Source of the DNA: Bacteroidota bacterium
GTDB taxonomy: Bacteria > Bacteroidota > Bacteroidia > Flavobacteriales > Schleiferiaceae
Direction of reading: 5' to 3'
NCBI GenBank assembly: GCA_024742495.1
Contig: JANSYJ010000002.1
Span: forward strand, 496,001 to 560,000
DNA: 64,000 bases
The notes below the pieces were generated by a model. It did not search any database and was not told the origin of the DNA. It saw only the letters and a list, made by a program, of their open reading frames with translations. Of the stretch, positions 1 to 64,000 are shown piece after piece (positions within the stretch are counted from its first letter, which is position 1; the number at the start of each line of letters is the position of its first letter). The position numbers and the translations under genes are program-made.

Positions 1-1
1 A

Positions 2-490
2 GCGGCGGCGGTAGATCAATTGGAGATTTGGAGTAAAAGGGTAGATGTTCCCATTGTTAAGCAAGCCATGGGCTCGGATCCCGCTTCAGTGGCTTTTGAT
101 GCCGTACAATCCGGCCTATCCAAAGAAGCCGATATTGTAATTATAGATACTGCGGGTAGATTACACAATAAGGTGAACCTGATGAATGAACTCTCGAAGA
201 TTAAGAGAGTGATGCAGAAATTGGTTCCAGAGGCACCCCATGAGGTTTTATTAGTATTGGATGCCTCTACTGGGCAAAATGCTTTAGAGCAAGCCAAACA
301 GTTTAGCAAGGCCACCGAGGTGTCGGCCCTGGCACTAACCAAATTAGATGGAACGGCTAAAGGAGGCGTAGCGATTGGAATTTCCGATCAATTGCAAATC
401 CCCGTAAAATATATAGGCGTAGGTGAAGGAATTGAAGACCTCCAGGTTTTTGATAAAGATGCTTTCGTAAAAAGTTTATTTGATAGATAA
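2..490 (+). CDS. ftsY: Signal recognition particle receptor FtsY, C-terminal part (5' truncated by window edge)
   Basis: This is the C-terminal 162 residues or so of the SRP receptor GTPase, which docks ribosome-SRP complexes at the inner membrane for co-translational insertion. The frame is open to the first base, so the true start lies outside the window. The SRP-GTPase NG-domain motifs are visible: DTAGRLHNK (G3), TKLDGTAKGG (G4 plus the following glycine-rich turn) and the terminal YIGVGEGIEDLQVF closing motif. The stop codon overlaps the rimO start by one base (TAATG), which suggests translational coupling. The ftsY-rimO order is familiar in Bacteroidota. Identification is firm. Only the N-terminal half is missing, because of the window edge. 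Confidence 0.96.
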   Translation, partial: AAAVDQLEIWSKRVDVPIVKQAMGSDPASVAFDAVQSGLSKEADIVIIDTAGRLHNKVNLMNELSKIKRVMQKLVPEAPHEVLLVLDASTGQNALEQAKQFSKATEVSALALTKLDGTAKGGVAIGISDQLQIPVKYIGVGEGIEDLQVFDKDAFVKSLFDR

Positions 491-1788
491 TGCGCACCAA
501 ACACCGCAAGAAGAATAAGATCAACATTGTAACCCTTGGCTGCTCCAAAAATCTCTATGATAGTGAGGTTTTAATGGGGCAACTCAAAGCCAATGATAAA
601 GATGTTGTACATGAAGAGGAAGGTAATATCGTGGTGATAAATACCTGTGGCTTTATTGAAAATGCCAAGGAAGAATCCATCAATACCATTCTAGATTTCG
701 TAGAACGAAAGGAAGAAGGTGAAGTGGATCAGGTGTTTGTAACAGGCTGTCTTTCGGAACGCTATAAGCCCGATTTGGAGAAAGAGATCCCCAATGTGGA
801 CCAATATTTTGGTACCCGGGAATTGCCGCTCTTGTTAAAAGCATTGGGTGCTGATTACAAAAAGGAGCTCCTCGGTGAGCGTTTAAGTACCACACCTCAG
901 CATTTTGCCTATTTAAAGATTGCCGAAGGCTGTGATCGCCCCTGTTCCTTTTGTGCCATTCCTTTAATGCGAGGTGGACATCGATCTACTCCAATTGAAG
1001 ATTTGGTTGTAGAAGCAAAGAAACTGGCGGCTAAAGGGGTTAAAGAGCTATTGCTAATTGCACAAGACCTTACTTACTACGGTTTAGATTTATACAAACG
1101 CCGAGCCCTGGCCGATCTGCTAAAAGAATTGGTTAAGGTTGATGGTATTCAGTGGATTCGCTTGCACTACCTTTTTCCAACGGGCTTTCCCGAAGAGGTT
1201 TTGGATTTAATCCGCGAGGAACCTAAGATTTGTAATTATATAGATATCCCTCTACAGCATATTGCCGATCCTGTTTTAAAGTCGATGCGCCGCGGTACCA
1301 CCAAGGATCGCACCGATAGGCTATTGCGACTTATGCGGGAGAAGGTTCCAGGAATCGCGATAAGAACTACTCTTATTGTTGGCTATCCGGGAGAAACGGA
1401 AGCCGATTATGAAGTGCTCAAAGAATGGGTAAAAGAAATGCAATTTGAACGCTTGGGTGTATTCACCTATTCGCATGAAGAGAATACCCATGCCTTTAAT
1501 TTAGAGGACGACGTAGCGCCAGAAGTAAAACAAGAACGGGCCAATGGCATCATGGCCATTCAAAAGGATATCTCCGCGGCACATAATGCTGCTTTAGTGG
1601 GACGTAAATTGCCGGTTTTAATCGATCGCCAAGAAGGTGACTTCTTTATTGGGCGCACCGAATATGATTCGCCAGATGTTGACAATGAAGTGCTAGTAGA
1701 AGCAGAATATCTGCCTAAAGGCGAATTTGTTAATGTTGAAATTACCGGTGCCGACGATTATGATGTTTTCGCGGTTCCTTGCGATTAA
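490..1788 (+). CDS. rimO: Ribosomal protein S12 methylthiotransferase RimO
   Basis: RimO is a radical-SAM enzyme that adds a methylthio group to a conserved aspartate of ribosomal protein S12. The 432-residue length is normal for the family. The N-terminal MTTase domain has the three cluster cysteines at about C18 (LGCSKN), C53 (NTCGF) and C87 (TGCLSE). The radical SAM triad is CDRPCSFC at C148/C152/C155. A C-terminal TRAM domain follows from about residue 370. GCSKN and the S12-type sequence around the SAM loop favour RimO over the tRNA enzyme MiaB. The ATG shares its A with the ftsY stop. Confidence 0.96.
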   Translation: MRTKHRKKNKINIVTLGCSKNLYDSEVLMGQLKANDKDVVHEEEGNIVVINTCGFIENAKEESINTILDFVERKEEGEVDQVFVTGCLSERYKPDLEKEIPNVDQYFGTRELPLLLKALGADYKKELLGERLSTTPQHFAYLKIAEGCDRPCSFCAIPLMRGGHRSTPIEDLVVEAKKLAAKGVKELLLIAQDLTYYGLDLYKRRALADLLKELVKVDGIQWIRLHYLFPTGFPEEVLDLIREEPKICNYIDIPLQHIADPVLKSMRRGTTKDRTDRLLRLMREKVPGIAIRTTLIVGYPGETEADYEVLKEWVKEMQFERLGVFTYSHEENTHAFNLEDDVAPEVKQERANGIMAIQKDISAAHNAALVGRKLPVLIDRQEGDFFIGRTEYDSPDVDNEVLVEAEYLPKGEFVNVEITGADDYDVFAVPCD

Positions 1789-1794
1789 TAAGAT

Positions 1795-2286
1795 CTAGCG
1801 AATAATCTTTTTTAATCCCGCCATTTTTAAGGCTGCCACCGCGGCCTCTACTCCCTTGTTACCGTGAATACCGCCGGATCGTGCCCTGCTTTGTTCGATA
1901 TTATTATCGGTTAAAACGCAGAAGATAACTGGGGTTTGATGGCGTAGGTTTAACTCCGTAATGCCATGGGTGATGCTTTGGCAAACGTAGTCGAAGTGCT
2001 TCGTTTCACCTTGGATAACATTTCCAATCGCTATGATGGCATCGTAATTTTCGCTTTCGCAGAGGCGTTTGGCCGCAAAGGTAATTTCCACTGTACCGGG
2101 AACGGGAATGTGAATAACATCATGACGTGCAGCACCGCAGGTCATTAAGGCTTCGGAAGCCCCTTTGAAGAGGGCCGAAGTTATTTCTTCATTCCATTCC
2201 GACACCACACAGGCAAACCGCATTCCGGTTGCTGAAGGTAGTTTGTCGGGATCTATTTTTGAAAGATTGTTTCCTGCTGTCGCCAT
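1795..2286 (-). CDS. ribH: 6,7-dimethyl-8-ribityllumazine synthase
   Basis: This is lumazine synthase, the penultimate enzyme of riboflavin synthesis, which condenses a pyrimidinedione with 3,4-dihydroxybutanone phosphate. The 163-residue length matches the family. Recognisable motifs are SEWNEEIT near the N-terminus (substrate pocket), VPGTVEI (about residues 62-68), IGNVIQGETKHFDYVC (about 85-100, with the catalytic-type His) and the C-terminal GNKGVEAA phosphate-binding stretch. Its ATG overlaps the stop of the upstream TPR gene by one base (TAATG), so the two are probably translated together. It converges on rimO with only a few bases between the stops. Confidence 0.96.
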   Translation of the reverse strand: MATAGNNLSKIDPDKLPSATGMRFACVVSEWNEEITSALFKGASEALMTCGAARHDVIHIPVPGTVEITFAAKRLCESENYDAIIAIGNVIQGETKHFDYVCQSITHGITELNLRHQTPVIFCVLTDNNIEQSRARSGGIHGNKGVEAAVAALKMAGLKKIIR

Positions 2287-2969
2287 TACATTTTTGCTTC
2301 GATACGACCAATATAGCGATCAATATCGAGACCTTGACGAGAGTCTGGGAATTCCGATTTTATACGATTGAAGAATTTCAAAGCACTTTCATTATCGCCA
2401 TTAAGCTCTGCCGTGAGGCCGGCCTTCAATAAATAGAAAGGTACCACAAAATCATTGGAGTTTACTGAAACAGCCGACTCATAGTATTCTAGGGCTTCGT
2501 CCATTTGCTTTAGTTCCATAAAAGCATCACCAATGGATCCTTTTGCAATTACGGAAAGTACGGGCTCATCAGTATGAAACTCATCCAATAAACGAATGGC
2601 ATTTTCATATTCCCCTAAACGGAGGTAGCTAATTCCTGCATAATAATTGGCCATATTACCAGCATTGGTGCTGGAGTAGTCTGCCGCAACGTCTAAAAAG
2701 CCTAGTTTATCGCCCATGCCATTAATGGCCTGGCTAAAGGAATCTACTTCATACCAGTGTTGAGCATGATAAATCATCTCCTGAGCCTCTGTTTCGAGTG
2801 GCTCCTGGTAAAATTTAACATAACCTATATAACCTGCTACGATCGCAAAAACAGCGATGGCTGCGGTACTAATTGCTTTCCCGTTTTCCTCGAAGAACCT
2901 TTCAACCTTGCTAATCGATTGTGTTACGTCTACAAGTACTTCGTCTTCTTGATTGTTCTTTTTAGCCAT
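2286..2969 (-). CDS. Membrane-anchored tetratricopeptide-repeat protein (YfgM-like)
   Basis: This 227-residue protein has a charged cytoplasmic N-terminus, one transmembrane segment at about residues 35-52 (TAAIAVFAIVAGYIGYVKF) and a periplasmic TPR-like region. The repeats include ANYYAGISYLRLGEYENAI and GDAFMELKQMDEALEYYE, followed by a further pair up to the C-terminus. The topology and length resemble YfgM-type proteins that associate with translocon and chaperone factors, but no specific partner can be read from the sequence. It heads a two-gene unit with ribH. A TAnnTTTG -7 box lies about 23 bases before the start codon. Confidence 0.8.
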   Translation of the reverse strand: MAKKNNQEDEVLVDVTQSISKVERFFEENGKAISTAAIAVFAIVAGYIGYVKFYQEPLETEAQEMIYHAQHWYEVDSFSQAINGMGDKLGFLDVAADYSSTNAGNMANYYAGISYLRLGEYENAIRLLDEFHTDEPVLSVIAKGSIGDAFMELKQMDEALEYYESAVSVNSNDFVVPFYLLKAGLTAELNGDNESALKFFNRIKSEFPDSRQGLDIDRYIGRIEAKM

Positions 2970-2991
2970 TGTGCCAATTTCTAATAGTCGG

Positions 2992-2999
2992 CAAAAGTA
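2992..2999 (-). promoter_or_regulatory. Bacteroidota -7 box (TACTTTTG) for the TPR-ribH unit
   Basis: On the minus strand the sequence reads TACTTTTG, an exact match to the TAnnTTTG -7 consensus of the Bacteroidota primary sigma factor, 22 bases before the start codon at 2969. No clear TTG -33 element is seen at normal spacing, so the call rests on the -7 box and its position. Confidence 0.45.
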
Positions 3000-3058
3000 A
3001 AAAAATTCCTTACGGTGAAGACGAAGGAGGGTGGGGATACTTGCATTAATTTAGCCAA

Positions 3059-4162
3059 ATGCATTTAAAGGATCTACATATATTAAATTTTAAGAGCTGG
3101 ACGGAAGGGAAACTAGAATTTAGTCCAAAGCTCAATTGCTTTGTAGGCCTTAATGGTAGCGGCAAAACCAATCTATTAGACGCCATTCATTACCTCTGCC
3201 TTAGCAAGTCGTACTTCGGAAGTAGAGATCTAAAAAATATTCGCCACGGCAGCGAATTTTTCATGATTGAAGGCCAGTTTGAGCGAAAGGATAAACCGGA
3301 ATTGCTAAATATCGCCTTGAAGAAGGGCGCGAAGAAAGTCTTAAAAAGAAACAAAAAGGAGTATGAGAAACTCGCCGAACATATCGGACTTTTCCCCGCG
3401 GTGGTAATTTCGCCTTATGATCGAGACTTAATTTTAGATAGCTCCGAAACCAGACGTCGATTTTTAGACGCGGTAATTAGTCAAGGCAACAGCACTTACC
3501 TGTTTCACCTAATGCGCTACAATAAAGCCTTGCAACAGCGCAATCGCTTATTGAAGTTTTTTGCGGCCAATCACAATTTTGATAGCGAAGCGATAGACCT
3601 ATACGATCAGCAAATGGTGGAGCATGGAAGCTTTATAGCAGCGGAAAGGGCCAACTTCTGCGCCGAGCTTAGTCCGCGCATTCACCATTATTACCAGTGG
3701 CTAAGTGAAGGAAAAGAAGAAGCGAACATCACTTATCAAAGTCATTTCGATACCAGCGATGCTTTAGCGGAATTAAAAAGCCGACACGAGAAAGACCGCC
3801 TTTTACAGTATAGTTCTTGGGGTATTCATCGCGATGATTTAAACTTTAGTTTAGAAGATAATAAGGTAAGAGACTATGCCTCGCAAGGGCAGCAAAAATC
3901 GTATTTGATTGCTTTAAAGCTGGCGCAATATGAGTTTATTCGCGATCATCAAAACATCGTACCGATTTTATTGCTCGATGATATTTTCGACAAATTGGAT
4001 GAGCAAAGAGTATCGCGCTTAGTACTTTTGGTGCACGATGCGAATTTTGGCCAAATCTTTATTACCGATACCCATGAAGAACGAACTGCCGCTTTGGTGC
4101 AGCAGATCGACCCCGATGCCCGAATCATTAATGTTAGTGCTTTAAATAATGGATCGGAATAG
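3059..4162 (+). CDS. recF: DNA replication and repair protein RecF
   Basis: RecF is an SMC-like ATPase that helps load RecA at gaps and stalled forks through the RecFOR pathway. The 367-residue length is typical. Walker A is GLNGSGKT at residues 30-37. The ABC-type signature is in DYASQGQQKSYLIALKL (about 278-294), and Walker B with its D-loop is ILLLDDIFDKLD (about 303-314). The start codon lies just after an AT-rich stretch, and no better upstream start exists. Its end overlaps the next gene by 14 bases, so the two are co-transcribed. Confidence 0.96.
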   Translation: MHLKDLHILNFKSWTEGKLEFSPKLNCFVGLNGSGKTNLLDAIHYLCLSKSYFGSRDLKNIRHGSEFFMIEGQFERKDKPELLNIALKKGAKKVLKRNKKEYEKLAEHIGLFPAVVISPYDRDLILDSSETRRRFLDAVISQGNSTYLFHLMRYNKALQQRNRLLKFFAANHNFDSEAIDLYDQQMVEHGSFIAAERANFCAELSPRIHHYYQWLSEGKEEANITYQSHFDTSDALAELKSRHEKDRLLQYSSWGIHRDDLNFSLEDNKVRDYASQGQQKSYLIALKLAQYEFIRDHQNIVPILLLDDIFDKLDEQRVSRLVLLVHDANFGQIFITDTHEERTAALVQQIDPDARIINVSALNNGSE

Positions 4163-4442
4163 CTTCAAACTAGGAGATGGTATAGGTGCCTTTCTAAAGG
4201 GCCACCATTTGGAAGAGCGTTTCTTTGAGGCGATATTAAAATCGGATTGGCGTATAATAATGGGCGATAAGATTGCCGATAAAACCAATGACCTACGATT
4301 GGATAAAGGCTGTTTAATCCTTTACATATCTAGCGCTCCTTTACGTCAGCAGTTGCGCATGAAGCAAAGCAAGATGATTCATTATCTCAATCAAAAAATG
4401 GGTAGAGGACAAAAGCCTATTCGTCAGGTCTTAATTCGCTAA
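4149..4442 (+). CDS. DUF721 (DciA-like) protein
   Basis: This 97-residue basic protein belongs to the DUF721 family, whose founder DciA loads the replicative helicase in bacteria lacking DnaC/DnaI. Supporting features are the family pattern W(R)IIMG..IADKT..L, followed by LYISSAPLRQQLRMKQ and an Asn/Gln-rich basic C-terminus. It overlaps recF by 14 bases, a neighbourhood common for DUF721 genes. Whether it is a true DciA helicase loader in this organism is an inference from family membership. Confidence 0.82.
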   Translation: MDRNSFKLGDGIGAFLKGHHLEERFFEAILKSDWRIIMGDKIADKTNDLRLDKGCLILYISSAPLRQQLRMKQSKMIHYLNQKMGRGQKPIRQVLIR

Positions 4443-4470
4443 AGAAGCAGCCCACATCTATTTTTACGGC

Positions 4471-4500
4471 AAAAAAAAAACCGCCTTCGAAAAGACGGTT
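4471..4500 (-). terminator. Rho-independent terminator of ndk
   Basis: Read on the minus strand, a 9-bp stem (AACCGTCTT / AAGGCGGTT with one G-T pair) closes a short loop and is followed by ten Ts. It lies 25 bases after the ndk stop. The plus-strand side offers no matching T-run, so it serves ndk rather than the recF unit. Confidence 0.85.
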
Positions 4501-4524
4501 CTAAATATTAAAAGTCACAATTAT

Positions 4525-4944
4525 TTAGTGACGCTCGCGCTGTGAAAAGTGGAAGTTTCCTTCAATTTCTGCATTTTCATCCGAATCACTTCCATGCACT
4601 GCATTGGCAGAAATAGAAGTGGCATACATTTTACGGATAGTTCCTTCAGCAGCTTCCGCCGGATTGGTAGCTCCAATAAGGGTACGGAAATCAGCTACAG
4701 CATTATCTTTTTCGAGAATTGCTGCTACAATAGGACCAGAAGTCATGTATTCTACTAATTCGCCAAAGAAAGGACGCTCCTTGTGAATTTCGTAAAACGA
4801 CTCGGCATCCCTGCGGGATAAGGCGGTCATTTTCATTGCTACAATGCGGAACCCCGCTTTGTTAATCATCGCTAAAATTCCTCCGATGTGGCCATTCTCT
4901 ACCGCATCTGGTTTGATCATTGTAAAAGTTCTGTTGCCAGCCAT
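4525..4944 (-). CDS. ndk: Nucleoside diphosphate kinase
   Basis: NDK transfers the gamma phosphate of ATP to other nucleoside diphosphates through a phospho-histidine. The protein is 139 residues, the usual size. It begins with [19 protein letters not shown] (Kpn-loop precursor and ATP-binding Lys11) and carries the catalytic motif NAVHGSDS with His117. Its own promoter and terminator flank it, so it is probably monocistronic. It is divergent from the lipoprotein gene at 5067. Confidence 0.98.
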
Positions 4945-4964
4945 TACTGTTAATTTATTTTCGG

Positions 4965-4995
4965 CAAAATTATTTTAAATGCCTTGGCTTAACAA
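4965..4995 (-). promoter_or_regulatory. ndk promoter (TTG - 20 nt - TAATTTTG)
   Basis: On the minus strand a TTG (4995-4993) is followed after 20 bases by TAATTTTG (4972-4965), matching the Bacteroidota -33/-7 consensus with allowed spacing. The -7 box ends 20 bases before the ndk ATG. Confidence 0.65.
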
Positions 4996-5031
4996 GTCTT
5001 TTTTAATTTCATTTTGAATTAGATAAAAATG

Positions 5032-5039
5032 TAATTTTG
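5032..5039 (+). promoter_or_regulatory. Bacteroidota -7 box (TAATTTTG) upstream of the 5067 lipoprotein
   Basis: TAATTTTG matches TAnnTTTG and lies 27 bases before the ATG at 5067. It argues against an earlier in-frame start at 5037, which would lie inside the box. A TTG at 5014-5016 is only 15 bases upstream, a little short for a normal -33 element. Confidence 0.5.
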
Positions 5040-5066
5040 TCGGCTCTAATAAAAAATAGATTACAG

Positions 5067-5933
5067 ATGAATTTCCGCAATTTCCTACGCTTAACCGCTC
5101 TTGTTGCATTGTTCGCAGGTTTTACTGCTTGTGAGGATGATGATGACACTACATTAGGCCCATCACTTCTTATTACAGAATCAGGTAGCGGCGCTACCGA
5201 AGGAGCTGTAACCATCAACCAAGGTTCTAGCTTAGTATTTATCTGGGATGCTCGCAAAGGCGATTCAGATATGGAAGAGTTCGTAGTAGAGCAGTCTGGT
5301 GTAAACCAAGCTAATCCAGTACCTACTAGTCTTGCTGGTAATATGTTCCCATACGATATCGCTAATGCGGATGATGAGACTTACATTGATACCTTAATTT
5401 TCCCAAATGCTGGTTTAAACGTAGGTGTTACTTCTTACACCTTCCGTGTGTCTGATAAGGATGGTAACATCGCAAGCAAAAGCTTCACCGTTAGCGTACA
5501 AGCTGCTGCTACTCCAATGACCAACGAAACTACTGGTGCTTTCTTCCACATTCAAGGTTCTTTAGAAGGAGCTTATGACTTGGTAAATGGTGCTGTTGTA
5601 TCTGCTTCTGGCGCTGCTGCTGATAAGGATATGGAAAACACTGACGATGCTGGTGTGGCCTTCACAGGAAGCTGGGAAGCTGCTAATGCAACCATGTTTG
5701 TAAAAGACAATTCTTACGATTACGATAATGCTACTGTAGAAGGTGCAATGTCATCTTTTAATGCTGGAACTGCTGCTGCTTCAGTAAGCAACCCTGCTGA
5801 CGGTGACATCTACATCGCTAAATTACGTGGTGGTACTAACTACGCTGTTATCAAAGTAATTAACGTAGATCCTACCGACAATACTTGTAACTGTGGTAAC
5901 ACAGGTAAAATCTCTTTCGACTTCAAAAAATAA
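5067..5933 (+). CDS. Surface-type lipoprotein of unknown function
   Basis: This 288-residue protein has a lipoprotein signal peptide ending in the lipobox GFTAC (acylated Cys22). An acidic run, CEDDDD, follows at once; it resembles the acidic export signals that send Bacteroidota lipoproteins to the outer face of the outer membrane. Residues 35-150 look like an Ig-like beta domain (SYTFRVSDKDGNIASKSFTV). The remainder is Ala/Gly/Asn/Asp-rich and ends with two Cys in TCNCGN. I start it at 5067 rather than 5037 because the signal peptide begins here and a -7 box covers the earlier codon. Codons are strongly biased to GCT/GGT/GTA, which suggests high expression. I do not recognise a family. Confidence 0.85.
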   Translation: MNFRNFLRLTALVALFAGFTACEDDDDTTLGPSLLITESGSGATEGAVTINQGSSLVFIWDARKGDSDMEEFVVEQSGVNQANPVPTSLAGNMFPYDIANADDETYIDTLIFPNAGLNVGVTSYTFRVSDKDGNIASKSFTVSVQAAATPMTNETTGAFFHIQGSLEGAYDLVNGAVVSASGAAADKDMENTDDAGVAFTGSWEAANATMFVKDNSYDYDNATVEGAMSSFNAGTAAASVSNPADGDIYIAKLRGGTNYAVIKVINVDPTDNTCNCGNTGKISFDFKK

Positions 5934-5953
5934 GAAGTCTTAGATTATTATTT

Positions 5954-5991
5954 AGCTTGTTCCGAGGTAATGCCTTGGAACAAGCTTTTTT
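5954..5991 (+). terminator. Terminator after the 5067 lipoprotein
   Basis: A 10-bp perfect stem (AGCTTGTTCC / GGAACAAGCT) plus an inner AGG/CCT pairing is followed by a T-rich run. It lies 20 bases downstream of the stop at 5933 and separates this gene from bshB1. Confidence 0.88.
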
Positions 5992-6003
5992 ATTTTTACG
6001 CCT

Positions 6004-6729
6004 ATGAAACTTGACATTCTTGCCTTTGGTGCCCACCCTGATGATGTGGAGCTAAGTTGTTCTGGAACTTTAGCCAAGCAGAACGCACTTGGTAATTCTT
6101 GCGGAGTAATTGACTTAACCCAAGGTGAACTTGGAACGCGAGGAACACCTCAAACAAGGATGGAAGAGGCCAAAGCGGCTGGAGATATTATGGGCTTAAA
6201 GGTTCGCGACAATTTAGCTTTCCGCGATGGCTTTTTTAAAAACGATGAGGAGCATCAACTGGCGATCGTTCGTCAAATTCGTAGATATAGGCCCGAAATA
6301 GTAATCGCCAACGCACCAACCGATCGGCATCCAGATCATGGAAGAGGATCCTTTATCGTAAAGGAAGCTAGCTTTTTGGCTGGACTAAAAATGATTAAAA
6401 CCGAATGGGAAGGAGAGGAGCAGGAGCCATGGAGACCCCAAATGCTACTTTACTATATCCAATTTCAAAACCTGAAACCCGATTTCATCGTGGACATTGG
6501 AGAGCATATTCACACTAAAGTCGCCTCCATAAAAGCCTATAAATCCCAATTTTACGATCCAGGCAGTCAAGAGCCAAAGACGGTAATAAGCTCCAAAAAC
6601 TTTATGGATTCCGTGACTTATAGAGCGCAGGATTTAGGACGATTAATTGGAGCTGAATATGGGGAAGGTTTTATAAGCGCGCAAGATTTGGGCTTAAGTG
6701 ACCTAATGGCTATTAAAGGGGTACGCTAG
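6004..6729 (+). CDS. bshB1: Bacillithiol biosynthesis deacetylase BshB1
   Basis: BshB1 is a PIG-L/LmbE-fold zinc deacetylase. It removes the acetyl group of GlcNAc-malate during synthesis of bacillithiol, a low-molecular-weight thiol of Bacillota and Bacteroidota. The 241-residue protein opens with the metal-binding AHPDDVE (residues 10-16), has the conserved GELGTRGT segment (about 41-48) and the later metal ligand motif DRHPDHGRG (about 102-110). Together these are typical of BshB1 rather than generic LmbE proteins. No bshA or bshC is in the window. The 3' end overlaps the convergent glycosyltransferase gene by 17 bases. Confidence 0.93.
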   Translation: MKLDILAFGAHPDDVELSCSGTLAKQNALGNSCGVIDLTQGELGTRGTPQTRMEEAKAAGDIMGLKVRDNLAFRDGFFKNDEEHQLAIVRQIRRYRPEIVIANAPTDRHPDHGRGSFIVKEASFLAGLKMIKTEWEGEEQEPWRPQMLLYYIQFQNLKPDFIVDIGEHIHTKVASIKAYKSQFYDPGSQEPKTVISSKNFMDSVTYRAQDLGRLIGAEYGEGFISAQDLGLSDLMAIKGVR

Positions 6730-7786
6730 TATATACCTCTAGGAATTTAACCGCAATGGCCTCATTGCTATGCTCATCCGCAGCTTGCTCTGCTATGGCA
6801 GATAAGTTATAGTCATTATAATTCCCTTTCATTTTTAAGATGGCCTTTACTAGGGCCGCTTCATCTCGCGAAGGAACCAGTATTCCATTGGCATCGGAAA
6901 GAATTTCCTTAATTCCACCAACATCACTACTTATAACTGGTCTCCCAATACTCAAAGCCTCGAGAATAACAACCGGTTGATTCTCAATAAAACTAAACAG
7001 TAGGAAAGCATCGCTGTCGCCGATCTGATCCGCAACCTCCCTGCGGTTCATGGCCTCCAATATTTCAATTTTTGTGGCGGGAATATTTCTTTCGGATATG
7101 GCCAAGCGCAAAGCGCCGAGATCGCCATCTCCACCTATCTTTAAAATGAAATTAGAATCTTGTTTGAGCAATTGCTCATAGGCATTTAAGATGCCCATAA
7201 TGTTTTTAGTTTCTTCCTGTAAAGAAGAAATATGCAGCAATTTAAATGGACCTGAATTAGTCGCTTTGGGCCGATAATGAAAGAGGGTAGGATCCACTAC
7301 ATTACCAATTGTTTTGAGATCTGACTCTAAGCCAAACTCTTGTAATGATTTCCCCAATTGCTCTGAAACCGGACAAACTACCTTGGCGCGATTTAAAATT
7401 TTAAGTGCCAGATATTGCGCTAGCCTGCTCCATTCGTGTCGGCGTTTTTTCTGATAACCAGAATAATGCTCGGTAATAATAAAAGGCAAAGATTTTAGAA
7501 ATCCCAAGAATACAATCCCAGAGGGCCAAGTAACGTGTAAATGCACCAAATTGAATTGATAGCCTTTGGCTTCAAGCAATCGATAAGCTTTTTTTAGGGC
7601 CCGGTAATGACTAATCATGGGCCATTTTTTTCGATAGAGGATTTGAATTTGAAAATAAGGGTACTCCTTGTAGTGCACCTCGTTTTTATGATGCTCAAAG
7701 GCCGAAATTACCACCACCTCCTGGAAAGGGTGAATAGCCTTAAGGTGTTCTTCCACAAAGTTGCCAAGGCGCGCATCCTTGGGCAT
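6713..7786 (-). CDS. Glycosyltransferase family 4 (GT-B fold); start codon uncertain
   Basis: This is a retaining GT-B glycosyltransferase with the family-4 C-terminal nucleotide-sugar signature ENQPVVILEALSIGRPVISSDVGGIKEIL and an N-terminal acceptor domain. The first ATG (7786) gives 357 residues starting MPKDARLGNF. The in-frame upstream codons back to a stop at 7843-7841 encode SVLHIASWFP, the usual N-terminal first strand and loop of this family, yet contain no ATG, GTG or TTG. An ATT at 7825-7823 is the best candidate for a non-standard start. The gene begins directly behind the tRNA-His terminator and converges on bshB1 with a 17-base overlap. Acceptor and sugar donor are unknown. Confidence 0.88.
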   Translation of the reverse strand: MPKDARLGNFVEEHLKAIHPFQEVVVISAFEHHKNEVHYKEYPYFQIQILYRKKWPMISHYRALKKAYRLLEAKGYQFNLVHLHVTWPSGIVFLGFLKSLPFIITEHYSGYQKKRRHEWSRLAQYLALKILNRAKVVCPVSEQLGKSLQEFGLESDLKTIGNVVDPTLFHYRPKATNSGPFKLLHISSLQEETKNIMGILNAYEQLLKQDSNFILKIGGDGDLGALRLAISERNIPATKIEILEAMNRREVADQIGDSDAFLLFSFIENQPVVILEALSIGRPVISSDVGGIKEILSDANGILVPSRDEAALVKAILKMKGNYNDYNLSAIAEQAADEHSNEAIAVKFLEVYTSVPL

Positions 7787-7843
7787 TGGGAACCAACTGG
7801 CAATATGTAAGACCGAAAGGCTAATGTTTGCTAATTTTTTCTA

Positions 7844-7882
7844 AAAATAAAAAAGGTCATTTGATAAAGCATCAAATGACCT
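7844..7882 (-). terminator. Terminator of tRNA-His
   Basis: On the minus strand a perfect 12-bp stem (AGGTCATTTGAT / ATCAAATGACCT) with a 5-base loop is followed by a T-rich tract. It starts about 5 bases after the tRNA 3' end. Confidence 0.9.
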
Positions 7883-7886
7883 CTTT

Positions 7887-7964
7887 TGGGGTGGCTAACC
7901 GGGGTCGAACCGGCGACCTCTGGTACCACAAACCAGCGCTCTAACCAGCTGAGCTATAGCCACC
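7887..7964 (-). tRNA. tRNA-His (anticodon GTG)
   Basis: On the minus strand the sequence folds into a cloverleaf: acceptor GTGGCTA/TAGCCAC, D-arm AGCTCAGCTGGTTAGAGC, anticodon arm CTGGT-TTGTGGT-ACCAG with anticodon GTG, and T-arm CCGGTTCGACCCCGG. The histidine-specific extra G at -1 (7964) faces C73 (7890), and the CCA end (7889-7887) is encoded. Confidence 0.97.
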
Positions 7965-7991
7965 ATTAATAGCGTTTTCGCTAAGGGTCGG

Positions 7992-8024
7992 CAAATGTAA
8001 TAATTGTCTCTAAATCATTCGCAA
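7992..8024 (-). promoter_or_regulatory. Promoter of tRNA-His (TTG - 22 nt - TACATTTG)
   Basis: On the minus strand TTG (8024-8022) precedes TACATTTG (7999-7992) by 22 bases, fitting the Bacteroidota -33/-7 pattern. The box ends 27 bases before the mature tRNA, leaving a short 5' leader that contains a small AGCG/CGCT hairpin. Confidence 0.65.
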
Positions 8025-8039
8025 TATTCTCGAAAAAAA

Positions 8040-8501
8040 TCAGGGTCTTTTACGGCGTCGTTTGCCAAGCATTTCCACCAGGTGTTTCCGGAACTCCATT
8101 TCGGCGCGGTAAAAGGTAGCGGCCTTGCGTTTGCCTACTGCCGCTTCGAATTTTGGATAGTAGTCGAGCTTTAGCTGAGCGATCATCTTTTGCTTGTTCA
8201 ACTCTTGGATGGTAATTTCCTTTAATTGACTGTCATCAAGTTTTTCCCATTGATCGCGAATTTCTTTGCGTCCCAAGTTCTCCGCTTTCAAATTAAAGAG
8301 CTCTTGTAATTTTTTGTTGTACTCATTGTAAACCGGCCAAAAGCGCTGTGCTTCTTCGGTACTTAAATCGAGTTCTTCGGTGAGGAACTTAGTTTTATAG
8401 GCCTCCACTTTCTTATAATCTTCGGGCCTGTGTTCTGGTTGGGCATCAATACTGCTGAAGCTAAAAAGTAAGATGCCGATGATTAAACTTATTTTATTCA
8501 T
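8040..8501 (-). CDS. Small exported Spy/CpxP-like protein
   Basis: This 153-residue protein has a signal peptide (about residues 1-20, IIGILLFSFSSIDAQ) and a helical, highly charged body. The segment LTEELDLSTEEAQRFWPVYNEYNKKLQEL resembles the LTxxQ-type helices of Spy/CpxP periplasmic chaperones and metal sensors. The C-terminus is very basic (KRRRKRP). It is the last gene of a trio with an ECF sigma factor and a membrane anti-sigma candidate, three bases after the latter. That placement suggests an envelope-stress sensing or feedback role. The functional reading is inference from family resemblance and context. Confidence 0.75.
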   Translation of the reverse strand: MNKISLIIGILLFSFSSIDAQPEHRPEDYKKVEAYKTKFLTEELDLSTEEAQRFWPVYNEYNKKLQELFNLKAENLGRKEIRDQWEKLDDSQLKEITIQELNKQKMIAQLKLDYYPKFEAAVGKRKAATFYRAEMEFRKHLVEMLGKRRRKRP

Positions 8502-8504
8502 GAT

Positions 8505-8906
8505 TTAGAGGTATTCAATAGTGTGATCATTTAGATAGTTTTCGATGGCACTCTCGTCTAGGATTTCCAATTCTTCAAAATCCGAGAGCTCATCGCTAAT
8601 TTCAAGGGGTATTTCTAAAAACACTTCTGGATGAAGGGCGTTTGGATCTTCATTTAAGAATTCAATAACCTGCTCTTCTTGTAAGTCGGAGAAGCTTATG
8701 TTAGCATCCCGATTTTGCTCATTTGGAAAAAGGAAGAAAGCCAAAATTAGGGCCGCCGCTGCCGACAGCCAGTACCAAGCCTTATTCGATTTAGGAGGCG
8801 AACTGAGTTCGGGTTTTTCCGATTCCACGGTTTGCGCTATTTCTTGTAGCGATTTCACCTTGGCTTGGAAATAGTCTTCCGGTATTTTAAATCCCTGTTC
8901 TTTCAT
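8505..8906 (-). CDS. Single-pass membrane protein, probable anti-sigma factor
   Basis: This 133-residue protein has a short cytoplasmic N-terminal half (KIPEDYFQAKVKSLQEI), one transmembrane helix at about residues 43-60 (AWYWLSAAAALILAFFLF) and an acidic extracytoplasmic tail rich in Glu and Asp. It begins 14 bases after an ECF sigma gene and ends 3 bases before the exported Spy-like gene. Size, topology and position fit an anti-sigma factor of the Bacteroidota type. No zinc-binding HxxxCxxC motif is present, so it would not be a ZAS-type regulator. Confidence 0.7.
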   Translation of the reverse strand: MKEQGFKIPEDYFQAKVKSLQEIAQTVESEKPELSSPPKSNKAWYWLSAAAALILAFFLFPNEQNRDANISFSDLQEEQVIEFLNEDPNALHPEVFLEIPLEISDELSDFEELEILDESAIENYLNDHTIEYL

Positions 8907-8920
8907 AATCTATTAATGGA

Positions 8921-9454
8921 CTAATCAATATCCTTTAGGTTTAAACCCTGCTTAATTTTTTCATTGGCATGATGATAGGATGCCTTTAAAGCCCCAACGG
9001 ATGTTTCTAATAATTCACTCATCTCCTTAAAGGGCATTTTTTGAAAATACTTAAGCTTAAATACGGTTTGTTGTTTATCAGGTAGTTCAGCTACCGCTGC
9101 CATTAATTGTTTTAGGGCTTCGTCTCCATCGAAATAAGGATCGGCACTTAATTTAAAATCTAGCGGTCCCTCACTCAACTGAAAGCGCTTTTCTTTTTTC
9201 AGGTGGCCCAGTGCTTCATTGGTGGCAATCCGATACATCCAAGTGTAAAAAGCAGATTCACCGCGAAACTTTGCCAGGGATTTCCAAGTTCGGATAAATG
9301 TTTCTTGTAATACATCATCGGCCCAATCGTGTCGCAAAAGTATCGATCGGATATGCCAATAAAGCCTCTCGGTATAGCTTTCCACCAAGGCCGAAAACAG
9401 TGGTTCCAACCGACCCTCCTTTAAATCATCTTTCCAGCTTTGCGGCTCCTGCAT
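8921..9454 (-). CDS. ECF-type RNA polymerase sigma factor
   Basis: This 177-residue sigma-70 family member has region 2 with ADDVLQETFIRTWKSLAKF and the -10-binding segment FYTWMYRIATNEALGHLKK (about residues 40-82). A linker leads to region 4 with LPDKQQTVFKLKYFQKMPFKEMSELLETSVGALKASYHHA (about 120-160), the helix-turn-helix for the -35 element. It has no region 1 or 3, as expected for group 4. It heads a three-gene unit with a membrane anti-sigma candidate and an exported protein. It is divergent from the lipoprotein array starting at 9666, from which it is separated by 211 bases. Its regulon cannot be read from sequence. Confidence 0.93.
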   Translation of the reverse strand: MQEPQSWKDDLKEGRLEPLFSALVESYTERLYWHIRSILLRHDWADDVLQETFIRTWKSLAKFRGESAFYTWMYRIATNEALGHLKKEKRFQLSEGPLDFKLSADPYFDGDEALKQLMAAVAELPDKQQTVFKLKYFQKMPFKEMSELLETSVGALKASYHHANEKIKQGLNLKDID

Positions 9455-9626
9455 TTTTCAAAGTTCGGTAAATAGGACTATAACACTTAATAAAGGTTTA
9501 ATAGTAAAATAAGGACTATCAATTTTTTTAGGTGTTTGAATCGAAAAATCAAAATAGTATAAGTTTAAATGACTGAAAATTAGTGTCGAATGAATACGCT
9601 ACGTTTTTAAGTATTAGGAAAAATGC

Positions 9627-9634
9627 TACATTTG
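9627..9634 (+). promoter_or_regulatory. -7 box (TACATTTG) of lipoprotein 1
   Basis: TACATTTG matches the Bacteroidota TAnnTTTG consensus 31 bases before the ATG. A T-run around 9604-9608 sits where a -33 element would be, but without a clear TTG. Confidence 0.55.
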
Positions 9635-9641
9635 CCATTCA

Positions 9642-9652
9642 ATCTATTACCC
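9642..9652 (+). promoter_or_regulatory. Shared 11-nt leader box (ATCTATTACCC), copy 1
   Basis: ATCTATTACCC lies 7 bases after the -7 box and 13 bases before the ATG of lipoprotein 1. The identical 11 bases occur at the same place before lipoproteins 2 and 3. The position overlaps the expected transcription start and early leader, so it could be an operator, an initiator element or a 5'-UTR signal. Confidence 0.55.
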
Positions 9653-9665
9653 AAATAATAAAGAG

Positions 9666-11018
9666 ATGAAAAAAATTATGTACTTCTTAGCAGCCGGCCT
9701 TTTCTTGGCAAGCTGTAGCCGCGACGTATCGGATGATACAACGCAAGGAGCCGTAGAAGGCCGTTCCAATGTTTTTCACTTTAGCCAAAGTGATCTAGAT
9801 GGAATGCTAACTCAAATGAACCAATCGTTCAATGTTTCTGCAAAAGCAGCTACGCAATTGAACTATACTTATCGCGCTTATGCTGAGCCCGTGACCATTC
9901 CAGGTCATACTATGGCTGCTTCCGCAATTTTCGCCATTGATGATATGGTATTTGTTACTTGGCATTCAAATGCTGGACCTGTTGTAGCTGGTGCTTCCAG
10001 TTCTTTGTCAGGTTCCATTTGTGCTTATAAATTAAGTGGCATCGGTCAGTACACCTTTACCGACCGAGTTGATTTCAGTGATGCTGATTACCACGAAGTA
10101 ACTGCTCATAGAAACAGCTTAGAAGGTAACATCGAAGTATTCGCCGTAGGTCAGCGTAATGTTGCTCAGAGTGGATACTTATTAAATGGTCACAATGGTG
10201 CTGTTGTAACTCGCATCGATTATGATTACATCAATGATGAGTTTAATGAGACTTCCGTTAAAGAATTGCCACTTCCTGGTGTTTCTGCTAACGATATCGT
10301 AGCAGGTGCTGCACACTTATACTGTGTTACTGGCGATGGCGAAGGTGGTTCTGATGGTGCGGTTTACGAATTCGACCGTTCTATGTCTCAAGTTAAAAAG
10401 GTAAACAACTCTATCAATGATGGTCAAGCCATTGTTGCAGATGAAACTACTCAAACTTCTAGCGCTTCTGATCTTTACATCTTAGATCGCGTAGGTGCCG
10501 ACCGCTACCGTATTCACTCTATGAGTACTAGCTTAGCTGGCGACAACACTACTTGGGCTAGCAGCGTAAACTTTGTTAGTGATTTATCTGGTGTAACTGC
10601 TATTGATGATGAGCGCGCCGATCTTACTTGGGCTCAGCACGCTGCTGGTGCAAGTGATCCTAGCGATTCTCTTATCGTGAGCTTTGGCTTTAACGGAATT
10701 TATCGTGCGGGAACTGGTGCTAACGGTATGACTAATGTTAAGAATATCGGACCATGTTTATCTACCGCTTATGACGCTAACCTTGCTGTATTGTATTATG
10801 CAGACGGTGATGATGGTGTAAGCGTATTAGCCATGGAAGATTTCGAAGGTGGTGCACTAATCAGTACCTATGACATTATTGGTCAGTTTGCTCCTCCAAC
10901 TGGTGGTATCTTCCCAGCGAGCTTCTTAATTAAAGAAATGACTATCTATCAAACTCGCCACATGGCATTAGCAGCAGCTGAGGCTGGTGTATATTTCATA
11001 CAACGCGATAAGATCTAA
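9666..11018 (+). CDS. Tandem-array lipoprotein 1 (unrecognised family)
   Basis: This 450-residue lipoprotein has a signal peptide and lipobox FLASC (Cys17), followed by SRD. It is the first of four paralogs in a row. Shared landmarks are LNYTYRAYAEPV (about 61-72), DDMVFVTWH, SGIGQYTFTDRVDF, EVFAVGQR, SGYLLNGHNGAVVTRIDYD, NDEF, KELPLPG, VLYYADGDDGVSVLAM, a YDIIGQFAPPT motif and a C-terminal GVYFIQRDK. Repeated short beta-strand blocks suggest a beta-propeller-like lipoprotein, by inference only. Codons are strongly biased toward GCT, GGT and CGT, unlike the housekeeping genes nearby, hinting at high expression. I do not recognise the family. It may be a surface or outer-membrane lipoprotein. 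A terminator follows. Confidence 0.85.
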   Translation: MKKIMYFLAAGLFLASCSRDVSDDTTQGAVEGRSNVFHFSQSDLDGMLTQMNQSFNVSAKAATQLNYTYRAYAEPVTIPGHTMAASAIFAIDDMVFVTWHSNAGPVVAGASSSLSGSICAYKLSGIGQYTFTDRVDFSDADYHEVTAHRNSLEGNIEVFAVGQRNVAQSGYLLNGHNGAVVTRIDYDYINDEFNETSVKELPLPGVSANDIVAGAAHLYCVTGDGEGGSDGAVYEFDRSMSQVKKVNNSINDGQAIVADETTQTSSASDLYILDRVGADRYRIHSMSTSLAGDNTTWASSVNFVSDLSGVTAIDDERADLTWAQHAAGASDPSDSLIVSFGFNGIYRAGTGANGMTNVKNIGPCLSTAYDANLAVLYYADGDDGVSVLAMEDFEGGALISTYDIIGQFAPPTGGIFPASFLIKEMTIYQTRHMALAAAEAGVYFIQRDKI

Positions 11019-11044
11019 GGATTTTCAAATAGATATTTTGATGA

Positions 11045-11069
11045 GGGCTTCCATATTGGAGGCCCTTTT
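11045..11069 (+). terminator. Terminator of lipoprotein 1
   Basis: An 8-bp stem (GGGCTTCC / GGAGGCCC, one G-T pair) with a 5-base loop and TTTT lies 26 bases after the stop. Confidence 0.75.
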
Positions 11070-11176
11070 CTATTAATTCACATCCAAAATTTAAATGTTC
11101 ATCATTAATTGCAAATTTATTTTGCTGATTAACAGGGTATTTATACTCAAGATGTTTTTTTAATCATATAAATTTT

Positions 11177-11184
11177 TACATTTG
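11177..11184 (+). promoter_or_regulatory. -7 box (TACATTTG) of lipoprotein 2
   Basis: The box is identical to the -7 box of lipoprotein 1 and lies 29 bases before the ATG at 11214. Confidence 0.55.
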
Positions 11185-11188
11185 TCAG

Positions 11189-11199
11189 ATCTATTACCC
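11189..11199 (+). promoter_or_regulatory. Shared 11-nt leader box (ATCTATTACCC), copy 2
   Basis: The 11 bases are identical to copy 1, here 4 bases after the -7 box and 14 bases before the ATG. Sequence around the box is not conserved, which argues for selection on the box itself. Confidence 0.55.
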
Positions 11200-11213
11200 A
11201 TTTAATACACACT

Positions 11214-12590
11214 ATGAAAAAAATTGCAACTCTTTTAAGTCTGGCTACAGTTTTAGTAGCTTGTAACCGGGAGTCGGATGATGTAGTAAACTCAGGTCCT
11301 CAGAACAGTGCGTCTGCAGGAGTTGTACACTACGAAGCTTCTGACCTTCCAGGTAGTCTTCAGAACATGAACGAATCGTTTAGCGTTTCTTCAAAAGCAG
11401 CTGGTCCACAACTTAACTATACTTACCGTGGTTATGCTAAGCCAGTTGATGCCAACGGTACTCCTTTTGATGCTGATGATTTAGCAGCTTCTGCTATCTT
11501 TTCAGTTGACGATGTAGTATTCGTATGCTGGCACACCAATGACAATGGTGGTGGTAACACTTTAGGTGCTTCTATTGCTGCTTACAAATTGTCAGGTATT
11601 GGTCAGTACACCTTTATGGATCGTGTGGATTACCCAAATCACGATTTCTTCAAGATGGCTGCTAGCAAAAACTCCCTTACTGGAAACATTGAGGTTATGG
11701 TAGCTGGTCAGCGTGACCCAGATAACTCAGGTTATTTATTAACTAATCACACTGGTGCTACTATTACTCGTATCGATTATGATTACATCAACGACGAGTT
11801 TTGGGAGCCTTCTTTCCAAGAATTACCTTTACCAGGTGAGGCTGCAACTGACGTAATTGCTTTAGCTGGTCAGTACTATGTACTTACTGGAAACGGAACT
11901 GGAAGTAACAGTGGTGGTCTTTTCGAAGTTGACCGCGCTCTTCAGTTTGTTAAGAAAGCAGATCAAGGAAACATTGAGGATGGTATCGCTCTTGCAGTAG
12001 ATCCAACTACAGTAACTCCTACTTCTGGTAACCTATATGTATTAGACCGTGCAGGTGTTGAGTACCGTGTACAAACTGCTGCTATCTCTGCAGTAGGCGC
12101 TACTTCTACTTTTACAAGTGTTAGCCCTTCTAGTGATAACAACGGTGGTTCTCCAATCACTCCAATCAACTTTGAGCGTGGTGATTTACAGTTTGCTCAA
12201 GGTCCTGGTTCTACTACTGATACTGACTCTTTATTAATCGCTGTTGGTAGCAACGGATTATTCGAGGCTAATTCAGGAGCTGGTCAGATTTCTCAAGCTG
12301 TTGATCAAGGTGCTTGTACTGGTATTGCTTTTGACGCAGGTATCGGTGTACTTTACTACTCAGCTGGTGAGTCCGGTATTTGGGTATTAGCTATGGGCGA
12401 GTACGCTAGCGCTAGCGGTCCATTAGTAAACCTTTACGATAATGTAGGTCGCTTTACTCCTCCAACTTCAGTTGGTGGTATTGCTGGTCCAATTCCATTT
12501 AATATCAAAGACGTTTCTGTATATCAAGGTCGCAATATTGCACTTTGCTCAGGAGATGGTGGTGTATTCTTCATCCAGAAGGATAAATAA
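11214..12590 (+). CDS. Tandem-array lipoprotein 2 (unrecognised family)
   Basis: This 458-residue paralog of the genes at 9666, 12718 and 14394 has lipobox VLVAC (Cys17) followed by NRE. It keeps the family landmarks LNYTYRGYAKPV, VVFVCWH, LSGIGQYTFMDRVDYP, VAGQRDPDNSGYLL, TITRIDYDYINDEFW, QELPLPG, GVLYYSAGESGIWVLAMGEY, YDNVGRFTPPT and GVFFIQKDK. Small insertions relative to lipoprotein 1 carry Gly/Asn-rich loops. This gene has the strongest bias to GCT, GGT and ACT codons in the array. It has its own promoter box and terminator, so it can be expressed independently of its neighbours. The biochemical role is unknown. Confidence 0.85.
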   Translation: MKKIATLLSLATVLVACNRESDDVVNSGPQNSASAGVVHYEASDLPGSLQNMNESFSVSSKAAGPQLNYTYRGYAKPVDANGTPFDADDLAASAIFSVDDVVFVCWHTNDNGGGNTLGASIAAYKLSGIGQYTFMDRVDYPNHDFFKMAASKNSLTGNIEVMVAGQRDPDNSGYLLTNHTGATITRIDYDYINDEFWEPSFQELPLPGEAATDVIALAGQYYVLTGNGTGSNSGGLFEVDRALQFVKKADQGNIEDGIALAVDPTTVTPTSGNLYVLDRAGVEYRVQTAAISAVGATSTFTSVSPSSDNNGGSPITPINFERGDLQFAQGPGSTTDTDSLLIAVGSNGLFEANSGAGQISQAVDQGACTGIAFDAGIGVLYYSAGESGIWVLAMGEYASASGPLVNLYDNVGRFTPPTSVGGIAGPIPFNIKDVSVYQGRNIALCSGDGGVFFIQKDK

Positions 12591-12612
12591 GAATAACCTT
12601 TGGATATAATTT

Positions 12613-12641
12613 AAAGCCCCGATTTTTATCGGGGCTTTTTT
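12613..12641 (+). terminator. Terminator of lipoprotein 2
   Basis: An 11-bp perfect stem (AAAGCCCCGAT / ATCGGGGCTTT) with a TTTT loop continues into a T-run. Confidence 0.92.
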
Positions 12642-12690
12642 CATTTTAAGGCAATAGAGGGGTTTATTGACTGTTTAAAATAGAAATGCT

Positions 12691-12698
12691 TATTTTTG
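12691..12698 (+). promoter_or_regulatory. -7 box (TATTTTTG) of lipoprotein 3
   Basis: TATTTTTG matches TAnnTTTG and lies 19 bases before the ATG at 12718, closer than in lipoproteins 1 and 2. Confidence 0.5.
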
Positions 12699-12701
12699 TA
12701 A

Positions 12702-12712
12702 ATCTATTACCC
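12702..12712 (+). promoter_or_regulatory. Shared 11-nt leader box (ATCTATTACCC), copy 3
   Basis: This is the third identical copy, 3 bases after the -7 box and only 5 bases before the ATG. Its spacing to the -7 box is better kept than its spacing to the start codon. Confidence 0.55.
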
Positions 12713-12717
12713 CCAAT

Positions 12718-14127
12718 ATGTTACATACTAAAAAATTCTTAGGCCTTATGGCCTGCTTAATCTGGCTCACGGCTTGTAACCGCGAATCGGAAAACAAGGG
12801 CACTACCGATCCTCCTATGGATCCTCCCAATGATGTAGTAATGAACGCTTATAGCTTTGGTGAACTCCAAGGCCAAATGATTGCCCTAAACGACACCTTT
12901 GTTCTTAATAATAAAACCGGATCGGTTCAATTGGAGTACCTCTATAGAGCCTATGCTGAGCCGGTAACTTTCCCTGCCTCAGGTGGAGGAACAACTACCT
13001 TATCTGCTACAGCCATATACGCGATAAATGATATGGTTTTTGTAACCTGGCATATACCTTCCGCTACCTATGGTGGCGCTATTTGTGCCTATAGGCAAAG
13101 CGGTATCGGTCGCTACACTTTTACGGATAGAGTAGATTTCCCAGAAGCAGATTACTTTGAATTAGCCGCTAGTGAGAATCCTGGTGATGGTTATTATGAA
13201 GTTTTCATGGTGGGCCAACGTGATCCCGATGCTTCTAACTATGTACTAGAGAACCATAGCGGTGCGGTAGTAACTCGTATAGATTACGATTTTATTAATG
13301 ACGAGTTTTGGGAAGCTAGTGCTAAGGAACTACCATTGCCTGGGCCAGCTGCTACCGATATAGTCGCCGCTGCCGCACATTACTTTGTTATAACTGGAGA
13401 TGGTTCCGGTGGCTCCATTGGCGGTTTATACCAAGTGGATAGAAACCTTGGCATGGTTGAAAAAGCAGATCAGGTTTCCATTGATGATGGCGTGGCCTTG
13501 ATTATTGATCCTACCAGTCAGAATGTAAATGCCGGAATTAATTCGGATGCTACTATATATGCTTTAGATCGTAGTGGTGGTAATTATCGCATAAGCCGTG
13601 CATCGGTAAGCTATGATTATACAACAGATCAAACCAACTTTGTGGGATTGAGCCCTTACTCGGATAATTCGGCAGGTCCTGTTATTTCACCGATCGACGA
13701 TGAGCGTGGCGATCTTACCTGGGCACAGGGAAGTGGAGCAGCAGTAAGCAAAACTGATTCCTTAATTATTGCTTCGGGTTATGAAGGGATTTTTGAGGCC
13801 GGTAGTACTATGGGCGGAAGCTTTAATACCGCTACTAATTTTGGTCCTTGCTTAGCAACTGAATTTGATCCTAGTTTAGGTGTGCTTTATTATGCAGATG
13901 CCAATGATGGGGTACGTGTAGTAGCTATGGGAGCTTATGCCAGTGGCAATACGCTTAATGAATATGATTTGATCGGGAACTTCGTGCCACCAACTGATAA
14001 TAATGCCGGAACAGTTTTACCAAGTACTTTTTACATTAAAGAGATTGCTTTGTATCGCTCGCGTAACATTGCCTTAGCAACAGGTGATGCTGGGGTTTAT
14101 TTCCTTCAAAAACTGAATGGGAATTAA
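12718..14127 (+). CDS. Tandem-array lipoprotein 3 (unrecognised family)
   Basis: This 469-residue paralog has a longer signal peptide ending WLTAC (Cys20), followed by NRE and a Pro-rich linker (DPPMDPPND). Family landmarks are present: LEYLYRAYAEPV, NDMVFVTWH, SGIGRYTFTDRVDFP, VGQRDPDASNYVL, GAVVTRIDYDFINDEFW, KELPLPGPAATDIV, GVLYYADANDGVRVVAM, YDLIGNFVPPT and GVYFLQK. Codon use is less biased than in copies 1, 2 and 4, so it may be expressed at a lower level or have had a different history. It has its own -7 box, leader box and terminator. Confidence 0.84.
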   Translation: MLHTKKFLGLMACLIWLTACNRESENKGTTDPPMDPPNDVVMNAYSFGELQGQMIALNDTFVLNNKTGSVQLEYLYRAYAEPVTFPASGGGTTTLSATAIYAINDMVFVTWHIPSATYGGAICAYRQSGIGRYTFTDRVDFPEADYFELAASENPGDGYYEVFMVGQRDPDASNYVLENHSGAVVTRIDYDFINDEFWEASAKELPLPGPAATDIVAAAAHYFVITGDGSGGSIGGLYQVDRNLGMVEKADQVSIDDGVALIIDPTSQNVNAGINSDATIYALDRSGGNYRISRASVSYDYTTDQTNFVGLSPYSDNSAGPVISPIDDERGDLTWAQGSGAAVSKTDSLIIASGYEGIFEAGSTMGGSFNTATNFGPCLATEFDPSLGVLYYADANDGVRVVAMGAYASGNTLNEYDLIGNFVPPTDNNAGTVLPSTFYIKEIALYRSRNIALATGDAGVYFLQKLNGN

Positions 14128-14152
14128 AGAAAATTGATTTGAACTAAAGAAG

Positions 14153-14182
14153 GCCATCTATTTATTAGGTGGCTTTTTTTTT
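14153..14182 (+). terminator. Terminator of lipoprotein 3
   Basis: A 7-bp stem (GCCATCT / AGGTGGC with one T-G pair) and a 7-base loop precede nine Ts. Confidence 0.8.
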
Positions 14183-14393
14183 GACTTTTGACTTATAGTC
14201 AAAGGGCTTTTAGCTATCTTTAAAAAGAGCGCATTGTCATTCATCGAAGAAAATCGACCGTTAATCTATACATCGATTTATAAGAACCGCTCATCTAAAC
14301 AAAAGCCTGAAGGCAGCATATAATATAGACATTTGAGTTCAGCTTAAGATAAGGGTATAGTAGGGATGCATACCAAAATCAAAAAGTTGAACG

Positions 14394-15782
14394 ATGAAAA
14401 AGTTAGTTTATTTATTTGCAGCCGGAGCTTTTTTAGCCAGTTGTAATCGCGATGTATCCTCTTTGCAGGATCCTAGTGAAGAAGGCCGTATTGCGGTAAT
14501 TCCCACTAGTGAACTCAATAGCCAAATTAAAACTATGGGCGAAAGTTTTACCGTTAATGGTAAGGCCGCAGCACATACGCTTATTTATACTTACACCAAT
14601 TTTGCTGAAGCACCAGCTAACCTCGCATACACCGAGGAACTTGCAGGTGGATTAACAACCGGTACTTCCGATTTAGCTCAGGCTACTTCTGTTACCGCTT
14701 CTGGTGATATGGTTTTTGTAACCTGGCACTTAGAAGGTGCGAAATACGGAGGTTCAATTTCCGCTTATAAACTTAGTGGTGGTACTTATCACTACACTTC
14801 TCGTATCGACTTTGATGATACCGATTGGCATGAGGCCGAAGTGAATCGTAATAACCTTACCGGAAATTATGAAATCTTCGCTGTAGGTCAAAGATCTCCA
14901 GGATCTAGTGGTTACCTTTTAAATGGCCATAGCGGTGCAGTAGTAGGTAAAGTACTATACGACTATATTAACGACGAGTTCCGCACGTACGGTTCTTATA
15001 AGGAGCTTCCTTTACCAGGATACGGTGCCAATGCAATTATTACATCTGCTGGTAAGTATTATATCCTTACTGGAAACGGTCGCGGATCAAATACCAGAGA
15101 TGCTCAAAGCGGTTTATATGTAACCGATTATAACTTGACTAATGTTTCTGAATCAATGACTATTACCGATGGTATTTTTATTGAAGCGGATCCATTCAAT
15201 AGCACAACTTCAAATGTAGATTACGCTTTATTTGACCGTACTGCTTCTGATCGTGTGCAAATTCGTAGAGGAATGAATACCTCACAGACGGTTTCTAATG
15301 CAATGCCTTTCACCATTGACTATATCAACGGAAGTGGAATTCCATCTCTAGAGCGTGAGCGTGGTGGCATGGCCTTTATCCCTTATACCTATGCCGGTTC
15401 TACGGTAACCAGTACGGAGTATCTTTTAGCTCTTGCTGAGGAAGGTTTATACGGACAGTATTCTGGACATATTCGCAATTCGGTTAACTATTGTTTAGCT
15501 GTAACCCACGATGCTTCTGCTAAGGTAATTTATGCAGCTGCCGGTGATGGTGGACTTAAAATTATAGCTGGTCACGGTTATAATGGCGGAGTACTAGTGA
15601 ATACCTTCGATTTAGTAGGACACTTTGTTCCTCCAACCAATGCCTTTATCGCTGGTTTTAATGTGAAAGATGTATCGGTGTACTTTTCTGACTATATCGC
15701 TCTTGCGGTAGGTGGTACAGATGGTAGTGGAGCCAATGCTCGTAAAGGTGGCGTTTACTTTGTACGCAAAACAGGTTGCTAA
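14394..15782 (+). CDS. Tandem-array lipoprotein 4 (divergent paralog)
   Basis: This 462-residue protein has lipobox FLASC (Cys17) followed by NRD, and a signal peptide close to that of lipoprotein 1 (MKK..YLFAAGAFLASC). It is the most divergent copy. It keeps GDMVFVTWH, YTSRIDFDD, FAVGQRSPGSSGYLLNGHSGAVVGKV, YINDEF, KELPLPGYGAN, KVIYAAAGDGGLKI, FDLVGHFVPPTNA, FNVKDVSVY and GVYFVRK, but replaces the DRVDF and VLYYADG forms. The C-terminus has an extra loop (GTDGSGANARKG). It lacks the ATCTATTACCC leader box of the other three and sits behind a longer 266-base spacer, so it is probably regulated differently. The function is unknown. Confidence 0.83.
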   Translation: MKKLVYLFAAGAFLASCNRDVSSLQDPSEEGRIAVIPTSELNSQIKTMGESFTVNGKAAAHTLIYTYTNFAEAPANLAYTEELAGGLTTGTSDLAQATSVTASGDMVFVTWHLEGAKYGGSISAYKLSGGTYHYTSRIDFDDTDWHEAEVNRNNLTGNYEIFAVGQRSPGSSGYLLNGHSGAVVGKVLYDYINDEFRTYGSYKELPLPGYGANAIITSAGKYYILTGNGRGSNTRDAQSGLYVTDYNLTNVSESMTITDGIFIEADPFNSTTSNVDYALFDRTASDRVQIRRGMNTSQTVSNAMPFTIDYINGSGIPSLERERGGMAFIPYTYAGSTVTSTEYLLALAEEGLYGQYSGHIRNSVNYCLAVTHDASAKVIYAAAGDGGLKIIAGHGYNGGVLVNTFDLVGHFVPPTNAFIAGFNVKDVSVYFSDYIALAVGGTDGSGANARKGGVYFVRKTGC

Positions 15783-15838
15783 GCTTAGCTAAACCTTAAA
15801 AATATTTGACCTTCTTACTTTAGATTTGGTTGTTTGTT

Positions 15839-15870
15839 AGCGCGTGGACTATGGTTCACGCGCTTTTTTT
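15839..15870 (+). terminator. Terminator of lipoprotein 4
   Basis: An 8-bp perfect GC-rich stem (AGCGCGTG / CACGCGCT) with a 10-base loop precedes seven Ts, 56 bases after the stop. Confidence 0.88.
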
Positions 15871-16572
15871 GTTTTAAGGTTTAGGGGCAGTGATTATTGG
15901 CTTGGGATACAATTGCCACTCCGGGCTGACTATGCAGGAATCTAATAGAGCAGCTTAGGAACGGTCTTGAGAACTAGGCTGCGGATTACTAGCTCTAGCC
16001 ATTCTTGCTATTTGGAAGCTGCTAGCAATAGCCTTAAATCGAAATTGCTAGCGATATTACATTCTGATTTTGTTGAGGCCTAGCAAGCGAGCAGACGCAG
16101 GCTTGAAATGGGCCTCTTTGAGATCGCGTAGCTCCGAAGGAGATCCCGCGATGGAAACAAGCACATAAAAAGATAAGCCGCGGAGCTTGCCAGCCTATAT
16201 TGGCAATAATGAGTTTAGCAGCTAATACTTCCACTTGCTATTGTGAAAGCCAATCTTACCGGCTTGAAAGTGAAGCCGCAAATTCTTTTAATTATCAAGA
16301 CTTTAATAACAGGCATGGAATCTCAATGGGCTTTAGCAGAACTATGCCGCATCAAAGCCATCGAAAGTTTAAAGCTTGGGCTCGACATAGTTTGAATAAA
16401 GTAGCCTGCCCTTAAAAAATCGATCTTTCTTCTAGCACAGCCATCAAGGCGAAAGCCTAAAAAGAAAGGGGATTAGAATTAAAGCTAAGGGATAACATAA
16501 ATTAAAAGAGAGAATAGCTGGGGGCACTGGATGAATGATTGTAAAGACCTCTATTTTGTTGGTATGTCGGAC
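15871..16572. other. Hairpin-rich non-coding stretch without a convincing gene
   Basis: About 700 bases between two terminators carry no credible protein: the two short open frames here lack family motifs and normal codon use. Several inverted repeats are present. GCTAGCAAT (16021-16029) pairs with ATTGCTAGC (16044-16052). ATCGCG (16123-16128) pairs with CGCGAT (16147-16152), with an inner CTCC/GGAG stem. AGGC-GAAA-GCCT (16447-16458) is a GNRA-type tetraloop hairpin. It could be a decayed or dispersed repeat element, or an unannotated RNA. Nothing in the window repeats it. Confidence 0.5.
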
Positions 16573-16608
16573 AAAAAAAAGGCGTTTACCAAATATTGAT
16601 AAACGCCT
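16573..16608 (-). terminator. Terminator of the YaiO-like gene
   Basis: On the minus strand a 9-bp stem (AGGCGTTTA / TAAACGCCT) precedes eight Ts, about 20 bases after the stop at 16630. Confidence 0.88.
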
Positions 16609-16629
16609 AATAGATTGTAATTCTTCGTT

Positions 16630-17925
16630 TTATAAGCGATAGCCTATGGCTAAGCCAATGGTAATAATACCGAGGTAATCGTTTTGCTGACTAAAGTTTT
16701 CTTGACGGGTAAGAATAAGATCGAATCGCGTATAAAGCTTAGGGTTGGCTAATTTTTGGTAACCGATTCCAAAGTATTGACTGGTAAGGCTTACACTTTC
16801 TCCAGGAGATAGGGCGCCAGCAACCGAGAGAATACGTTCGTCTGGCACTAGTCCATATCCTGCTGTTAATTGCAGAAAATCACCTTTTCCGCTAAAAAAC
16901 TTTCGGTATAAGAAGTTAAAGGTGGTTCCAAAACCATATTCATCTACAATAAAGAAGGGGCGGAAACTGGCGTATTCATTTCCCCAATAGTAACCAATGG
17001 AACCCGTGTACATGGTAACTTGGTTAATGAGGAAATCCAAATAACGCACACCAATAGAACCCTCAAAATTGCTTTCACCGATTTTAGAATAGTATTCCAA
17101 TCCAAATCTAAAACTTGGAAATATTTGAGAAGGGGAGTAACCTAAATTAACGTAGCCATAAGAATTTCGACTAAAGCGCGGGTAAATGTCAATTTCGCCC
17201 TGAACCCCAAAACTGGTAAAGTCTTGGTTGCGATCGCCATAATTTAAGCGACCGATAAGGGCGCCAATTTTAGTTTGGCGACCATATTGTACATAACCGA
17301 AATACCAAGGACGATAGCCTTTGGTGAAATAGTCGATGGTGCCACCAACCACCAATCCATCTACAATGAGTTGGTTTAATAAAAAGGTTTTAAGCTTTTC
17401 CAGCTCATTGTTTTCGGGGTACTTTACCAGGGCTGAATCTACCGTGGTATAAGCATCTCGCAGGGCATTGCTATTTACTTGGGCCTGCGCCTTATTAACG
17501 TAGAAAAACTCGTTGCGATCGGGGAAGCGTTTGATGCCATCCTCGCAGTACATTATACATATTGGAAAGGACTTTGCAAAGCGCTCATTTTGCACCCGCA
17601 GCGCATAAGGCTCATAAGCATTGGTATCTTCAACAATAAGGTTGCGAATAAGATTTCGGGCATTATCATGCTTGCTATCCCAAACATAGGTACGCGCCTT
17701 AAAAAGGCGGTATTGGTAATTCCCTGGATCATCCAATAATAAAAGGTCTAATACCTTTCGGGAGGTTCCATAATCTCCACCATAAGCCAATTCACGAGCC
17801 TGGGAAAAGGCCGAATCAGGATCGGCGGAAATCATAACCACCGCTGCCTTACCTGTGTCTTGCGTCTGTGCAAAAGCGCCGAAGGAAAAGGCGAACATGA
17901 TTAAAAGAAGACTATATTTTTTCAT
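16630..17925 (-). CDS. YaiO-like outer-membrane beta-barrel protein with N-terminal TPR region
   Basis: This 431-residue exported protein has a signal peptide cleaved after about residue 19 (FGAFAQ). A TPR-like helical section follows (about 35-195: SAFSQARELAYGGDYGTSRKVLDLLL, DAYTTVDSALVKYPENNELEKLK). From about residue 210 the sequence alternates aromatic strands typical of a small outer-membrane barrel (WYFGYVQYGRQTKIGALIGRLNYG and so on) and ends YRL. This layout matches the YaiO family, which in Bacteroidota often sits near surface-glycan genes. The protein's molecular role is not established. It appears monocistronic, with a strong terminator. Confidence 0.82.
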   Translation of the reverse strand: MKKYSLLLIMFAFSFGAFAQTQDTGKAAVVMISADPDSAFSQARELAYGGDYGTSRKVLDLLLLDDPGNYQYRLFKARTYVWDSKHDNARNLIRNLIVEDTNAYEPYALRVQNERFAKSFPICIMYCEDGIKRFPDRNEFFYVNKAQAQVNSNALRDAYTTVDSALVKYPENNELEKLKTFLLNQLIVDGLVVGGTIDYFTKGYRPWYFGYVQYGRQTKIGALIGRLNYGDRNQDFTSFGVQGEIDIYPRFSRNSYGYVNLGYSPSQIFPSFRFGLEYYSKIGESNFEGSIGVRYLDFLINQVTMYTGSIGYYWGNEYASFRPFFIVDEYGFGTTFNFLYRKFFSGKGDFLQLTAGYGLVPDERILSVAGALSPGESVSLTSQYFGIGYQKLANPKLYTRFDLILTRQENFSQQNDYLGIITIGLAIGYRL

Positions 17926-18012
17926 GGCAATCGTTTGGAGGTATAAATGTAAAGTCCTTCCTCACACTTGCTTCTAGCTTTCGCTGAAAAGCTTAAATCC
18001 TTCGGTGTAAGG

Positions 18013-18966
18013 CTATTTGCGGGCAATTGCTGCCTTCGCTGCCTTAACTATAGCGTCGGTACTTAAGCCGTACTTTAAAAGTAGTTGCTCGGGTGTACCG
18101 CTTTCTCCAAAACTATCTTGCACGGCTACAAATTCTTGGGGACAAGGATGCTTTCGAGCTAATACTCCGGCAAGGCTTTCGCCTAAACCACCAGCCATTT
18201 GATGCTCTTCCGCAGAAACCAGGGCTCCTGTTTTTGCAACAGATTCCAGCAGGGCTTCCTCATCCAATGGTTTTATCGTGTGGTAATTCAATACTTCAGC
18301 TTGAATACCAGCAGCGGCTAATTCTTCGGCCGCTTCTAAGGCTTTCCATACTAAATGACCAGTGGCCGCAATGGTAACATCAGTTCCTTCTTGCAATTTG
18401 AGGGCCTTGCCAATTTCAAATTTTTGATCTTCGGGGGTGAAGTTGGCCACCTTCGGTCTTCCGAACCTTAGGTAAACCGGACCATCATACTCAGCAATAG
18501 CAATGGTTGCCGCTTTGGTTTGATTGAAGTCACAGGTATTAATAACAGTCATGCCGGGAAGCATCTTCATCAAACCAATGTCTTCTAATATCTGGTGGGT
18601 GGCCCCATCTTCTCCAAGGGTTAAGCCAGAGTGACTGGCACATATTTTCACATTTTTTCCTGAATAGGCGATCGACTGACGGATTTGGTCGTACACCCGG
18701 CCGGTAGAAAAGTTAGCGAAGGTGCCGGTAAATGGAATTTTACCGCCAATGGTAAGCCCCGCAGCAATGCCCATCATATTGGCCTCAGCAATTCCTACTT
18801 GAAAAAAGCGATCTGGATGTGCATCGGCAAAGGCATTCATTTTTAAGGAACCTGTGAGGTCGGCACAAAGGGCCACCACATTGGGATTGCTTTCACCTAA
18901 TTCGCTTAATCCTGCGCCAAATCCTGATCGCGTGTCTTTAGAACCGAGGTTGATGTACTTCTTCAT
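18013..18966 (-). CDS. Transketolase, C-terminal subunit (split enzyme)
   Basis: This is the C-terminal half of a split transketolase (pyrimidine-binding plus C-terminal domains), which moves two-carbon ketol units in the non-oxidative pentose-phosphate pathway. It needs the N-terminal subunit encoded at 20349. Typical motifs are GIAEANMMGIAAGL (about 62-75), ASHSGLTLGEDGATHQ (about 113-128), RFGRPKV and SAEEHQMAGGLGE. I start it at 18966 (MKKYINLGSK, 317 residues) because this ATG directly follows the stop of the VWA gene. A start six codons earlier would overlap that gene and add nothing conserved. The usual neighbour arrangement is interrupted by the VWA gene. Confidence 0.93.
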   Translation of the reverse strand: MKKYINLGSKDTRSGFGAGLSELGESNPNVVALCADLTGSLKMNAFADAHPDRFFQVGIAEANMMGIAAGLTIGGKIPFTGTFANFSTGRVYDQIRQSIAYSGKNVKICASHSGLTLGEDGATHQILEDIGLMKMLPGMTVINTCDFNQTKAATIAIAEYDGPVYLRFGRPKVANFTPEDQKFEIGKALKLQEGTDVTIAATGHLVWKALEAAEELAAAGIQAEVLNYHTIKPLDEEALLESVAKTGALVSAEEHQMAGGLGESLAGVLARKHPCPQEFVAVQDSFGESGTPEQLLLKYGLSTDAIVKAAKAAIARK

Positions 18967-18967
18967 T

Positions 18968-20359
18968 TTAGTTGAGCTTAACAATAGAGGTAGTTCCCGA
19001 GCTTATAGTGAACTCTTCGTCTACCGAATACAAACTTTGTTTGGATAATTTTGAACGAAAGACAACCCGATAAGTGCCAGGCTGTAGTTGAATACTTTGA
19101 CGTGATTTTTTAGTGTCTAGGTCATGAACCCAAGTCCACACACCATCTTTTAAATGCAAAATACTGCCATAACCCGGGGAGCTGCTATTAAAACTCGCGG
19201 TCCCCGGTGGGGCAATAGAAATATTGGTGGTTTTGCCGGCATCAATGCGTACATCCTTTAAAAAGATGCGTGGAAGGCATAAAATTTCCAGGTCGTAATT
19301 TCCTTCTAAGTACTCCACTGTACTATTGAGTTCTTGCATATGCAAAGGCCTATCGTTGCCTGCCTCAAAAATTAGGGCCTGCATATCCTGCCCACCTCTT
19401 TGTTGGTTTTGCAACTTTAATCCTCCTCGGGCAAGGTCTAGGCCAATAACATTATGCTGGCCAGCGGAAACCTTTATTCCTTTAAGCTCCCTTTCGGGGA
19501 TGGAATGTACAATTAGGTCGTAGGTTAATAAGGGATCCAAATAAAGGGTGTCTGGCACGCCCTTGGTGTTTAAGGTGTGTACAATTTGGCGTTTTATTTT
19601 CCCACTCACCACATCCTTAAAGCTCATTGCTACATTGGTTTCGGTGGGCAGGCCATTGCCATCTAATAGGTTTACCTGAGCGGTAGTATTATCGAGGGCC
19701 TGAGAAATTACGATTCCTAAAACATTTTCGAAGGTTTCTTCATCTGCGGCATCAAAATAGGTTCCAACACATTCGAAAGTTTCGCGAAAGTTTTCATCGA
19801 GGCCAACGCCGATAACAAAGGGCTTTAGGGCAATATCCCGCTGTTGAAGTAGGCGAGAGGCGGCGCAAGGGTCTTCATCGCAAGATTCAACTCCGTCGGT
19901 AATAAGGATGATAATGTTCCGGCAATTTTCGCAATCGCCAAAATCGTAGGCCGAACGTTCCAGGGATCGAGCAATGGGTGTGGTTCCTTTGGGGCTAATG
20001 CCTTTTAGGGTGCGTTTAATGCTATTGAAATTGTTTTCAGCAAAAGGAACTTCCAGGCGGGTGTCATTACAATCTTGCGGAGGAACTGGTTTTTGATGTC
20101 CATAAACCCGCAGAGCCAATTGTAAATTCTCTTGATCGAGGCTTTTAAGGCTGTCCAGCATTTTGCCCATCAGGCGACGGGCAACATCTATTTTTTGGCC
20201 ACTTTCCCAACGGGCATACATGCTTTTAGAACCATCGAAAACAAAGAGAATTCGAGTAATGATTGGTTCTGGTTCGCGCTCTTTTTGAGCCTTGAGGCTA
20301 AAGCTGCTGGCCAGTAGTGAAATGAAAAATAGCGGTATGAGAACTTTTTTAATAATCAC
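18968..20359 (-). CDS. Secreted von Willebrand factor A domain protein
   Basis: This 463-residue exported protein has a signal peptide (residues 1-24, ending SLKAQ) followed at once by a VWA domain. The metal-ion-dependent adhesion site is DGSKS (42-46), with the later LITDGVESCDED segment near residue 150. Six or so cysteines (DCND, DCENCRN, CDEDPCAA, FECVG) sit in the domain. The second half (about 225-463) looks like two or three beta-sandwich domains with no family I recognise. The gene lies between the two transketolase subunit genes, overlapping the N-subunit gene by 11 bases and abutting the C-subunit start. It is therefore translated in the same message, although a metabolic link is not obvious. 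Confidence 0.85.
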   Translation of the reverse strand: MIIKKVLIPLFFISLLASSFSLKAQKEREPEPIITRILFVFDGSKSMYARWESGQKIDVARRLMGKMLDSLKSLDQENLQLALRVYGHQKPVPPQDCNDTRLEVPFAENNFNSIKRTLKGISPKGTTPIARSLERSAYDFGDCENCRNIIILITDGVESCDEDPCAASRLLQQRDIALKPFVIGVGLDENFRETFECVGTYFDAADEETFENVLGIVISQALDNTTAQVNLLDGNGLPTETNVAMSFKDVVSGKIKRQIVHTLNTKGVPDTLYLDPLLTYDLIVHSIPERELKGIKVSAGQHNVIGLDLARGGLKLQNQQRGGQDMQALIFEAGNDRPLHMQELNSTVEYLEGNYDLEILCLPRIFLKDVRIDAGKTTNISIAPPGTASFNSSSPGYGSILHLKDGVWTWVHDLDTKKSRQSIQLQPGTYRVVFRSKLSKQSLYSVDEEFTISSGTTSIVKLN

Positions 20360-21197
20360 CCAAAGTTTCTTCCAGTTGCCCTAAGGCTAATTCTAGCTGC
20401 TCATCATTAGGTGGTATTCCATGCCATTTATGGGTGCCCGCCATGAAGTCAACTCCTGCGCCCATATCGGTTTTTAAGATTACCGCCACCGGCTTGCCTT
20501 TTCCAGTTAAGGCTTTGGCTTGCTCTAATCCTTCGATTACCGAAGTTAGGTCATTTCCCTTTTCAATGTTTAAAGTTTCCCAACCGAAGGCTTTAAACTT
20601 AGCCTCGATGCTTCCCATTGGCAGCACATCATCGGTAGCTCCGTCAATTTGCTGGCCATTGGCGTCAACAGTGGCAATAAGATTATCTACCTTTTTGGCA
20701 GAGGCGTACATGGCCGCTTCCCAAATTTGTCCTTCTTGCAATTCGCCATCACCGTGAAGGCTATATACCAAGTGGGAGTCCTGGCCTAATTTCTTGGTTA
20801 AAGCAGCACCAATAGCCACTGACATTCCCTGTCCTAGCGAGCCGCTGGCAATTCGAATCCCGGGTAAGCCCTCGTGGGTAGTTGGGTGGCCTTGTAAACG
20901 TGTATTTAATTTACGGAAGCTACTTAGCTCTTCTAGTGGGAAATAGCCCGCTCGGCTGAGTACACTATAATATACCGGGCTAATATGACCATTGGATAAG
21001 AAGAAAAGATCTTCATTTTTTCCGTCGGGGTCGAAATTTTCCGCGTTGTGCTCCATCATATGATGGTAAAGAGCCACGAAGTACTCCACACAACCGAGGC
21101 TTCCGCCTGGATGTCCACTTTGCACGGCATGTACCATCCTAACAATATCTCGTCGGGTTTGGCTACAAATTCTTTGAAGGTCTTTGATTTCAGTCAT
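20349..21197 (-). CDS. Transketolase, N-terminal subunit (split enzyme)
   Basis: This is the thiamine-pyrophosphate-binding half of a split transketolase. The 282-residue protein carries QSGHPGGSLG (about 26-35) and the TPP/Mg motif HGDGELQEGQIWEAAMYA (about 148-165) with DANGQQIDG, and ends with the usual GTHKWHGIPP segment. It begins the three-gene unit N-subunit, VWA protein, C-subunit. A TAATTTTG -7 box lies 17 bases before the start. It is divergent from ychF across 150 bases. Confidence 0.95.
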   Translation of the reverse strand: MTEIKDLQRICSQTRRDIVRMVHAVQSGHPGGSLGCVEYFVALYHHMMEHNAENFDPDGKNEDLFFLSNGHISPVYYSVLSRAGYFPLEELSSFRKLNTRLQGHPTTHEGLPGIRIASGSLGQGMSVAIGAALTKKLGQDSHLVYSLHGDGELQEGQIWEAAMYASAKKVDNLIATVDANGQQIDGATDDVLPMGSIEAKFKAFGWETLNIEKGNDLTSVIEGLEQAKALTGKGKPVAVILKTDMGAGVDFMAGTHKWHGIPPNDEQLELALGQLEETLGDY

Positions 21198-21214
21198 TTA
21201 GCTGCTTTGAGGGG

Positions 21215-21222
21215 CAAAATTA
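21215..21222 (-). promoter_or_regulatory. -7 box (TAATTTTG) of the transketolase-VWA unit
   Basis: On the minus strand TAATTTTG matches TAnnTTTG and lies 17 bases before the ATG at 21197. No good -33 TTG is seen at normal spacing. Confidence 0.5.
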
Positions 21223-21321
21223 TTGAATCTCAAGCTGCTGGACTAGCCGATGTTAATAAATTGTGAAAAAGCAAAAAGCCGCTAATCCTGCTTAAGAAGG
21301 ACGTAAAGCCGGTCGAAAAAT

Positions 21322-21329
21322 TATCTTTG
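21322..21329 (+). promoter_or_regulatory. -7 box (TATCTTTG) of ychF
   Basis: TATCTTTG matches TAnnTTTG and lies 18 bases before the ychF ATG. Confidence 0.5.
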
Positions 21330-21347
21330 CCGCCTTAATTCTTCAGA

Positions 21348-22439
21348 ATGAAATGTGGTATCGTAGGACTTCCCAATGTAGGAAAGTCAACTCTCTTTAA
21401 TTGCTTGTCGAATGCCAAGGCGCAATCGGCTAATTATCCCTTTTGTACCATTGAGCCCAATATGGGTATGGTAAATGTGCCTGATGAGCGATTGGACAAA
21501 CTCGAGGAATTGGTGAGTCCGGAAAGAGTGGTTCCCGCTACGGTTGAGATTGTGGATATCGCTGGCTTAGTAAAGGGCGCCTCTAAAGGAGAAGGACTGG
21601 GGAATCAGTTTCTTGGAAATATTAGAGAGTGCAATGCGATATTGCACGTTTTGCGTTGCTTTGAAAACGAAAATATCACCCACGTTGATGGCAGTATTGA
21701 TCCCATCCGTGATAAGGAGACGATTGATACGGAGTTACAGCTAAAGGATCTGGACACCCTGGAGAAACGCTTAGATAAACATCGCAAGGCGGCTCGGACA
21801 GGGAATAAGGAGGAAGTGAAAAATGTGGAGCTTCTTGAAGCACTAAAAGGTCATTTAGAAAGTGGTCAGAGTGTGCGTGGTTTTGAGCGCAGTGAAGAAC
21901 AGGATGATTTAATTGCCGAAATTCAATTCTTAACCGATAAGCCAGTCCTTTACGTTTGTAATGTTGATGAATCTTCTGCTAAGAATGGCAATAGCTGGGT
22001 AGATAAAGTGCGTGAAATGGCGGCGGCTGAAAATGCGGAGGTAATGCACCTAGCTGCTGGCACCGAAGCGGATATAGCCGAATTAGAAAGCTATGAGGAG
22101 CGCCGCATGTTTTTAGATGACCTTGAGCTTGAGGAAGCAGGTGTTAATCGCTTAGTGCGCCGAGCTTATGCGCTTTTAAAATTGCAAACCTATTTTACCG
22201 CTGGGGTTAAGGAAGTCCGCGCATGGACCATTAAAACTGGCTTTACAGCGCCACAGGCTGCAGGGGTAATCCATACCGATTTTGAGAAGGGCTTCATTCG
22301 AGCTGAAGTAATAAAATACGAAGACTACCTGCAATATGGTTCCGAGGCGGCTGTGCGCGATGCTGGGAAATTAAGTGTGGAAGGAAAAGAGTATATCGTT
22401 CAAGATGGAGATGTAATGCATTTCCGTTTTAATGTCTAG
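21348..22439 (+). CDS. ychF: Redox-regulated Obg-like ATPase YchF
   Basis: YchF/OLA1 is an Obg-family P-loop protein that prefers ATP and associates with ribosomes and stress responses. The 363-residue length is standard. The N-terminal G-domain has Walker A GLPNVGKS (7-14) and the G3 motif DIAGLVKGASKGEGLGNQFL. The degenerate G4 motif is NVDE in place of NKxD, which explains ATP over GTP preference in the family. The C-terminal TGS domain contains HTDFEKGFIRAEVI. The gene stands alone. Confidence 0.97.
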   Translation: MKCGIVGLPNVGKSTLFNCLSNAKAQSANYPFCTIEPNMGMVNVPDERLDKLEELVSPERVVPATVEIVDIAGLVKGASKGEGLGNQFLGNIRECNAILHVLRCFENENITHVDGSIDPIRDKETIDTELQLKDLDTLEKRLDKHRKAARTGNKEEVKNVELLEALKGHLESGQSVRGFERSEEQDDLIAEIQFLTDKPVLYVCNVDESSAKNGNSWVDKVREMAAAENAEVMHLAAGTEADIAELESYEERRMFLDDLELEEAGVNRLVRRAYALLKLQTYFTAGVKEVRAWTIKTGFTAPQAAGVIHTDFEKGFIRAEVIKYEDYLQYGSEAAVRDAGKLSVEGKEYIVQDGDVMHFRFNV

Positions 22440-22526
22440 CTCTTGAAAAGTTGTGTAAAAAATATCACTACGGCACCTTAGTCTAATGCCGAGGTATGGT
22501 TAAATTCGAAACCCTAATCCTTAAGC

Positions 22527-24407
22527 ATGTCAGACAGTAGTAACTACAATGAAGATAATATCCGGTCACTGGACTGGAAGGAGCATATTCGCTTGCGCCC
22601 CGGAATGTACATCGGGAAGTTGGGTGATGGTTCCTCTTCTGATGATGGGGTTTATATCCTGCTAAAGGAAGTTCTAGATAATGCAGTTGACGAGTATGTG
22701 ATGGGCGCCGGTAAAACGGTGGAAATTAACATTCGTGAAGGAGAAGTGATGGTTCGCGACTATGGCCGGGGGATTCCCTTGGGCAAAGTTGTTGATGTGG
22801 TTTCCAAAATTAATACTGGAGCGAAATACGATTCCAAGGCTTTTAAAAAATCGGTTGGACTAAATGGCGTTGGTGCCAAAGCGGTTAATGCCCTTAGCGA
22901 TTACTTTCAAGTTCAATCGATACGAGATGGCAAAACCAAAATTGCCCGATTTGAGAAGGGTGAGCTTACCCAGGACGATCCCATCAACGATTCTAGTTTA
23001 AGGCGCGGAACCAAGATTTTATTCAAACCCGATAATACCGTCTTTAAAAATTACCGCTTTGTAAGCGAGTATATTGAAAAGATGCTTTGGAATTATGCCT
23101 ATTTGAATCCAGGTTTAACCTTGGTGTTTAATGGTGAAAAATTCCATTCCGAAAATGGCTTAAAAGATTTATTACAGGATAATATCGATAGCCCTACCAT
23201 GCACGAGATTATCCACCTTCGCGGTGATGATATTGAAATAGCCATAACCCACAGCGAGCGTAGCCAGAGCGATATGTACTATTCCTTTGTGAATGGCCAA
23301 CATACTACTCAGGGAGGAACACATCAAAATGCCTTTCGCGAAGCCCTCGTTAAAACCCTGCGGGAGTTTTACAATAAAAACTTCGATGCTTCAGATATTC
23401 GTGATTCGGTAGTAGCGGCCATTGCGATTAAGGTAATTGAGCCCGTGTTTGAATCCCAAACCAAAACCAAGCTGGGCTCCAATGAAATTGGCCCCGAAGG
23501 TCCAACAGTGCGCACCTTTGTTTTAGATTTTGTAAAAACCAATTTGGATAACTTTCTCCATCGTAATGAGGAGATTGCCGAGATTATTCACAAGAAAATC
23601 CTTCGAGCGGAGAAAGAGCGAAAGGAACTTAGTGGTATAAAGAAATTGGCGCGCGAAAGAGCGAAAAAGGCCAGCCTTCACAATCGCAAATTGAGAGATT
23701 GCCGCAAGCATTATAATGATCAAAAGGATGAGTTTCGTTTGGATACCACCTTGTTTATTACCGAGGGCGATTCGGCTAGTGGTTCTATTACCAAGAGTAG
23801 AAATGTAAATACCCAGGCAGTATTTAGTTTAAAGGGTAAGCCCTTAAATTGCTTTGGCCTAACCAAGAAGGTGGTTTATGAAAACGAGGAGTTTAATTTA
23901 TTGCAGGCTGCACTAAATATTGAAGATGGCCTAGAGAACCTTCGCTATAATAATGTGGTGATTGCTACGGATGCGGATGTTGATGGCATGCATATCCGAT
24001 TATTATTGATCACCTTCTTCCTTCAGTTTTTCCCTGAATTAGTGCGAGAGGGGCATCTTTTTATTTTGCAAACACCACTATTTAGAGTGCGCAATAAAAA
24101 GGAAACCCATTATTGCTATAGCGAAGAAGAGAAAAGGGCTGCTTTATTAAAACTGGGCCTCAAAGCTGAAATTACCCGCTTTAAAGGTCTTGGTGAAATT
24201 TCGCCAGATGAGTTTAAGCACTTTATTGGAGAAGATATTCGCCTCGATCCGGTGATGCTTTCTAAGGAAGCGACCATAGAGCAAATATTGGCTTTCTATA
24301 TGGGGAAAAACACCCCGAAACGTCAAGAGTTTATTATCGAAAACCTCAGAGTGGAGCGCGATCCCACCGAGGAAGAAGAAAAAGAAGCCCTCGTCAATGA
24401 AAATTAA
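22527..24407 (+). CDS. parE: DNA topoisomerase IV subunit B (GyrB/ParE family)
   Basis: This is the ATPase subunit of a type IIA topoisomerase. At 626 residues and without the long C-terminal insert, it fits the ParE-like topoisomerase IV B of Bacteroidota, and parC lies downstream. The GHKL ATP site is EVLDNAVDE with GRGIPLG and [13 protein letters not shown]. The transducer domain follows, then the TOPRIM metal site TEGDSASGS (Glu413) and DADVDGMH (about 482-489). It overlaps the next small gene by 11 bases, so parE, the small gene and parC form one operon. Confidence 0.94.
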
Positions 24408-24912
24408 TGCCAACCCCAACGGCAAGATCAATGGTGTAATTCTAACCTTTGCTTTAGTCGCAATCCTTGTTAATTTTATTCTTTCCTTTTTTCAAGGCTC
24501 TTACACCGATAATTGGTGGTTGGGCGCCGGAGGGATATTGGCAATAGTTTATCTTCTTTTTCGCGGTCCATCTGAATTTAAATACGATTCGGAAGGGGAG
24601 GTGCTCAATTTTACCAGCAAGGATTTAATTTGGGGTAAGCTTATTAAAAGCTTTAACAAACATTACGAGTTTCCAAAGCGTCGCTTACACGATTTTAAAT
24701 TGGGGGGTGGGTTTTTAAGAAAACGACTGTTTATTTATATAAAGAGCCGCAGCGGGACTATTAAGGAACGTTCCATTTTAATTTCCTACCTCAGTCGAAA
24801 TCAGAAGAAAACACTTATTAATTCACTAAAGAAATATTCACACAAGGGAAAGCATGGCCGAAGAAAGTCAGGATCCAGAGGAAAACAATCAGGAGCAGAA
24901 ACAGGAGCTTAA
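24397..24912 (+). CDS. Small two-helix membrane protein between parE and parC
   Basis: This 171-residue protein is of unrecognised family. It has two hydrophobic segments (about 14-32, [19 protein letters not shown]; about 43-56, [15 protein letters not shown]) followed by a basic beta-rich cytosolic region that might be a PH-like fold ([35 protein letters not shown]). Its start overlaps parE by 11 bases and its last 59 bases overlap the parC coding region in another frame. The very basic tail ([15 protein letters not shown]) is the overlapped part. The long overlap and tight packing suggest translational coupling. The role is unknown. Confidence 0.7.
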
Positions 24913-27457
24913 ACCGCACATAACCAGGGTTTCCGGGATGTACGAAGATTACTTCCTGGACTATGCCAGTTATGTGATCTTGGAAAGAGCAGTGCCAACA
25001 TTGGGCGACGGTTTGAAGCCGGTTCAAAGGCGGATACTACACGCCCTAAAGGAAATGGATGATGGTCGCTACCACAAAGTAGCGAATGTGATTGGTCAAA
25101 CCATGAAGTACCATCCACATGGCGACGCTTCCATTGGCGATGCCTTGGTGCAATTAGGTCAAAAAGATTTATTGATTGATGCCCAGGGAAACTGGGGTAA
25201 TGTATTAACAGGAGATAGCGCAGCAGCGCCTCGTTATATCGAAGCTCGCTTATCGAAATTTGCCCTTGAGGTGGCCTTTAGTCCTAAAGTTACCGCTTGG
25301 CAAAGTAGTTATGATGGACGAGGTAAGGAACCGGTAGAGTTTCCAGTAAAGTTTCCACTATTATTGGCGCAGGGCGTAGAAGGTATTGCGGTTGGACTTT
25401 CCACCAAAATAATGCCTCACAATTTTAATGAGCTTATTGACGCCTCCATCAAGGTTTTAAAAGGACAGAAGTTTGATCTTTTGCCAGATTTCCCCACCGG
25501 AGGGATTGCCGATTTCTCAAATTATAATGAAGGCCTTCGCGGCTCAAGAATAAGGGTTAGAGCTCGAATAAATATCCGCGATAAGAAGACCTTAGTAATT
25601 GAGGAAATTCCTTTTAGCACCACCACCGGCTCCTTGATTGATTCGGTATTAAAGGCCAATGATAAGGGGAAGATCAAGATTCGTAAGATAGAGGATAATA
25701 CCGCCGAACATGTAGAGATCTTGGTGCATCTTCCCACGGGGATTTCGCCCGATAAAATGATCGATGCCCTATATGCCTTTACGGATTGTGAGGTTTCCGT
25801 AGCGCCGCTTTGTTGCGTTATTGAAAACGATGCTCCCCAGTTTCTTTCCATAAAAGAGATACTGCGACGCAATGTGCAAAACACGGTTGATGTGTTGCAA
25901 GCCGAGCTGGAATGGGAACTAAATGAATTACAGGAAAAATGGCACTTCGCCTCGCTAGAGCGCATCTTTATTGAAGAAAAGATTTATCGCGACATAGAAG
26001 AAGCGGAAACCTGGGAGGCGGTAATTGGGAATATTCGCGCCGGATTAGAACCCCATATTGGGCATCTACTGCGTCCGGTGACCGATGATGATATTACTCG
26101 CTTGACGGAAATCAGGATAAAGCGCATTTCCAAATTTGATAAGGATAAGGCCGATGCCAATATTGCCGCTCTTGAAGGCAATATTGAAGAAGTGAAGAAT
26201 CACCTCTCCAATCTGGTAAGCTACGCCATTAACTGGTTTAAGAATATTAAAAACAAGTACGGCAAAGGACGGGATCGCAAGACTGAAATTCGTGCTTTTG
26301 AAGATATTGTGGCCACCAAGGTGGCTTTGGCCAATGTAAAATTATACGCCAATTTAGAGGAGGGCTTCATCGGCACCAGCCTGAAGAAGGAGCAATTTAT
26401 TTGCGATTGCTCAGATATTGATGATATCATAGTCTTCCTTAAGAACGGTCAGTTTATGGTTACCAAAGTGGACCAGAAAACTTATATCGGTAAAGATATT
26501 TTACACGTAGCGGTTTGGAAGAAAGGGGATAAGCGCACTACCTACAATATGATTTATCGCGATGGTAAAAAAGGGGCGGCTTATATGAAGCGCTTCCAAG
26601 TAACCGCCATAACACGCGATAAACCTTATGACCTAACTATAGGAACCGAAGGAACAGAGGTGCTGCATTTTACCGCCAACCCTAATGGCGAGGCGGAAAA
26701 GGTGATGATTTACCTCCGTGCCTTGCAGCGTTTGAAAAAACTGAAATTCGAAATTGATTTTGCCGAATTAGCGATAAAAGGTCGGGCATCGAAAGGTAAT
26801 ACGGTTACTAAGTATCCTATTAAGAAAGTTGAAGTTCGCGAAGAAGGCGTTTCTACCTTGGAAGCCCGAAAAATTTGGTTTGATGAAACTGTTCATCGAC
26901 TCAATGCAGAAGGAAGAGGACGATTATTGGGCAGTTTTAAAGGCGACGACAAAATTTTGGAGGTTTCTAAAAGTGGTCATTATCGCTTAACCGGCTACGA
27001 TTTGAGCATTCACTTTGATGACGATTGGGAAATCATCCAAAAGTATGATGCGGAGCGCGCTATAGCGGCGGTATATTTTGATGGCGATAAACAAAAGCAC
27101 TTTGTTAAGCGCTTTATACCCGAGGTATTTGATCGCAAGGAACTCTTTATTTCGGAGCACCCTGATTCCGTTTTGGATTTTGTCAGTTATGATGAACAAC
27201 CTCGTATTGAAATAGTATACCGAAAGATTAAAGGCAAGCAGAAGGAGAATGAAGAGCTCCACATTAACGAATTTATTGCGGTTAAGGGCGAAAAAGCCCA
27301 AGGCAACCAACTTAGCCGCGATGAGGTTCGTAAGATAAATGCCCTCGAGCCTTTGGAGATTCCGGAGGAAACAGAGGAACAAAACAATGAAAATGAAAAC
27401 AGCGATAACTCTCTTAGCCAAGAAGACGACGGCCAAATTACTTTGGGTCTCGATTAG
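24854..27457 (+). CDS. parC: DNA topoisomerase IV subunit A (GyrA/ParC family)
   Basis: This is the DNA-cleaving subunit of the type IIA topoisomerase, 867 residues long. An acidic Glu/Gln-rich N-terminal tail precedes the winged-helix domain starting about residue 28 (DYASYVILERAVPTLGDGLKPVQRRIL). The catalytic tyrosine is Tyr128 in AAPRYIEARLSKFA. The tower, coiled-coil and a C-terminal beta-pinwheel region follow, then an acidic tail. Both ends overlap neighbours: 59 bases with the small membrane-protein gene and about 71 bases with the choice-of-anchor-B gene. Confidence 0.93.
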   Translation: MAEESQDPEENNQEQKQELKPHITRVSGMYEDYFLDYASYVILERAVPTLGDGLKPVQRRILHALKEMDDGRYHKVANVIGQTMKYHPHGDASIGDALVQLGQKDLLIDAQGNWGNVLTGDSAAAPRYIEARLSKFALEVAFSPKVTAWQSSYDGRGKEPVEFPVKFPLLLAQGVEGIAVGLSTKIMPHNFNELIDASIKVLKGQKFDLLPDFPTGGIADFSNYNEGLRGSRIRVRARINIRDKKTLVIEEIPFSTTTGSLIDSVLKANDKGKIKIRKIEDNTAEHVEILVHLPTGISPDKMIDALYAFTDCEVSVAPLCCVIENDAPQFLSIKEILRRNVQNTVDVLQAELEWELNELQEKWHFASLERIFIEEKIYRDIEEAETWEAVIGNIRAGLEPHIGHLLRPVTDDDITRLTEIRIKRISKFDKDKADANIAALEGNIEEVKNHLSNLVSYAINWFKNIKNKYGKGRDRKTEIRAFEDIVATKVALANVKLYANLEEGFIGTSLKKEQFICDCSDIDDIIVFLKNGQFMVTKVDQKTYIGKDILHVAVWKKGDKRTTYNMIYRDGKKGAAYMKRFQVTAITRDKPYDLTIGTEGTEVLHFTANPNGEAEKVMIYLRALQRLKKLKFEIDFAELAIKGRASKGNTVTKYPIKKVEVREEGVSTLEARKIWFDETVHRLNAEGRGRLLGSFKGDDKILEVSKSGHYRLTGYDLSIHFDDDWEIIQKYDAERAIAAVYFDGDKQKHFVKRFIPEVFDRKELFISEHPDSVLDFVSYDEQPRIEIVYRKIKGKQKENEELHINEFIAVKGEKAQGNQLSRDEVRKINALEPLEIPEETEEQNNENENSDNSLSQEDDGQITLGLD

Positions 27458-29039
27458 CATCTTAGCTTGCCTAAGCTTAGAAGGCCAAGCAAGCTTGGAC
27501 ATGACCGAATTAGGTCGCTTAGGCTACAACCAAAGTATAAACGACGTTTGGGGCTGGGTAGATACTGCTAATAATAAGGAGTATGCCCTAGTAGGGGTGC
27601 AAAACGGTTTATCGGTTGTGGATGTTACCCTTCCTAGTAATCCGGTACAAGTGAAGTTTTTCGCAGGCGCCAGCTCTATTTGGCGCGATATGAAGACTTA
27701 TGGTAATTACGCCTACACCGTTCACGATGTTTATAATGGTACCAGCAATGGTATTTTCATTGTAGATATGACCACCATCACTAATACCTTCCCAACTACA
27801 TATACCCGTCAGCCTCAGGTTTCAATCGGAGGTAGTTCGGTTACTATGGATCGCGCACACAATATTTACATTGATGAGGAAAAGGCGCAACTTTATCTCT
27901 TTGGTTCCAATGTAGGCGTGGGCGGCGCTTTAATATTTGATCTCGCTACCGATCCTACAAATCCAAGCCTGTTGGGAGTTTTTAACGATTATTATTTACA
28001 CGATGGCGTTTCCCGAGGCGATACCATGTGGGGCGCAGCGGTGACTAGTGGTTTCTTTTTACCAATCGATATCAGCACGCCTTCTACGCCAATGGTTATG
28101 GCGACCAAGAATACCCCTTTCAACTTCACCCACAATATTTGGTTTAGCGACGATAACAGTCGGGTGTTTACCACCGATGAAAAGAAATCGGCCTATATCG
28201 CCGAATATGATGTGAGCGACTTGAATAATATTGATGAACTCGATAGAATCCGCACCAGCTTTGGTACCGATGTAGTTCCTCATAATGTTCATTTTCACAA
28301 TAACTTCCTGGTTAATTCATACTATACTTCTGGAGTACAAATTTTAGATGTTAGTCAACCCGGACTAATGATTGAAACTGGTTATTATGATACCTCACTC
28401 GATACGGGAGATGGCTTTAATGGATGTTGGGGCGCTTATCCTTATCTCCCTAGTGGAAATATTTTGGCTGCCGACCGTCAAAGAGGACTTTTCGTATTAA
28501 GCAGCGATTATACCAGAGGATGTTATTTATATGTATCGGTGATTGATTCCTTGAATGGTCAAAATTTAATCAATGCCAATGTTGAAGTGCAAAGTACCGC
28601 CATGGTAGGAAGCTCTAATATCTTTGGGAACTTTAAAGATGGACAAGCCGCCGCGGGTACTTATCAGATGATTGTAAGTAAGCCGGGCTATATTTCAGAT
28701 ACCCTTAGCATTAATATGGCTTATGGGATAGAAACCAATAAGCAAGTGGCCTTGATGCCAGCGGTAGTAAGCTTAAACTCCTTCGGGCCACTTTTAAATG
28801 TAGAGCCTTATCCCAATCCGAGTTCTTTAAACGATGGACTGATTAAATTAAGCAATTGGTCCGATGATTTAATTGGGAGTGAGTATCAATTATTAGAATT
28901 GAACGGACGAGTTGTAGGCAAAGGAAGCTTAGAGGAAGGTATTATCAAGCTCGAAGATCAATCGATTAATAGAGGTTCTTATATACTTCGATTGAGTTCT
29001 CGCAACTTTCTTCGTACTTATCCTATAATCCTTCAATAA
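27387..29039 (+). CDS. T9SS-sorted choice-of-anchor B family protein (LVIVD-type repeats)
   Basis: This secreted 550-residue protein has a signal peptide (KLLWVSISILACLSLEGQA) and repeats of the LVIVD/choice-of-anchor-B type (YALVGVQNGLSVVDVTLPSNP, GVQILDVSQPG) that form a propeller-like body (about 45-380). A carboxypeptidase-regulatory-like Ig domain follows (about 390-470). The C-terminal T9SS type A sorting domain is EPYPNPSS...GSYILRL (about 475-550), so it should be exported and anchored or released by type IX secretion. I place the start at 27387 (alternative 27393) because the signal peptide begins there. This puts its first 65-71 bases inside parC. There is no later start that keeps the signal peptide. 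Confidence 0.88.
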   Translation: MKMKTAITLLAKKTTAKLLWVSISILACLSLEGQASLDMTELGRLGYNQSINDVWGWVDTANNKEYALVGVQNGLSVVDVTLPSNPVQVKFFAGASSIWRDMKTYGNYAYTVHDVYNGTSNGIFIVDMTTITNTFPTTYTRQPQVSIGGSSVTMDRAHNIYIDEEKAQLYLFGSNVGVGGALIFDLATDPTNPSLLGVFNDYYLHDGVSRGDTMWGAAVTSGFFLPIDISTPSTPMVMATKNTPFNFTHNIWFSDDNSRVFTTDEKKSAYIAEYDVSDLNNIDELDRIRTSFGTDVVPHNVHFHNNFLVNSYYTSGVQILDVSQPGLMIETGYYDTSLDTGDGFNGCWGAYPYLPSGNILAADRQRGLFVLSSDYTRGCYLYVSVIDSLNGQNLINANVEVQSTAMVGSSNIFGNFKDGQAAAGTYQMIVSKPGYISDTLSINMAYGIETNKQVALMPAVVSLNSFGPLLNVEPYPNPSSLNDGLIKLSNWSDDLIGSEYQLLELNGRVVGKGSLEEGIIKLEDQSINRGSYILRLSSRNFLRTYPIILQ

Positions 29040-29081
29040 GAAATAGATTAATTCCCGTAATTTGAGCGTATAAGCGAAAGC

Positions 29082-30272
29082 ATGCTCAAAGGGAGGAACA
29101 TTGTCTGCTATAGTCGAACAAATTGGTTCGATGAATATGCAAAAACAGTCATAGAAATTACCAAGGTTTTTGCGGAGGATAATCAGGTGCTTTACGTTGA
29201 TTATCAATTTACTTGGAAAGATGCGCTGCAAAGATTAATTAAGGGTAGCCAGAAACCGAGCTTTGCTCAGATAATGGGTTTAAAGCCTCGCGTTCAAAGT
29301 TTTCCAACTAAGAATGGCGTTTTACATTTACTTACGCCACCCCCAATTTTCCCAACTAACTTTTTATCACGAGGGGCCTTATACGTATGGCTGCATCGCA
29401 GAAATGTAAAGCGCGTTAATAAGAGTATTAATAAGGCTCTTAAATCGCTTGGGATGGAGGAGCAACTTGTTTTAATTAATTCCTTTAATCCTGATTTTGG
29501 CGCTTATTCTAAAAATAGCATTGCCTCCTCTTTAGAAATTTATCATTGTTATGATGAAATTTCTGCTGCTGAATGGGCGGCTAAGCACGGTGCTCCCGCA
29601 GAAGAAAAGTATTTGCCCATGGTGGATGCCACGGTAGTAACTTCAGAGGGCCTTTTGCAAACTAAAAGGCTGAAAACCCCCCAATGCTTTTTGGTGAAGA
29701 ATGGGGTTAACTTCGATTTATTCCATCAGGGCTATACCGAAGATGCAAAGAAGCCAATTGTAGGCTACGTGGGCGCCATTGATTTTCGCTCCGATTATAA
29801 ATTACTTGAGGCCTGTTTTGAGGCTTATCCTGAATATGAGTTTCACTTCGTAGGTAAGGTAATGGAAGATCGGATCCAAGCGATATTAGATCGGCATGAG
29901 AATGTTAAGCTCCTCGGTTCTATGCCCGCAACCGAATTACCGGCATTTTTAAAAACCTGCGCCCTTGGCATTATTCCTTTTGAGATTAATGAATTTACCA
30001 AAGGCGTATATCCTTTAAAGATTAACGAATATCTAGCCACTGGAATTCCAGTGATTTCCACGCGATTTGGTCAGTTAGCGGACTTTGAAGATATAGCCTC
30101 CTTACACGCCGAGCAAGATGCTTTTGTAAGCGCTCTTAAATTGGAAATTGAAGGGGATAGCCCGGCCAAACGCCAGGCCAGAGCCGCTTTTGCTAAGGAA
30201 AATTCTTGGTATGGTCGCGTGGCGGAATTTGGCAGAATTATAAAGCAATTAGAAGCAGATAAGCATGCATAA
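29082..30272 (+). CDS. Glycosyltransferase (GT-B fold, family 1/4-like)
   Basis: This 396-residue soluble glycosyltransferase has a GT-B C-terminal domain with KKPIVGYVGAIDFR at its start (about 223-236) and a donor-site region EFTKGVYPLKINEYLATGIPVISTRFGQLADF (about 304-335). The N-terminal half has SRTNWFDEYAKTVIEITKVFAED, as in proteins annotated as polysaccharide biosynthesis transferases. It opens the surface-glycan locus and overlaps the downstream sulfotransferase gene by 8 bases. Sugar and acceptor are unknown. Confidence 0.88.
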   Translation: MLKGRNIVCYSRTNWFDEYAKTVIEITKVFAEDNQVLYVDYQFTWKDALQRLIKGSQKPSFAQIMGLKPRVQSFPTKNGVLHLLTPPPIFPTNFLSRGALYVWLHRRNVKRVNKSINKALKSLGMEEQLVLINSFNPDFGAYSKNSIASSLEIYHCYDEISAAEWAAKHGAPAEEKYLPMVDATVVTSEGLLQTKRLKTPQCFLVKNGVNFDLFHQGYTEDAKKPIVGYVGAIDFRSDYKLLEACFEAYPEYEFHFVGKVMEDRIQAILDRHENVKLLGSMPATELPAFLKTCALGIIPFEINEFTKGVYPLKINEYLATGIPVISTRFGQLADFEDIASLHAEQDAFVSALKLEIEGDSPAKRQARAAFAKENSWYGRVAEFGRIIKQLEADKHA

Positions 30273-31188
30273 TATGGATTTACTTCCCGACTTCGTTGTA
30301 ATTGGCGCGGGAAAATCGGGGACAACCTCACTCAATGAATACCTCAATCAGCACCCAAAGATTTTTATGGGCGACAAAGAGCCCAATTTCTTTGCTTATG
30401 AGTTACTAGACCCAGATACCATTAGTGATCCAACCGATAAGGCGCATTATTTTGAATCGGTTTATAAGCTAGAAGATTACCTCGCCTTGTTTAAAGGTGC
30501 TAAAGAAGGGCAGCTCAAAGGAGAGGTGTCCAATACCTATATCAGCAGCAGCATATCTTGGGAGCGCATTAAGCATTATGTTCCCGATGCCAAGTTAATG
30601 GCCATTTTACGGCATCCAGCCGATCGAATTTTCTCTCGGTATTTTCACCTGGTTCGAGAAAATGAAATCCCGGAAGGAGGAGACCTGAACGAAGTCTTTA
30701 ATCGCGATTCCATTTGGTGGAAGCGCAAGGATCTGGTGAATGAAGGCTTTTATTATCGGCAGCTGAAACCCTACTTCGAAAACTTTAAAAGCGAGAATAT
30801 CAAGGTATTCCTTTACGAAGACTTTATCGGGAAAACCGATCAGGTGGTGAAGGAAGCTTTTGAATTTTTAGGGGTGGACCCCAATGTGAAAGTGGGTACT
30901 GATGTGGTGTACAACAAAAGCGGTAAGGTTAAAAACAAGTCGGTAGATGCCCTGGTAGGTCAGGATAGCGCTCCAATTGTTTTCTTGAAAAAGGTTTTCC
31001 CAGGTTTACATCGCAAGTTGAAATCTAGTGTGGCCGTAAATCGCTGGCTAAATAATATCCGCAATAAAAATTTAGAGAAGCCCGATATGGAGCGAGATCT
31101 AAAACAGAAAATTGTAGATGAAATTTATCGTGAGGATATTCAAGAGCTTCAGAAATTGATTCAGCGAGATTTAAAACATTGGTTATAA
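30265..31188 (+). CDS. PAPS-dependent sulfotransferase
   Basis: This 307-residue cytosolic sulfotransferase transfers sulfate from PAPS to an acceptor, here probably a sugar of the exported glycan. The 5'-phosphosulfate binding loop is GAGKSGTTSL (14-23). The 3'-phosphate binding region is AILRHPADRIFSRYFHL (about 113-129), and a YEDF segment near 190 is also typical. It overlaps the preceding glycosyltransferase gene and precedes a flippase gene by seven bases, so it belongs to the same operon. Acceptor identity is inference. Confidence 0.9.
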   Translation: MHNMDLLPDFVVIGAGKSGTTSLNEYLNQHPKIFMGDKEPNFFAYELLDPDTISDPTDKAHYFESVYKLEDYLALFKGAKEGQLKGEVSNTYISSSISWERIKHYVPDAKLMAILRHPADRIFSRYFHLVRENEIPEGGDLNEVFNRDSIWWKRKDLVNEGFYYRQLKPYFENFKSENIKVFLYEDFIGKTDQVVKEAFEFLGVDPNVKVGTDVVYNKSGKVKNKSVDALVGQDSAPIVFLKKVFPGLHRKLKSSVAVNRWLNNIRNKNLEKPDMERDLKQKIVDEIYREDIQELQKLIQRDLKHWL

Positions 31189-31195
31189 TCGCACT

Positions 31196-32509
31196 TTGTT
31201 ACAAAAACTAAAATCCCAGAAATTCCTTAGCATGCTAACCTCCGTAATGGGGGCGGGCTTTGCTTTACTCACTTTTGGTTACCTCGCTAGAGCACTAACA
31301 AAAGAGGAGTTTGGGATTTATGGTATCTACCTTACCATAATCACCACTTTCGAAATGCTACGAAATGGATTGGTAGGAAAGCCCCTTATTAAGTTCATTG
31401 CAGAAACTGAGGATGATGGTGAAAAGAGGGAGATTTTAGCGAGCTCCTGGTATTTCGCTTTTTTATGCACCTTACTATTTGGTGGTATTTTGAGTTTGGT
31501 GATGTTTGGCTGGTACTTAAAAACCCCGAGCGAAGAATTTCTCATTTATGCGATTTTCATTCCCATCCAAGCAATTAGCACCATTCCTAGTAATGTAGCG
31601 CAATGGCGCCTTAATGCCGACCTGCGTTTCGACTTGCTTATTTGGCTACGGATGAGTAATCAGGTGTTTAACTTTCTTGGCGTTTTGTGGGTTTATTATA
31701 CAGGTCAAGGCTTGTGGGCGGTAATGATCATTACGGTTATTGCCAATTTTAATCCCTCCCTTATTGCCCTGCTATTTGATTATGATGGTTTACGAAAATT
31801 GCGCTATCGCAAATGGGAACGCCTCAAGGAATTATATCGCTTCGGACGCTATACCATGGGAACCTTAATTGGCGGAAATTTACTGCGTGGTAGCGACGAT
31901 TTTTTAATACGAATATTCATGGGACCAGAGGCGGTGGCCTTGTACCAGGTGCCTAATCGATTGGTTAATCTCATTGATATTCCACTTCGAGCCCTAGTTA
32001 GCTTTTCCTTCCCCAGCCTGGCCAAGTCTAATAAGAATGGTAGCAAGGAGGACTTTAAACGGGAATTTGAGGCAGCAACGGCATTTGCCTTTGTTTTGTT
32101 GCTGCCGATGGCCATCGGTGCCTTCGTATTTGCCGAACCCTTGGTAGTGTTAATGGGTGGTGAGAAGTATGCGGACTCAGCCATATTACTGCGGATTTTT
32201 TCCGTCTTTATGGCTTTTAGTGCCTTAGACCGCTATGCGGGAGTGGGCCTCGATGTATTAAATCGGCCCGAGATCAATATGCGCAAGGTGATCGTAATGT
32301 TGGCCACCAATATTGTTGGCGATTTAATCGTGCTCTATTTCTTTGAAAGCCTGCCTTGGGTTGCCGCCATATCAATTCTAACCTTCTCCGTTGGGACTTT
32401 TTTAGGCTTCTATTATATGCGCGATCGCGTACCTTTAAGGGTACTATTCTGGCTTAAGTTAGGCACGGTGCAAATCCTCAACTTTGTTAAAAAGCCTGTG
32501 AGGAAATAG
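31196..32509 (+). CDS. Polysaccharide flippase (Wzx/oligosaccharide flippase family)
   Basis: This 437-residue integral membrane protein has about 12 predicted helices and the N-terminal pattern of MOP-superfamily flippases (MLTSVMGAGFALLTFGYLARALTKEEFGIYGIYLTI). It would move lipid-linked glycan units across the inner membrane. The start is a TTG at 31196, seven bases after the sulfotransferase stop; an ATG at 31232 is a poorer alternative because it loses the amphipathic first helix. Membership in the exopolysaccharide operon supports the role. Confidence 0.87.
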   Translation: MLQKLKSQKFLSMLTSVMGAGFALLTFGYLARALTKEEFGIYGIYLTIITTFEMLRNGLVGKPLIKFIAETEDDGEKREILASSWYFAFLCTLLFGGILSLVMFGWYLKTPSEEFLIYAIFIPIQAISTIPSNVAQWRLNADLRFDLLIWLRMSNQVFNFLGVLWVYYTGQGLWAVMIITVIANFNPSLIALLFDYDGLRKLRYRKWERLKELYRFGRYTMGTLIGGNLLRGSDDFLIRIFMGPEAVALYQVPNRLVNLIDIPLRALVSFSFPSLAKSNKNGSKEDFKREFEAATAFAFVLLLPMAIGAFVFAEPLVVLMGGEKYADSAILLRIFSVFMAFSALDRYAGVGLDVLNRPEINMRKVIVMLATNIVGDLIVLYFFESLPWVAAISILTFSVGTFLGFYYMRDRVPLRVLFWLKLGTVQILNFVKKPVRK

Positions 32510-32577
32510 CTGACTTAGTTCGGCTTGTTCTTTCCCATTCTGGGAGTAAATACTAAATTTGGGAGAAGCGTCAGACT

Positions 32578-33930
32578 ATGTCTCTAATGAAAATTTTCGT
32601 TGTTGAGGATAGCATCCCTTATGCCAAGGTTTTACTGCATCATTTGCGATTAAACCCCGACAATGAGGTGGAGCATTTTAGTGATGCCAAGTCTTTTCTT
32701 AATCAGATTCATCAAATTCCCGATTGTGTTTTACTGGATTATTCCTTGCCCGATTTAAGCGGTATTGAGGTTCTAAAGCGCATCAGGGCTCAAGCTCCAG
32801 ATTTACCCGTACTCATTGTTTCGGGTCAGGAGGACGTTGGAACGGCGGTAAATTTATTGAAAGAAGGAGCTTACGATTACATTGTGAAAGATGTAAATGC
32901 TAAGGAACGCATTTGGAATGCCCTTAATAATATTCGTGAGAACGCCAGGCTGAGAAAGGAGATTGATGTACTTCGAGAAGAGGTGAATCAGAAATACGAT
33001 TTCAGTAATATTATTGGAAGCAGCGAAGGCATTAAAAAGGTTTACAAGTATATAGAGAAGGCTACGCGTACCAATATCACCGTTTCCATTTATGGAGAAA
33101 CGGGTACTGGTAAAGAATTAGTAGCCAAAGCAATTCACTATAACTCTAAGTACAGAAACAAACCTTTGGTTTCTATTAATATCGCGGCCATCCCAACCGA
33201 GCTTTTAGAGAGTGAGCTATTTGGCCACGAGAAAGGCGCATTTACGGGTGCTGTTTCCCGCAGGGTCGGTAAATTTGAAGAAGCCCAAGGTGGAACCCTT
33301 TTCTTAGATGAAATTGGGGAAATGGACCTAAACCTTCAGGCGAAACTTTTACGCGTAATTCAGGAAAAGGAGCTCAATCGTTTGGGAAGCAATAAAAGTA
33401 TAAAAGTGAATGCCCGAATTTTAGTGGCAACAAATCGCGACTTAAAAGAAGAAGTGCGATTGGGGAATTTCCGGGAAGACCTTTACTATCGTTTACTCGG
33501 ATTACCAATCCACTTGCCACCCTTACGCGAAAGGGGCGGGGATATCATGCTTTTAGCCAAACACTTCTTGCAAGATTTTATTAAGGAGAATGGCTTTCCG
33601 GATATGAAAATTAGTCCAGAGGCACAGCAAAGAATGCTCTCTTACCCTTGGCCAGGAAATGTTCGCGAATTAAAAGCGATAGTAGAATTAGCCGCCGTAC
33701 TCAGTGATGATGGAATTATTGAGGAAAAAGACCTCAACTTTAATACAGTTACTGATGAAATGGATACCTTAGTATCGGAAGGTTTGAGCCTCAAAGAATA
33801 CAACCGAAGATTAATACAATATTACCTTCGAAGGAATAATAATAATGTGGTGGAAGTCGCAAAGCGCCTAGACATCGGCAAAAGCACACTTTACCGCATG
33901 ATTAAAAATGATGAAATCAACCTAAATTAA
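32578..33930 (+). CDS. Sigma-54-dependent response regulator (NtrC family)
   Basis: This 450-residue transcription activator has three domains. The receiver is residues 5-120, with phospho-acceptor Asp54 in [11 protein letters not shown] and an acidic pair at E10/D11. The AAA+ central domain (about 145-375) has Walker A GETGTGKE, the sigma-54 contact loop GAFTGA, and Walker [16 protein letters not shown] Fis-type helix-turn-helix sits at the C-terminus ([22 protein letters not shown]). It starts a signalling block with Hpt and receiver genes inside the glycan locus and may control this or another locus. No partner histidine kinase is in the window. Confidence 0.95.
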
Positions 33931-33941
33931 ATTAGAAAGTC

Positions 33942-34280
33942 ATGTCAGATAAAGTGTATAACCTGGCCCAATTAGAAGAACAAGGTGGCGGCGATGCAGA
34001 GTTCGTGTCAATGATGGTTGACACCTTCCTAGAGCATACACCGGGGCAGTTGGAGGAAATGAAAAGCGCGCATAGTAGTGGCGATTCCGCAACACTTGGC
34101 GCTATTGCACATAAAATTAAGCCCAATGTTGATATGTTTGGCATTGATGCTATTACCCAAGATATTAGGGATTTAGAGCAAATGGGGAAAAACGGGATTA
34201 TCAATGCTGAAACCCAAGAGAAAATGCAAAAGGTAGAAGCCGAACTGACCATAGCCTTTGAACAACTTAAGCAACACTAA
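33942..34280 (+). CDS. Histidine phosphotransfer (Hpt) domain protein
   Basis: This 112-residue all-helical single-domain Hpt protein has the phospho-accepting His57 in AIAHKIKPNVDMFGI, the canonical AHxLK-like motif. It would shuttle phosphate between a hybrid kinase and receiver domains. It follows the sigma-54 regulator by 11 bases, and its stop overlaps the start of the lone receiver gene by one base. Its partners could be the adjacent receivers and a kinase encoded elsewhere. Confidence 0.88.
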   Translation: MSDKVYNLAQLEEQGGGDAEFVSMMVDTFLEHTPGQLEEMKSAHSSGDSATLGAIAHKIKPNVDMFGIDAITQDIRDLEQMGKNGIINAETQEKMQKVEAELTIAFEQLKQH

Positions 34281-34666
34281 TGGAAGCTAACAAACGCGAA
34301 GAAGTGCTGGTAATTGACGATCAGCCAATCATGCTAAAGCTCCTCGAGCAAATTCTAAAAGATCGCTATGAGGTGGTCGCTTTGGAAAATGGCAAAGAGG
34401 CTTTAGAGTGGATGTATTCTGGTAATATCCCCGATTTAGTAGTGGCGGATTTAAACATGCCCGAAATTGATGGCTTTGAATACATTCAACGTATTCGCGA
34501 AAGTGGTTTCTTTTACGATGTTCCACTCATTGTATTATCTGGAGAGGAAAGCAGTTCTGAAAGAATTAAATGCTTGAAATTAGGGGCTAACGATTACTTG
34601 ATTAAGCCTTTTAATCCCGAGGAGTTGCGTCTTCGTATTGACAATTTAATTCGATTGAAAGGGTGA
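34280..34666 (+). CDS. Single-domain response regulator (CheY-like)
   Basis: This 128-residue stand-alone receiver domain has acidic pair D13/D14 (VIDDQ), phospho-acceptor Asp57 (VVADLNMPEIDG), a switch Ser in LSGEESSSE and the conserved Lys in YLIKPFNPEEL. There is no output domain, so it probably acts by protein contact or as a phosphorelay intermediate with the neighbouring Hpt. Its stop overlaps the GTG start of the sugar transferase (GTGA), so the two are translationally coupled. Confidence 0.92.
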   Translation: MEANKREEVLVIDDQPIMLKLLEQILKDRYEVVALENGKEALEWMYSGNIPDLVVADLNMPEIDGFEYIQRIRESGFFYDVPLIVLSGEESSSERIKCLKLGANDYLIKPFNPEELRLRIDNLIRLKG

Positions 34667-35826
34667 AAAAGGTTATTTACATTGGAGATCTGGATGAAGT
34701 TCATGAAATCCTCACGAAGAAGTTTGGTGATAAACTAATCGCGGTAAGAAATGTCGTGGGTTTCTATAATCAGCTTGAGGATCTCGATGAAATAAACTTA
34801 GTGATCTCTGAAACAAAGCTGAAGGGTCTAAGAGGGGATGAGGTTTTCGACCGATACGCATCTCTATTAAATGAAAAAGGAATTCCATTCATTTTAGTAG
34901 GAAACTGGATCTCTCCTAAAGAGAGAGAACACTTTTTGAAAATGGGGATCATGGAAGTGGTTTGGAATAGGCAACAATTGGAAACAGTAGTAGACAAGGT
35001 GCCTTTTTACCATTCCATGCTAGATTGGCGTTTGCATCAAACCCGCGAATGGAGCCGAACCGTGTACAAAATACCAATAGCAAAACGCATCTTCGATATC
35101 GCGGTAGCGGGCTTTGCCTTATTAATGCTTTCACCATTATTGATATTTACTATCATCGCTATTAGACTCGAGTCGAAAGGAAGGGTGTATTACATTTCAA
35201 AGCGGGTAGGAACGGGTTACCGCGTTTTTGATTTCTATAAACTGAGATCAATGTACACGGATGCGGATCAGCGATTAAAAGAACTTAAGCACTTAAACCA
35301 GTACGCAGAAGCGGCTGAAAAGGAGGAAGCGGCACGGGCTAAAACGGGTGAAATTCCACGTGAAAAGCGAGTTCCTAATAATGCACCACAATTGATTAAT
35401 AAAGACGGTTCTCCTATGACAGAAGAGGAGTTCCAGGAATTACGCCGCAAGCAGGCCGCAGGAACTTTTGTGAAGTTTAAGAATGATCCCCGTATCACCA
35501 AAGTGGGGCAAATTATTCGAAATACTAGTATTGACGAATTACCACAATTGATTAATGTTTTAAAAGGCGATATGTCTATTGTCGGCAATCGTCCATTACC
35601 CTTATACGAAGCGGAGCAATTAACTTCCGATGATTGGAGTCAGCGTTTCCTAGCCCCAGCCGGAATTACAGGCTTATGGCAAGTTGAGAAACGCGGAGGA
35701 GGCGAGATGAGTGAAGAAGAACGCAAAGGCTTGGATAATAAGTACGCTCAGAATTTTAGTTTTTGGAATGATATCCGTTTAATCCTGCGTACAATACCAG
35801 CACTTTTTCAAAAGGAGAATGTTTAA
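34663..35826 (+). CDS. Priming sugar transferase with N-terminal receiver-like domain
   Basis: This 387-residue fusion protein has two parts. Residues 1-120 fold-match a receiver domain (KKVIYIGDLDEVHEIL, LVISETKLKGLRGDEVF, PFILVGNW, and a KMGIMEVVW segment), but the phospho-acceptor position is Glu50 instead of Asp and the acidic pair is weak, so it looks like a pseudo-receiver. Residues 130-387 form a polyprenyl-phosphate sugar-phosphate transferase (WcaJ/PglC family): a membrane hairpin KRIFDIAVAGFALLMLSPLLIF, then KRVGTGYRVFDFYKLRSM and NVLKGDMSIVGNRPLP. It would attach the first sugar to undecaprenyl phosphate. The GTG start overlaps the receiver gene, and the next gene starts at the last base of its stop. 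Confidence 0.92.
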   Translation: MKKVIYIGDLDEVHEILTKKFGDKLIAVRNVVGFYNQLEDLDEINLVISETKLKGLRGDEVFDRYASLLNEKGIPFILVGNWISPKEREHFLKMGIMEVVWNRQQLETVVDKVPFYHSMLDWRLHQTREWSRTVYKIPIAKRIFDIAVAGFALLMLSPLLIFTIIAIRLESKGRVYYISKRVGTGYRVFDFYKLRSMYTDADQRLKELKHLNQYAEAAEKEEAARAKTGEIPREKRVPNNAPQLINKDGSPMTEEEFQELRRKQAAGTFVKFKNDPRITKVGQIIRNTSIDELPQLINVLKGDMSIVGNRPLPLYEAEQLTSDDWSQRFLAPAGITGLWQVEKRGGGEMSEEERKGLDNKYAQNFSFWNDIRLILRTIPALFQKENV

Positions 35827-36554
35827 TGAAATTAAAGGTGGTACTGCTCGTTTCAATGGGCATGATTTTTTTGGCAAGCAACTTAAAAGGGCAAACCTTT
35901 GGTCGTACCGAGGGTAAGGTTAATGAAGATTCCCTTATTATCGATCTAGCCGATTATTTACCACCCCTAAATTTGATGATTGATTCTGCGGTGGCTAATA
36001 ATCCCCAAATTGAATATTATCGTCAGCGGCAGCTCATGTTTGAATATGAGATTGGCATTGGTCGAAATCAATGGATGGAAGGTGTACGCCTTTTCTCCAA
36101 CTATAACTTGGGTACTACGGGATCTAGTGATGGGGCCATCTTCGTGCAAGGTTTTCAATATGGTATAAATGTTCAAATTCCACTGAGTATGTTTTACGGC
36201 CAAAGGGATGCCGGAAAAATGTCCAAGGCCGCTAGTATGGCCGAAGAGCAACAGAAGAAACGTACTATTATTGAAATTCAAACCGAGGTAGAGGAAACCT
36301 ACAGCCGACTTTTTATGCTACGCGATTTAATTCGAGAAGCAACTAATGCAAAAGAATCGGCTCAGTTTATTTACGAACAGTCTGAAGCCCGCTATATTCG
36401 CGGCGAAATTCCATTGGATGAATTAGGTCAAAACGCTGACCTTCGTACTAAATGGGCGACTAACTATATTACTTTAAAAACCGATTTCTACGATACTTAT
36501 CGGAGGCTACAGCGTTTAGTAGGCGTGCCTTTCAGTAAGTTTAACGATAATTAG
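35826..36554 (+). CDS. Half-size TolC-like outer-membrane efflux protein
   Basis: This 242-residue exported protein has a signal peptide (about 1-22) and a single copy of the outer-membrane-efflux-protein repeat. It has SAVANNPQIEYYRQRQLMFEYEIGIGRNQW, a beta section (YGINVQIPLSMFYGQRD) and a long amphipathic helix pair up to LQRLVGVPF. Full TolC/OprM proteins are about twice this length with two such repeats, so this is either a single-repeat specialised form or a truncated copy. Its place directly upstream of the Wzc-like gene suggests a role in exopolysaccharide export across the outer membrane, possibly in place of a Wza-type protein, which is absent. Confidence 0.75.
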   Translation: MKLKVVLLVSMGMIFLASNLKGQTFGRTEGKVNEDSLIIDLADYLPPLNLMIDSAVANNPQIEYYRQRQLMFEYEIGIGRNQWMEGVRLFSNYNLGTTGSSDGAIFVQGFQYGINVQIPLSMFYGQRDAGKMSKAASMAEEQQKKRTIIEIQTEVEETYSRLFMLRDLIREATNAKESAQFIYEQSEARYIRGEIPLDELGQNADLRTKWATNYITLKTDFYDTYRRLQRLVGVPFSKFNDN

Positions 36555-36556
36555 GA

Positions 36557-38800
36557 ATGACCTTAATCCAGTTTTTTAGACTTCTTAATAGGAACCTTAA
36601 TTTGTTCCTACTGTCTTCTATTGCGCTGGCGGTGGTTACCTATATGCTTACCCGAAATCTCCCAAAATCCTACGATACCGAAGCGCAGGTTTTTACGGGA
36701 ATTGCATCGGGCATTAATGTAGGTGCGGTTGATAATATTAAGGTAGACTTCCTTACTTCGGCCACAGAGTTCGATAACCTCATCAATACCATTAAATCGC
36801 GTAAGACCTTGGAAGAGGTTGGTATGCGCCTCTTGGTGCAACACATGATGTTGGATTCTGCTCATCCTGCTTATATCAATGAGGCAAATTGGGGGCATTT
36901 TCGCTATAAAATCCCCGATAGTCTGGAGCAGGAATTGCTTGATCCTTATTCGGTTGAAAATACCCTGCGCAAGGTTCGTCGCTACAAGGATAAGTATTGG
37001 TATGATGAAAAAGTGAAGCTAACCTTCGAAAGCTCTGGATCGCCCTATAGTTGGAAACGCATTGCCTCCATAGGCGTAAGCCGGGTTCAAAGTTCCGACC
37101 TTTTAAAAATTTTCTATTCTTCCGATGATCCCGGTATTGCTCAAAATACCTTGTTAATTTTAATCGAGGTTTTCACCAAAAATATGGCCCTAATCAAATC
37201 GGGTCAGAGCGCCAGCGTGGTAGAATACTTTCAACGGAAAGTAAATGAAGCCGCAGGGGAGCTTAATGAGGCGGAAGATCGACTGCAAAGCTTTAGGATT
37301 AAAAACCGGGTAATTAACTACCAAGAACAAACACGTTCCTTAACCATTGAGAAGGAGCGGATGGAAGATGAGTACCAAGCGGAGATCGCTAAAAGGCAAG
37401 CCGCCCTTGCGGCCCTAAAAAAGCTGGAAGAACAATTGGCGCTTAACCATGTAATGATTCAGCTCGGTAATGATGTTTTAAATAAAAAGACCGAGCTCAT
37501 TGAACTACGTGCGAAAATAGCAGAACTCGAAACCTATTTAAATGACGCCGATCTTCTTCAAAAATTAAGAGCTAAGGCATTATTGCTTGAGGAACAGGTG
37601 CGAAATATGCTTTCGCAACGCTTTTCGTATAGCCGCACCACGGAGGGTATTCCGGTTACAACCATTATTGACTCTTGGTTAGACGCCACCTTGGCCCTTG
37701 ATGCCGCAAATGCCCGGGTGGCGGTTTTTTTAGAACGTAAGGAATACTTCCGTGAGCAATACGATAAATACGCACCCCTAGGTTCTCAATTTGCTCGATT
37801 AGAACGAGATATTGACATTAAGGAGGCTAATTATTTGGAGCTGCTTAATAGTTTAAATCAGGCCTTATTGCGCCAGAAAGGAGAAATGGTTTCTAGTGGC
37901 GGTCAGGTCGTAACCCAACCACCGGCCTTCCCCCATGAACCCAATCCTAGCAAAGGAACCATGCTTATTTTAGTGGGAGCAATAGTTGGTTTTATAGTAC
38001 CTTTCTTCTTTGTCGTGCTCAAGGAGTTATTGGATTCTACTATCCGAACTCCAGAAAGAGGCGAAAGTCAAACGGGCTTGGATTTAATTGGTGCCTATCC
38101 CGAATTAACCGCCCGCAGGGAAGTGAAGAATGTAGACTTCGAATGGTTGCATGAAAAAGCGGCCGCTTTAATTGCGCAAAATGTACGCTTAGAAGCCAAA
38201 GATCGTGGCTCTAGGCAAATGGCGAAAAACATCCTGGTATTTAGCACCCGTAAAAGTGATGGGAAGCAATTAACAACTCACGTTATTGCCAATGAATTGG
38301 TGAGTTTAAATATGCGGGTATTAGTAATGGGCCCTAAGGACTTACCAGCCGGTGAAAAACCATATTACGATTACATTACCTATAAGAACGACAGAGACTT
38401 TGTAAACACCGAACACATTACCGAGCTTATTCCCATGGGCTTTGATCCATTGCTCTATGATTATGTGTTTTTGATTCTCGGTGCGATTCTAACCAATCCA
38501 TATCCATTAAACCTATTAGATCAGTTTAATGTGTCGCTCTGCGTAACGGGAGCTTTCCGAAACTGGAATCGGGCGGATGCCACTGCCTTAGATGAGTTTT
38601 CAGACATCCTCGAACATAAGCCCCGATTATTATTGAATGGAGTGGAGCCCGATTATATGAGTTCTGTTCTGGGTGAGATTGAGAAAGATCGATCTTGGTT
38701 AAGACGCTTTATTAAAGGCATACTTAGTTTGCAGCTTAAAACGGGAAGCTTTGGAAGAGGGAAAAAGCGAAATACCAAAGTAGTTAAAGGACGACTCTAA
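36557..38800 (+). CDS. Wzc-like polysaccharide co-polymerase with degenerate kinase domain
   Basis: This 747-residue inner-membrane protein has a Wzz/GNVR chain-length region. Transmembrane helix 1 is at about 16-33. A long coiled-coil periplasmic part (about 210-345, EAAGELNEAEDRLQSF and so on) includes the GNVR-type segment. Helix 2 is at about 475-492 (GTMLILVGAIVGFIVPFFF). The cytosolic C-terminal domain (about 555-730) is placed like the BY-tyrosine kinase of Wzc. Its Walker A position reads STRKSDGKQLTTH with Gln instead of Ser/Thr after GK, the Walker B segment is YDYVFLILGAI without an Asp-Pro-Pro, and the C-terminal tail has no tyrosine cluster. It is probably a structural polymerase partner without kinase activity. 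Confidence 0.85.
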   Translation: MTLIQFFRLLNRNLNLFLLSSIALAVVTYMLTRNLPKSYDTEAQVFTGIASGINVGAVDNIKVDFLTSATEFDNLINTIKSRKTLEEVGMRLLVQHMMLDSAHPAYINEANWGHFRYKIPDSLEQELLDPYSVENTLRKVRRYKDKYWYDEKVKLTFESSGSPYSWKRIASIGVSRVQSSDLLKIFYSSDDPGIAQNTLLILIEVFTKNMALIKSGQSASVVEYFQRKVNEAAGELNEAEDRLQSFRIKNRVINYQEQTRSLTIEKERMEDEYQAEIAKRQAALAALKKLEEQLALNHVMIQLGNDVLNKKTELIELRAKIAELETYLNDADLLQKLRAKALLLEEQVRNMLSQRFSYSRTTEGIPVTTIIDSWLDATLALDAANARVAVFLERKEYFREQYDKYAPLGSQFARLERDIDIKEANYLELLNSLNQALLRQKGEMVSSGGQVVTQPPAFPHEPNPSKGTMLILVGAIVGFIVPFFFVVLKELLDSTIRTPERGESQTGLDLIGAYPELTARREVKNVDFEWLHEKAAALIAQNVRLEAKDRGSRQMAKNILVFSTRKSDGKQLTTHVIANELVSLNMRVLVMGPKDLPAGEKPYYDYITYKNDRDFVNTEHITELIPMGFDPLLYDYVFLILGAILTNPYPLNLLDQFNVSLCVTGAFRNWNRADATALDEFSDILEHKPRLLLNGVEPDYMSSVLGEIEKDRSWLRRFIKGILSLQLKTGSFGRGKKRNTKVVKGRL

Positions 38801-38817
38801 GGCTGCTTCTTATCCTC

Positions 38818-40275
38818 TTAAAAGAAAACCTTGTTTTTGCGATCTTTTGGAAGACGGTAGATGCCATCTTCATCCCAATATTTCATGGTAAATACAAAAG
38901 CTAGGGGCACCATTACGGTGAAATTTACCGGCATCTGAATAAGAATTTCATTACCATAGGAAGCAGCGAGAATTCCTGCAAAATTACCCAGAGAGGCCAT
39001 GGCATAGTACTGCTTTTCCTTATCCTTAAACTGCCAACAGGTATAGGATCCATAAGCTAATAGGAATAGCCAAGAATAGACATATAAAGTATAACCAACT
39101 ACGCCGGTTTCGGCTCTTACCCGGGTATAGAGCCCATCGGTGGGGAAATTCGCCATCCAGGTCCAAGGGGTAAAGCGCTGACCCCAAAAGCCAGCACTAC
39201 CGATTCCCGTTCCTAAAGGTTTGTTCGCTAAATAAGCCTTCAGCATTTTTCGGTTTTCCACCCGAACATTTAGGGAAGCATCATTTGGATCCAGAGCGGT
39301 TCGGAATCTTTGTATATCGTAATTACCCGAACCAATTGTGGTGAATTTGAGAAAAACAAAAACGAAGAGCATGGCGCTGCCTCCGGCAATTAGGAGGCGC
39401 TTGTTTTTTATAAGTATTAAATAGAGGATGCCCCCAGCTCCGGGAACTGCCAATGCCCCTCTGGTTCCGGAAATTAGCATAGCATAAAGGCCTAACATGG
39501 AAATTACTCCGTAAAGAATTCGCTTTCGCAGCGACCAAGGACCTAAAGCCAAAATCCCCGCAAATACCGTTACTGATCCCATGGCTGGTCCGAAAATCCC
39601 CGCATCACTATACAAGGAGAAAATCCGCAGTTTTCCGAATAGGAGGTGGGTTACATAGGGGCCCGCCATTAGCCATCGCGTTTCAATGGCATCTAGGCCA
39701 ATCATTTTCTGTTTAAGTCCCCATAAAGCACCTATTATGGCCGTTCCTAAAAAGACACGAACGAAAATTTTAAAATCCTTTTTATTTCGAAATAGAACAA
39801 AACAAATAATGGCGATCAATAGCTGATAGAGCGATAAACCACGCATAGCATAAAACCAAGCTGGAGCCGATAGCGCCAACGGGTTAGCGAGTTGAAGCAC
39901 CGTAAAACCCATCCAAACCAACATTAGAAGCGGGTAGATGTGCAGCCATCCATCGAAATTCGTGTTCTGCCAATTTTTAAAAAGTAGAAAAACCAGGGTG
40001 AGCACTAAGGCGATATCAACTCCCAATCCCAGGGGAATATTCGCCGGAACATAACGGCCAACCGTTGGTACCAAAAAGGCAATAAGGAAGGCCGTGTATA
40101 GGCCCATTTTGGGATTGGTGATAAAATAATACAGGAAGACGATTGCTAAGGGAATAACCAACATCACGATGGCCCCCATTTCTTGCATTTTACCAACTAA
40201 CACGCCCCCAAATACACCAAAGAGAATAGCGTATAAGTACTTTAGATAATCGCGGTATTTTTGAGGTATATGCAA
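38818..40275 (-). CDS. O-antigen ligase/polymerase-like membrane protein (Wzy/WaaL family)
   Basis: This 485-residue polytopic membrane protein has 10 or more helices and a large periplasmic loop (about 300-380) containing RVENRKMLKAYLANKPLGTGIGSAGF. That matches the O-antigen ligase (Wzy_C) family and its conserved Arg and Gly positions. It would polymerise or ligate the glycan repeat unit. It lies on the opposite strand to the main operon, converging on the Wzc-like gene. It follows an exported protein gene (40286) in a two-gene unit. Confidence 0.82.
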   Translation of the reverse strand: MHIPQKYRDYLKYLYAILFGVFGGVLVGKMQEMGAIVMLVIPLAIVFLYYFITNPKMGLYTAFLIAFLVPTVGRYVPANIPLGLGVDIALVLTLVFLLFKNWQNTNFDGWLHIYPLLMLVWMGFTVLQLANPLALSAPAWFYAMRGLSLYQLLIAIICFVLFRNKKDFKIFVRVFLGTAIIGALWGLKQKMIGLDAIETRWLMAGPYVTHLLFGKLRIFSLYSDAGIFGPAMGSVTVFAGILALGPWSLRKRILYGVISMLGLYAMLISGTRGALAVPGAGGILYLILIKNKRLLIAGGSAMLFVFVFLKFTTIGSGNYDIQRFRTALDPNDASLNVRVENRKMLKAYLANKPLGTGIGSAGFWGQRFTPWTWMANFPTDGLYTRVRAETGVVGYTLYVYSWLFLLAYGSYTCWQFKDKEKQYYAMASLGNFAGILAASYGNEILIQMPVNFTVMVPLAFVFTMKYWDEDGIYRLPKDRKNKVFF

Positions 40276-40285
40276 GCTTAGGGAA

Positions 40286-41194
40286 TTAATCGATATCCAA
40301 GCTGTCCATCTTAGCCTCGCTACTATCTAATAATGGATCTGAAGTGCTCCTTGAGCCAGAGTCGAATACCGGCATCATTTCCTCTTCCAAGAGCTGATCT
40401 AAATTGGCATCTAAATCTAAAATATTGTAAAACTCCTTCCGGTCCATTTCAAAATACATGTAGTCGAAAAGCCGAACTGAGCCATATACCGATCGACCCC
40501 TTTTGGTAAAGTTTTTCCGTACCCCCTCAACATCGGAGAAAATCACGTGTAAAGAGCAAAGGTGAAGGCGAATGAAATCCTTATTACTGCCTTTTTGAAT
40601 AGTTAGTACCAGGTTGCGATCGTAATTTGGTTTTATAATGGTTGTCGCTTGAATTTGCTTTAACAATTCGCGCATATCATCCTCATCCTCTAAATCGTCT
40701 ATTTCTTTAATCGCTTTTCCTTCTAAGGATTTTATGCGGAGCACGAAGGCCTCTGAGGCGGTGTCGTTCTCTTCATAATAATCCAAGGCATTGCGCAAAT
40801 CGCGATAACGAACAATCCAATAATAGCCCGCGGTGAAATTTTTCCAGCCTTTTTTGCGATTGGGATAGCGGTATTGGCCATCGGTATAAACCTTAACCAA
40901 GCAAATTAAAGTGTCGGATCCATATTTAACCTTGTAGGCAATGAGCTTCTGGATATTATCTATTCCGATTGAATTCTCCTCTCTCTCATAGAATTTTTCA
41001 TTTCGGCTAATGCCAATTACCGGGATGGTATTTGGGCTGGAAATCCATTGCCCATCAGAGCTTAGGCTCCAACCGACAAGTGAATCGCCGGCATTGTAAT
41101 AGGGCACGGGTTCAAAAATGGGAAGCTCTCGATTGTCCCGTGGCTGAGCAAAGGAAATCAATGGTAAAAGGAAACAAATCAGAAAGTAGCGCAT
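40286..41194 (-). CDS. Exported protein of unknown function
   Basis: This protein of about 302 residues has a signal peptide (MRYFLICFLLPLISFAQP) and no family I recognise. The body is charged and beta-rich, with KGWKNFTAGYYWIVRYRDLRNALDYY and a C-terminal acidic/Ser tail. A TAAATTTG -7 box at 41211-41218 lies only 4 bases before the ATG at 41206, so transcription should begin at or after that codon. I therefore prefer the ATG at 41194, which also starts the signal peptide cleanly. It forms a two-gene unit with the O-antigen-ligase-like gene. A periplasmic or outer-membrane role in glycan handling is inference from the neighbourhood. Confidence 0.7.
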   Translation of the reverse strand: MRYFLICFLLPLISFAQPRDNRELPIFEPVPYYNAGDSLVGWSLSSDGQWISSPNTIPVIGISRNEKFYEREENSIGIDNIQKLIAYKVKYGSDTLICLVKVYTDGQYRYPNRKKGWKNFTAGYYWIVRYRDLRNALDYYEENDTASEAFVLRIKSLEGKAIKEIDDLEDEDDMRELLKQIQATTIIKPNYDRNLVLTIQKGSNKDFIRLHLCSLHVIFSDVEGVRKNFTKRGRSVYGSVRLFDYMYFEMDRKEFYNILDLDANLDQLLEEEMMPVFDSGSRSTSDPLLDSSEAKMDSLDID

Positions 41195-41210
41195 AAATCC
41201 GAGCATTACA

Positions 41211-41218
41211 CAAATTTA
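41211..41218 (-). promoter_or_regulatory. -7 box (TAAATTTG) that decides the start of the 40286-41194 gene
   Basis: TAAATTTG on the minus strand is an exact TAnnTTTG match located 4 bases upstream of the earliest ATG (41206) and 16 bases upstream of the ATG at 41194. The spacing favours the second start. Confidence 0.45.
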
Positions 41219-41284
41219 ATTTTCTCTATTGCTTGTATCAGGGCTTAAACAAATTTATTTTTACGCAATAGCTAACAAGCAACC

Positions 41285-42190
41285 GTGAGCCGAGCAAAGA
41301 TTTCTTTTCTTACTGTAAACTACAAGCAAACCGACGTAACAATGGCTCTGGTAGAGTCTTTGGAGCAAATCACCTATCCCAATTGGGAGTGCATTGTGGT
41401 GGATAATGCTAGTGAAAATGACGAGCTTGAAAAGGCTCTTATAGGTCACGAGCGTTTTAAATTCATTAAATCTCCAGAAAATTTAGGCTTCGCCGGGGGT
41501 AATAATCTCGGTTTAGACCTTTGTGATGGCGATTATATTTTCCTTATCAATAATGACACCGAGGTTCCCAAAGATTTCCTGGAGCCAATTATTGAATTCG
41601 CCGAAGCTCAAACGAATTTAGGGGCGCTTAGTCCAAAAATTCGCTATTTCGATAAACCCGATACCATCCAATATGCGGGCTGTACCGAGATGAGCAAGGC
41701 CAGTATTCGCAATAGTGGAATTGGTGATGGTGAAATTGATCAAGGTCAGTATGACAAAGCTTACCCGGTTCCCTTTTGCCATGGGGCCGCCTTAATGGTG
41801 CATCGCAAGGTGATTGAGAAAGTAGGTCTAATGCGCGACGATTACTTCCTCTATTACGAGGAACTTGATTGGTGCGAAAGAATACGACAAGCAGGTTTCC
41901 AGAATTGGTATTTTGGTAAGGCTCATATTCTGCATAAAGAGTCGGTTTCAACCGGAAGGAATAGTCCTTTGAAAGTTTATTACCTCACCCGAAATAGACT
42001 TCTTTTTGCCAGACGAAATTACCCCGCGGGGACAAGGTTTATTAATTACCTTTATTACACCTTTGTGGCTCTTCCAAAAAATTTGCTTTCCTTCGGATTA
42101 AAGGGGGAGTTTAAGCAAGCTCATGCGTTTTGGCGGGCTTACATCTATAATTTAACTCACAAAGCAAGCGATAGTGCGGATAGGTATTGA
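41285..42190 (+). CDS. Family 2 glycosyltransferase (rhamnosyltransferase-like)
   Basis: This 301-residue inverting GT-A enzyme has nucleotide-binding strand ISFLTVNYKQTDVTMALVESL, VVDNAS and the metal motif INNDTEVP (DxD-like, about 80-87). The acceptor-side DDYFLYYEELDWCERIRQAGF (about 181-201) is typical of rhamnosyltransferase-type GT2 proteins. The start is GTG at 41285. Its end overlaps the next glycosyltransferase gene by 17 bases. The exact sugar is not predictable. Confidence 0.9.
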   Translation: MSRAKISFLTVNYKQTDVTMALVESLEQITYPNWECIVVDNASENDELEKALIGHERFKFIKSPENLGFAGGNNLGLDLCDGDYIFLINNDTEVPKDFLEPIIEFAEAQTNLGALSPKIRYFDKPDTIQYAGCTEMSKASIRNSGIGDGEIDQGQYDKAYPVPFCHGAALMVHRKVIEKVGLMRDDYFLYYEELDWCERIRQAGFQNWYFGKAHILHKESVSTGRNSPLKVYYLTRNRLLFARRNYPAGTRFINYLYYTFVALPKNLLSFGLKGEFKQAHAFWRAYIYNLTHKASDSADRY

Positions 42191-43310
42191 GGCTCAGAGA
42201 ATTTTTCGGCAAAAAAAACACGGAATGGATTTCGTGGTTTTGGAGCTTATAAAGGAATTACAGCATATAGACTTAGAAAATGAGTATTTCATTTTCGTGA
42301 ATAATGGTCCCGATCATCATGTGATTTCGGAAACTAAGAACTTTAAGATAATCGAATTTGGCGGTGCTTATCCGCTTTGGGAACAAATTAAGCTTCCGAA
42401 ACTGGCCAAGCAGTATCAATTAGATCTCTTGCATTGCACCTCCAATACAGCACCTATTTCATGTTCTGTGCCTTTAATGGTTACCATTCACGACATCATT
42501 TACATGGAAGTTAAGAACGTGATGGGAAAGGGTTATACCCCTTATCAATTGTTTGGCAACCTGTATCGGAAATTCGTCGTAAATCGAATTGTAAAAACGG
42601 CCAAAAAAATAATTACCGTTTCAAATTTTGAAAAGGGAACCATATCGAACTATTTCAAGGATCTTCCCCCTCAAAACCTAGAAGCAGTTTATAATGGAGT
42701 AAGTACCCATTTTAAAAAGATTGAGGATCAGGAGGAACTCGATCGTATTCGACTAAAGTATAATTTGCCTGATCGCTATTTTCTATTTTTAGGGAATACC
42801 GATCCGAAGAAAAATACCGGCAATGCCTTAATTGGATATGCCCAGTATTGTAAGGCTCAGGGCAGAGATGTAAAGTTGATGGTGGGCGATTTAGATCGAG
42901 AGGTCATTAAGAAGCACCTTTCCAATGCGGGCCTAGAGGATTTTTTGGATCAAGTTCAAAATACAGGCTATATCCCCAATGCCGAAATGCCCGCACTTAT
43001 AAATATGGCCGAAGTGTTCTTATACCCCAGCTTGCGTGAGAGTTTTGGAATACCATTATTAGAGGCGATGGCCTGTGGAACTCCAGTTTTAAGTGGCCAA
43101 AAATCTAGCCTACCTGAAGTAGCCGGCGATGCCGCATTATTAGTTGATGTTACTAAGGCCGAGAATATTGCCAATGGTCTGCAAACCTTACAGGAGAATG
43201 CAGATTTAAGAGCCAGCTATATTGCTAAAGGCCTTAGCCGTAGCAAGGATTTTAGTTGGGAGAATACCGCGCGGGAGACGCTTGCGCTTTACCTAGAATT
43301 AAATCAATAA
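42174..43310 (+). CDS. Family 4 glycosyltransferase (mannosyltransferase-like)
   Basis: This 378-residue GT-B retaining glycosyltransferase starts MRIGIEAQRIFRQKKHGMDFVVLELI, the usual first strand with a Gly-rich acceptor loop. The C-terminal domain has YFLFLGNTDPKKN and the catalytic/donor region YPSLRESFGIPLLEAMACGTPVLS (about 284-308, E-x7-E motif). The start is GTG at 42174, inside the end of the preceding gene. It is the central gene of the four-gene glycosyltransferase run from 41285 to 45327. Confidence 0.92.
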   Translation: MRIGIEAQRIFRQKKHGMDFVVLELIKELQHIDLENEYFIFVNNGPDHHVISETKNFKIIEFGGAYPLWEQIKLPKLAKQYQLDLLHCTSNTAPISCSVPLMVTIHDIIYMEVKNVMGKGYTPYQLFGNLYRKFVVNRIVKTAKKIITVSNFEKGTISNYFKDLPPQNLEAVYNGVSTHFKKIEDQEELDRIRLKYNLPDRYFLFLGNTDPKKNTGNALIGYAQYCKAQGRDVKLMVGDLDREVIKKHLSNAGLEDFLDQVQNTGYIPNAEMPALINMAEVFLYPSLRESFGIPLLEAMACGTPVLSGQKSSLPEVAGDAALLVDVTKAENIANGLQTLQENADLRASYIAKGLSRSKDFSWENTARETLALYLELNQ

Positions 43311-43320
43311 ATGTCATTAA

Positions 43321-44160
43321 ATGTTTAGCTACTATCCCCTTGCTTCGGTGCAAAAATTGGTGACCTACCTTTCTAAGTCCTTAGAGGATATCACTCCCCA
43401 GGAATGGTTGGACCGAAGGAAATCTTTGGAACGCTTTAGGCCTGATGATCCAGAATTAAGCATTGTGATGATTGCTCGAAATGAAGAGCGATTTTTATTT
43501 GCCTCCTTATCGAGTTTTGGTGAATTAGAATTAGATCAGAAAACGGAGATAATCCTTGTAAATAATGGTTCTACCGATAGAACCAAGGAAATTGCCGAAC
43601 GCCTTAATGTTAGAGTTGTCGATCAGCCTATAGCTGGTTGGGCCGAAGCTCGACAAGCGGGATTATCTGCCGCTAAAGGAAAAATTATCTTAAGTGCAGA
43701 TGGGGATAATCTATACAACCCCTTGTGGGCCAAAACCCTAGTTGCTCATTTTTCCGATCCTAATGTGGTGATGGCCTGCAGCCAGTATTGCTTTTACACC
43801 TATGATAATAAGTACGGTTTGGACCTTCAATTTTATCAATTCTTGAGGTGGCTTAACTCAAAGATGCGTCACAGTAAAAGACCTCATTTGAACTGTTTAG
43901 GAGGTAGCCTGGCTTACCGTAGCGAGAAAGCACGAGAAATTGGAGGTTTTACCATGGGTGTTGGTAGAGGTGAAGATGGAGATTTAGCTTATCGATTAGC
44001 ACCACAGGGGAAAATTATTTTTGATGATAGTAAGGAGGCTTTTGCCCATTCATCATTGCGAAATGTATTAATTGATGAGTCCCTTGCTAAAACCTTCTGG
44101 CACAGAATAACAACCAATCTGAAAAGAATACCAGAATACTTCAGCAAACAAAAAGACTAG
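43321..44160 (+). CDS. Family 2 glycosyltransferase
   Basis: This 279-residue GT-A enzyme has core motifs LSIVMIARNEERFLFASLSSF, NNGSTDRT and ILSADGDNLYNPLW (the DxD metal site). LNCLGGSLAYRSEKAREIGGF is the acceptor-side loop, with GVGRGEDGDLAYRL later. It sits ten bases after the preceding gene and four bases before the next glycosyltransferase, so it is part of the same message. Donor and acceptor are unknown. Confidence 0.88.
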   Translation: MFSYYPLASVQKLVTYLSKSLEDITPQEWLDRRKSLERFRPDDPELSIVMIARNEERFLFASLSSFGELELDQKTEIILVNNGSTDRTKEIAERLNVRVVDQPIAGWAEARQAGLSAAKGKIILSADGDNLYNPLWAKTLVAHFSDPNVVMACSQYCFYTYDNKYGLDLQFYQFLRWLNSKMRHSKRPHLNCLGGSLAYRSEKAREIGGFTMGVGRGEDGDLAYRLAPQGKIIFDDSKEAFAHSSLRNVLIDESLAKTFWHRITTNLKRIPEYFSKQKD

Positions 44161-44163
44161 CAT

Positions 44164-45327
44164 ATGGAATTACTCTTTTGGTTGGCCCTGGCCTTGGTTT
44201 TTTATACCTATTTAGGATATGGCATTGTCTTGTTCATCTTGGTGCGCATCAAAAGGCTCTTTAGCAAGAAACAAGAATTCGACCTAGACTTTGAGCCGGA
44301 GGTAACCTTGGTAATTCCAGCTTATAATGAACAGGACTACATTGCAGAAAAAGCCCATAATAGCCTTGCATTAGATTATCCAAAAGAGAAACTTAGGATT
44401 TTATTTATCACCGATGGCTCTACCGATAATACAGCCGATATTATTCGGGGAATCGAAGGGGTGGAGCTTACCCATGAAGATATTAGAGGCGGTAAGTCTG
44501 CGGCGGAGAATAGAGCAATGACCATGGTGACCACTCCAATAGTGGTATTTTGCGACGCTAATACTTACCTAAACCCACAATGTATCCGCAATTTGGTTCG
44601 GCACTATACCGACCCGAAGGTAGGCGCGGTTAGTGGTGAGAAAAGAGTTTTAAGTCAGGAAGCGGATACCGCCAGTGCAGCCGGAGAAGGCCTATATTGG
44701 AAGTATGAATCCTCCTTAAAGAAATGGGACAGTGAGCTTTATACCATTGTAGGTGCGGCAGGAGAACTAATTTCCTTTAGAAGCGCTTTAGTACAAGATT
44801 TAGAGCACGATACCATCCTTGACGATTTTGTACAAACCATGCGCATTTGCAAACAAGGCTACCGGGTAAAATACGAGCCAGAATCCTTTGCGGCAGAAAC
44901 GGCGAGCGATAATGTTAAGGAAGAATTGAAGCGTAAGGTGCGCATCGCTGCTGGTGGTTGGCAGTCTATGGCACGCTTATGGCCCATTCTAATTCCCATT
45001 CCAAATCCTCTGCTTAGCTTTCAATATATCTCGCATCGGGTTTTACGGTGGTCTATATCGGCCCTAGCCTTACCAGTGATATTTGTGTTAAACTTCTTCT
45101 TAGTAGAGCAAGGAGCCCTATATCAATATTTGATGTATGCTCAAATAGCTTTTTATGCTTTAGCCTTATTAGGGTGGTTTTTAGAGAATCGCGCAATTCG
45201 AGTGAAGGCACTCTTTGTACCCTATTATTTCTTAATGATGAACTACGCAGTTTTTGCTGGTTTCTTTAGATGGCTAAAGGGTTCGCAAAAAGCAACTTGG
45301 GAAAGAGCCAAAAGAGCAAAGGCTTAA
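44164..45327 (+). CDS. Membrane-bound family 2 glycosyltransferase (cellulose-synthase-like fold)
   Basis: This 387-residue processive-type GT2 has an N-terminal transmembrane helix (about 4-27), a cytosolic GT-A domain and C-terminal helices (about 295-365). The GT-A domain carries TLVIPAYNEQDYIAEKA, TDGSTDNT, FCDANTYLNPQ (D-x-D), the later acceptor motif DDFVQTMRICKQGYRVKYEP (TED-like region) and KRKVRIAAGGWQ (QxxRW-like). It resembles glycosyltransferases that elongate or modify surface polysaccharides at the membrane. One base separates it from the downstream lipoprotein gene. Confidence 0.9.
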   Translation: MELLFWLALALVFYTYLGYGIVLFILVRIKRLFSKKQEFDLDFEPEVTLVIPAYNEQDYIAEKAHNSLALDYPKEKLRILFITDGSTDNTADIIRGIEGVELTHEDIRGGKSAAENRAMTMVTTPIVVFCDANTYLNPQCIRNLVRHYTDPKVGAVSGEKRVLSQEADTASAAGEGLYWKYESSLKKWDSELYTIVGAAGELISFRSALVQDLEHDTILDDFVQTMRICKQGYRVKYEPESFAAETASDNVKEELKRKVRIAAGGWQSMARLWPILIPIPNPLLSFQYISHRVLRWSISALALPVIFVLNFFLVEQGALYQYLMYAQIAFYALALLGWFLENRAIRVKALFVPYYFLMMNYAVFAGFFRWLKGSQKATWERAKRAKA

Positions 45328-45328
45328 A

Positions 45329-45721
45329 ATGCGTCGCTTCTATTTTGTTATTGGCTTATTGGCTTTAGTAGCGGGCTGTTCTACAAGTCCGGTTAATGAT
45401 CCCAAAGAACTGGCCACTGTTGCTGGAAGTTATTTTGGAGTGCTAGAATTAAATAGCGAGACCAAAATGGAGATTCAATTGCAATTAAATCAGAATGGTT
45501 TTTATAAGATAAGCCACCAGGACTTACGAAATTCTAAGGAAATGGTAATTGAGAACGGTGTATTTATCCTTAAAGATAATGAGATTCAATTGGCTAGAGA
45601 GGATAATGGATTCCGTTATTTCCGTTATAGCAAGGGTAAGGTTTTTGTTTATAATCTCTTTCATGAACCTTATACTAATTTCTCGGATTCTTCCTTTTAC
45701 CTTCAGCCTCCTCAATACTAA
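45329..45721 (+). CDS. Small NlpE-like lipoprotein
   Basis: This 130-residue protein has a lipoprotein signal ending LVAGC (Cys17). A beta-barrel-like body has GSYFGVL followed by LQLNQNGFYKISHQ, EMVIENGVFILKDNEIQL and a C-terminal FYLQP. This layout resembles the NlpE N-terminal fold (envelope-stress or copper-related lipoproteins), but there is no CxxC motif. It follows a glycosyltransferase gene by one base and precedes the MutS-like gene by five bases. The function is not assignable. Confidence 0.7.
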   Translation: MRRFYFVIGLLALVAGCSTSPVNDPKELATVAGSYFGVLELNSETKMEIQLQLNQNGFYKISHQDLRNSKEMVIENGVFILKDNEIQLAREDNGFRYFRYSKGKVFVYNLFHEPYTNFSDSSFYLQPPQY

Positions 45722-45726
45722 TTTAT

Positions 45727-47505
45727 ATGGCGGAACGAAGCGCGTTTTTAGAACGCCAAAAAACCCAGGCACTTCATGATGCTCGCTTTTTAAAGAGGCG
45801 GATTCGGATTATAAGTTGGAGCAGATTGGCCTTGGTGCTGACTTTGCTATTGAGTAGCTATTGGGCCATGCAAGTAGATGGGCCTTCACAGCTTCTGGGA
45901 CTTTGGATTCCAGGGATTCCCATTTTCCTATTACTGGTTCGTTGGTATGAAGACCTTAAAGATAAATTGAAATTTAAAGAAGCACTTGTGGCTATTGCCG
46001 ATGAGGAGATTTCTGCGATTAATGGAGATTTAATCAGGGAATTTAGTGTAATTAACCACGATAAGAATCACCCTTTTTCACGCGAATTAGATCTCTTTGG
46101 TCCCCAATCCTTACATCACCATATCAATAGGGCTTGGACCAATGCCGGGGCTGAGTTTTTAGCGGAAGAAATGAAATCACCGCCCTTTAAGGATTGGCAG
46201 GCTCGACAAGATTACTTCAAAGAATTGGAGGCTGATCAAGATTGGGCTTTTCAGTATAGGGCCGAAGGGCAGAGTAGCGGCGAGCAAAAGGATGTAAAGG
46301 CGGTTTTTAATATATGGGCGAAAGATCGGTTTAAAGCTTTTCCCGCTTTTTACTGGCCGATAATGATTGTTGGGATAATCCTCGTTTGGTATACCGCTTA
46401 CGGATTCGTATCCGCCCCAGCGGAGGGCTCATTTAAGCTATTCATGTACGCGATTAGTTTTAATCTTTTGGTACTTGGATCAAGAGTGAAGGTTTTAAGA
46501 GAACAGCAATCCAAGCTAACTAAGGTTAGTGCAGCCATTAGCTCCTATGCGGCCTTGTTACAGCGATTGGAAAGCAGAAGTTTTATAAGCGCTTATGGAA
46601 AGGAGTTTAAGTCTAAATTTAAACTTGATGAAGGGGTAGCCTTGAAAGTGAAACGCTTAGGGGCACTGCTAAATAGCTTGGATCAAAGTGCAAATGTGAT
46701 GGCTCTTTTTATCTTAAATGGTTTATTTCACTACCATCTTTTTCGTTTAAGAGCTTTGGAGCAATGGCATAAAAAGTATAGTTCGGAATTATCCCTATGG
46801 CTGCAAGGCTTGCATCAGTTTGAAGCTCATTTAAGTTATGCAAATTACCATGCCAATCATCCAGAATTCAATTGGCCTAGCCTAGAGCAAAATCCCGAGT
46901 TTAGGGCATTAGCTCTTGGCCATCCCCTAATTACCGCCAAACAGAGAGTGACTAATGATTTAGACTTGAATGCTTTTAAGTACAGCATTTTAACTGGCAG
47001 CAATATGAGTGGGAAAAGCACCTTCTTGCGTAGCATTGGTATAAATATGGTTTTAGCGCAATTGGGTGCAAAAGTTTGTGCTGAGCAGTTGCATATTTAT
47101 CCCTTTCAATTGCTGTGTAGTATGAATCCCCAAGATGACTTAAGGGCGGAAACGAGCTACTTTCAGGCAGAAATTATCCGCTTAAAATCGCTACTCGACC
47201 GACTTAATGAGGAGCAATACAGTTTCTTTCTATTGGATGAAATTCTTAGGGGAACTAATTCCGATGACAAGCAAGCGGGTACCCGCAAATTCTTGAATAA
47301 AATTGAAGAGGCTCCAGCCTGGGGCTTCATTGCAACGCATGATGTGGATATTGCACATTTAGCTGATGATAACCAACACTTTAATGCCGCCTATTTCGAA
47401 TCTAAGGTGCAGGGTGAGGATTTGGTTTTTGATTATAAACTGCGATCAGGAGTTTGTAAAACCCCCAATGCCAGTCTTCTAATGGAGCGCTATGGTTTAG
47501 TTTAA
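45727..47505 (+). CDS. Membrane-anchored MutS-like ATPase
   Basis: This 592-residue protein has paired transmembrane helices near the N-terminus (about 28-50 and 57-76) and another pair at about 205-255. A MutS-core helical region follows, then a C-terminal MutS/ABC ATPase. Walker A is GSNMSGKST (about 424-432), the Q-loop/signature region is AETSYFQAEIIRLKSLL, and Walker B is FFLLDEILRGTNSDDK. It lacks the mismatch-recognition domain of MutS and the endonuclease Smr domain of MutS2. Membrane-linked MutS-related proteins of this kind are known in Bacteroidota but their role is not established, and a DNA-repair label would be misleading. Confidence 0.85.
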   Translation: MAERSAFLERQKTQALHDARFLKRRIRIISWSRLALVLTLLLSSYWAMQVDGPSQLLGLWIPGIPIFLLLVRWYEDLKDKLKFKEALVAIADEEISAINGDLIREFSVINHDKNHPFSRELDLFGPQSLHHHINRAWTNAGAEFLAEEMKSPPFKDWQARQDYFKELEADQDWAFQYRAEGQSSGEQKDVKAVFNIWAKDRFKAFPAFYWPIMIVGIILVWYTAYGFVSAPAEGSFKLFMYAISFNLLVLGSRVKVLREQQSKLTKVSAAISSYAALLQRLESRSFISAYGKEFKSKFKLDEGVALKVKRLGALLNSLDQSANVMALFILNGLFHYHLFRLRALEQWHKKYSSELSLWLQGLHQFEAHLSYANYHANHPEFNWPSLEQNPEFRALALGHPLITAKQRVTNDLDLNAFKYSILTGSNMSGKSTFLRSIGINMVLAQLGAKVCAEQLHIYPFQLLCSMNPQDDLRAETSYFQAEIIRLKSLLDRLNEEQYSFFLLDEILRGTNSDDKQAGTRKFLNKIEEAPAWGFIATHDVDIAHLADDNQHFNAAYFESKVQGEDLVFDYKLRSGVCKTPNASLLMERYGLV

Positions 47506-47610
47506 AGGACTTTCCAATTTAGCGGTGGAAGATTGGGGCTTAATTCTTAGTGAAAGACTAATTAAATATTAATCTGTTCTATACCATCTTTTCGCAAGTG
47601 ATTATAGCGC

Positions 47611-47618
47611 TACCTTCG
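47611..47618 (+). promoter_or_regulatory. Possible -7 box (TACCTTCG) of the MATE exporter
   Basis: TACCTTCG differs from TAnnTTTG at one position and lies 7 bases before the ATG at 47626, suggesting a very short leader or a later start. Confidence 0.3.
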
Positions 47619-47625
47619 CGGCCTA

Positions 47626-48984
47626 ATGGCAAATTCTAAGCGGAGTTTTGGAGAAGAACCTTTGGGTGAGCTCCTTAGGAAACAAGCAATACCGGCGGCT
47701 GTAGGTATTTTGGTGATGTCGATTTACGGCATTGTAGATACGCTCTACGTAGGTCGCTATGTTGGTGCCATGGGTATTGGAGCGATCACCGTTAATATGC
47801 CCATTACCTTTCTTATTTCCAGCATAGGAATGGCGATTGGAATTGGCGGTAGTTCAGTACTGTCAAGAGCGATGGGAGAGGGGAGTGATGGCAAGGTGCA
47901 GCGCATTTTTGGAAATATGCTTTTCCTTACCCTTACCTTGTCCTTGTTCTTCGTGGTTGTGGCTTCCTTTTTTCAAATCCCCATCTTAAACCTATTTGGC
48001 GGTAAAGGCGAGGTTTTAAGTCCAGCCTTGCAGTATTTTAGAATCTTATTGCCATCTGTTCCAGCCTTGGCTTGGGCCATGATGAGTAATAATGTGATTC
48101 GAGCGGAGGGCCATCCGCGGCGGGCTATGTACACCATGATTGTTCCAGCCATTTTAAACCTCATTCTGGATCCAATATTTATTGTGGTCTTTGAAATGGG
48201 CATTGAAGGTGCTGCTTTGGCAACCACCATTTCTTATTTTGGTTCTGCACTTTATACCGCTTCATTCTTTTTATGGGGTCCTTCCGAGATGAGCCTTACT
48301 TGGTCCTGTATCCGACCCTCTAAGTCAATCATGACAGAAATCGGTAAGCTGGGTTCGGTGACTATGGCGCGCCAAGGAACGATTTCCGTTTTAAGTATTG
48401 TTTTAAATAACTCGCTCTTTGCCTTTGGCGGCGAAATGGCTTTGGCTTCCTATGGCATTATAAGTCGCTTGCTGATGTTTGTGAATTTCCCAGTTTTGGG
48501 CATTACCCAAGGCTATGTGCCAATACTCGGCTATAATTATGGAGCTAAGTTTTATGAAAGGGTTAGTCAGCTTAGCAGATTGGCCTTTTACTGGGCCACG
48601 GGAATTGCCTGTGGGATTTTTATTCTCCTTATGATTTTCACGAGGCCGTTGGTTGCTTTGTTTACCGAGGATATTGCTTTAATAGAGCGAACAGTGCCGG
48701 CCTTAAGATGGGTGTTTGCGGCTAATCCCTTTTTGGCGACCAGCTTTTTAGGATCGGCCTATTTTCAAGCCATTGGACAAGCGAGAAGAGCTTTGATACT
48801 GGGCTTAAGTAAACAAGGTTTCTTTTTAATTCCTCTAATTCTCATCTTACCACAAGTGGTAGGGGTTGACGGTATTTGGTGGTCCTTTCCAATAGCCGAT
48901 TTTGGTGCGGCCATCCTTTCATGGTGGTTGCTATCTAAGAATCCATACATAGGACTATGGCAAGGCCGGAAATCGTCGCCATAA
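47626..48984 (+). CDS. MATE family efflux transporter
   Basis: This 452-residue 12-helix exporter has MATE family landmarks: PAAVGILVMSIYGIVDTLYVGRYVGAMGIGAITVNMPI at the N-terminus, IGGSSVLSRAMGEG after helix 2, and a repeated second half with ARQGTISVLSIVLNNSLFAFGGEMALASYGI and QGYVPILGYNYGA. It would expel cationic or organic compounds using a sodium or proton gradient. The substrate is unknown. The gene stands alone, downstream of the MutS-like gene after a 120-base spacer. Confidence 0.93.
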   Translation: MANSKRSFGEEPLGELLRKQAIPAAVGILVMSIYGIVDTLYVGRYVGAMGIGAITVNMPITFLISSIGMAIGIGGSSVLSRAMGEGSDGKVQRIFGNMLFLTLTLSLFFVVVASFFQIPILNLFGGKGEVLSPALQYFRILLPSVPALAWAMMSNNVIRAEGHPRRAMYTMIVPAILNLILDPIFIVVFEMGIEGAALATTISYFGSALYTASFFLWGPSEMSLTWSCIRPSKSIMTEIGKLGSVTMARQGTISVLSIVLNNSLFAFGGEMALASYGIISRLLMFVNFPVLGITQGYVPILGYNYGAKFYERVSQLSRLAFYWATGIACGIFILLMIFTRPLVALFTEDIALIERTVPALRWVFAANPFLATSFLGSAYFQAIGQARRALILGLSKQGFFLIPLILILPQVVGVDGIWWSFPIADFGAAILSWWLLSKNPYIGLWQGRKSSP

Positions 48985-49032
48985 AGGCTATTTTTTTCGG
49001 CAGGCGCTGGCTAAAATCTGTAGCTTAGCTTT

Positions 49033-50205
49033 ATGAAAAGAATGGTTTTCCTTTTTCTATTTGTGAGCAGCAGTTTAATGGGTCAAACCTTTTTAAGCTC
49101 TCAGGCAGAAATAAGTCTAATTACTTGCGGACCAGGGCAAAATGAATTGTACTCTGCTTTTGGCCATTCCGCTTTAAGGGTTAAAGATCCTTCTCAAGCT
49201 TTAGATATTGTTTTCAACTATGGCACCTTCGATTTCGATCAGCCTAATTTTTACCTCAATTTTGCTCGGGGAGCACTGCTTTATCAGCTAAGCGTTAATT
49301 CCTGGGATCGCTTCATTGTTTCTTATCAGCGAGAAGGGCGCTATGTTCATGAGCAGGTTCTAAACTTGGATAGCAGCCAAGCCCAGTCCTATTTTAATTT
49401 TCTACTTCGAAATGCTTCTCCGGAACACCGAGCATACTATTACGATTACTTTTATGATAATTGCGCCACTCGCATCAGGGATGGGCTTTCAGAAGCCTTA
49501 GAGCCGGCTGTGCTTGAATTTTCGGGCCTTTCCTTTTACCAACCACCATTAAGCATTCGTCAATTATGCGATGAATATCTAGCTTACCAAGCTTGGGGCG
49601 ATTTAGGCATTGATATTTGTTTAGGCTTGCCGATGGATAAAGAGGCGGATCAGCAGATTGAAATGTTTTTACCCGATCTTTTAGAAAAAGCTTTCGCAGA
49701 TGCGGAAATTAGGCATTCGGGCATTAGCAAACCGCTAATAAAAGAGAGCCGGGAATTATTAAGGCAAACGGTTATTCCTGAAAAATCTTTATGGACACCA
49801 TTTTTCTTTTTTGGAGCCTTATTGGTGTTAATCGTTTTGCTAACTGTTTTAGCTTACAATAAACTTAGGTTATGGTCTATTTTAGATGGTATATTGTTTA
49901 GCATCAGCGGGCTGCTGGGACTTTTTCTTCTGGCTTTATGGCTTTTAACCGATCATCAAGCGGCAGCTTGGAACTTTAATATCGCCATCTTTTTACCTTT
50001 CAATTTGCTAGTCTTAGCGGCACTTTTCCGCGGGAAATTAAAGACGTGGCAGCGCAAGTATATTTCATACCTGCCTTATTACTATGCGCTACTCTTAGCC
50101 GTATGGATGTTTTTGCCTCAGCAATTGCCCATGGCATTTTTACCTTGGCTTGGCATTTTTATTCTACGTGCATGGCATATAGCACGCAAATACGCTAGTG
50201 TTTAA
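49033..50205 (+). CDS. DUF4105 / Lnb-type lipoprotein N-acyltransferase candidate
   Basis: This 390-residue envelope protein has a signal peptide (about 1-17, MGQ) and an N-terminal DUF4105 domain with ISLITCGPGQNELYSAFGHSALRV, including Cys32 and His45. The family patterns FNYGTFDFDQPNFYLNFARGALLYQL and YYDYFYDNCATRIRD follow, then four or five transmembrane helices (about 256-385). DUF4105 proteins include Lnb, reported to N-acylate lipoproteins in Bacteroides, so an N-acylation role on the window's many lipoproteins is plausible. The last four bases overlap the convergent Omp85-family gene. Assignment to Lnb function is by family. Confidence 0.83.
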   Translation: MKRMVFLFLFVSSSLMGQTFLSSQAEISLITCGPGQNELYSAFGHSALRVKDPSQALDIVFNYGTFDFDQPNFYLNFARGALLYQLSVNSWDRFIVSYQREGRYVHEQVLNLDSSQAQSYFNFLLRNASPEHRAYYYDYFYDNCATRIRDGLSEALEPAVLEFSGLSFYQPPLSIRQLCDEYLAYQAWGDLGIDICLGLPMDKEADQQIEMFLPDLLEKAFADAEIRHSGISKPLIKESRELLRQTVIPEKSLWTPFFFFGALLVLIVLLTVLAYNKLRLWSILDGILFSISGLLGLFLLALWLLTDHQAAAWNFNIAIFLPFNLLVLAALFRGKLKTWQRKYISYLPYYYALLLAVWMFLPQQLPMAFLPWLGIFILRAWHIARKYASV

Positions 50206-51320
50206 AAGGCTTCTCCGATAAAGAAATAAAACCCAGGACCTTCTTCCGTAAAAGCCACGTCTAAGCGCGTGTATATATCTTTTTGGGGGAAGATGAGAAA
50301 ACGTAATCCGCCACCTCCGGCTAAGCGGAAATTCTGGACTTGCAGGGACTCCCATTCTGGATAAACTTGGCCAGCGGCAAGGAAAAAGGAGGCGCCCCAT
50401 CTTTTAGCGAATGAAAAGGGTAGCATTCTAAACTCGCTTTGAAGGGCTAGGTAATTATTGTCGCGGTATCTGCCATAGTAATAGCCGCGCATCATACTTT
50501 CGCCGCCCATCAGCGACAGCATGTGGAAAGGCGCATTACCATTTACGAATTGCCCAAGAATTTGATTCGCCCAAACATTGTTTTCTCCAATCTTGTGGTA
50601 GAAACGAGAGTCAAGGAGGAAGCTGGTGAAATTAAAATCGGAACCTAAATTGGGATGATAGCGTAAAAAGCTAAGTTCGGTGAAATTCCCATCACGCACA
50701 TTGAGTACATTTCGTCTATCATCGTAAACCGCCGAAAGTCCTAAACCCAAATTAAAGGAGCCCTCCGCACCTAAGGGTAGGGTATAGCTTTCTTCACTTT
50801 GATCAACGAACTGTGGTCCGGGAAGATTTTGAACATCGGTATATAAACCAGCGTAGAAATAGCCTTTAACTTGTCTTAAGAAATGTTCTTTCCAAAGTAA
50901 ATATTGAGCATCCACAAGGGCAAGTGGTGTTTCAGGTGTATTGGAGCCAATACCATGATAGAAAAGCGGAAAAGATTGAAAGCGCAAACGACCCAAGAAC
51001 ATATAGCGATCTTTATCACCATAATTGGCGTGATCAAGCCACAATCCGTATTGATTCTCGAGTGTGTAAAAGGTAAAGGCGTTGAATTCGCTTAAGCGAT
51101 TATTTAAATCGCCATTGGCATAATAGAGGTAAAGAGAACTCAGGCCAAATTCCCAAGAAGTTTCTGGGGCAAAGGCCAGGGTTGGGTAAACGATAAAGCT
51201 TGGCGAGCCATCATTACTTTCTTCCGCCGTAAGGCTTTCCCAGTAACGCTGCCAAAAATTTTGAGCCTTTGCCTGAAACAGACAAAGGCTCAAGAGGAAA
51301 ATGTAAAATTTTGTTTTCAA
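50202..51320 (-). CDS. BamA/TamA (Omp85) family outer-membrane barrel protein
   Basis: This 372-residue exported protein has a signal peptide (1-19) and no recognisable POTRA domains, only the Omp85-type 16-strand barrel. It ends with the outer-membrane C-terminal signature (YFFIGEAF). The conserved loop motif GGESMMRGYYYGRYRDNN (about 266-283) and VYDDRRNVLNVRDGNFTEL strand pair are typical. It would sit in the outer membrane as a translocator, assembly or surface-display pore of unknown cargo. It follows a small GNAT-like gene by five bases, as a two-gene unit, and ends inside the convergent DUF4105 gene. Confidence 0.85.
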   Translation of the reverse strand: MKTKFYIFLLSLCLFQAKAQNFWQRYWESLTAEESNDGSPSFIVYPTLAFAPETSWEFGLSSLYLYYANGDLNNRLSEFNAFTFYTLENQYGLWLDHANYGDKDRYMFLGRLRFQSFPLFYHGIGSNTPETPLALVDAQYLLWKEHFLRQVKGYFYAGLYTDVQNLPGPQFVDQSEESYTLPLGAEGSFNLGLGLSAVYDDRRNVLNVRDGNFTELSFLRYHPNLGSDFNFTSFLLDSRFYHKIGENNVWANQILGQFVNGNAPFHMLSLMGGESMMRGYYYGRYRDNNYLALQSEFRMLPFSFAKRWGASFFLAAGQVYPEWESLQVQNFRLAGGGGLRFLIFPQKDIYTRLDVAFTEEGPGFYFFIGEAF

Positions 51321-51325
51321 GGAAT

Positions 51326-51610
51326 TTAGAGATGAATTCCTACTGGTAACATCGGCTTTAATTCGGGATGTGCTTTAAAGTAATCCTTAACGAATTTTGT
51401 CATCGGAACAACCCTCATTCCGGTTTCATCAATCGTGCTTAAAGTGATTTTCAGCATTTCTTCAGCCCTACCGTCTTCTTTAAACTTTTTAGGAAAGTCA
51501 ACGCGGGTCAGGAAGTATTTACGTTCCTGTATTTGATACTCAATGATAGCAAGCCTTTCCCCTACGCGCACTTCAAAGTGGCGCATTTCCTGATTATCAA
51601 TTACTTCCAT
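51326..51610 (-). CDS. Small GNAT-like N-acetyltransferase domain protein (YjdJ type)
   Basis: This protein of about 94 residues has the minimal GNAT fold pattern of the YjdJ/Gcn5-related class: HFEVRVGERLAIIEYQIQERKYFLTRVDFPKKF, then an acidic/hydrophobic helix and VVPMTKFVKDYFKAHPELK, the typical CoA-loop ending. The substrate is unknown. I start it at 51610 because a TACCTTTG -7 box at 51629-51636 overlaps the earlier candidate start at 51631. It forms a two-gene unit with the Omp85-like gene. Confidence 0.8.
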   Translation of the reverse strand: MEVIDNQEMRHFEVRVGERLAIIEYQIQERKYFLTRVDFPKKFKEDGRAEEMLKITLSTIDETGMRVVPMTKFVKDYFKAHPELKPMLPVGIHL

Positions 51611-51628
51611 TCTATAAAAATTGGACAG

Positions 51629-51636
51629 CAAAGGTA
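51629..51636 (-). promoter_or_regulatory. -7 box (TACCTTTG) of the GNAT/Omp85 unit
   Basis: On the minus strand TACCTTTG is an exact TAnnTTTG match, 18 bases before the ATG at 51610. It rules out the in-frame start at 51631. Confidence 0.5.
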
Positions 51637-51939
51637 CAATTTCTTGGCTTGAGTTCTTACAATTAAATGAAACTAGTATATAGTTCTAGCTTATCAATAA
51701 TGTAAGGAGCTTAGTTAAACTCAATCAATGATTTAGATTAACAGGAATTGTTTTTTGGGAGACTATTTTTTTTCGTTTTTTTTTCAGACCTAACCTTGTT
51801 GAAATACTCTTCTGTTTATCAGTTGTTTAATAAAGGTGGCTGACTTGTTTAGGTCCTAATTAAAGAGGTGACTCTAGCTCGGAGGTTTTCTTATTCCAAG
51901 GATATGAATATTTTAGTAGCTGCGAACAAATACTTTTCT
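51637..51939. other. AT-rich spacer before the first giant gene
   Basis: About 300 bases hold no gene. The stretch has two poly-T tracts (about 51767-51791) that read as T-runs toward the giant gene, but without a convincing stem before them. I see no exact TAnnTTTG box at proper distance from 51904 or 51940, so the promoter of the giant gene is unplaced. Confidence 0.5.
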
Positions 51940-54900
51940 ATGAAACGAATACTATTTTCTATTTTCCTGTCGATGGCATGGCTCTTCTCTGTAGGGCAAG
52001 GTACAGTCGCGACACACCCGACCTTAACGGGTACTAATAGCTCGGGAGGTATCACCTTCTCGGTTAGTTCAACTACTCCTGCCGAGATTACTGGTATGAC
52101 AAACCAGTTTGCATCTGGCACCTCCTGTAATATCTGGGTTAAAGTTGGTGGAGCTGGAACTCCTCCAGGTACTATTTCTACCGCTAACGGTTGGACCCAA
52201 GTTATATCCGGAGCGAGTATTACAACTGGTGGAACCCCAACTGCAATTCCATTTGGCGGTGTTAAAATTAATATTCCACCGAATACTCCGGTTGGTATTC
52301 ACATTCAAGGAGTGGGAGGTAATACGAATTACCGTACCGGTACAGCCACGGATCAGGTCATCTTTACAGATGGTACTTTTACGGTGAATGTGGCAGACTC
52401 GGTGGCCTATGGAGGGCACCCAACTCCAACATTTAACCCACGTCGATTTTTAGGTTCTGTAACCTATGCTTTGGCAGTAACAGGTAATTGTACGCCCTTT
52501 ACTAACTTCCAGATTGACAGTATTAGCGCTACGGCAGCTAAAGTAAATTGGACGCCTGGAACTGGTAACACTGGATATAAATTAGAGTATGGCGCTCCAG
52601 GTTTTACTCCAGGTACAGGTACTAGTGTAACCGGAACTTATCCAACAACTCCTACAACGCCGCCAGTTATCTTAACTGGCCTTTCAGCAAATACAAGCTA
52701 TGATGTTTATGTTGAAGAGTATTGTAATAGTGGTGCTGATACCGTTGGTTTCCCAACTCCTCAATCTTTTACAACTACTAAGTTGTGTGGTGCTCCAACT
52801 GCTTTTACCGATTCCAATCTTACCTCCAACTCTGTTGATGTAGGTTGGGCTCAAGCCGGAGCTTATACTGAAGCTTGGCTTATGTGGGGACCAGCAGGTA
52901 CCAGCCCAGGAAGTGCGGGATGGATGGTTGATACCATTTTATCGCCTACCACAACTCATACTATTACAGGATTAAACTCTTCTACTGGTTACGACATTTT
53001 CTTAGCGACCAATTGTGGTGGAGCTAATGGAGTATCGGATACGGTAGGACCACTATCCGTAACAACACCAATTTCTGGCCCTCAAGGTCTAAACTGTACC
53101 ACTGGTTCACCCGGTGTTTTATTTAGTGATGATTTTGAAACTCAAGGTGGCTGGACCGGTAATATCGGAACTGGCGCCTCGAACTGGGTTTACAATACCG
53201 GTGGAACGGGTTCTTCAGGAACGGGTCCAAATGGTGCGCACTCAGGTTCATCATACATATACACCGAAACCTCTGGTACTGGTGGCGGTACTAATATTGA
53301 GGCAATTTCGCCAAGAATAGATTTAAGTACTTCTTTTAATAGTGCAGAATTATCTTTCTGGATTCACGCTTTTGGATCTGGTATTGATTCTGTAAAGGTT
53401 CAAGTAGGATTTTCTGCAAATGGCCCTTGGACGACGGTATTTACTAATGTAGGTCAACTGCAAACTGCTAATGGAGATCCTTGGCAAAATGTGGGTGTTA
53501 ACCTCGATAACTATGTAGGTTCTGCTATTCACCTTCGTTTCTTAGTAATCCACGGTAGTGGTTTTACCGGTGATGTAGGTATTGATTTGGTAGAAGTTAA
53601 TTCTTGTCAAACTTGTCCTTTCCCAGGAAACCCATCGGTAAACTATATCAGCAGCGACTCTGCTTATATTGCTTGGACGGGTTCAGGATTTGAGTACGAT
53701 GTAAACTGGGGTCCACTAGGATTTACCCAAGGTTCGCCATCTTCTAATTTTGATAGTACTAATGTTAATGGCATTGGTATTGGATCATTAACGGGTAATA
53801 CCGCTTACCACATGTACATCAGAAATGACTGTTCGGATTCGGCTAATGGAACTAGCGGATGGATAGGGCCAATTACTTTTGTAACCCTTTGTGATCCACT
53901 AACCGCACCTTATTTCAATAATTTTGATAGCGACTCTATTAATGAGGCTCCAATTTGTTGGGATAACCTTATAATAGGTGGAACAAATGCCCAATTCCCG
54001 AATGCCGATGTTGAGGCTTACTTTAATGCGAACTCCGCACCGAATACGGTAAGGTTCTATAATTATAATACCGATACGATAATGCTCTTTACTCCGCAGT
54101 TCTCAGATATGACTGCCGGTGATAAACGCATTAACTTCTTCGCTATGACTACCACTACTGCCACGGGTAATACCATGGAAATTGGTACGGTGGCAAGTCC
54201 AGGAGATGTAAGTACTTATACCGTACTTGATACCATCACCTTAACCAATAGCATGACGCAGTATTTCTATGATCTTACTACTGCTAATGGTTATAATGGA
54301 ACGCATGAGTTTATCGCTTTCCATCATATTGGACCAACTTTCCGTACTTATCATATTGATGACTTCACTTATGAGCAAATTCCAGCTTGTAACCCTCCAT
54401 TATTAACCAGCTTAGGTGTAAGCGGCGTTGGAGTTAGTACTGCTGCAGGCTTCTGGGGTAGTGGTTCTGATGGTGATGCTACCGTAATCGAGTGGGGTAC
54501 CACCGGCTTTACCGTTAATACCGGTTCAGGCGTAGGTCGCGATACTGTAGGTGGCGTAATTGATGCCTATACTATGACTGGTCTTGCTGCACAAACCACC
54601 TATGACTTTTATATTGCTGACAGCTGTGCTGCTAGTGGTTTAAGTCCATGGATAGGACCATTCACCTTTACAACTGCTTGTAATGTTCTCAATGCTCCAT
54701 TCTTAGAGGACTTTGATGGTTCTTCTTGGGTTGCTTCCGGTAACAATGCTGGTAACAGTATTGATCCTTGTTGGAGCACAGATCCAGACGTAAGCAATGG
54801 AGGCGAGCCCTTTAAGTGGATTCCACGTTCTACTGGACCTTCTAGTGGTAACGGACCATTAAATGATGTAACAGGTGGAAACTTTATGTATGTTGAGGCT

Positions 54901-57900
54901 TCTGGATCAACCGCTGGTGACTCAGCTTTCTTATACTCACCACTTGTAAACGTGAGCAGCTTAACTGCACCAGCTTTATATTTCTGGCAACACCGTTTTT
55001 ACGCCACAACTGGCCCAGGTGATATGCGAATTGATGTTACTAATGACTTTGGTAGCAATTGGACCACGGTATATAATACCTCTGGTAACTTACAAGGATC
55101 TGCAGGTGCACCTTGGGATGATGAGTTTGTAAACCTTCCTCAATATGTGGGAGACACCATTCAGGTACGTTTTGTAATGTTAGGTATAGGATGTTGTGGT
55201 GATGGTGCTATTGATTCGGTAGCTATTGCTGAAGCTCCTTCTTGTCCTGATCCTAGTCAATTAGCCGCTACAGGTGTTACCGATACTTCAGCTAACTTTA
55301 GCTGGGTAAGTGCCTTAAACGCTACGGTTAATGAGTTCTGGTTTGGACCAGCAGGTTTCTACCAAGGAACAACTACTACCACCGGAACCAAAGTAAATCT
55401 TGGTACTGGTTTAATGACAAGCATTGATACCCTAGATCCAGAAACTTGTTATGAGTTCCTAGTGCGCACTGCTTGTGGTCCTGGCGACACCTCTTTATGG
55501 GTAGGTCCAATTAGTTTCTGTACCGAATGTGCTTCAATTTCTGCACCTCACTACGAAAACTGGGATAACTTAGCCTCTGGATCTAAAGATGTAGGTTGTT
55601 ATGGCAGCATTGAAGGTCAGTCCCTATCGGGTAGTAACTTCTTAGGAGTAACTATTCAATCTTCTACATTTAATGCGCCACCAACGGCACCAAACTATGT
55701 AGAGTTTGATAATAGTAGCAATGTTACCGATCCATTGATTTTGGTTTCGCCATTGACAAACGATATGACGGCTGGTGACAAGCGAGTACGTTTTAGTGTA
55801 AGAGAGGCGTCAACCGCAAATACCACGGACCTTTTAGTGGGTACTATGTCGGATGGTTCTAATGCAAACACCTTCACGGCGCTTGATACAATATCCTTAA
55901 CTACTACTTTCACAGAGTACACCGTTAATTTAGATGCCGCCAACGGATATAACGGAACCGATAATTACTTCGCTTTCGCCCATGACTTAGGTGGTACCTT
56001 CGATTATATCTATTTAGATGAGGTTCGTTACGAAGCAATTCCAACTTGTATTAAGCCGACCAGCTTAAGCATAGATGCAACTACTATTACCGATGTTGCC
56101 GCTACTGCAAACTGGGTAGGTGCAAGCACTGGCTCTAACTTCCAAGTAGAGTACGGTATCAATCCATTAGGTGATCCTGGTAATACACAAATCTCGGTTA
56201 CCACTAATACTTTAAGTATGGTTGGATTAACTCCAGGTACAGGTCACTGTGTTTGGGTTCGTGAAATCTGTGCACCTGGTGATACAAGTTATTGGACAGG
56301 ACCAGCATGTTTTGCAACCCTTTGTCCTGTAGCTGGTTATACCGCTCCTTACTTTACAAATTTCGAAGGTATTACTATCGGCCAAGCGGCCGGAACTCCT
56401 TCTGGTTGGGATAACTGTTGGACGCATAGCAATACTGGAACCGTGCGTTGGGAATCTGAGGATGCAACTGGAGCTAATGAGAACAGTTTAACTACTGGGC
56501 CATTCTGGGATAATACCCTTCGTCCATCAACAGGTGGTACTTATATGTACTTAGAGACTTCCTCTTCAGGTGGTCCAGCTGAGTTGATCTCTCCACTAAT
56601 TGACATTAGTGCACTTAATAATCCAGAGTTAGAATACCACTACCACATGTTTGGTGCAACGATTAATAAACTTATCGTTTACGCTGAAGATGCTAGCGGA
56701 ACGCGCATTAACCTAGATAGTATCGGTGGTCAGCAACAAACTGCTGGTTCTGACTCCTTCTATGTGCGTAATATTTCTTTAGTTGGACTTACAGGAAGCT
56801 CTTACAACTTCATATTTGAAGGACATCGCGGAACTAGCTTTACGGGTGATATCGCAATTGATGATGTTACCGTGGGTGAAGGCGTTAGTTGTCCGGCCCC
56901 GGTTGGACTTAATCAAACCGCAGCAAGTATGACAGACGTTACTGTAGATTGGGTTTCTGGGGCAGGTCCTTGGGAGCTTGAATATGGTACCGTTGGTTTT
57001 AGTCGCGGTTCAGGGACTATGGTTACTGTTACCAGTAAGCCTTATACTATACCGGGTCTCACTTCGGCTACAAACTACGAATACTACGTACGTGAGATTT
57101 GTGCGGCTGGAGACACTTCCGTTTGGTCTGGTGCTGGTCAGGCAGCAACTTTACTGTGTAACGCTTCGGCTCAATGTACCTTCAACTTCGACCTTAACGA
57201 TAGTTTTGGTGATGGTTGGAATGGTGCAGAGATTACCATTTATCAAAATGGTATTGAAGTGGGTAAAATGGGATCAAACTTTACCACCGGTAACTTATAC
57301 CAAGATTCAATTGATCTCTGTAATGGCTTAACCACTGATGTTGTGTTAACAAATGCAGGAGGCTGGCCGAGTGAGATTGGCATCGATGTTTTCGATCCTA
57401 ATGGCGCTAATGTTGGCACCTACGCGGCTAGCGGAACAACTGCCCAAGGTGATACTCTTGCGAGCTTTACCTCAAGCTGTGGCTTCCCTTGTCCTGATCC
57501 TACTAGCTTATCCGGAACAGCCAATATCGGTTGTGATAGCATTGAAGTAGACTGGATGTCAACTTCAGGAGGTTCAATTCTTGAATACGGTCCTGCTGGC
57601 TTTACGCCAGGAACGGGAACCATGACAGGTATTGTTACTTCTCCTTATACCATCACTGGTTTAAATGCAAATACCGCTTATGATATCCACGTGGCTGATA
57701 CCTGTACTGGTGATACCTCGAATTTCATCAGCACAAGCATTACTACCGCAAATGCACCTACTCCGACTGCAGGCTTTACCTGGTCTAATACCGTTAATGG
57801 TAACCAGTTTATCCTTTATGTTGATGCGAGTAGCTCTGTTGATGCAGGTTCTTATAGCTGGGACTTTGGAAACGGTGTTACCGGGTCTGGAATGATGGAT

Positions 57901-58272
57901 ACCGTTATCTTCCTTGGAAATGGTATGTACACGGTACTACTTACTGTAACCAACGCTTGTGGTACGGATACAATCAGTCAAATTGTTAATGTAAATGTTG
58001 GCTTAGATGACAACCCATTAACCAATAGCTTGAATGTTTATCCAAACCCTGCTAGCCATAAGGTTAATATCAGCTTCAGTGAAGTTGGTAGTGGTGATGT
58101 GAACATCATCTTACGCGACGCTCAAGGTCGTGAAGTGATGTCATTCGATGACCGCATGGAAAGTGGCAAATACAGCAAGGATGTAGATGTTAGCAGCTTA
58201 GCTCGCGGCATTTATATGGTGGAAGTTAAGTCTGGAGGACTTACCGCTCACCGTCGCTTGAGTATTCGCTAA
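51940..58272 (+). CDS. Giant T9SS-secreted repeat protein (adhesin-like), copy 1
   Basis: This is a protein of about 2110 residues with a signal peptide (MKRILFSIFLSMAWLFSVGQ). An N-terminal domain of about 165 residues follows, then alternating fibronectin-III-like modules (YKLEYGAPGFTPGTG and similar) and jelly-roll/MAM-like modules (DLSTSFNSAELSFWIHAFG and similar) from about residue 190 to 1740. A DSFGDGWNGAEITIYQNG domain is at about 1750-1848. A PKD domain is near 1950-2020 (SYSWDFGNGVTGSG). The T9SS type A sorting domain is at about 2030-2110 (NVYPNPASHKVNISF...RGIYMVEVKSGG). It should be secreted and held at the surface, probably for adhesion or matrix binding. I prefer the start at 51940 because its paralog begins in the same way. 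Starts at 51904 or 51868 only add non-signal residues. Confidence 0.88.
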   Translation: MKRILFSIFLSMAWLFSVGQGTVATHPTLTGTNSSGGITFSVSSTTPAEITGMTNQFASGTSCNIWVKVGGAGTPPGTISTANGWTQVISGASITTGGTPTAIPFGGVKINIPPNTPVGIHIQGVGGNTNYRTGTATDQVIFTDGTFTVNVADSVAYGGHPTPTFNPRRFLGSVTYALAVTGNCTPFTNFQIDSISATAAKVNWTPGTGNTGYKLEYGAPGFTPGTGTSVTGTYPTTPTTPPVILTGLSANTSYDVYVEEYCNSGADTVGFPTPQSFTTTKLCGAPTAFTDSNLTSNSVDVGWAQAGAYTEAWLMWGPAGTSPGSAGWMVDTILSPTTTHTITGLNSSTGYDIFLATNCGGANGVSDTVGPLSVTTPISGPQGLNCTTGSPGVLFSDDFETQGGWTGNIGTGASNWVYNTGGTGSSGTGPNGAHSGSSYIYTETSGTGGGTNIEAISPRIDLSTSFNSAELSFWIHAFGSGIDSVKVQVGFSANGPWTTVFTNVGQLQTANGDPWQNVGVNLDNYVGSAIHLRFLVIHGSGFTGDVGIDLVEVNSCQTCPFPGNPSVNYISSDSAYIAWTGSGFEYDVNWGPLGFTQGSPSSNFDSTNVNGIGIGSLTGNTAYHMYIRNDCSDSANGTSGWIGPITFVTLCDPLTAPYFNNFDSDSINEAPICWDNLIIGGTNAQFPNADVEAYFNANSAPNTVRFYNYNTDTIMLFTPQFSDMTAGDKRINFFAMTTTTATGNTMEIGTVASPGDVSTYTVLDTITLTNSMTQYFYDLTTANGYNGTHEFIAFHHIGPTFRTYHIDDFTYEQIPACNPPLLTSLGVSGVGVSTAAGFWGSGSDGDATVIEWGTTGFTVNTGSGVGRDTVGGVIDAYTMTGLAAQTTYDFYIADSCAASGLSPWIGPFTFTTACNVLNAPFLEDFDGSSWVASGNNAGNSIDPCWSTDPDVSNGGEPFKWIPRSTGPSSGNGPLNDVTGGNFMYVEASGSTAGDSAFLYSPLVNVSSLTAPALYFWQHRFYATTGPGDMRIDVTNDFGSNWTTVYNTSGNLQGSAGAPWDDEFVNLPQYVGDTIQVRFVMLGIGCCGDGAIDSVAIAEAPSCPDPSQLAATGVTDTSANFSWVSALNATVNEFWFGPAGFYQGTTTTTGTKVNLGTGLMTSIDTLDPETCYEFLVRTACGPGDTSLWVGPISFCTECASISAPHYENWDNLASGSKDVGCYGSIEGQSLSGSNFLGVTIQSSTFNAPPTAPNYVEFDNSSNVTDPLILVSPLTNDMTAGDKRVRFSVREASTANTTDLLVGTMSDGSNANTFTALDTISLTTTFTEYTVNLDAANGYNGTDNYFAFAHDLGGTFDYIYLDEVRYEAIPTCIKPTSLSIDATTITDVAATANWVGASTGSNFQVEYGINPLGDPGNTQISVTTNTLSMVGLTPGTGHCVWVREICAPGDTSYWTGPACFATLCPVAGYTAPYFTNFEGITIGQAAGTPSGWDNCWTHSNTGTVRWESEDATGANENSLTTGPFWDNTLRPSTGGTYMYLETSSSGGPAELISPLIDISALNNPELEYHYHMFGATINKLIVYAEDASGTRINLDSIGGQQQTAGSDSFYVRNISLVGLTGSSYNFIFEGHRGTSFTGDIAIDDVTVGEGVSCPAPVGLNQTAASMTDVTVDWVSGAGPWELEYGTVGFSRGSGTMVTVTSKPYTIPGLTSATNYEYYVREICAAGDTSVWSGAGQAATLLCNASAQCTFNFDLNDSFGDGWNGAEITIYQNGIEVGKMGSNFTTGNLYQDSIDLCNGLTTDVVLTNAGGWPSEIGIDVFDPNGANVGTYAASGTTAQGDTLASFTSSCGFPCPDPTSLSGTANIGCDSIEVDWMSTSGGSILEYGPAGFTPGTGTMTGIVTSPYTITGLNANTAYDIHVADTCTGDTSNFISTSITTANAPTPTAGFTWSNTVNGNQFILYVDASSSVDAGSYSWDFGNGVTGSGMMDTVIFLGNGMYTVLLTVTNACGTDTISQIVNVNVGLDDNPLTNSLNVYPNPASHKVNISFSEVGSGDVNIILRDAQGREVMSFDDRMESGKYSKDVDVSSLARGIYMVEVKSGGLTAHRRLSIR

Positions 58273-58293
58273 TCGAATAAATAGCTTATAACA

Positions 58294-58331
58294 AACCCCG
58301 GACTTCGGTTTTCTGAAGTTCGGGGTTTTTT
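58294..58331 (+). terminator. Terminator after giant gene 1
   Basis: An 11-bp stem (CCCCGGACTTC / GAAGTTCGGGG with one G-T pair), extended by flanking A-T pairs, has an 8-base loop and runs into six Ts, 21 bases after the stop. Confidence 0.9.
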
Positions 58332-58391
58332 ATTGTCTAAAAATCAGTAACTTGAAGGGGTCTTTTGCTATAAACCTACAATTTCATACCT

Positions 58392-61300
58392 ATGAAGAAA
58401 CTGATATCCTATCTCTTTATCCTTTGTTCTGCTGCCCTATACGGCCAAGGAACAATCACCACTTCGCCACCACTGAGTCCCAATAATGGTTCTGGAGGTA
58501 TAACCTTTAATGTAAGTTCAACCTCGCCAGTAGACATTGATGGTATTAGCAATATTTTTAGTTCCGGTGCTACCACTGCTTCAGTTTGGGTTCGAGTTGG
58601 AGGAGCACAAACGCCACCTAATGTTAGCCTGGCCAATGGCTGGACGGAAGTAATTGTTGGAGCCACCATCACCGGTGCCAATAATACTTCCTTAGTGGCA
58701 ATTCCATTTGGAGGTGCTTCAATTAGTATTCCGGCAAACACACCAGTTGGAATTCACATTGAGGGCAATACTCGATATCAAACCGGAACTGCCGCTGATC
58801 AAGTAATACATAGCGATGGCACCTTAACCGTAAATGTTGCCGATTCTGTAGCCTATGGCGGACCGCTACCTAGCCCAGGCTTCAACCCACGTCGCTTTGT
58901 GGGTTCTGTAACTTACTCCCTCGGATTTTCTGGAGGATGTACACCACCCTTTTCTAATTTTCAAATTGATAGTATAAAACAAGATAGTGCCCGAATCACC
59001 TGGACGCCCGGTAATATCAATAACACTTTTAAACTCGAGTATGGTCCTAGCGGATTCACACCCGGAAATGGTGTTTCCTTTCAAGCCTCTTACTTTGGCG
59101 GACCACCTTCTGTGTTTATAGAACCTTTGATTCCCGATACGGATTATGACGTTTACCTAACGGAGTATTGCACTAACGATTCCGTTTATTTCGCAGCACC
59201 ACAAACATTCCGAACCCTACCAATCTGTCCCGCGCCGAGCAATATTCAAATTATTGCATTAGATAGTAATAGCGTAACATTTACCTATACTGCAACTACC
59301 GATTCACTTTCATGGGAGTGGGGCCCAACTGGATTTATTCAGGGAACAGGAACTACTGGTACTTCGGTGGGAGATACCATAACAATAGGAGGCTTAAGTC
59401 CTAATACAGGCTATGACTTAGCTTTAATCTCCGATTGTCGTGATCGGGGTGACAGTACCTCTCGTGTATCAAGACTTAGCTTTACCACCGACTGTGGTTA
59501 TGCCAGTGCGCGTTGGGTGGAGAACTTCGATACCACTGCTTTCCCATGTTTAAGAGCTTTTACAGATGTCAGTACCGGTACCCCAACCATAAACATCACC
59601 ACCGCTTTTAGTCCTACCAGCGGAACCCAACAGCTATTACTCAATAATAGTAGCGCCCCTGGTCCAACACAAGATATACTCCTCATTTTCCAGCCCTTCT
59701 ATGGGATGGGAAGCCTAAATAAAATGGTGGAGTTTAATGCCAAAACTGCCAGTACCACTCCAACAACAGTGGAGGTGGTTTCTATCCCAGACCCCGATAA
59801 TCCTGGGGTTTATAACCTTATTCAAAGCTTTACTTTAAATTCTAGTAATCAGAAATTCACGGTGAATCTGGATGCCGCTTCCAATTATAATGGTACCGAT
59901 CCGGTGATTGCTTTAAGACATGGGGCTCAGAATACCTTTCAAGCCATTTATGTTGATGATTTTGTATTTGATGTAATTCCTACTTGTCCACCGATTGACC
60001 CATTTACCGCTGAAGTAAATGCCGTGGGTACGGATGTGTATCTAAACTGGATTAGCTCCAGTAGCGCACAAGGGGCAAATGTATCTTGGGGTAACCCGGG
60101 CTTTACGCCAAATGCAGGCTTAGGTACCATTACTACCATAGATACTTTCGCTGTAGTTAGCGGCCTCACCGCAAATACCATTTACGAGTTTTACATTCAA
60201 GATTCTTGCGCCGCTAATGACGAGGCAGTTTGGGTGGGTCCATTTAGCGTTTTAACCGGCTGTGTTGCGCTAAGCCCTGTTTCATTGCCTATGTTCGATG
60301 GTTTCGAACTCTACACCGGCCCTACTTTTAACGGAACAACTAACCTTTGTAATTCTACCCACAGTTGGCGATTTGATGCCTCGGATGAAGCAAGCTCAAG
60401 AATGCGCTTGCAGGCTGGAGCAAATTATTTAAAAAATGGTTTACAAGCAGCAACCTTAGACCATTCGCCAACTGCTCCCGCGGTACAAACAAATTATTTA
60501 ACCCTTACGGTTAATTTGAGCAGTTATACTAGTTCGGGAGGGATTCAATTGGGCTTCTACATTATGTCGCATGGACAAGAAGCCAGTCCAGATAACCGAG
60601 TATGGGTGCGCGGCGCCCCCAGTGATCCATGGATTGAAGCGGTGGATCTAGATGCTCTTAGAAGTGCGCAAGGCATTTATGACTCAATCCAAGGATTGGA
60701 TATTAAGGGAATTATTAATGGCGCAGGTCAAACGGTTGGAGCCGCTACTCAAATTCGCTTTGGTCAAAGCGGTCGTTTTGGATCCTTCAATACTACTTTT
60801 TCTGATGGTATCACCATCGATGATGTGAGTTTAGAAGCCGTAAGTTGTCCGATCCCACCAGGACTAAATGTAAGTGCTGTGTTTGATACTACCGCTACTT
60901 TAAATTGGGCAGGCTCTGCAAGTCAGTATCAATATTGGTTTGGTCCCGGAGGCTTCTACCAAGGTACTACTACCACTGCGGGAACTAAGCATTTCATCAA
61001 TGCCAATTCGGTTGTGCTCGATACCTTAAACCCGCAAAACTGTTATCAATTTTTAGTTCGCAGTATTTGTGCAGCGGGAGATACCAGTGCCTGGGGTGGA
61101 CCATTTGATTTTTGTACGCCATGCTCACCCATCAGTGCGCCTAATACCGAAGATTGGAATGCCCTTTTGAGCGGTAAAGACCTGGGTTGTTTTTCTGCCA
61201 TTCAGGATCCGAGCCACCTAACTAGTAACTTCCTAGGAGCATCGGTTACGGCAGCAGGATCTCCATTTTCGCCATCACGGCAAGTGGAAATGGATAATAG

Positions 61301-64000
61301 TAATTCTTCCCATCCTCTAATGATTGTTTCTCCACCAACAACCGATATGACCCTTGGTGATAAACGTGTTGTGGTGCGAGCGAGGATGCTAACAAACTAT
61401 GTTCCGGAGATTAATATGCTGGTTGGATCAATGTCAAACCCTAATGACCCAAATACCTTCCATCCCTTGGATACCTTTCAGCTAACTAATGCCATTCCTC
61501 ATGATCGCTTCGTTTGCAACATAAATACGGCGAATGGTTATAATGGCAGCGATCAATACTTCGCAATCGCTCATGACAACGGAAGTACCTTCCGAACTTT
61601 CTATGTTGATGATGTCATCTACGAAGTAATCCCTAGCTGCCCCGAAGTAAGCCAACTAGGCATTTTAGCGGTAGATTCCATGAATGCGACCCTCAGCTTT
61701 GTTCCTGATAATGGGTCGGCAGGTAACTTCCAAATTGAATACGGCAGCGGCTCATTAGGTAGTGCCTTGAACTCGCAAATGTTGGTTAGTAATGATACTT
61801 TTAATCTTACTGGATTAACAGCAAATACCAATTACTGCTTCTGGGTACGCGAGATTTGTAGTGCTAGTGATACCTCCAACTGGACCGGGCCATTCTGTTT
61901 CAAAACACAGTGTATGGCTATTCAAGCACCCTATTTAGAGAATTGGGATAACTTAAGCTCAGCATCCAAGGACCTTGGTTGTTTTGGTAGCATTGAGGGA
62001 GCTTCCTTACAGGGTAGTAATTTCTTGGGAGTAACTATTCAGGCTTCCACCTTTTATGCCCCACCGACTAGTCCTAATTATGTGGAGTTCGATAATAGTA
62101 GCAACGTTAGCGATCCGCTTATGCTCACTTCTCCGCGCACAATCGATATGACTTTGGGCGATAAGCGCTTGCGTTTTAACATGCGTGAGGCATCAACCTT
62201 CAATACCGCCCAAATGATAGTGGGTACGATGTCGAACCCCGTAGATGCCAGCACATTTAATCCTCTGGATACGATTAATCCAGATGATACCTGGCAAGAA
62301 TACATCGTTAATCTAGATGCTACTAATGGCTATAATGGTAGCGATGAATACTTTGCTTTTGCCCACGATTTAGGCGGCACATTCGACTATATTTTTATTG
62401 ATGAATTGCGTTATGAAGTAATTCCCACTTGCGTTCGTCCGAATACGGTTACAGTAGGAACTTTAACTCAAAGTACTGCTGGTGTATCCTGGCTAAATGC
62501 CAATGGTAATATCAGTCCTAACTACGAAGTAGAATATGGTACCGGCCCATTGGGTTCCACCTCCAACACCCGTATTTCACATTCGAGTAATAGCATTAGT
62601 CTTAGTGGGTTAACAGCAGGCACAGGTTACTGTATTTGGATTCGTGAAATTTGTTCGGCTGGAGATACCAGTTTCTGGCAAGGACCAACTTGTTTTGCCA
62701 CTCCTTGTCCAACTAGTTATTCAGCTCCTTATTCTACCAACTTCGAAGGAATTTCAATTGGAATTGCCAGTGGAACTCCAGCGGGTTGGGAAAATTGTTG
62801 GACCCATGTTCAAGGTCCTGGTACGGTTCGTTGGGAATCTGAAGATGCCAGTGGTGCCAATGAAAACTCCTTTGGTACCGGACCATTTTTAGATAATTCC
62901 TTAGCTCCTGCACCGGGTGGAACTTATATGTATTTGGAAACATCGAGTTCTGGAGGTCCAGCGGAGCTTATATCTCCAGGAATTGATATTGGCACCGTGA
63001 CTAACCCTGAGTTGGAATATTACTATCACATGCATGGAGCAACCATGAATAAATTGGTGGTTTATGCTGAAAATTCAGCGGGAACGCGAACCGCTATCGA
63101 TAGTATTATTGGTCAGCAACAAGTAGCACAAGCTGATCCGTTTTTACGCCGGAATGTGTCTTTAGGGTCCTTGCCTACAGGCGTTTATAACTTTGTGTTT
63201 GAAGGTCATAGAGGAACTTCCTTTACCGGTGATATTTCTATTGATGATGTATCGGTACAACAAGGATCTTCTTGTCCTAGTCCCTTAAGTTTAAGTGGTG
63301 ATCCAATTAGTCAAACTAGCGCTATCGCCCGTTGGGGAGGCACTAGCCAAGCCAATTCCTATCAAGTTGAATATGGACCTACTGGCTTTAGTCCTGGCAG
63401 CGGAACGCTAAGTATCACTGCTGTAGATTCCATTACGCTCACCTTCGCCAGTGCAAATAATCTTTGTCAAGATGTATATGTACGTGCCATTTGTTCGGCT
63501 GGGGATACCAGTAATTGGGTAGGTCCAACCGCCGTTTGTCCAGAAGAAGTAACCTGCGATAGCTTGGATCAATACAACTCTAGTTTAGAGATTTATGATC
63601 AATCGGCATTGTTTGTACCATGGGCAGGAGCAGCTGGTGATGTGGAGATTGCTACTACTCAGTCTAGCTCTTCACCAAACTCGGTGCGCATACATGATGC
63701 AGGCACCAATAGCTTTAGTGATTTAGTGGCTTTATTTGATACCCTGAGCAGCGGCGCTTGGGAAGTTTCCTTCGATATGTATATCCCCACCGGGAAAGGT
63801 GCCTATTTCAATATCCAGCAGAATTACATCGGCGGTGCTGCTGGTAATTTATGGGGTGGAGAAGTTTACTTCCTCGATAATGGATCTGCAGATGCCGTTT
63901 ATACCACAGGATCTACCTTGGCGGGAACCTTTAATTATACCCAGAATACCTGGTTTACCATGTCAACAGTAATCGATTTGGATAATGATTCCATTTGGTT
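58392..64000 (+). CDS. Giant T9SS-type repeat protein, copy 2 (3' end beyond the window)
   Basis: This frame is open from the ATG at 58392 to the end of the window (more than 1,860 codons). The signal peptide MKKLISYLFILCSAALYGQ is followed by the same N-terminal domain as copy 1 (PVGIHIEG, TVNVADSVAYGG, FNPRRFVGSVTYSL). Fibronectin-III-like and jelly-roll modules then follow in nearly the same order. Some modules match copy 1 closely, for example GSNFLGVTIQ, NYVEFDNSSNV, GDKRLRF and GTSFTGDISIDDV. Others differ, for example residues near 60280-60840. It is clearly a tandem duplicate. The T9SS sorting domain is expected beyond 64000 but not seen. Codon use is less biased than in copy 1. Confidence 0.9.
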   Translation, partial: MKKLISYLFILCSAALYGQGTITTSPPLSPNNGSGGITFNVSSTSPVDIDGISNIFSSGATTASVWVRVGGAQTPPNVSLANGWTEVIVGATITGANNTSLVAIPFGGASISIPANTPVGIHIEGNTRYQTGTAADQVIHSDGTLTVNVADSVAYGGPLPSPGFNPRRFVGSVTYSLGFSGGCTPPFSNFQIDSIKQDSARITWTPGNINNTFKLEYGPSGFTPGNGVSFQASYFGGPPSVFIEPLIPDTDYDVYLTEYCTNDSVYFAAPQTFRTLPICPAPSNIQIIALDSNSVTFTYTATTDSLSWEWGPTGFIQGTGTTGTSVGDTITIGGLSPNTGYDLALISDCRDRGDSTSRVSRLSFTTDCGYASARWVENFDTTAFPCLRAFTDVSTGTPTINITTAFSPTSGTQQLLLNNSSAPGPTQDILLIFQPFYGMGSLNKMVEFNAKTASTTPTTVEVVSIPDPDNPGVYNLIQSFTLNSSNQKFTVNLDAASNYNGTDPVIALRHGAQNTFQAIYVDDFVFDVIPTCPPIDPFTAEVNAVGTDVYLNWISSSSAQGANVSWGNPGFTPNAGLGTITTIDTFAVVSGLTANTIYEFYIQDSCAANDEAVWVGPFSVLTGCVALSPVSLPMFDGFELYTGPTFNGTTNLCNSTHSWRFDASDEASSRMRLQAGANYLKNGLQAATLDHSPTAPAVQTNYLTLTVNLSSYTSSGGIQLGFYIMSHGQEASPDNRVWVRGAPSDPWIEAVDLDALRSAQGIYDSIQGLDIKGIINGAGQTVGAATQIRFGQSGRFGSFNTTFSDGITIDDVSLEAVSCPIPPGLNVSAVFDTTATLNWAGSASQYQYWFGPGGFYQGTTTTAGTKHFINANSVVLDTLNPQNCYQFLVRSICAAGDTSAWGGPFDFCTPCSPISAPNTEDWNALLSGKDLGCFSAIQDPSHLTSNFLGASVTAAGSPFSPSRQVEMDNSNSSHPLMIVSPPTTDMTLGDKRVVVRARMLTNYVPEINMLVGSMSNPNDPNTFHPLDTFQLTNAIPHDRFVCNINTANGYNGSDQYFAIAHDNGSTFRTFYVDDVIYEVIPSCPEVSQLGILAVDSMNATLSFVPDNGSAGNFQIEYGSGSLGSALNSQMLVSNDTFNLTGLTANTNYCFWVREICSASDTSNWTGPFCFKTQCMAIQAPYLENWDNLSSASKDLGCFGSIEGASLQGSNFLGVTIQASTFYAPPTSPNYVEFDNSSNVSDPLMLTSPRTIDMTLGDKRLRFNMREASTFNTAQMIVGTMSNPVDASTFNPLDTINPDDTWQEYIVNLDATNGYNGSDEYFAFAHDLGGTFDYIFIDELRYEVIPTCVRPNTVTVGTLTQSTAGVSWLNANGNISPNYEVEYGTGPLGSTSNTRISHSSNSISLSGLTAGTGYCIWIREICSAGDTSFWQGPTCFATPCPTSYSAPYSTNFEGISIGIASGTPAGWENCWTHVQGPGTVRWESEDASGANENSFGTGPFLDNSLAPAPGGTYMYLETSSSGGPAELISPGIDIGTVTNPELEYYYHMHGATMNKLVVYAENSAGTRTAIDSIIGQQQVAQADPFLRRNVSLGSLPTGVYNFVFEGHRGTSFTGDISIDDVSVQQGSSCPSPLSLSGDPISQTSAIARWGGTSQANSYQVEYGPTGFSPGSGTLSITAVDSITLTFASANNLCQDVYVRAICSAGDTSNWVGPTAVCPEEVTCDSLDQYNSSLEIYDQSALFVPWAGAAGDVEIATTQSSSSPNSVRIHDAGTNSFSDLVALFDTLSSGAWEVSFDMYIPTGKGAYFNIQQNYIGGAAGNLWGGEVYFLDNGSADAVYTTGSTLAGTFNYTQNTWFTMSTVIDLDNDSIW

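Follow-up and report, generated by a model that had tools for sequence, protein, structure and literature searches.

The LVIVD and choice-of-anchor B families comprise surface or secreted proteins of the propeller type, and YncE is a bacterial seven-bladed propeller that is not known to carry a lipoprotein anchor. LVIVD repeat proteins have been described as family PF08309 (PMC2447325). BtuG is described in PMC6143338 as a seven-bladed surface lipoprotein of Bacteroidota that binds vitamin B12 and acts together with BtuB.

The locus analyzed here lies in a window of 64,000 nucleotides (the whole stretch of DNA studied) from a Bacteroidota bacterium and carries four lipoprotein genes with the following neighbours:

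8040..8501, - strand, ECF-operon gene for a small protein of secreted type, no family match
8505..8906, - strand, small protein in the anti-sigma position, with a single hydrophobic segment as judged by eye, no family match
8921..9454, - strand, ECF sigma factor, divergent neighbour, synteny kept
9666..11018, + strand, copy 1, lipoprotein gene, 450 aa, lipobox Cys17, seven-bladed beta-propeller in the model
11214..12590, + strand, copy 2, lipoprotein gene, 458 aa, lipobox Cys17
12718..14127, + strand, copy 3, lipoprotein gene, 469 aa, lipobox Cys20
14394..15782, + strand, copy 4, lipoprotein gene, 462 aa, lipobox Cys17, seven-bladed beta-propeller in the model
16630..17925, - strand, YaiO outer-membrane beta-barrel, convergent neighbour, synteny kept

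Copies 2, 3 and 4 are 47, 49 and 41% identical to copy 1 in a full-length alignment, which rules out chance likeness, and 98 columns are invariant in the alignment of all four. The first-pass annotation had described four head-to-tail paralogous lipoproteins, and this is borne out by the open reading frames, the alignment and the lipobox cysteine, which is followed by [SN]-R-[DE] in each of the four copies. From the chain of motifs that it listed as shared, GQR, INDEF and PPT are found in every copy, whereas the others vary in a single copy each: VFVTWH (copies 1, 3 and 4) reads VFVCWH in copy 2, which also has QELPLPG for KELPLPG and GVFF for the C-terminal GVYF, and RIDYD is replaced by KVLYD in copy 4.

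By sequence pattern, a signal peptide and a lipobox cysteine are present in all 27 family members compared. The cysteine is followed by [NST]-[RK] in 27/27 and by D or E at +4 in 22/27 (five have no acid there); [RK] was included in the pattern that chose the cysteine, and the rule of taking the first cysteine leads to the same residue in 24 of 25 members. LPAM_1 scores 10.5 bits on copy 1, against a cut-off of 20. The lipoprotein export signal is given in PMC5080379 as C-X-K-(D/E)2-X, with two acids as the minimum; the four window copies have no second acid at +5, and their export signal is imperfect. Since the C-x-[RK]-[DE] start resembles this signal, we infer outer-membrane anchoring and surface export.

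The following candidate transcription signals accompany the copies:

9627..9634, + strand, candidate -7 box of copy 1, TACATTTG, TAnnTTTG match
11043..11067, + strand, terminator-like hairpin 3' of copy 1
11177..11184, + strand, candidate -7 box of copy 2, TACATTTG, TAnnTTTG match
12613..12638, + strand, terminator-like hairpin 3' of copy 2
12691..12698, + strand, candidate -7 box of copy 3, TATTTTTG, TAnnTTTG match
14146..14180, + strand, terminator-like hairpin 3' of copy 3
15839..15864, + strand, terminator-like hairpin 3' of copy 4

In copies 1, 2 and 3 the distance from the end of TAnnTTTG, which we take to be the -7 box of Bacteroidota, to the start codon is 31, 29 and 19 nt, respectively; no exact match was found 5' of copy 4, and in the window as a whole the pattern shows no enrichment (46 matches vs 68 expected). 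The region contains 15 terminator-like hairpins, compared with a mean of 6.0 (sd 2.5) in shuffled sequences. The hairpin after each of the four stop codons agrees with the terminator per copy proposed in the first-pass annotation, and these hairpins, together with the candidate -7 boxes of three of the four copies, are signs of the separate transcription units that it suggested. The unequal codon bias was also recovered, in a comparison among the four copies: codons for Phe, Tyr, His, Asn and Asp end in C in 47/111, 56/106, 28/118 and 35/112 cases in copies 1 to 4.

The fold was modelled with AlphaFold2 for copy 1 (pLDDT 83.0, pTM 0.85) and copy 4 (pLDDT 79.9, pTM 0.83), copies 2 and 3 being represented in the sequence alignment. 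Both models form a closed ring of seven four-stranded blades. The structure search VIA matched copy 1 to the RACK1-type chain 3frx_D (Z 31.2, 2.7 A over 296 residues) and copy 4 to COPB2 8d30_B (Z 30.3, 2.3 A over 285 residues) and to YncE (3vgz and 3vh0, Z 29.5 and 29.6); among the matches listed, which include WD40 proteins and span approximately residue 60 to the C-terminus, Z ranges from 28.9 to 31.2. The chains matched, RACK1, beta'-COP and EED among them, are presumably all seven-bladed. Foldseek's own alignments reach a TM-score of just 0.2–0.5 by query length, and structure matches in the viral library have low TM-scores and mixed names. The fold-search matches listed do not include BtuG (3DSM), an absence with no bearing for or against a relationship. 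The sole sequence match to a solved structure, 2lio, is weak (E 9e-4, profile positions 64–156). According to the models, the body of the array proteins is one seven-bladed beta-propeller, a common shape and no new fold; the beta-propeller suggested earlier is thus supported by both models and the VIA matches, and neither copy gave an unrelated fold.

None of copies 1–4 matches a Pfam or NCBIfam family above cut-off, enzyme families included, and the array proteins have no PHROGs assignment (one match, E 0.41). No match was found for any copy to PF08309 at E up to 1 or to TIGR04312 (choice-of-anchor B; curated cut-off 100 bits). A distant lipoprotein, L059, exceeds the PF08309 cut-off (37.3 vs 20.2 bits, E 1.7e-9) and was retrieved by profile A3 (E 1.7e-5 for one genome of 395). 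As hhalign aligns the array family to L059's alignment of nine distant lipoproteins with 99.7% probability (E 6e-26), the family is homologous to a protein above the PF08309 cut-off. A distant profile, A6, retrieves the genome's own four array copies (E 1.3e-21 to 2.9e-13). The lipid-anchored cysteine, A85 and G344 (copy 1 numbering) are invariant in 38/38 sequences compared, and the blade ending small-x-G-x-x-G-[LVI]-x-[VIF] occurs 1, 2, 1 and 1 times in the last blades of copies 1–4 (raw counts). Judged by sequence, the array family falls among the LVIVD-like propeller lipoproteins of Bacteroidota as a divergent branch with no family name. The family had been called unrecognised, which holds for named families in the libraries searched but not for its kinship, since a broad range of Bacteroidota lipoproteins are its homologues. 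A separate gene of the window, at 27387-29036, encodes a TIGR04312 protein (210.8 bits), which is above the PF08309 cut-off too (hmmscan); a scan of the genome that gave no LVIVD match is therefore disregarded.

Matches to the family profile are lipoproteins across Bacteroidota. The count of relatives leaves out N-terminal-only matches (G009, G027, G043, G059, G065, G131 and G175) and short matches in apparently other proteins (G068, G251, G375 and G637; proteins of L058, L061, L063 and L080). One sequence (L016), from a MAG of the Balneolaceae, nests with copy 2 and lies on a 3.5 kb contig bearing a transposase; it was therefore considered a recent transfer or a misbinned contig and excluded as evidence of spread. 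Phage origin was rejected, as 98 pattern-matching stretches in viral contigs yielded none confirmed by tblastn, and so was plasmid origin, as copy 1 had no match among plasmids.

Array positions are orthologous between genomes (four genomes of the genus). The copy number is four in G000, G001, G004 and G005 and five in G003, where c2/c2b is a more recent duplicate; G024, from another genus, has one copy at the corresponding locus, flanked by the ECF-sigma operon and YaiO. In these five genomes the array, and in G024 the single copy, is adjoined by the genes for the ECF sigma factor, the small secreted-type protein and the 8505..8906 product, which we infer from gene position to be an anti-sigma factor. 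An apparent loss in G006 was discounted: the contig that carries its YaiO gene has 3,075 bases and breaks off 412 bases beyond that gene, just where the array would start. The dN/dS ratios are 0.012–0.137 (seven computable pairs, dS > 1 in four) and, between G001 and G005, 0.012–0.035 for all four copies. The array is old, and its copies are under purifying selection. Position orthology, purifying selection and the conserved locus speak against variable antigens and favour a set of four specialised proteins.

The last result bears on the 'surface variants' of the first-pass annotation. A set of antigens or adhesins that are interchangeable and shaped by diversifying selection would fit the tandem arrangement, the unequal copy number and the recent duplicate in G003, but it is largely refuted by the orthologous positions and the low dN/dS of every copy, and we consider it highly improbable. 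A role in envelope maintenance within an ECF-sigma regulon, with periplasm-facing propellers as assembly scaffolds or stress sensors, is suggested by the sigma-factor genes that adjoin the arrays and the G024 single copy; BamB is such an assembly scaffold for barrels. Neighbourhood alone does not demonstrate regulation, however, and the candidate promoters of three copies, the terminators of all four and a start sequence that resembles surface export and not periplasmic retention make this role unlikely.

Nutrient capture as in BtuG would have the surface propeller bind a small ligand and hand it over to a TonB-dependent receptor encoded elsewhere. Besides the precedent of BtuG and BtuB, a long paralogue in G003 (L045, 6787-8820) lies directly 3' of a TonB-dependent receptor gene (4224-6659), but this receptor is missing at the same locus in G000. 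None of the nine window neighbours scanned with Pfam (4.5 to 20.4 kb) is such a receptor, and the flanks in four further genomes of the genus carry mostly the same genes (in an overview, not a gene-by-gene scan), so that this explanation is doubtful.

We favour, with a probability of about 0.5, the explanation that the array is a tandem-amplified, divergent LVIVD-like branch whose products are outward-facing putative binding scaffolds, probably for a glycan. One gene at the locus would have been amplified in tandem early in the genus, and the four copies then retained as distinct proteins with their own transcription signals. As surface-exported lipoproteins of the outer membrane, the propellers would serve as rigid binding scaffolds with a putative ligand site on the propeller face of blades 2–4, close to the conserved residues W-H, D, GQR, H-x-GA, ExPLP and TG, each copy being perhaps tuned to one glycan form or condition. 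Loop conservation does not clearly favour either face (residues 102–115 are among the least conserved), and the binding-face idea therefore rests on strand ends and strand order. The array proteins probably bind something outside the cell; of the roles suggested in the first-pass annotation, 'ligand-binding paralogs' is thus the likeliest. The foremost candidate ligand, by analogy with their relatives, is a glycan, which may be exopolysaccharide made by the cell itself.

This guess comes from the distant relatives, which occur in PgaC-like exopolysaccharide operons and in all 13 TackOD1 genomes of one family (f38). Five of the 16 distant loci read (L123, L124, L129, L133 and L135) lie among exopolysaccharide-type genes, ten have no such operon, and one is on a contig too short to judge. 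In these five loci the propeller is a single gene in a row with GT2 or TackOD1 genes. In f38, TackOD1 is above cut-off in 13/92 genomes, all within the 22/92 with the propeller (hypergeometric P 2e-10, kinship ignored); the propeller is located elsewhere in four of the 13, and nine of the 22 lack an above-cut-off TackOD1. G095 has TackOD1 and no propeller match. TackOD1 function is called obscure in PMC5847659, where the proteins are assigned to thaumarchaeal pilus loci, a different context. The link is indirect, since the window's genus does not have that exopolysaccharide operon: no TackOD1 above cut-off was found in it, and the genome's best match to the operon GT2 is of partial length with 34% identity. 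YaiO homologues (28–29% identity) stand in a response regulator-YaiO-HEAT-GT2 row in two of the four genomes with a YaiO match (13 searched). The array clade is on a long branch (1.39), apart from the operon-linked clades. It is a tentative possibility that the propeller lipoproteins throughout the phylum are outer-surface partners of the machinery that makes exopolysaccharide (PgaC-like GT2, HlyD-like adaptor, TackOD1 response regulator and YaiO-type barrel) and capture or organise the polymer at the cell surface, and that in this genus they left the operon and became four specialised surface proteins that bind the polymer.

Compared with LVIVD and TIGR04312 proteins, the array copies share the blade endings and, through L059, a relative above the PF08309 cut-off, but they match neither profile and are marked by conserved W-H, GQR, INDEF and ELPLPG in blades 2–4. 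BtuG is likewise a seven-bladed lipoprotein of Bacteroidota, at the surface as is proposed for the array copies; 3DSM is absent, however, from the family's sequence matches to solved structures, and the array has no TonB-dependent receptor among the nine scanned neighbours. YncE is a structural match of copy 4, whereas the array copies have no sequence assignment. The propellers beside GT2/TackOD1 genes are alike in profile homology and in the lipid-anchored cysteine, A85 and G344, but are single genes, and the window's genus is without TackOD1 above cut-off or a close GT2. For nameless Bacteroidota lipoproteins the analysis predicts a fold, draws a family boundary and puts forward a testable role, and the co-occurrence of TackOD1 with their distant relatives provides a concrete context for both. 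From a narrow literature search, we know of no outer-surface component of this kind in synthase-type exopolysaccharide systems; if the polymer-binding reading is true, these propellers would be one.

The array in the window consists of four open reading frames:

copy 1, 9666-11018, ORF encoding a lipoprotein of 450 aa
copy 2, 11214-12590, ORF encoding a lipoprotein of 458 aa
copy 3, 12718-14127, ORF encoding a lipoprotein of 469 aa
copy 4, 14394-15782, ORF encoding a lipoprotein of 462 aa

Copies 2, 3 and 4 are 47, 49 and 41% identical to copy 1 in an alignment of the four with 98 invariant columns, which bears out the first-pass annotation of four paralogous lipoproteins of 450-469 aa. The claims of a terminator for each copy and of unequal codon bias also hold: a terminator-like hairpin follows all four stop codons, and codon usage varies from copy to copy. 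The motif chain quoted there is present with minor deviations, the biggest being KVLYD for RIDYD in copy 4. A TAnnTTTG box, which we take to be the Bacteroidota -7 box, precedes three of the four copies, ending 19-31 nt from the start.

For copies 1 and 4, AlphaFold2 gave all-beta models that are confident for the most part. Structure comparison by VIA, with alignments spanning approximately residue 60 to the C-terminal end, matched 3frx_D (Z 31.2, 2.7 A, 296 residues) and 8d30_B (Z 30.3, 2.3 A, 285 residues), both seven-bladed WD40 propellers; Foldseek's own alignments were weaker (TM-scores 0.2-0.5 by query length). The models and the VIA scores uphold the earlier beta-propeller reading as a predicted fold; the function of the four copies does not follow from this common fold. 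By the WD40 convention, the strand order of copy 1 would place strand ends 99-101, 162-164 and 222 and strand start 141 on the same face. Twenty nine of the 45 most conserved positions fall within residues 60-250 and 15 within 251-450. All 38 sequences compared share the lipid Cys, A85 and G344 (copy 1 numbering) and have W or Y at position 99; at position 100, 21 of them have H and 11 have N.

Pfam, NCBIfam and PHROGs gave no assignment for the four copies. Their profile matched ten of 149 genomes, own genome (G000) counted, with strong matches in G000 to G005, all of one genus, and a single copy in G024 from another genus (E 2e-34); N-terminal matches only, in G009, G027 and G043, were left out of the relatives. 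The wider family profile A3 matched 16 of 395 genomes of the order and 10 of 395 of the phylum, own genome counted in both; four candidates per genome were scored, making the copy numbers lower bounds, and N-terminal-only matches and short matches in apparently different proteins were excluded. A profile of nine distant lipoprotein relatives (A6) matches the four array copies (E 1.3e-21 to 2.9e-13), and hhalign joins the two alignments at 99.7% (E 6e-26). In the LVIVD Pfam scan of ten relatives, one was above the cut-off (L059), three below (L046, L073, L074) and six gave no match. The array branch has no name in these three databases; its fold and broad kind are already known. A distant paralogue of 680 aa lies at a separate site in the same genome (L044: 5060-7102); its G003 counterpart is directly downstream of a TonB-dependent receptor gene (the pair spans L045 4224-8820), and this receptor gene is absent from the equivalent G000 locus.

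The window also encodes, about 12 kb from the array, a choice-of-anchor B/LVIVD propeller protein (27387-29036; TIGR04312 210.8 bits, PF08309 1.7e-8) whose T9SS sorting tail falls slightly under the cut-off; the genome-wide PF08309 scan did not pick it up. Two adjoining giant secreted-type proteins with similar N-terminal starts occupy 51868-58272, with MAM, fn3, PKD and a T9SS sorting tail, and 58392-64000.

In G000, G001, G003, G004 and G005 the array is flanked by an ECF-sigma operon on one side and a YaiO barrel gene on the other; G002 has array fragments on broken contigs with matching flanks, the single copy of G024 occupies the equivalent site, and in G006, the seventh genome of the genus, the contig stops where the array would begin. 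In the tree, copies 1-4 cluster by position with those of G001, G003 (which has an additional copy 2) and G005, and copy 4 also with G002. G004 has only the deeper split in common with the other array genomes: its copies 1 and 4 belong to the side of copy 4 (93/92 support), and its copies 2 and 3 adjoin the opposite side (96/92). From the tree positions and this deep split, we conclude that at least two array genes are probably older than the genus and that the four-gene set is older than the split of G000, G001, G003 and G005. The dN/dS ratios were 0.013, 0.031, 0.035 and 0.012 for copies 1-4 (G001 versus G005) and 0.059 for copy 4 (G000 versus G002). The duplicate in G003 gave 0.104, and copy 1 compared with its G003 counterpart gave 0.137. 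In four of these seven pairs dS was above 1, and two more pairs were saturated. The ancestry and selection of the array, like its predicted fold, have a computed basis.

L016, a 3.5 kb contig of a Balneolaceae MAG, carries an array-type gene that falls in the copy-2 clade, adjoined by a DDE transposase; this represents a recent transfer or misbinning. In L017 13-1257 a single frame fuses what by eye resembles the start of an acyl-CoA synthetase with the latter half of copy 3, probably through an assembly error in the repetitive array.

The conserved neighbor YaiO is an outer-membrane barrel that also matches TPR weakly. Four of 13 other genomes searched had a YaiO match: G007 and G020 (28-29% identity), in a row response regulator-YaiO-HEAT-GT2; G014, outside any such row; and G006, on a contig too short to read the row. 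A Wzx/Wzy-type polysaccharide cluster lies at 29-45 kb (29082-45327), at least 13 kb from the array. It includes a sulfotransferase, a Wzx-like flippase, response regulators, a sugar transferase, an outer-membrane efflux-type protein, a chain-length determinant-like protein, a Wzy-like polymerase and several glycosyltransferases, some genes being named by eye only.

Gene surroundings were read at 16 distant loci, one on a contig too short to judge. At five (L123, L124, L129, L133, L135) the propeller lipoprotein lies amid exopolysaccharide-type genes. The L124 GT2 is above the Pfam cut-off and 52% identical to that of L129; for L124 and L135 the nearest model is PgaC/IcaA, with scores far under its cut-off. 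Family tests identified TackOD1, the regulator gene, in L124, L129 and L133 (in L123 it follows from coordinates) and a UDP-sugar dehydrogenase at L129; HlyD-like adaptors at L124 and L135 were under cut-offs, and the remaining genes were named by eye only. TackOD1 near GT2 and HlyD-like genes, as in L123, L124, L129 and L133 from several Bacteroidota, marks an exopolysaccharide system that is apparently unnamed; L135 likewise has GT2 and HlyD-like genes. In one bacterial family (f38), 22 of 92 genomes have the propeller and 13 have TackOD1 above the cut-off, all 13 being among the 22 (hypergeometric P 2e-10, ignoring kinship and including the three genomes that prompted the test, G731, G480 and G476; five A6 seed sequences also come from f38). 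The two genes are within 5 kb in nine of the 13 genomes and not in four; a fourteenth TackOD1, below the cut-off, occurs in G724, which has no propeller.

Several observations count against this link: ten of the 16 loci had no exopolysaccharide-type operon, nine of the 22 propeller genomes have no above-cut-off TackOD1, G095 has TackOD1 and no propeller match, TackOD1 matches in the array's genus are under the cut-off or absent, and the best match to the operon GT2 in the genome itself is 34% identical. Eight of the 11 operon-linked sequences share the array clade's half of the broad tree, but the branch leading to the array clade is 1.39 long. A narrow literature search returned no relevant title on propeller lipoproteins with exopolysaccharide or on YaiO with glycosyltransferase, and the consulted part of the TackOD1 paper PMC5847659 mentions neither propellers nor exopolysaccharides. 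The propeller-TackOD1/exopolysaccharide link is one lead deserving pursuit.

As to surface exposure, binding face and ligand, all three of which we infer, the array propellers would be surface-facing scaffolds that bind glycan; in the boldest version, this would be the cell's own polymer. The main rival, by analogy, is that they may form a high-affinity capture device of the type of BtuG, the seven-bladed surface lipoprotein propeller that binds vitamin B12 and works with BtuB, in which the same architecture serves such capture.
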